Below, piece by piece: positions 1 through 13,450 of a stretch of 13,450 nucleotides of DNA (the first letter of the stretch is position 1; each line of letters opens with the position of its first letter). Under the pieces are notes generated by a model. The model did not search any database. It was not told the DNA's origin and saw only the letters and a list, made by a program, of their open reading frames with translations. The stretch spans positions 1 through 13,450 of the forward strand of contig JAJYJF010000019.1 of assembly GCA_021796375.1 (NCBI GenBank). The letters are read 5' to 3'. This DNA is from Chloroflexota bacterium. GTDB taxonomy: Bacteria > Chloroflexota > Anaerolineae > Anaerolineales > Anaerolineaceae. The translations under genes and the position numbers were made by a program.

Positions 1-2
1 GC

Positions 3-503
3 ACGTTTGCGATCCAGTTCCCCACCCTCCCGGCGGTCACCCTCGGGTCCGTCAGCCGGCGGATCCTCTCCGACACGCGCGGCAGCATGTTCGTCACAGC
101 TTTCTACGCGGTGCTCGAGCCGCACACTGGGCGGCTGGTCTACGCTAACGCCGGGCACCCGCCGGGCTTCCTGGTCAGCAGCCAGCACGGCAAGGAGACG
201 ATCGAGACCCTGCGCACCACCGGGATGTCGATGGGGGTGGAAGAAGGGGCGGAGTGGAAGCAGAAGATGACCCGCCTCGCCCCGGGCGACCTGCTCGTGA
301 TGTATACCGACGGGATCACCGAGGCGGAGAATTCCGCCGGCGAAGCCTACGCCGAGGAGCGCCTGATCGACGTCATCTTTGACCATCTGGGCTGCCCGGC
401 GGCGGAGATCCAGGCGGCGCTGCTGGAGGAAGTGCACGGCTTCGTCGGCAGCGCCCCGCGCCAGGACGACATCGCGCTGATCGTGGTGAAGCGGGAAAAG
501 TAA
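3..503 (+). CDS. PP2C-type (SpoIIE/RsbU) serine phosphatase, C-terminal part
   Basis: The gene enters from the left edge and is read from the first complete codon at position 3, so only the last 166 residues are present. It shows the second half of a SpoIIE/RsbU-type PP2C phosphatase domain. GSMFVTAFY is followed by YANAGHPPGFLV (the conserved NAGHPP element), then LVMYTDGITEAEN (the TDG metal-binding aspartate) and QDDIALIVVK near the end (the DD metal-binding pair). Such phosphatases remove phosphate from serine or threonine on anti-sigma-factor antagonists or other signalling proteins, using Mn or Mg. Any N-terminal sensor (PAS, GAF, HAMP or receiver) lies outside the window, so the input signal is unknown. 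The ATG at 87 is internal to the domain and is not the start. The next gene begins 35 bases downstream on the same strand. Confidence 0.9.
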   Translation, partial: TFAIQFPTLPAVTLGSVSRRILSDTRGSMFVTAFYAVLEPHTGRLVYANAGHPPGFLVSSQHGKETIETLRTTGMSMGVEEGAEWKQKMTRLAPGDLLVMYTDGITEAENSAGEAYAEERLIDVIFDHLGCPAAEIQAALLEEVHGFVGSAPRQDDIALIVVKREK

Positions 504-538
504 CCCACATTTTCTTTCTCACAGGAAGGAGGCGTTGT

Positions 539-955
539 ATGGCTCAGCATCCGAGTATTCGTTTGGGCTGGTTAAAGCTGCTCTATGCCTATACCGTCGC
601 CGGGGCTGGAATCTTCGGCCTCATCATTCTCCTGATCCCCAAGACGTTCGTGGCCCTCTTCGCGATCCCTGCCTGGGAGCCGTTTCTCCTCGGCGTAGTG
701 GGAAGCGCCTTCCTGGCGTTCGGGCTCCTGGGGATTCTGGGATGGCGCTCGCCGCTCCAGTTTATTCCAATTCTCCTGCTGCAGATGGCCTATAAGACAG
801 CCTGGCTGGTATTCGTCTTCATCCCGCAGCTATTCGCCGGATCGCCCCCCTTTTACGCCTGGTTTGTCGCGGCCGTCTTCCTCAGCTACATCGTCCTGGA
901 TGCGATCGCGATCCCGTTTGATCGGGCGCTGGGGGTCAAGACAGCTCTGGCTTGA
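539..955 (+). CDS. Small four-helix membrane protein of unknown function
   Basis: A 138-residue, strongly hydrophobic protein with about four predicted membrane helices, near residues 13-36, 45-70, 74-95 and 103-125. Short polar termini and a few charged residues lie between them. No catalytic or transport motif is visible and I do not recognise the family with certainty; small integral membrane proteins of the DUF4345 kind look broadly similar. The start is well supported by a near-perfect Shine-Dalgarno AAGGAGG at 526-532, six bases before the ATG. It follows the phosphatase gene by 35 bases on the same strand and may be co-transcribed, but nothing links the functions. It converges with the minus-strand regulator beyond 1221. 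Confidence 0.75.
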   Translation: MAQHPSIRLGWLKLLYAYTVAGAGIFGLIILLIPKTFVALFAIPAWEPFLLGVVGSAFLAFGLLGILGWRSPLQFIPILLLQMAYKTAWLVFVFIPQLFAGSPPFYAWFVAAVFLSYIVLDAIAIPFDRALGVKTALA

Positions 956-994
956 TTAAAAGTTTCGATAAAAACCAGGTCCTCACCTGCACTG

Positions 995-1099
995 GCACCG
1001 TGGCTTGCCAAGGATCCTGGCGGTAAACCTTGCCGGTGCACCCCAGGCGCCCCTGCGGGGCAAGTGTCACACGGACTGCCGGTAAAACACGGCAGTCCG
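995..1099. other. Run of stem-loops between convergent genes
   Basis: The 265-base stretch 956-1220 contains no credible gene. Three structures follow one another. The first is a nested hairpin with GCACCG (995-1000) against CGGTGC (1034-1039), enclosing CAAGG (1009-1013) against CCTTG (1028-1032). The second is GCCCC-TGC-GGGGC (1049-1061). The third is a perfect 10-bp hairpin, CGGACTGCCG (1072-1081) against CGGCAGTCCG (1090-1099), with an 8-base loop. No T-run follows on either strand, so these are not canonical intrinsic terminators. They could still end transcripts of the convergent genes, stabilise 3' ends, or form a small structured RNA. The strand cannot be decided from pairing alone. 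Confidence 0.4.
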
Positions 1100-1173
1100 G
1101 TTCCAGACGTATATAGCTTATTCGCGGCTTGAGCGAAGCATACCGAGACCGGATTGGGGCTATCCTGGCATGA

Positions 1174-1212
1174 ACCTCATAATCCACTGATGAGGTGAAT
1201 ACTTTAGAGTAT
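1174..1212. other. Two small hairpins just past the regulator stop codon
   Basis: ACCTCAT (1174-1180) pairs with ATGAGGT (1190-1196) around a 9-base loop, and ATACT (1199-1203) pairs with AGTAT (1208-1212) around a 4-base loop. They lie 9-47 bases beyond the stop codon of the minus-strand regulator, where a 3' end would be expected. No T-run follows, so they are at most a weak or Rho-type end signal. Confidence 0.25.
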
Positions 1213-1220
1213 GAAACCCC

Positions 1221-2918
1221 TTACTCATTCGCCAAAATCACCTGGATGCCTTGCTTGGAAAGCTCCAGCCGCGTGCTGGCGGGCAGGGCGTCGTCGGTGA
1301 TCAGACGGTTCACCACCGAGAGCGGCGCCACCTGGACGACCGATTCCTGGCCGAAGGCGGTGTGATCCGCCAGCAGGATCACCTCGCGCGCCGAGCGGAT
1401 CATGGCCTGCTTCATGGTCACCTCGGAGATGTTGGTGTGCCACAGCCCGTGGTCGATGGAGATCCCTGCCACCATGAGGAACAGCTTGTCGCCGCGTAGC
1501 TCGCGCAGGGCGCCCTCCGCGGTGGGACCGACCAGCATCTGGCTGCTGTGCCGGTACGCTCCGCCGGTCAAAATCAGCACGACGTCTTCATTCCCCTCTA
1601 GAATTTTAAATACACCCACCGAATCGGTGATGACCGTGATGTCTTTGCGCGAGGCGAGCGCCTCCGCGAGGTAGTTGGCGGTAGGCCCCCCGTCGATGAG
1701 GACCACCTCGCCGGGATGGATCAGATCGGCGGCGACCCGGGCGATCACCCGCCGGCGCATGTCGATCTCGTCCTTCAGGTTCTGCTCGGCGTCGATCACC
1801 TCAAAGCCGATGCCGAGCCGGCCGGCGTACGCCTGCATCGAGCCGAAAAGCTCGCGGTACCACTCGTGCTCGCTGAAGGGGATGATGAACCCGACCCGGC
1901 GCGGCAGCTTGAGCCCGCTGCGCGGGCGCTGGGGGTCGATATCCATGGGGATCTGGAATTCCCGCCGGACGGTATCCCAGCGGATCTCCCAGCCGCTTGC
2001 GCCGGGTGTGTAGAAATCTGGCAGGGATTGGGGGGTCAAAACGGCATAGGGGGTGACCAGCTCGTGCGGGATGGGCAGGTGGTTGTAGGCGGCGATCGAG
2101 GCTTCCAGGCACACCGGGGCGACGATCTCGGGGAACATGGCCACGCCGATCTTGCAGTAATCCGCCTGCATCAGCGCGTTCTTGAGCGTATCCCCCTCCA
2201 ACCCGAAGGGGATGACCAGGATGGAATCCGGGTCGATGCTCAGATCCCGGCAGGCCTGGATGGCGGCCCAGGCGGTGGTGTCGTTGATGGCGAAGATCAG
2301 GTTGATCTGCTTGTGAACGGCCAGCGCGTCGCGGGTGAGCTGGTAGGCGGTCGAATAGCGGGATTGGGCGTTGATGGAGAGGACGATCTCCGCGTCCGGG
2401 ATGGACTCGTGCAGCCCGGCGGTGAACCCGCGGCTGCGCAGCTGGGTGTTGGAGAGGGAATACGTCAGGTCCAGCGCGTAGGCTTTGCCGCCCCAGTGCT
2501 GGCGGGCGTATTCCCCTGCCCGCCGGCCGACGTCCAGCGCGGCGTGGTAGTTGTCGACCGCGACGACCGTCTCTTCATTCCGGACCTTGAGCGATTCGGC
2601 GATGATCGGGATGCGCTTGCGGGAGAGGCTTTCCAGCAGGAGGTTATCGTACTTCGGGTTGACCGAGGTGGTGACCAGCACGTCCACCCGGTCCACCAGG
2701 GCGGCGTCCGGCCGGCTGGCGGGGGAAAGCTCGCCGTCGCCCAGCGCGGCAGCCCCGCCAAACGTCCGGCGCAGGCGATTTTCCAGCTCGAGCCGGTCCA
2801 GGTCGCGGCGGATGGTCATCTCGGAGACCTGGAACGCCCGGCCCAGCTCCCCAACGGATATATAGCCACGCTCGTTCACCAGGCTGACGATCTGTTCCAG
2901 GCGTTCCTTGGATGCCAT
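1221..2918 (-). CDS. DeoR-family transcription regulator with embedded, permuted sugar-binding-protein domain
   Basis: A 565-residue DNA-binding regulator, about twice the roughly 250 residues of ordinary DeoR proteins. Residues 1-57 are a DeoR winged helix-turn-helix (ISVGELGRAFQVSEMTIRRDL, then RLRRTFGGAA). Residues 74-303 read like the middle and end of a LacI/ribose-binding-protein fold (VDVLVTTSV, VAVDNYHAALDVGRRAGEYA, LIFAINDTTAWAAIQACRD, VLTPQSLPDFYT). Residues 340-387 read like the missing first strand-helix-strand of such a fold (RVGFIIPFSEHEWYRELF, then IGFEVIDAEQN). Residues 388-560 are a full DeoR C-terminal sensor (LIDGGPT, LTGGAYR, LVGPTAEGAL, DKLFLMVAGIS, REVILLADHTAFGQ), a fold that normally binds phosphosugars. 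The start at 2918 is chosen because GGAAGGTGGA precedes it at the right distance and because the in-frame start at 3020 lies upstream of the gene's own promoter. It is transcribed divergently from the sugar ABC operon and probably controls it and itself. Confidence 0.88.
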   Translation of the reverse strand: MASKERLEQIVSLVNERGYISVGELGRAFQVSEMTIRRDLDRLELENRLRRTFGGAAALGDGELSPASRPDAALVDRVDVLVTTSVNPKYDNLLLESLSRKRIPIIAESLKVRNEETVVAVDNYHAALDVGRRAGEYARQHWGGKAYALDLTYSLSNTQLRSRGFTAGLHESIPDAEIVLSINAQSRYSTAYQLTRDALAVHKQINLIFAINDTTAWAAIQACRDLSIDPDSILVIPFGLEGDTLKNALMQADYCKIGVAMFPEIVAPVCLEASIAAYNHLPIPHELVTPYAVLTPQSLPDFYTPGASGWEIRWDTVRREFQIPMDIDPQRPRSGLKLPRRVGFIIPFSEHEWYRELFGSMQAYAGRLGIGFEVIDAEQNLKDEIDMRRRVIARVAADLIHPGEVVLIDGGPTANYLAEALASRKDITVITDSVGVFKILEGNEDVVLILTGGAYRHSSQMLVGPTAEGALRELRGDKLFLMVAGISIDHGLWHTNISEVTMKQAMIRSAREVILLADHTAFGQESVVQVAPLSVVNRLITDDALPASTRLELSKQGIQVILANE

Positions 2919-2957
2919 GCGCTCCACCTTCCGGTTCGTTTTATCTAAGTCGGTTCT

Positions 2958-2986
2958 ATTATAGCGAAAGTAATGTTCGAAGTCAA
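2958..2986 (-). promoter_or_regulatory. Sigma-70-type promoter of the DeoR-like regulator
   Basis: On the minus strand, TTGACT (2981-2986) and TATAAT (2958-2963) are separated by exactly 17 bases: a 5/6 match at -35 and a perfect -10. Transcription would begin near 2951, giving a leader of about 33 bases before the ATG at 2918. This fixes the translation start, because the longer in-frame start at 3020 would not be on the transcript. Confidence 0.8.
2973..2981 (+). promoter_or_regulatory. Candidate operator, copy 1 (ATGTTCGAA)
   Basis: ATGTTCGAA sits in the spacer of the regulator's own promoter, overlapping the edge of its -35 box. It contains the palindrome TTCGAA and matches copy 2 at 3037-3045 in 8 of 9 bases. 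The half-site ATGTTCG is like that bound by the DeoR-family repressor GlpR. CGAAAGT lies just beside it (2965-2971) and has a counterpart, TGAAAGT, beside copy 2. Confidence 0.5.
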
Positions 2987-3027
2987 CCACTATTTTTGTT
3001 CTAATTATAAACTCAAACAATTAATAC

Positions 3028-3056
3028 TTGACAAACATGTTTGAAAGTGCTAACAT
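3028..3056 (+). promoter_or_regulatory. Sigma-70-type promoter of the sugar ABC operon
   Basis: A perfect TTGACA (3028-3033) and TAACAT (3051-3056, 4/6 match) are separated by 17 bases in an AT-rich region. Transcription would start near 3063. Because the first gene starts at 3480, the transcript would carry a leader of about 415 bases. The candidate operator lies inside this promoter. Confidence 0.72.
3032..3045 (+). promoter_or_regulatory. Candidate operator, copy 2 (CAAACATGTTTGAA)
   Basis: A perfect 12-bp palindrome, CAAACATGTTTG (3032-3043), overlaps the -35 box and spacer of the sugar operon promoter. It includes ATGTTTGAA (3037-3045), the near-copy of copy 1. The two copies are in the same orientation and 64 bp apart, close to six helical turns, so both could face the same side of the DNA. 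A protein bound here would block RNA polymerase. Confidence 0.5.
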
Positions 3057-3062
3057 AATGGC

Positions 3063-3479
3063 GACCTGATTAAATCCGCACATATTCGTTAACGGCAAGG
3101 CACAAAAACGGTATAACAGCCTTCTGGGGTGGAAGGTCCGGCTTGCCGTCTCTCCCGCAGGTGGGAATTTTATCGGAAGAGTTTCCTCTTATCTGGTTGT
3201 TCTGGCAATCCCAGGGCTGGGCGGCGCATGCCTGGTCTGTCTGGTAGGCGGTCTGATTCGATCATTTATTTGCCTGCAAACTTTTGGTCAACGGCGCGAA
3301 TTCGGAAAGGAGGTTGTCCCGATCGGCTTGAATAACTGCCAACGAGCAGGGAAGAGGTTTGCAACTGGCCCCGCTATTTTCGAGGCGTTGGAATGCCCGG
3401 GAATCGGGGCGAAGGAACAGCTCTCAAAACGGATTTAAAATCGGATCCCAATCTCAACAAGAGGAATGGAGAGACCAAG
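3063..3479 (+). other. Long leader of the sugar ABC operon, no convincing gene
   Basis: About 415 bases separate the promoter from the first gene. Near its 5' end ACGGCAAG (3092-3099) pairs perfectly with CTTGCCGT (3142-3149). That stem encloses a second hairpin, CCTTC (3120-3124) against GAAGG (3132-3136), with a 7-base loop. A consensus-like Shine-Dalgarno AAAGGAGG (3306-3313) is present but has no ATG or GTG at a proper distance; the nearest start is a TTG at 3328, 14 bases on. A frame without stops runs from 3070 to 3435 but has no good start codon. I recognise no known riboswitch class. The leader may regulate expression, or be a relic of a lost gene. Confidence 0.45.
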
Positions 3480-4523
3480 ATGAAGAAGTTGTTCTCGATT
3501 ACCAGCATTCTGGTCGCAGTGACCATGCTGCTGGCTGCCTGCGCGGCGCCGGCGGCGCCGACCACGGCGCCAGCCGCTCCCCAGGCAACCACCGCGCCGG
3601 CAGCGCCGGCGGCGTTGACGGCGGACAAGATCACGATCGCGGGGGTAGTCTTCCAGGACGACCAGTTCATGAACACCCTGACGAAGGGGTACACGGACGC
3701 GGGGGCCAAGTACGGGGTGAAAGTGCTGACGGCCAACACGAACAACGACCAGTCGAAGGAAGCCGAGCTGATCCAGACATACATTTCGCAGGGGGTAAAC
3801 GGGATAGCCATCGCCCCGCTGTCGAAGGACGCGTCGATTGCCAACCTGAAGCAGGCGGATGCCAAGGGGATCAAGGTAGCCATCACCAACATGTCGATCT
3901 CGGACAGCTCGTTTCTGGTGGGGGGGTTCACCTCGGACGATCACACCAACAGCAAGATTGTGGGCGACAACGCGGCCAAGTTCATCCAGGCGACCTTCCA
4001 GGGGACGCTGAACGTGGCGCGGGTGGACTTTGACGACCAGCTGCCTGACCAGTCGAAAGCGCGCTGGAGCGGGTTCTACGATGGGCTGACGGCGGCGGGG
4101 ATCAAGTACAACGAGGTGGCGCACACCTCGGCGCACGCCCAGGACACAGCCCTGGCGCAGACGACGGACATGCTGACGGCGCACCCGGAGATCCAGGTGA
4201 TCTATGCCTGCAACGAGGGTGGGACGATTGGGGCGGTCCAGGCGGTCAAAGAGGCGGGCAAGGCGGGCAAGGTGTTCGTGTTCGGCTATGACGGCTCGGA
4301 CCAGCTGACCAGCATGATTCTCAGCCCGGACAACATCCTGCAGGGCACCGTGGCGCAGGATCCGTACAACATGGGCTACAAGGCAGTTGAGGCGCTGGTG
4401 CTGATGCTGGAAGGCAAGGACGTGCCCGACAAGGGCAAGATCACGGTCGTCAACGGCACCTACCTCGGCCGCTCGGATCCCGAAGCTGTAAAAGCATGGC
4501 GCACTGCCAACGGTCTGAAATAA
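3480..4523 (+). CDS. Sugar ABC transporter substrate-binding lipoprotein (RbsB-like)
   Basis: A 347-residue binding protein of the Peripla_BP_4/RbsB class, which captures a monosaccharide outside the membrane and delivers it to the permease. Residues 1-20 are a lipoprotein signal peptide ending in the lipobox LAAC with Cys21 as the lipidated residue. An Ala/Pro/Thr-rich tether of about 20 residues follows, then the mature domain. The mature domain opens KITIAGVVFQDDQFMNTLTKG and includes NTNNDQSKEAELIQTYISQG, IQVIYACNEGGTIGAVQAVK and VFGYDGSDQL, the usual landmarks of the family. The start at 3480 is chosen over the in-frame ATG at 3393 because the signal peptide starts there and GGAGAG (3468-3473) is well placed. 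It is the first gene of the operon; an intercistronic hairpin follows it. Confidence 0.93.
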   Translation: MKKLFSITSILVAVTMLLAACAAPAAPTTAPAAPQATTAPAAPAALTADKITIAGVVFQDDQFMNTLTKGYTDAGAKYGVKVLTANTNNDQSKEAELIQTYISQGVNGIAIAPLSKDASIANLKQADAKGIKVAITNMSISDSSFLVGGFTSDDHTNSKIVGDNAAKFIQATFQGTLNVARVDFDDQLPDQSKARWSGFYDGLTAAGIKYNEVAHTSAHAQDTALAQTTDMLTAHPEIQVIYACNEGGTIGAVQAVKEAGKAGKVFVFGYDGSDQLTSMILSPDNILQGTVAQDPYNMGYKAVEALVLMLEGKDVPDKGKITVVNGTYLGRSDPEAVKAWRTANGLK

Positions 4524-4554
4524 GCTTCATAGTAAAATGAAATTGCCATAGTAG

Positions 4555-4592
4555 AGGAACAGGGAAACTTCTTCGGGAGGATCCCTGTTCCT
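4555..4592 (+). promoter_or_regulatory. Intercistronic UUCG-capped hairpin between binding protein and ATPase genes
   Basis: AGGAACAGGGA (4555-4565) pairs perfectly with TCCCTGTTCCT (4582-4592). Inside, CTTC (4568-4571) pairs with GGAG (4576-4579) with one G-U pair, capped by a C(UUCG)G tetraloop and separated from the outer stem by a small internal loop. No T-run follows, so this is not a standard terminator. Such structures after the binding-protein gene commonly protect the upstream message from 3' decay or partly stop polymerase, so that binding protein outnumbers membrane components. Confidence 0.72.
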
Positions 4593-4621
4593 TCCTGAAA
4601 CGCAGCGGTGGAGGCGACCCG

Positions 4622-6109
4622 GTGAGCGACCTGATGATCCGTACCGAGCATATCACCAAAGATTATCCCGGAACCCGCGCCCTGGAGGACATCTCGCTGT
4701 CGTTCGGCAGCGGCCAGGTCCACGCGCTGGTGGGGAAAAATGGCTCAGGCAAGTCTACCCTGGTGAAGATCTTCGCGGGGGCGATCAAACCCACCAGCGG
4801 GAATTTTTACCTGAACGACGAGAAGCTGCACTTCAACGCCACCTCGGATGCCTATGACAAGGGGATCGTCACGGTATACCAGGAGATGAGCCTGGTGCCG
4901 GGGCTCTCCGTGGCAGAAAATATCTTCCTGGGCAGGCTGCCGCAAAAGTACAGCTCGATCGACTGGCGCAAGACCTACAAGATGGCGGGCGTGCTGCTCA
5001 AGAAAATGAAGCTGGACGTCGACCCGCGCGAGAAGGTTTCTCGCCTGTCGATGTGGCAGAGCCAGGTGGTCGAGATCACCAAGGCGCTCAGCTTCAATCC
5101 CAAGGTGATCTTGCTCGACGAGCCCACCTCTTCCCTGGCCCAGAACGAGGTGCAGAGCCTGTTTGAGGCGGTGAGGGCGCTGCGCGACCAGGGCGTGGTG
5201 GTGATCTACATCACCCACAAGCTGCAGGAGCTGCCCCAGATCGCCGACACCGTCACCGTGCTGCGCGATGGGAGATTGATCGGCAGCGTCGAGATGGATG
5301 AAGTCGAGCATAAAGATATCATCCACATGATGTTTGGCGAGGTAAAAGTTCAGAGCCGCCCGAAAGACATCCAGATTCAGGATGATATCGTCATGGAAGT
5401 CAAAGGGCTCTCGCGCGAGGGCTGGTTTAAGGACGTGAGTTTTTCCCTGCGCCGCGGGGAGGTGTTGGGGATCGCCGGCATGCTCGGCTCCGGGCGGACG
5501 GAGCTGTTGCACGGCATCTTCGGCGCGGATCGAGTCGACCGGGGCGAAGTGATCATCGAAGGCAAGACGTACAAGCGCGCCAACCCCATTAAGATGAAAA
5601 ATGCCGGGATCGGCCTAACCCCTGAAAACCGGAAGAAGGAAGGGCTGATCCTGATTCACTCCATCATGGATAACCTGTGCTACGCCAGCATGAACATCAC
5701 CGACAACGGCTGGGTGGAAAATAAAGGCCGGCGAGCGGAATTTGCCAGCCGGCAGGTGCGAGAGCTGGAAATCAAGGTGCCGGATATCAAGGCGGCGTGC
5801 AGCTCCTTATCGGGGGGAAACCAGCAGAAAGTGGTGGTCGGCAACTGGCTCAATACCAGCCCCAAGATCATGCTGTACGACGAGCCCTCGCGCGGGATCG
5901 ACGTGAACGCCAAACAGCAGATCTTCGAGATCATGTGGACCCAGGCGCGCAAGGGGGTGTCGACCGTGTTCGTTTCCACCGAGCTGGAAGAGCTGCTCGA
6001 GGTCTGCCACCGCATCCTCATTATGCGCCACGGGAAGATCGTGGCTGAGGTGAACCCGGATGCCGTGAGCATTAATGAGCTTTACGAAACGTGCATGAGA
6101 GGAGACTGA
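4622..6109 (+). CDS. Sugar ABC transporter ATPase, two ABC domains (RbsA/MglA-like)
   Basis: A 495-residue cytoplasmic ATPase with two tandem ABC domains, the normal length for the RbsA/MglA/XylG family that powers monosaccharide import. Domain 1 has Walker A GKNGSGKST (38-46), signature LSMWQ (from about 142), Walker B VILLDEP (about 162-168) and an H-loop histidine in ITHKL. Domain 2 begins near residue 255 with the degenerate Walker A GMLGSGRTE (about 286-294), then LSGGNQQK (about 396-403), IMLYDEPSRGID and STELEEL, where the H-loop histidine is absent. Non-glycine signatures in domain 1 and a degenerate second site are normal for this family. The start is a GTG at 4622, with GGAGG (4610-4614) seven bases upstream; the ATG at codon 5 is a less well placed alternative. 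Confidence 0.95.
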   Translation: MSDLMIRTEHITKDYPGTRALEDISLSFGSGQVHALVGKNGSGKSTLVKIFAGAIKPTSGNFYLNDEKLHFNATSDAYDKGIVTVYQEMSLVPGLSVAENIFLGRLPQKYSSIDWRKTYKMAGVLLKKMKLDVDPREKVSRLSMWQSQVVEITKALSFNPKVILLDEPTSSLAQNEVQSLFEAVRALRDQGVVVIYITHKLQELPQIADTVTVLRDGRLIGSVEMDEVEHKDIIHMMFGEVKVQSRPKDIQIQDDIVMEVKGLSREGWFKDVSFSLRRGEVLGIAGMLGSGRTELLHGIFGADRVDRGEVIIEGKTYKRANPIKMKNAGIGLTPENRKKEGLILIHSIMDNLCYASMNITDNGWVENKGRRAEFASRQVRELEIKVPDIKAACSSLSGGNQQKVVVGNWLNTSPKIMLYDEPSRGIDVNAKQQIFEIMWTQARKGVSTVFVSTELEELLEVCHRILIMRHGKIVAEVNPDAVSINELYETCMRGD

Positions 6110-6113
6110 ACCT

Positions 6114-7124
6114 ATGGAAAACGCCGCCGCCGGGAGACAGGTATTCAATCAAAAAAGGGTCGGCCTGTTCTTGCTCGACCATATCATGGAAGTCTTCCTC
6201 ATCGCGCTCATCGTCGGGCTCACCTTTGGCGCGCACGGATTCATGACCTGGGACAACTGGATGAACATCCTGCGCAGCAACTCGCTGCGCGGGGTGATCG
6301 CGCTGGGCATGACGATGGTCATCATCGCCGGGCAGATCGACCTGTCTATCGGCTCGACCGTTGCCCTGGCGGGGGTGATCGTCGCCCGCAGCTGCCGCGA
6401 CCTGACCCCCCTGGGCGTGGACATCAACCTCGCGGCGGTGATCGGGATGGTTTTATCCCTGGCGGTCGCCGTGCTCTTCGGCTGGATGCACGGCTCGCTG
6501 GTGCATCGAGCCGGCATGCCGTCCTTTATCATCACACTGGCCAGCAAGTTTGGCCTGTACGGGCTGGCAGCTATCATTTCCGGCGGTTACCCGATCGCCA
6601 ACCAGTTCCCGGATTGGTTCAACCAGATCGGCGGCGGGCGGGTCGGCGGTCAGGACGGCGTCCCCATCGCCGCGATCATCCTGATCGTGGCGTTCCTGAT
6701 CGTCCTGTTCATCATGAACAACACCACCACCGGGCGGGCCACCTACGCGGTGGGCGGCAACCCGGAATCCGCCCGGCTGAGCGGGATCAACGTCGGCAAA
6801 ACCATCGTCTTCGCGCTGGTCATCGTGCAGGTGATGGCGGTGATCTCCGGCTTCATGACCTCCGGACAGGTGATGGCGGGGTCTTACTCCTTCGGCTTCG
6901 GCTGGGAGTTGGACGTGATCGCGGCGGTGATCATCGGCGGGACCAGCTTTCTGGGCGGTATCGGCACGGTCTGGGGCACGCTCCTGGGGATCGTGTTCAT
7001 GGGCGTGATCACCAACGGGATGACCCTCCTCAACTTCGATATCTACACCCAGTACATCGTCCGGGCGGTCATCATGGCTCTGGCGGTGCTGGTGAGCTCG
7101 TACCGGGCCAAGGTGAAGGCCTGA
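6114..7124 (+). CDS. Sugar ABC transporter permease (RbsC-like)
   Basis: A 336-residue integral membrane permease of the BPD_transp_2 family (RbsC, MglC, XylH), which forms the import channel as a dimer with the ATPase. It is strongly hydrophobic with about eight to ten helices. Family landmarks include SLRGVIALGMTMVIIAGQID, LSIGSTVALAGVI, PSFIITLASKFG, YAVGGNPESARLSGINV (the cytoplasmic loop that contacts the ATPase) and VIIGGTSFLGGIGTVWGTLLG. GAGAGGAG (6097-6104) precedes the ATG by nine bases and overlaps the end of the ATPase gene, which stops only four bases before this start. The two are therefore tightly co-expressed. Confidence 0.95.
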   Translation: MENAAAGRQVFNQKRVGLFLLDHIMEVFLIALIVGLTFGAHGFMTWDNWMNILRSNSLRGVIALGMTMVIIAGQIDLSIGSTVALAGVIVARSCRDLTPLGVDINLAAVIGMVLSLAVAVLFGWMHGSLVHRAGMPSFIITLASKFGLYGLAAIISGGYPIANQFPDWFNQIGGGRVGGQDGVPIAAIILIVAFLIVLFIMNNTTTGRATYAVGGNPESARLSGINVGKTIVFALVIVQVMAVISGFMTSGQVMAGSYSFGFGWELDVIAAVIIGGTSFLGGIGTVWGTLLGIVFMGVITNGMTLLNFDIYTQYIVRAVIMALAVLVSSYRAKVKA

Positions 7125-7169
7125 TCCAGAATCCGCGGAAGCGGCTGCAGGGAAAATGGGGGTCGCTTG

Positions 7170-8081
7170 ATGGACCGATACGGCGGGGTGGAAGCGGGAG
7201 GGACGAAATTCGTCTGCATGGTCGGCAGCGGGCCGGAGGATATTTCCGCGGAAATCCGCTTCCCGACCACCACCCCCGCCGAGACGATCGGGCGCGCGGT
7301 CGATTTTTTCCGCGAGCAGCTGCGGTCCGGGCCAATCCGCGGGGTGGGCATCGGCTCGTTCGGGCCGCTGGACCTGGACCCCGCGTCGCCGGCCTACGGG
7401 TTTATCACCACCACGCCCAAGCCGGGCTGGGCCGATACGGACCTGATCGGGCCGCTGCGCGAGCTGCTGCAGGCGCCGGTGGTGATCGATACCGACGTCA
7501 ACACGGCCGCTCTCGGCGAATATCTCTGGGGGGCGGCTCAGGGAATCCAGCAGTTCATCTATAACACGATCGGCACGGGGATCGGGGCGGGTGGGATCAT
7601 CAATGGGCTGCCGATCCACGGCATGCTGCACCCGGAGACCGGGCACATGCGCATCCCGCACGACCTGGAGATGGACCCCTTTCCGGGGATCTGCCCGTTT
7701 CACGGCGACTGCTTCGAGGGGCTGGCTTCCGGGGTCGCGCTGCGCGAGCGCTGGGGGGTGCCCGCCGAGCAGCTGCCGGTGGAGGCCCCGGCCTGGGACC
7801 TCCAGGCGCATTACATTGCCCTGGCGCTGGTCAACCAGATCTGTATGATCTCCCCCCAGCGGGTGGTCCTGGGAGGCGGGGTGATGAAGCGCGCCGGGCT
7901 CTTCCCGCTCGTGCGCCGCAAAGTGCAGCGGTTCCTGAACGGCTACGTCGACCGGGATGAGGTGAAAAGCGAGATCGACCGCTATATCGTCCCGCCGGTG
8001 CTCGGGGACCGGTCGGGCTGCCTCGGCGCGATCGGGATGGCCCAGCACTGGGCGGGAGACCTGGGGCCGGGCAAACAATAA
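7170..8081 (+). CDS. ROK-family fructokinase
   Basis: A 303-residue sugar kinase of the ROK family, matching its fructokinase branch: ATP plus fructose (possibly mannose) to the 6-phosphate in the cytoplasm. Visible motifs are GGVEAGGTKF (5-14, phosphate-binding loop), IGSFGPLDL (61-69), TTTPKPGW (80-87), DTDVNTAALGE (107-117, with the catalytic Asp109), NTIGTGIGAGG (132-142) and HPETGH (154-159). CPFHGDCFEGLASG (175-188) supplies cysteine and histidine for the structural zinc together with His159. The HPExGH plus CPFHGDC form is typical of fructokinases, rather than the CxCGxxGC form of glucokinases. The ATG at 7170 is preferred over the adjacent TTG at 7167, with GGGGG (7158-7162) upstream. 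It lies 45 bases after the permease gene and is probably the last gene of the operon, phosphorylating the imported sugar. Confidence 0.88.
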   Translation: MDRYGGVEAGGTKFVCMVGSGPEDISAEIRFPTTTPAETIGRAVDFFREQLRSGPIRGVGIGSFGPLDLDPASPAYGFITTTPKPGWADTDLIGPLRELLQAPVVIDTDVNTAALGEYLWGAAQGIQQFIYNTIGTGIGAGGIINGLPIHGMLHPETGHMRIPHDLEMDPFPGICPFHGDCFEGLASGVALRERWGVPAEQLPVEAPAWDLQAHYIALALVNQICMISPQRVVLGGGVMKRAGLFPLVRRKVQRFLNGYVDRDEVKSEIDRYIVPPVLGDRSGCLGAIGMAQHWAGDLGPGKQ

Positions 8082-8123
8082 CTAATGAGATTGCAGGTTT
8101 CCCACCAACCCAGGATAAACAAA

Positions 8124-9215
8124 TCACTCCCCGCTCGCGCCTTCGGGAGACGTAGAGCGCGCCGACAGCAGGCTCCCATCCGGGGCGTAGCGGCCGTAGC
8201 GGTGGGCAGCCTCTACCAGGGCATGGACGTTCTCGAACGGGGTCGCGGGCGGTAGGGCGCAGCCCGGCCCGAGGATCAGCCCGCCCCCCTCCGCCAGGAT
8301 GCTCAGCTCCTCCTGAACTTTTGCGGCAACAAGCTCCGGCGTGCCGAGGGCCAGCACGCTGCTCGGGTCGATCACCCCCAGGATCGTGGTCTTACCGCGC
8401 GCGGCCTCTTTGATCTTGGACAGGTCGCACTTGTAGTCGAGCTCGAGCACGGCGGAGCCGGTAGCGACCATATCTCCCACAATGCGGGTGGCATTGCCGC
8501 AGATGTGGTAGGCCAGCGGGATGGATTTCTGCCTCAGCCGCTCCACCAGGCGGCAGGCGTAGCCCCACTCGAACTCCCGGTACATGCGCGGTGAGGTGAC
8601 GTCCGGCCCGGAGAGCGACTCGCCGATCGAGGTCATGCGCGCCCCCTGTTCGGCCTGGGCGACCGCATAGCGGTAAACGGTTTCGAGCGCGAAGGCCAGC
8701 AGGGCATGCAGCTTGGGGTGCTCTTTGGGGTCGGAGAGGGCCAGCAAAAATTTTTCCAGGCCGAGCAGCATAGAAGCCAGGGAAAATGGGCCCTGGTCTG
8801 CCCGCGAAAGGAGGTAGGCCTGCTCGCCGATCTCGCGTGAGACGATCCGGGTGGCGACCAGGTTCTGATTGAGCGGGAATGCGCTGGCAAAATCCGGGAT
8901 GGAAAGCCTGTCCAGGTCGTCCAGGCTGTCGAGGACCGGCCTGACCAGCACCGGAGCGCTGCCCGGCAGGTACTCGACGCCGCACCCGCAGGCCTCCGCC
9001 AGGGTGGTGGTGCCGCTCTCCAGGATCAGCAGGTCGTGGCCAAACTCGCGCCACAGGCGGATCTGCCATTTGGCCATAGCCTCGCCGTCCCGCAGGAAGT
9101 CCGGGAAAGGCATGCCGGAAGCGTGGGCGGTCATGAGGAAGTTGTGGAGGTCGACCGGCACCCGGTCGGGGATCCCACCGGCGAGGACGGTCTGCACGCG
9201 CTCGATGGAGTTCAT
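8124..9215 (-). CDS. UroD-superfamily methyltransferase (MtaA/CmuA-like), zinc-site type
   Basis: A 363-residue protein of the uroporphyrinogen-decarboxylase superfamily. It opens in the family style (MNSIERVQTVLAGGIPDRVP). It looks more like the corrinoid methyltransferase branch (MtaA, MtbA, CmuA) than HemE. AYHICGN (235-241) carries the His237-X-Cys239 pair, and LGPGCALPPATPFENV (315-330) carries Cys319, together the His-X-Cys...Cys zinc site used to activate thiols such as coenzyme M. Its natural substrate cannot be read from the sequence, and no corrinoid protein gene is in the window. The start at 9215 gives a normal N-terminus and sits one base after the stop codon of the upstream DUF1360 gene, with little Shine-Dalgarno of its own, suggesting translational coupling. 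An in-frame ATG at 9269 would overlap that gene. It converges with the fructokinase gene, 42 bases away. Confidence 0.82.
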   Translation of the reverse strand: MNSIERVQTVLAGGIPDRVPVDLHNFLMTAHASGMPFPDFLRDGEAMAKWQIRLWREFGHDLLILESGTTTLAEACGCGVEYLPGSAPVLVRPVLDSLDDLDRLSIPDFASAFPLNQNLVATRIVSREIGEQAYLLSRADQGPFSLASMLLGLEKFLLALSDPKEHPKLHALLAFALETVYRYAVAQAEQGARMTSIGESLSGPDVTSPRMYREFEWGYACRLVERLRQKSIPLAYHICGNATRIVGDMVATGSAVLELDYKCDLSKIKEAARGKTTILGVIDPSSVLALGTPELVAAKVQEELSILAEGGGLILGPGCALPPATPFENVHALVEAAHRYGRYAPDGSLLSARSTSPEGASGE

Positions 9216-9216
9216 A

Positions 9217-9834
9217 TCAGCGTTTTTTAGATTGGCCGGTGACCGGGAGGCGGTCGGGTTCTTCCTCATCTTCTTCGAGGATCTCCGGGCTGGACCGGTC
9301 TGAGCGGGCCAGTGGAGCTTCCGAGTCGCGGAGGATGGCCCCCGTGCGGGTGCGGGCGAGCTGTCCGGACCAGCTCAAGGATTCGACGGCGGAGTTGAGA
9401 ACCTCGGCGAAGCCGATCGCGCCCAGGATGGTGACCAGGATGCGGGCCGGACCCGGCCAGGCATACAGCAGCAGCACCAGCAGCCAGGCAGACCAGGTGC
9501 CGGCGCAGATCGGGCAGGAGATCAGCTGGCCGAACGCGCGGCGGACGCCGCGGCCTTTCGGCTCTACGCTCTCCCCCGCCCCGGTCCCATCCGGGACGGT
9601 CTCGGTGAACGGGGCGCGCAGCGGCTCCATGACCAGGTCGTAGGCGAGCATGCGTCCCATGCGCAGGGTCGCAAAGACGAGCAGGACGAGGTCCGTCACC
9701 GTCAGGTGAAATGCATCCAGGCCCTGCCCGGTAGAAAGCCTCCACCAGGCGAACCCCCCCAGCGATCCCAGGAAAATTACCGTCAGGATAACTTTGGTGA
9801 GATATTCAGCTTGATCGGGTCGGTTCGCACCCAT
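9217..9834 (-). CDS. DUF1360 membrane protein
   Basis: A 205-residue protein with a membrane helix near residues 13-33, a second hydrophobic stretch near 43-58, and a hydrophobic pair near 113-150. Between them is the DUF1360 pattern: LRMGRMLAYDLVMEPLRAPF (57-76), followed by GQLISCPICAGTWSAWLL (102-119) with a Cys107-X-X-Cys110 pair. The domain occurs in small bacterial membrane proteins, including Bacillus spore-related ones, and has no established reaction. The C-terminal roughly 45 residues are acidic and polar, and probably cytoplasmic. The start at 9834 has GAGGG a few bases upstream. It lies 112 bases after the secreted TPR-like protein gene, and its stop is one base from the next gene's start. 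Confidence 0.78.
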   Translation of the reverse strand: MGANRPDQAEYLTKVILTVIFLGSLGGFAWWRLSTGQGLDAFHLTVTDLVLLVFATLRMGRMLAYDLVMEPLRAPFTETVPDGTGAGESVEPKGRGVRRAFGQLISCPICAGTWSAWLLVLLLYAWPGPARILVTILGAIGFAEVLNSAVESLSWSGQLARTRTGAILRDSEAPLARSDRSSPEILEEDEEEPDRLPVTGQSKKR

Positions 9835-9946
9835 TCCAATCCCTCAAACAGTTTAAGTCGCTGCAGTCATACCCCTCGCAGCACCTCAATGATAGCATTG
9901 TTTTTCCAGAATAGGGGAAGCGCAAGGCGGCTGCATCCATTCAATT

Positions 9947-11443
9947 TTAACCGATGCGCCTGGGCCAAAGGGCGGCGCCGAGGAAGATCAGCAGTGGTAG
10001 CGCCAGGCCGGCCCCGCACACCGGCAGTCCGGTCTTCTTCTCGAATGCTCCGGTTTCGGAGCCCGCTTGGCCGGAAATTTCACCCCGGGTGGGTTCCGGC
10101 GAAGGGGGCGGGAGGGCTGCCTGGCTCGGGGCAGGGGGTTCTGATGGCGGCGGGCCAAGCGTCCAGGTTGGGGTCGGGGGCGGCGTCTCGCTTTCGGCGG
10201 GAGAGTAGGTCGGGTAGGGGGTGACGACCGGGGTGGCCGTCAGCCCGGGATAGGCGATCTGGCCGCCGCTGATCACGATCGAGCCGGGGACGTTGTTTTT
10301 GATCACCTGGGCCAGGTTGAGTGCGTCCGGGGTATCGGGCTGCAGATCCAGCGACGCCTTCAGCTCCTGGATGGCGCGCACCAGTGCCTGCAGGTCCGGG
10401 TGATCGCCGGCCAGCGCGTCGTCGTAATTGGAAAAGAAAAACCGGTACCAGAGCAGCTCCGCGAACCCGTAATGCCACAGCGCGTCTTTCGGCAGGAGGG
10501 CCACCGCCTTTTCGTACGCGGAAACGGCGCGCCGGTACATTTCGTTTCCACCCGCGTCGTCGCGCAGACCGTGCTTCATGAGCAGCGCCTCCTTGTACGC
10601 CTTGCCCAGCTGTCCCCAAGTTTCGCCGCTGTTCGGACTGCGCTCCACGGTCTGGCTCAGGCTGGAGATTTTCTGCCAGACGCCTGTCATCATCAGCCCA
10701 ACCTCCAGGTTCTGGCCCGGTTGGGGCTCCAGATTCTCCATGTGCCAGCGCAGGTCGCTGCCGTCCAGCACCATCCCGGGCGTGCATTCGGGGACGATCA
10801 CATTGATATCGTTCGCCGGGTAGGGAAGATGGACGGTCAGGTCGGCGCTGCCGATGGCGTCCTTCCAGCCGGCGCCGGTTTCCAGGACGTAGGTGAACTG
10901 CACGTTCGGGGAATAGCCGATCCCCTCGGCCGTATAAGTGACCCGGATCGGGACCGTTTTGCCGGGAGGGAAGGTGACGCTGAAGCTGGCCCAGGCCTGC
11001 GGCAGTTCGGATGCGCTCGCCGGGTTCGGCGTGGTGATCCGCGTGGTAGCGGTGCGGGTATCGCCCACCCAGACCAGCAGGTCCTGGATTTCTGGATAGG
11101 CTCCCCGGCCGTCCCCAAAACCGTTTAATACGGACAGCGGGAATCGTACGTCCATCGTCTCGGAAGCGCTGCCCTGGTTCTGCATCTGGAAATCTGCGCT
11201 GACGAACGCCCGCCCGGGTTCATTGCCCTCCGGCAGGTTAACCACAGAAAGCTTTACCTGTTCGGAGACCATCTGGACCTGGGTGGACGGGCTGCCCGGC
11301 TGCAAGTTCGCCCCCTGGGGGTAAGCCGGCGGCGCGACATCCGCCCGGGCGGGGGCGGCAGAGGCGGCAGCAGCCAGCAGCGCCAGCGCGATCGCCAGGG
11401 AGGGGAATAATGCATGGTTGCGAAAGCGGGTCCAGTGGGGCAT
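9947..11443 (-). CDS. Secreted, C-terminally anchored TPR-like protein
   Basis: A 498-residue exported protein. Residues 1-34 form a signal peptide with a likely cleavage after ARA. Residues about 45-255 look like a beta-rich extracellular domain. Residues about 268-378 are helical and TPR-like (WGQLGKAYKEALLMK, YRRAVSAYEKAVALLPKDALWHYG). A Pro/Thr/Ser/Glu-rich linker follows at about 395-450. The last 31 residues are a tripartite tail: LPVCG (473-477), a hydrophobic stretch (about 478-493) and Arg-Arg. This tail resembles a sorting or anchoring signal, with Cys where LPXTG has Thr, but could be a plain membrane anchor. No catalytic motif is seen. The start has GAGGAAAGG upstream and lies 23 bases after the nitrilase stop codon, so the two are probably co-transcribed. 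Confidence 0.72.
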   Translation of the reverse strand: MPHWTRFRNHALFPSLAIALALLAAAASAAPARADVAPPAYPQGANLQPGSPSTQVQMVSEQVKLSVVNLPEGNEPGRAFVSADFQMQNQGSASETMDVRFPLSVLNGFGDGRGAYPEIQDLLVWVGDTRTATTRITTPNPASASELPQAWASFSVTFPPGKTVPIRVTYTAEGIGYSPNVQFTYVLETGAGWKDAIGSADLTVHLPYPANDINVIVPECTPGMVLDGSDLRWHMENLEPQPGQNLEVGLMMTGVWQKISSLSQTVERSPNSGETWGQLGKAYKEALLMKHGLRDDAGGNEMYRRAVSAYEKAVALLPKDALWHYGFAELLWYRFFFSNYDDALAGDHPDLQALVRAIQELKASLDLQPDTPDALNLAQVIKNNVPGSIVISGGQIAYPGLTATPVVTPYPTYSPAESETPPPTPTWTLGPPPSEPPAPSQAALPPPSPEPTRGEISGQAGSETGAFEKKTGLPVCGAGLALPLLIFLGAALWPRRIG

Positions 11444-11466
11444 CGCCTTTCCTCGGCTTGCTGCGG

Positions 11467-12462
11467 CTAGGATTCCAGCGAGGATCCGGCCGGCAGGTCC
11501 GGGCCGGCGCCGCGCCAGGCAACCGGATCCGACGGGCGGGTGTTGACAGTCAGCTGGAACACGTCCGGGCGGGCGTAGTGCCCGGCGACGTCAAAATCGA
11601 ACCGCCCGCGGACCAACTCTCCGCGATCCAGTTCGGCGTAAAGAATGCCCTCGCGGTCCCACAGCGGGCCGGCGAGGCAGCTCCCCATCGGCGAGTAGAT
11701 AGCGCTGCCGCCCCGGCACATGATCTGGGGCTGGCGCTCGAGCTCATCGCCCCCCGGCAGCCCGGGAGGGTAATCGCCGCGGGTAACGACCTGGTTGCAG
11801 CCCAGCACGAAGCAGCGCCCTTCGCAGGCGATGTGCTGCAGGGTGGCCTGCCAGGTGGGGCGCGCATCGGCGGTCGGCGCCAGGTAGATCTCCACCCCCT
11901 GCGCGTACAGGCTCATGCGGGCGAGCGGCATGTAGTTCTCCCAGCAGATCAGCCCGCCCATCCGGCCGAGCGCGGTATCCAGGGCAGCCAGGGTGCTGCC
12001 GTCGCCCTCGCCCCAGATGAGCCGCTCGGAGCCGGTGGGCTTGAGCTTGCGGTGCTTGCCGAGCAGCGCGCCGTCCGGCCCGAAGTAGAGCAGCGTGCAG
12101 TACAGCGTCCCGCGCGAAAAGGCGGTATCACGCTCGACCACCCCTATCGCCAGATAGGCCTTTGCCTGGCGGGCAGCTTCCCCCAATACACGCGTCGCCG
12201 GGCCGGGCACGTCGACCGAGGCCGACCAGTAAAGCTGCCACAGCTCGCGCCCGGCGTCCGACCGGCTTCCGACCACGGCGCCGAAGCTCAGCCCGCGCGG
12301 GTAAGCGGGGATAAAGGCTTCCGGGAACAGGATCAGGTTGGCGCCGCCCGCGGCGGCCTCGGCAGTCAGCCGGCAGGTTTTATCAATACTGGCTTCGCGA
12401 TCAAACAATACCGGAGTTGCCTGGATCACAGCAGCATGGATAGGAGGCAGAGACTCGGGCAT
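11467..12462 (-). CDS. Nitrilase (carbon-nitrogen hydrolase family)
   Basis: A 331-residue cytoplasmic enzyme of the carbon-nitrogen hydrolase family, in the true nitrilase branch, which converts a nitrile to the carboxylic acid and ammonia. The catalytic triad is visible: Glu48 in LFPEAFIPAYP, Lys139 in HRKLKPTGSER (with the accessory Glu146), and nucleophile Cys173 in GGLICWENYMPLARMSLYAQG. The CWENYMPL form around the cysteine and RKLKPT are typical of nitrilases rather than amidases or carbamoylases. The length is usual for the family and no signal peptide is present. The start at 12462 has GGAG about six bases upstream, and an extended -10 promoter candidate lies further up. The physiological nitrile cannot be read from the sequence; the closest partner gene is the secreted TPR-like protein 23 bases downstream. 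Confidence 0.9.
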   Translation of the reverse strand: MPESLPPIHAAVIQATPVLFDREASIDKTCRLTAEAAAGGANLILFPEAFIPAYPRGLSFGAVVGSRSDAGRELWQLYWSASVDVPGPATRVLGEAARQAKAYLAIGVVERDTAFSRGTLYCTLLYFGPDGALLGKHRKLKPTGSERLIWGEGDGSTLAALDTALGRMGGLICWENYMPLARMSLYAQGVEIYLAPTADARPTWQATLQHIACEGRCFVLGCNQVVTRGDYPPGLPGGDELERQPQIMCRGGSAIYSPMGSCLAGPLWDREGILYAELDRGELVRGRFDFDVAGHYARPDVFQLTVNTRPSDPVAWRGAGPDLPAGSSLES

Positions 12463-12515
12463 AAGATCTCCAGGAAAAGCGGCGGATATTCAGGAAAATG
12501 AGGGATCTTGGGCTG

Positions 12516-12524
12516 AGTATAACA
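12516..12524 (-). promoter_or_regulatory. Extended -10 promoter candidate for the nitrilase operon
   Basis: On the minus strand TGTTATACT gives an extended -10 (TG, one base, then TATACT, 5/6 match), about 54 bases upstream of the nitrilase ATG. No -35 box is visible at 16-18 bases, which is tolerable for an extended -10 promoter. The region between the divergent genes (12463-12641) otherwise shows only a short palindrome, GGGAA-C-TTCCC at 12611-12621. Confidence 0.4.
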
Positions 12525-12641
12525 AACTTTGCGGCCGGCCTGGCATCAAAATCGCCCGGCTTCCTGAAATGGGAATGGAGTCGAAGGTAGGGGTTTCCAT
12601 ATTGATTGTAGGGAACTTCCCCGGTTGAATGGCGGGCAGGG

Positions 12642-13088
12642 ATGCTTTACAAAGAATTCGCAGGATCGGGCCGTATTTGGACAGCGGGGGGGAAAATGGT
12701 CTTCAGCAATCACGGCTACCCGAGTGTTTTGACCGGAGAATTCGGTTATTTCCAGGCAGTTTTTCATTTTGGGTATTTCCAGGCTCACGAGCTGATGCTA
12801 CGCGAGCTGAAGGCATGGCTGGGGGAGCATAAGCCGTACCAATCATCGTTCGCAGAAGCCGCGGAAGCTTACCGGGTCCACCGCAGCTTCACCCGGCTGG
12901 TCTTTTCCGGCCGGGAGACATCCTGCACCCCGCGCGAGCTGGACCGTTTGTTTGTCGAGGTATTCGGATTTAGCGGTAAAGCGCTGGTCGAGGGGGACCT
13001 GCCCCGCACGTGGGCGGTCCCCGAATCCAGGGTCCTGGCTCGGAGGCCGGTCACGACTAGCCAGCCGCAGGCGGCGAGCCCCTGCTAG
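12642..13088 (+). CDS. Hypothetical protein, family not recognised
   Basis: A 148-residue open frame with gene-like codon use, followed directly by a strong terminator, which supports it being real. The sequence has an aromatic-rich N-terminal half (GEFGYFQAVFHFGYFQAHELM, a charged helix LRELKAWLGEHKPYQ) and a C-terminal part with RELDRLFVEVFGF. No signal peptide, membrane helix or catalytic motif is evident. The ATG at 12642 has only a weak Shine-Dalgarno; an in-frame ATG at 12696, preceded by a G-rich run (GGGGGGAAA), is an alternative start giving 130 residues. It is divergent from the nitrilase operon. Function unknown. Confidence 0.6.
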   Translation: MLYKEFAGSGRIWTAGGKMVFSNHGYPSVLTGEFGYFQAVFHFGYFQAHELMLRELKAWLGEHKPYQSSFAEAAEAYRVHRSFTRLVFSGRETSCTPRELDRLFVEVFGFSGKALVEGDLPRTWAVPESRVLARRPVTTSQPQAASPC

Positions 13089-13110
13089 ATAAAATGTCGC
13101 GAAAAACGCT

Positions 13111-13153
13111 ATAAATCCCGGATGTATTCATTTCGGGATTTATCGGGTTTTTG
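13111..13153 (+). terminator. Intrinsic terminator
   Basis: ATAAATCCCG (13111-13120) pairs perfectly with CGGGATTTAT (13134-13143) around a 13-base loop, and CGGGTTTTTG follows. It begins 22 bases after the stop codon of the hypothetical gene, so it most likely ends that transcript. Confidence 0.72.
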
Positions 13154-13176
13154 AAAGCCCTTTCTGTTTCGACCTA

Positions 13177-13229
13177 TCCCCGCCCCCAGACCGCATATCC
13201 GGCTGTGGTTGATCGTCTGGGGGCGAGGA
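13177..13229. repeat. 15-bp imperfect inverted repeat
   Basis: TCCCCGCCCCCAGAC (13177-13191) pairs with GTCTGGGGGCGAGGA (13215-13229), 14 of 15 bases, around a 23-base loop. It lies in the gene-free stretch 13154-13420. GGGGTGGGGGTTTT follows at 13235-13248. It could be a second terminator, a protein-binding palindrome or a relic of a mobile-element end. The rest of the stretch shows no gene and is AT-richer than the flanking genes. Confidence 0.5.
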
Positions 13230-13370
13230 TTAAAGGGGTGGGGGTTTTATTCAAAGCCGTAAAATCGAACATGGTTCATCCGATGGATTAACTGCAACTA
13301 AGATTATTCTCAGCCAAAAATAAAGTTGATGTACCATTCTTTCTGTAAAATCTAGGACCTTAACAAAAAG

Positions 13371-13430
13371 GGTGAGTCAGAAGTATCCTATCGGTTGCCA
13401 CACCAACATAGGAGAACCCAATGACTCACC
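13371..13430 (+). promoter_or_regulatory. Two-tier hairpin covering the ribosome-binding site and start codon of the next gene
   Basis: The outer stem is GGTGAGTCA (13371-13379) with TGACTCACC (13422-13430), perfect over 9 bp and including the TG of the start codon at 13421. The inner stem is TCCTAT-c-GGTTG (13386-13397, one bulged C) with CCAACATAGGA (13403-13413), 11 bp with a 5-base loop, which includes GGA of the Shine-Dalgarno GGAG (13411-13414). A transcript entering from upstream would therefore hide both initiation signals. Confidence 0.6.
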
Positions 13431-13450
13431 AAAATGATTATAGTCTTTCT
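13421..13450 (+). CDS. Start of a further gene, possibly an insertion-sequence transposase
   Basis: Only ten codons are visible (MTHQNDYSLS) before the window ends. GGAG at 13411-13414 is six bases before the ATG, so a real gene start is likely. The identity is uncertain. The sudden AT-richer composition from about 13250 and the hairpin over the initiation region are common at the left ends of insertion sequences, and the N-terminus is reminiscent of IS256-type transposases. Ten residues cannot settle it. If it is an insertion sequence, its left end would lie somewhere around 13320-13370. Confidence 0.4.
   Translation, partial: MTHQNDYSLS

Follow-up and report, generated by a model that had tools for sequence, protein, structure and literature searches.

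The window, meaning the whole stretch of 13,450 nucleotides that was analysed (Chloroflexota bacterium, assembly GCA_021796375.1, contig JAJYJF010000019.1, positions 1 to 13,450), carries a regulator gene that probably encodes a sugar-responsive DeoR-type repressor in which a complete periplasmic binding protein (PBP) domain, in the form of a circular permutant, sits between the helix-turn-helix (HTH) and the DeoRC sensor domain. Its open reading frame (1221-2918, minus strand) starts with ATG at 2918 and comprises 565 amino acids and a stop, and most of the listed homologues resemble it in length and in where they begin. A PBP of ~310 residues separates HTH from DeoRC, so that the protein does not have the two-domain DeoR/GlpR layout, and its matches to the NCBIfam DeoR-type equivalogs fall below the cut-offs. 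HTH_DeoR is present, and the 11 Pfam families that match at E <= 1 do not include a LacI HTH. The initial annotation had placed a DeoR HTH at residues 1-57 and a DeoR C-terminal sensor at 388-560, both of which Pfam recovers; the PBP pieces that it gave as 74-303 and 340-387 are also borne out, although with wider borders (78-319 and 327-382 by BLASTP). We infer that the bound ligand is a sugar, given the pocket, the homologous proteins and the genomic context. The features of the regulator are as follows.

2745..2903 (-): HTH_DeoR, DNA-binding domain, residues 6-58 (Pfam, E 2.4e-15)
1962..2699 (-): main piece of the permuted PBP, residues 74-319 (Pfam, BLASTP, structure alignment)
1767..1940 (-): displaced beginning of the PBP, residues 327-384 (reordered profile, BLASTP, HMM, predicted structure)
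1857..1868 (-): putative ligand-contact motif H351-E352-W353-Y354 in the displaced piece (conservation, alignment to 2fn8)
1725..1790 (-): continuous predicted helix, residues 377-398, from PBP alpha2 to the first DeoRC helix (DSSP)
1293..1754 (-): DeoRC sensor domain, residues 389-542 (Pfam, E 3e-46; Foldseek match to 7l6l, E. coli DeoR)
1356..1358 (-): residue 521, an Ala at the place of the inducer-site Lys of ordinary DeoR proteins (comparison with 38 of these)

In the terms of a type I PBP, the main piece spans the third strand of the N-terminal lobe through to the C-terminal tail, and the displaced piece contains the lead, beta1, alpha1, beta2 and the start of alpha2. Homology to type I PBPs (Peripla_BP_4, cluster B) is present in the sequence and the bilobed fold in the prediction, but the strand order along the chain is not the canonical one. 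For example, Peripla_BP_4 matches residues 74-262 with positions 52-238 of its 258 (Pfam, E 5.1e-14), and the first ~51 profile positions are absent from this match. When residues 338-390 were set before 70-308 and the product was rescored with Peripla_BP_4 and Peripla_BP_1, the match began at profile position 1 and reached 58.3 and 41.0 bits, respectively, against 52.0 and 31.1 in native order (scored for the window's protein only) and 46.7 and 25.5 with the segment shuffled (a single shuffle per protein, here and below). Similar rescoring of two family members gave 78.9/68.1 bits reordered versus 65.2/38.5 with a shuffled segment (P0114) and 63.5/40.6 versus 56.3/26.4 (P0020), and the Leptolinea protein, scored in reordered form alone, reached 84.3/47.7 bits.

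Binding proteins of the same subfamily that have retained the normal order were sought with a profile built from 11 reordered domains (15 selected), which was run against 5.8 billion proteins and returned 129 matches at E <= 1e-5. By length and Pfam labels, the best 120 of these are mostly fragments of the regulator family, and two are secreted binding proteins with the normal order, P0258 (204 bits, 35% over 99%) and P0263 (162 bits, 30% over 98%), which score far higher with the reordered profile than the 19 ordinary substrate-binding proteins (SBPs) among the matches listed, which attain at most 62 bits. Further normally ordered relatives are a tandem pair in the Chloroflexota genome G253 (L070) and a protein of genome G538 (L115) that adjoins a family regulator. 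All five belong to the same subfamily as the regulator's PBP, but they possess an N-terminal leader, have neither HTH nor DeoRC and, at the loci seen, lie within ABC importers. BLASTP of the second G253 protein against the window's protein aligned residues 136-379 with 78-319 (34%, E 1.4e-39) and residues 67-122 with 327-382 (37.5%, E 3.3e-6), with E-values that presuppose a database size of 1e6 residues; the displaced piece was also aligned with P0258 (E 0.004) and with G253 protein 1 (E 0.11), and for P0263 the main piece was found and the displaced piece was not. What these two pieces omit is 13 residues at the break (123-135), the lead before residue 67 and the last 7 residues; the regulator thus holds nearly the whole of a mature binding protein. 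As judged by these alignments, the order is swapped relative to the normally ordered binding proteins of the same subfamily, the point of opening is the helix between strands 2 and 3, and the old ends are linked via residues 320-326. The window's own SBP was tried as the nearest source of the PBP domain and was rejected (E 0.12, together with its place in the tree, which a long branch makes unsure).

The same arrangement extends across the family. We searched 190 regulators with an HMM built from the five normally ordered proteins. The set P0001-P0173 (173 sequences: the window's protein, one locus translation and database proteins) contributed 165 of them after eight under 555 aa were dropped, and genome loci contributed the other 25. 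All 190, which are kin and include some near-duplicates and hence do not represent 190 independent tests, presented a main match and, downstream of it, a second match that falls in the N-terminal portion of the HMM. Scored in place, the displaced match has a median of 24 bits and a minimum of 8.7; when the displaced segments were excised at the match borders, the median was 29 bits and the minimum 13.3, such that 190/190 exceeded 10 bits, and 1900 shuffles of these segments reached a maximum of 2.4. Among 28 members inspected, the main match begins at HMM 128-144 in 27 (at 228 in L124) and the displaced match finishes at HMM 132-150 in 25 (at 176-178 in the other three), and, as aligned, the breakpoints of the two pieces are complementary. 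The reordered profile score, BLASTP and all 190 members thus agree with the initial annotation that parts of one binding fold occur in swapped order, and the view that the PBP domain is a circular permutant is supported.

Structure prediction, a test set beforehand, points in the same direction, as the excised PBP region was modelled as one confident domain that includes the displaced piece (single chain, pLDDT 92, pTM 0.88). The displaced piece is predicted to form strands at 341-346 and 371-376 and a helix at 352-368, and the third strand is predicted at 80-83, ahead of the body of the PBP domain. The helix 377-398 was assigned by DSSP on the full-length model, whose pTM of 0.65 leaves the mutual placement of HTH, PBP and DeoRC uncertain; it corresponds to H312-334 of the excised model (377-399), in which pLDDT drops to 73 over the block at the helix start (376-385). 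Foldseek and VIA-align are sequential, and what ordinary binding proteins cover is chiefly the main piece, so that the circularly permuted TpMglB-2 is the comparison that tests both pieces, and its alignment covers both in the excised region. The structures 5br1 (in both alignments) and 4y9t (in one) also reach residue 368, but with a normal-order start. Contacts between the two pieces in a direct-coupling analysis were noise-limited (Neff 102).

Pocket positions were read by eye from a HMMER alignment to 2fn8, a ribose-binding protein. H351 and W353-Y354 of the displaced piece occupy the places of the 2fn8 loop N-N-P-W-F, which presumably equates to N13, F15 and F16 of RbsB; in the main piece, the 2fn8 equivalents are D89 for S109, R141 for R161, N190 for N212 and D215 for E241. 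These positions are highly conserved in both the displaced piece (H351 190/190, W353 189/190, Y354 190/190) and the main piece (E108 190/190, S109 186/190, R161 190/190, N212 190/190, E241 189/190). The normally ordered G253b, G538 and P0258 have H-E-W-Y, the Glu of E-S, R-S, I-N-D, C-E-G and M-F-P-E, and the other two of the five deviate (S-E-W-N in G253a, H-E-F-Y in P0263). A conserved pocket to which both pieces contribute is a strong sign, as far as sequence can tell, that the pieces work as one domain, and because this pocket is kept across the family, the PBP is unlikely to be a relic.

Other explanations of the displaced piece have to be weighed against this. It has been considered that residues 340-387 are a mere extension of the DeoR sensor, into which the adjoining helix indeed continues, but none of 38 ordinary DeoR proteins exceeds 3.5 bits with the binding-protein HMM, against a median of 29 for the excised segments, and the five best-scoring of them leave the N-terminal part of the HMM unmatched; BLASTP, the family-wide HMM test and the excised model refute this reading, whose probability is close to nil. 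Neither this outcome nor the other that the initial annotation had named as fatal to its proposal, a residue range 74-303 without a binding-protein fold, was found. The same annotation had allowed for a twice-inserted domain, that is, a truncated PBP and a beta-alpha-beta unit from a second copy that never formed one domain. Tandem double SBPs adjoin several of the regulators and an origin by duplication and subsequent trimming is plausible, but the two pieces break at complementary points, find their matches in the same normally ordered homologues and share one conserved pocket, the excised domain folds confidently as one, and even an origin by duplication and trimming would yield a circular permutant; we therefore regard two independent partial insertions as very improbable. 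A domain swap, in which the displaced piece would complete the PBP fold of the partner subunit and not its own, is slightly easier to entertain but still improbable. Canonical DeoR-type proteins are oligomers, and sequence cannot separate cis from trans; on the other hand, the single-chain model of the excised region is confident, the main piece is linked to the first strand in cis by 21 residues (320-340), and the reported monomer TpMglB-2 is, according to the portion of PMC4990184 available, permuted in cis.

The DeoRC domain of the regulator differs from that of ordinary family members at the inducer site. According to the available part of PMC10991401, Asp210/Lys213 of LacR and Asp206/Lys209 of UlaR are required for the phospho-sugar inducer, and these residues align with D518 and position 521 of the window's protein. 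In a comparison of 55 of the 190 family members (45 of the window's subfamily and 10 of subfamily 2) with 38 ordinary DeoR proteins, the latter have Lys521 in 38/38, Thr412 in 33 (Ser in 5) and Thr413 in 35. In the window's subfamily, Lys521 occurs in 9/45, position 412 is Pro, Gln or Glu in 42/45 and position 413 is Ile or Val in 40/45, the window's protein itself having A521 and P412 and keeping T413. Subfamily 2 has Lys521 in 9/10, Thr413 in 8/10 and Thr412 in 2/10, and D518 is present in all 55 sequences, including that of the window. Since most of the window's subfamily lacks the inducer-site Lys and the Thr-Thr motif, the PBP has probably taken over sensing there and the response to phospho-sugars has probably been lost, although this loss is not proven and does not extend to the whole family; subfamily 2 may respond to two inputs.

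An opposing view would be that DeoRC is still the sensor, for a sugar phosphate made by the neighbouring kinase, with the PBP as a second input or a relic. The universal D518, the retention of K521 and T413 in most of subfamily 2, the T413 of the window's protein and the ROK kinase gene in the window speak for it; A521 and P412, at positions which are Lys in 38/38 and Thr in 33/38 of the ordinary DeoR proteins, and a PBP pocket kept across the family, which makes a relic unlikely, speak against it, and overall we consider it improbable, though to a lesser degree than a domain swap. As a tentative evolutionary reading, the original sensor may have been replaced by permutation, with alpha2 continuous with the DeoRC helix such that closure of the cleft would be wired into the old DeoR core. 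Subfamily 2, in which both sites are largely retained, would then be a two-input intermediate that responds to a free sugar and to a sugar phosphate. In the window's subfamily, the site for phosphorylated sugar would have disappeared, with DeoRC persisting as a relay.

The genomic context is that of sugar uptake, as the regulator gene is divergent from a sugar ABC importer (RbsB-type SBP, ATPase and permease) and a ROK kinase, with predicted promoters in the intergenic region.

2958..2986 (-): predicted regulator promoter, TTGACT-17-TATAAT, sigma-70-like (11/12)
3028..3056 (+): predicted divergent operon promoter, TTGACA-17-TAACAT, sigma-70-like (10/12)
3393..4523 (+): RbsB-type sugar-binding protein, normal strand order (Pfam Peripla_BP_4, E 1.1e-41)
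4622..6109 (+): sugar ABC transporter ATPase (HMM matches)
6114..7124 (+): sugar ABC transporter permease (HMM matches)
7167..8081 (+): ROK-family sugar kinase (nearest fructokinase ScrK, 287 bits, under the cut-off of 400)

The intergenic region contains 2 promoter-like sites versus a shuffle mean of 0.5. TGTTYGA half-sites occur at 2974, 3013 and 3038, two of them within promoter spacers: TGTTCGA (2974-2980, plus-strand letters) lies in the spacer of the predicted regulator promoter, and the palindrome CAAACATGTTTG (3032-3043) covers the end of the -35 element and the spacer of the operon promoter. The upstream regions of the window and of 14 related loci together contain TGTTYGA 17 times, whereas shuffled sequences gave 2.4 on average (at most 9 in 300 shuffles), the motif having been picked after inspection of the sequences and being absent from 4 of these 15 regions. 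Among 28 related loci, an RbsB-type SBP lies within 6 kb in 12, with the full SBP-permease-ATPase set in 9, and a ROK gene in 4; in the other 16 there is no RbsB-type SBP match within 6 kb, partly because of contig ends. Other neighbours include genes for PfkB kinases, mannose-6-phosphate isomerase, fucose-isomerase-like, mannitol dehydrogenase-like and epimerase proteins, and on account of these kinds of neighbours the ligands are probably sugars or polyols that differ between members. Genes of the URO-D/MtaA-like methyltransferase family also recur (window 8124-9269 and 9/28 related loci); in the window, the start of this frame may lie further in, and as called it is overlapped by 53 bases by a DUF1360 frame (9217-9834).

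Returning to the permuted-sensor repressor favoured above, the regulator would, in the absence of ligand, occupy TGTTYGA half-sites located within both divergent promoters, thereby blocking the importer-kinase operon as well as its own gene. Imported, unphosphorylated sugar would occupy the PBP cleft, being contacted by H351, W353 and Y354 of the displaced piece and by E108/S109, R161, N212 and E241 of the main piece. Closure of the lobes might shift helix 377-398, which is common to PBP and DeoRC (a guess), and this shift would alter the DeoRC oligomer such that DNA is released. DeoRC of the window's subfamily would accordingly serve as a relay and oligomerisation core and not as a phospho-sugar sensor. 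Through the permutation, the PBP would come to lie between HTH and DeoRC and be rigidly connected to the latter at its exit, which an ordinary end-to-end fusion would not achieve.

In a tree of 53 domains, some outgroup branches of which are long, the 35 permuted domains (L124 left out) form one clade (97/99), which makes a single origin of the permutation probable. Four Chloroflexota-type normally ordered proteins are sister to this clade (89/75), and P0263 falls just outside both (98/96 for the whole). The hunch in the initial annotation that relatives exist in Chloroflexota proved correct, as 23/396 genomes of the window's class carry the family (E <= 1e-60); the changed DeoRC inducer site, the normally ordered counterparts and subfamily 2 were not part of that annotation. 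In a sample of the phylum, 158/400 genomes gave matches at E <= 0.001, and among the matches listed (E down to ~1e-24) only G000 and G232, that is, the window's genome and one other, have full-length ones. Leptolinea tardivitalis, with its regulator gene at L004:8001-9716, is among the named carriers, found in a scan whose patterns came from the window's protein only and which may thus miss distant members outside Chloroflexota. Two full-length searches returned 1036 and 1155 matches at E <= 1e-5, the best 120 of each being examined, and both subfamilies co-occur in five genomes (G466, G483, G538, G580 and G648). Some candidates were discarded: the long DeoR fusion apparent in Clostridium L007 consists of two adjoining ordinary DeoR genes, as seen from its open reading frames (L009, also Clostridium, at first seemed a similar fusion; the frames were read in L007 only), and the long frame of L067, on visual inspection, consists of an unrelated frame extension followed by the end of an ordinary DeoR protein.

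The ingredients of this architecture are known singly, in the form of DeoR regulators, HTH-PBP chimeras and permuted PBPs. LacR, UlaR, GlpR and E. coli DeoR (7l6l) have HTH_DeoR and DeoRC in common with the regulator, but ordinary DeoR/GlpR-type proteins lack an inserted domain and have the inducer-site Lys (38/38). AraR, a GntR HTH with a LacI-type sensor (PMC4218819), similarly joins a foreign HTH to a sugar-binding PBP fold; its PBP is C-terminal without DeoRC, and the available text of that report mentions no permutation. TpMglB-2 (Tp0684) has been described as a 'Type Ic' circularly permuted glucose-binding protein (PMC4990184), and, as far as the accessible part of that source goes, it is like the regulator's PBP a type I PBP whose first N-lobe strands have been relocated to the C-terminal end, although three strands were moved in TpMglB-2 versus two in the regulator, and it is a secreted lipoprotein without a DNA-binding part. 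We infer that its permutation is independent of that of the regulator. TpMglB-2 was absent among the 37 chains at E <= 0.001 in a profile search of solved structures. A related arrangement is a 592-aa protein of another Chloroflexota genome (L066:378-2156, minus strand), an HTH_DeoR-DeoRC-PBP fusion of the same three domain families, in which Peripla_BP_4 is C-terminal and in normal order (profile 1-255) and falls outside the permuted clade (long branch). No description of a permuted PBP between HTH and DeoRC was found in searches of the open PMC library, and the sources that name the listed members call them a DeoR-family regulator or a sugar/substrate-binding protein.

Biosensor engineers permute binding proteins or insert them into output domains, and evolution appears to have done the same once and kept the result in a widespread family. 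The normally ordered counterparts, which in G538 include the gene next door, make the effect of the permutation on allostery directly testable, and the family members form a natural series in which a regulator's possible switch from a metabolite to its imported precursor as the signal can be followed.

Several neighbouring arrangements were also recorded. At L146:7850-9876 (minus strand), a 284-aa ordinary DeoR gene lies, unfused, directly beside the gene of an RbsB-type SBP with normal strand order and its ABC genes. In L145 and L147, a single permease-ATPase-permease set is accompanied by two binding proteins of the subfamily of the regulator's PBP, arranged in tandem and with the normal strand order, with UxuA, gluconolactonase-like and SDR genes as neighbours in L145 and an FAD oxidoreductase-GcvT fusion in L147. 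Some SBPs beside family regulators carry two Peripla_BP_4 stretches per chain (670-744 aa), as in L004:5542-7773, L103:9651-11660, L105:6263-8473, L107:5434-7443 and L109:5419-7644, and tandem PBP copies are what a duplication route to circular permutation requires.
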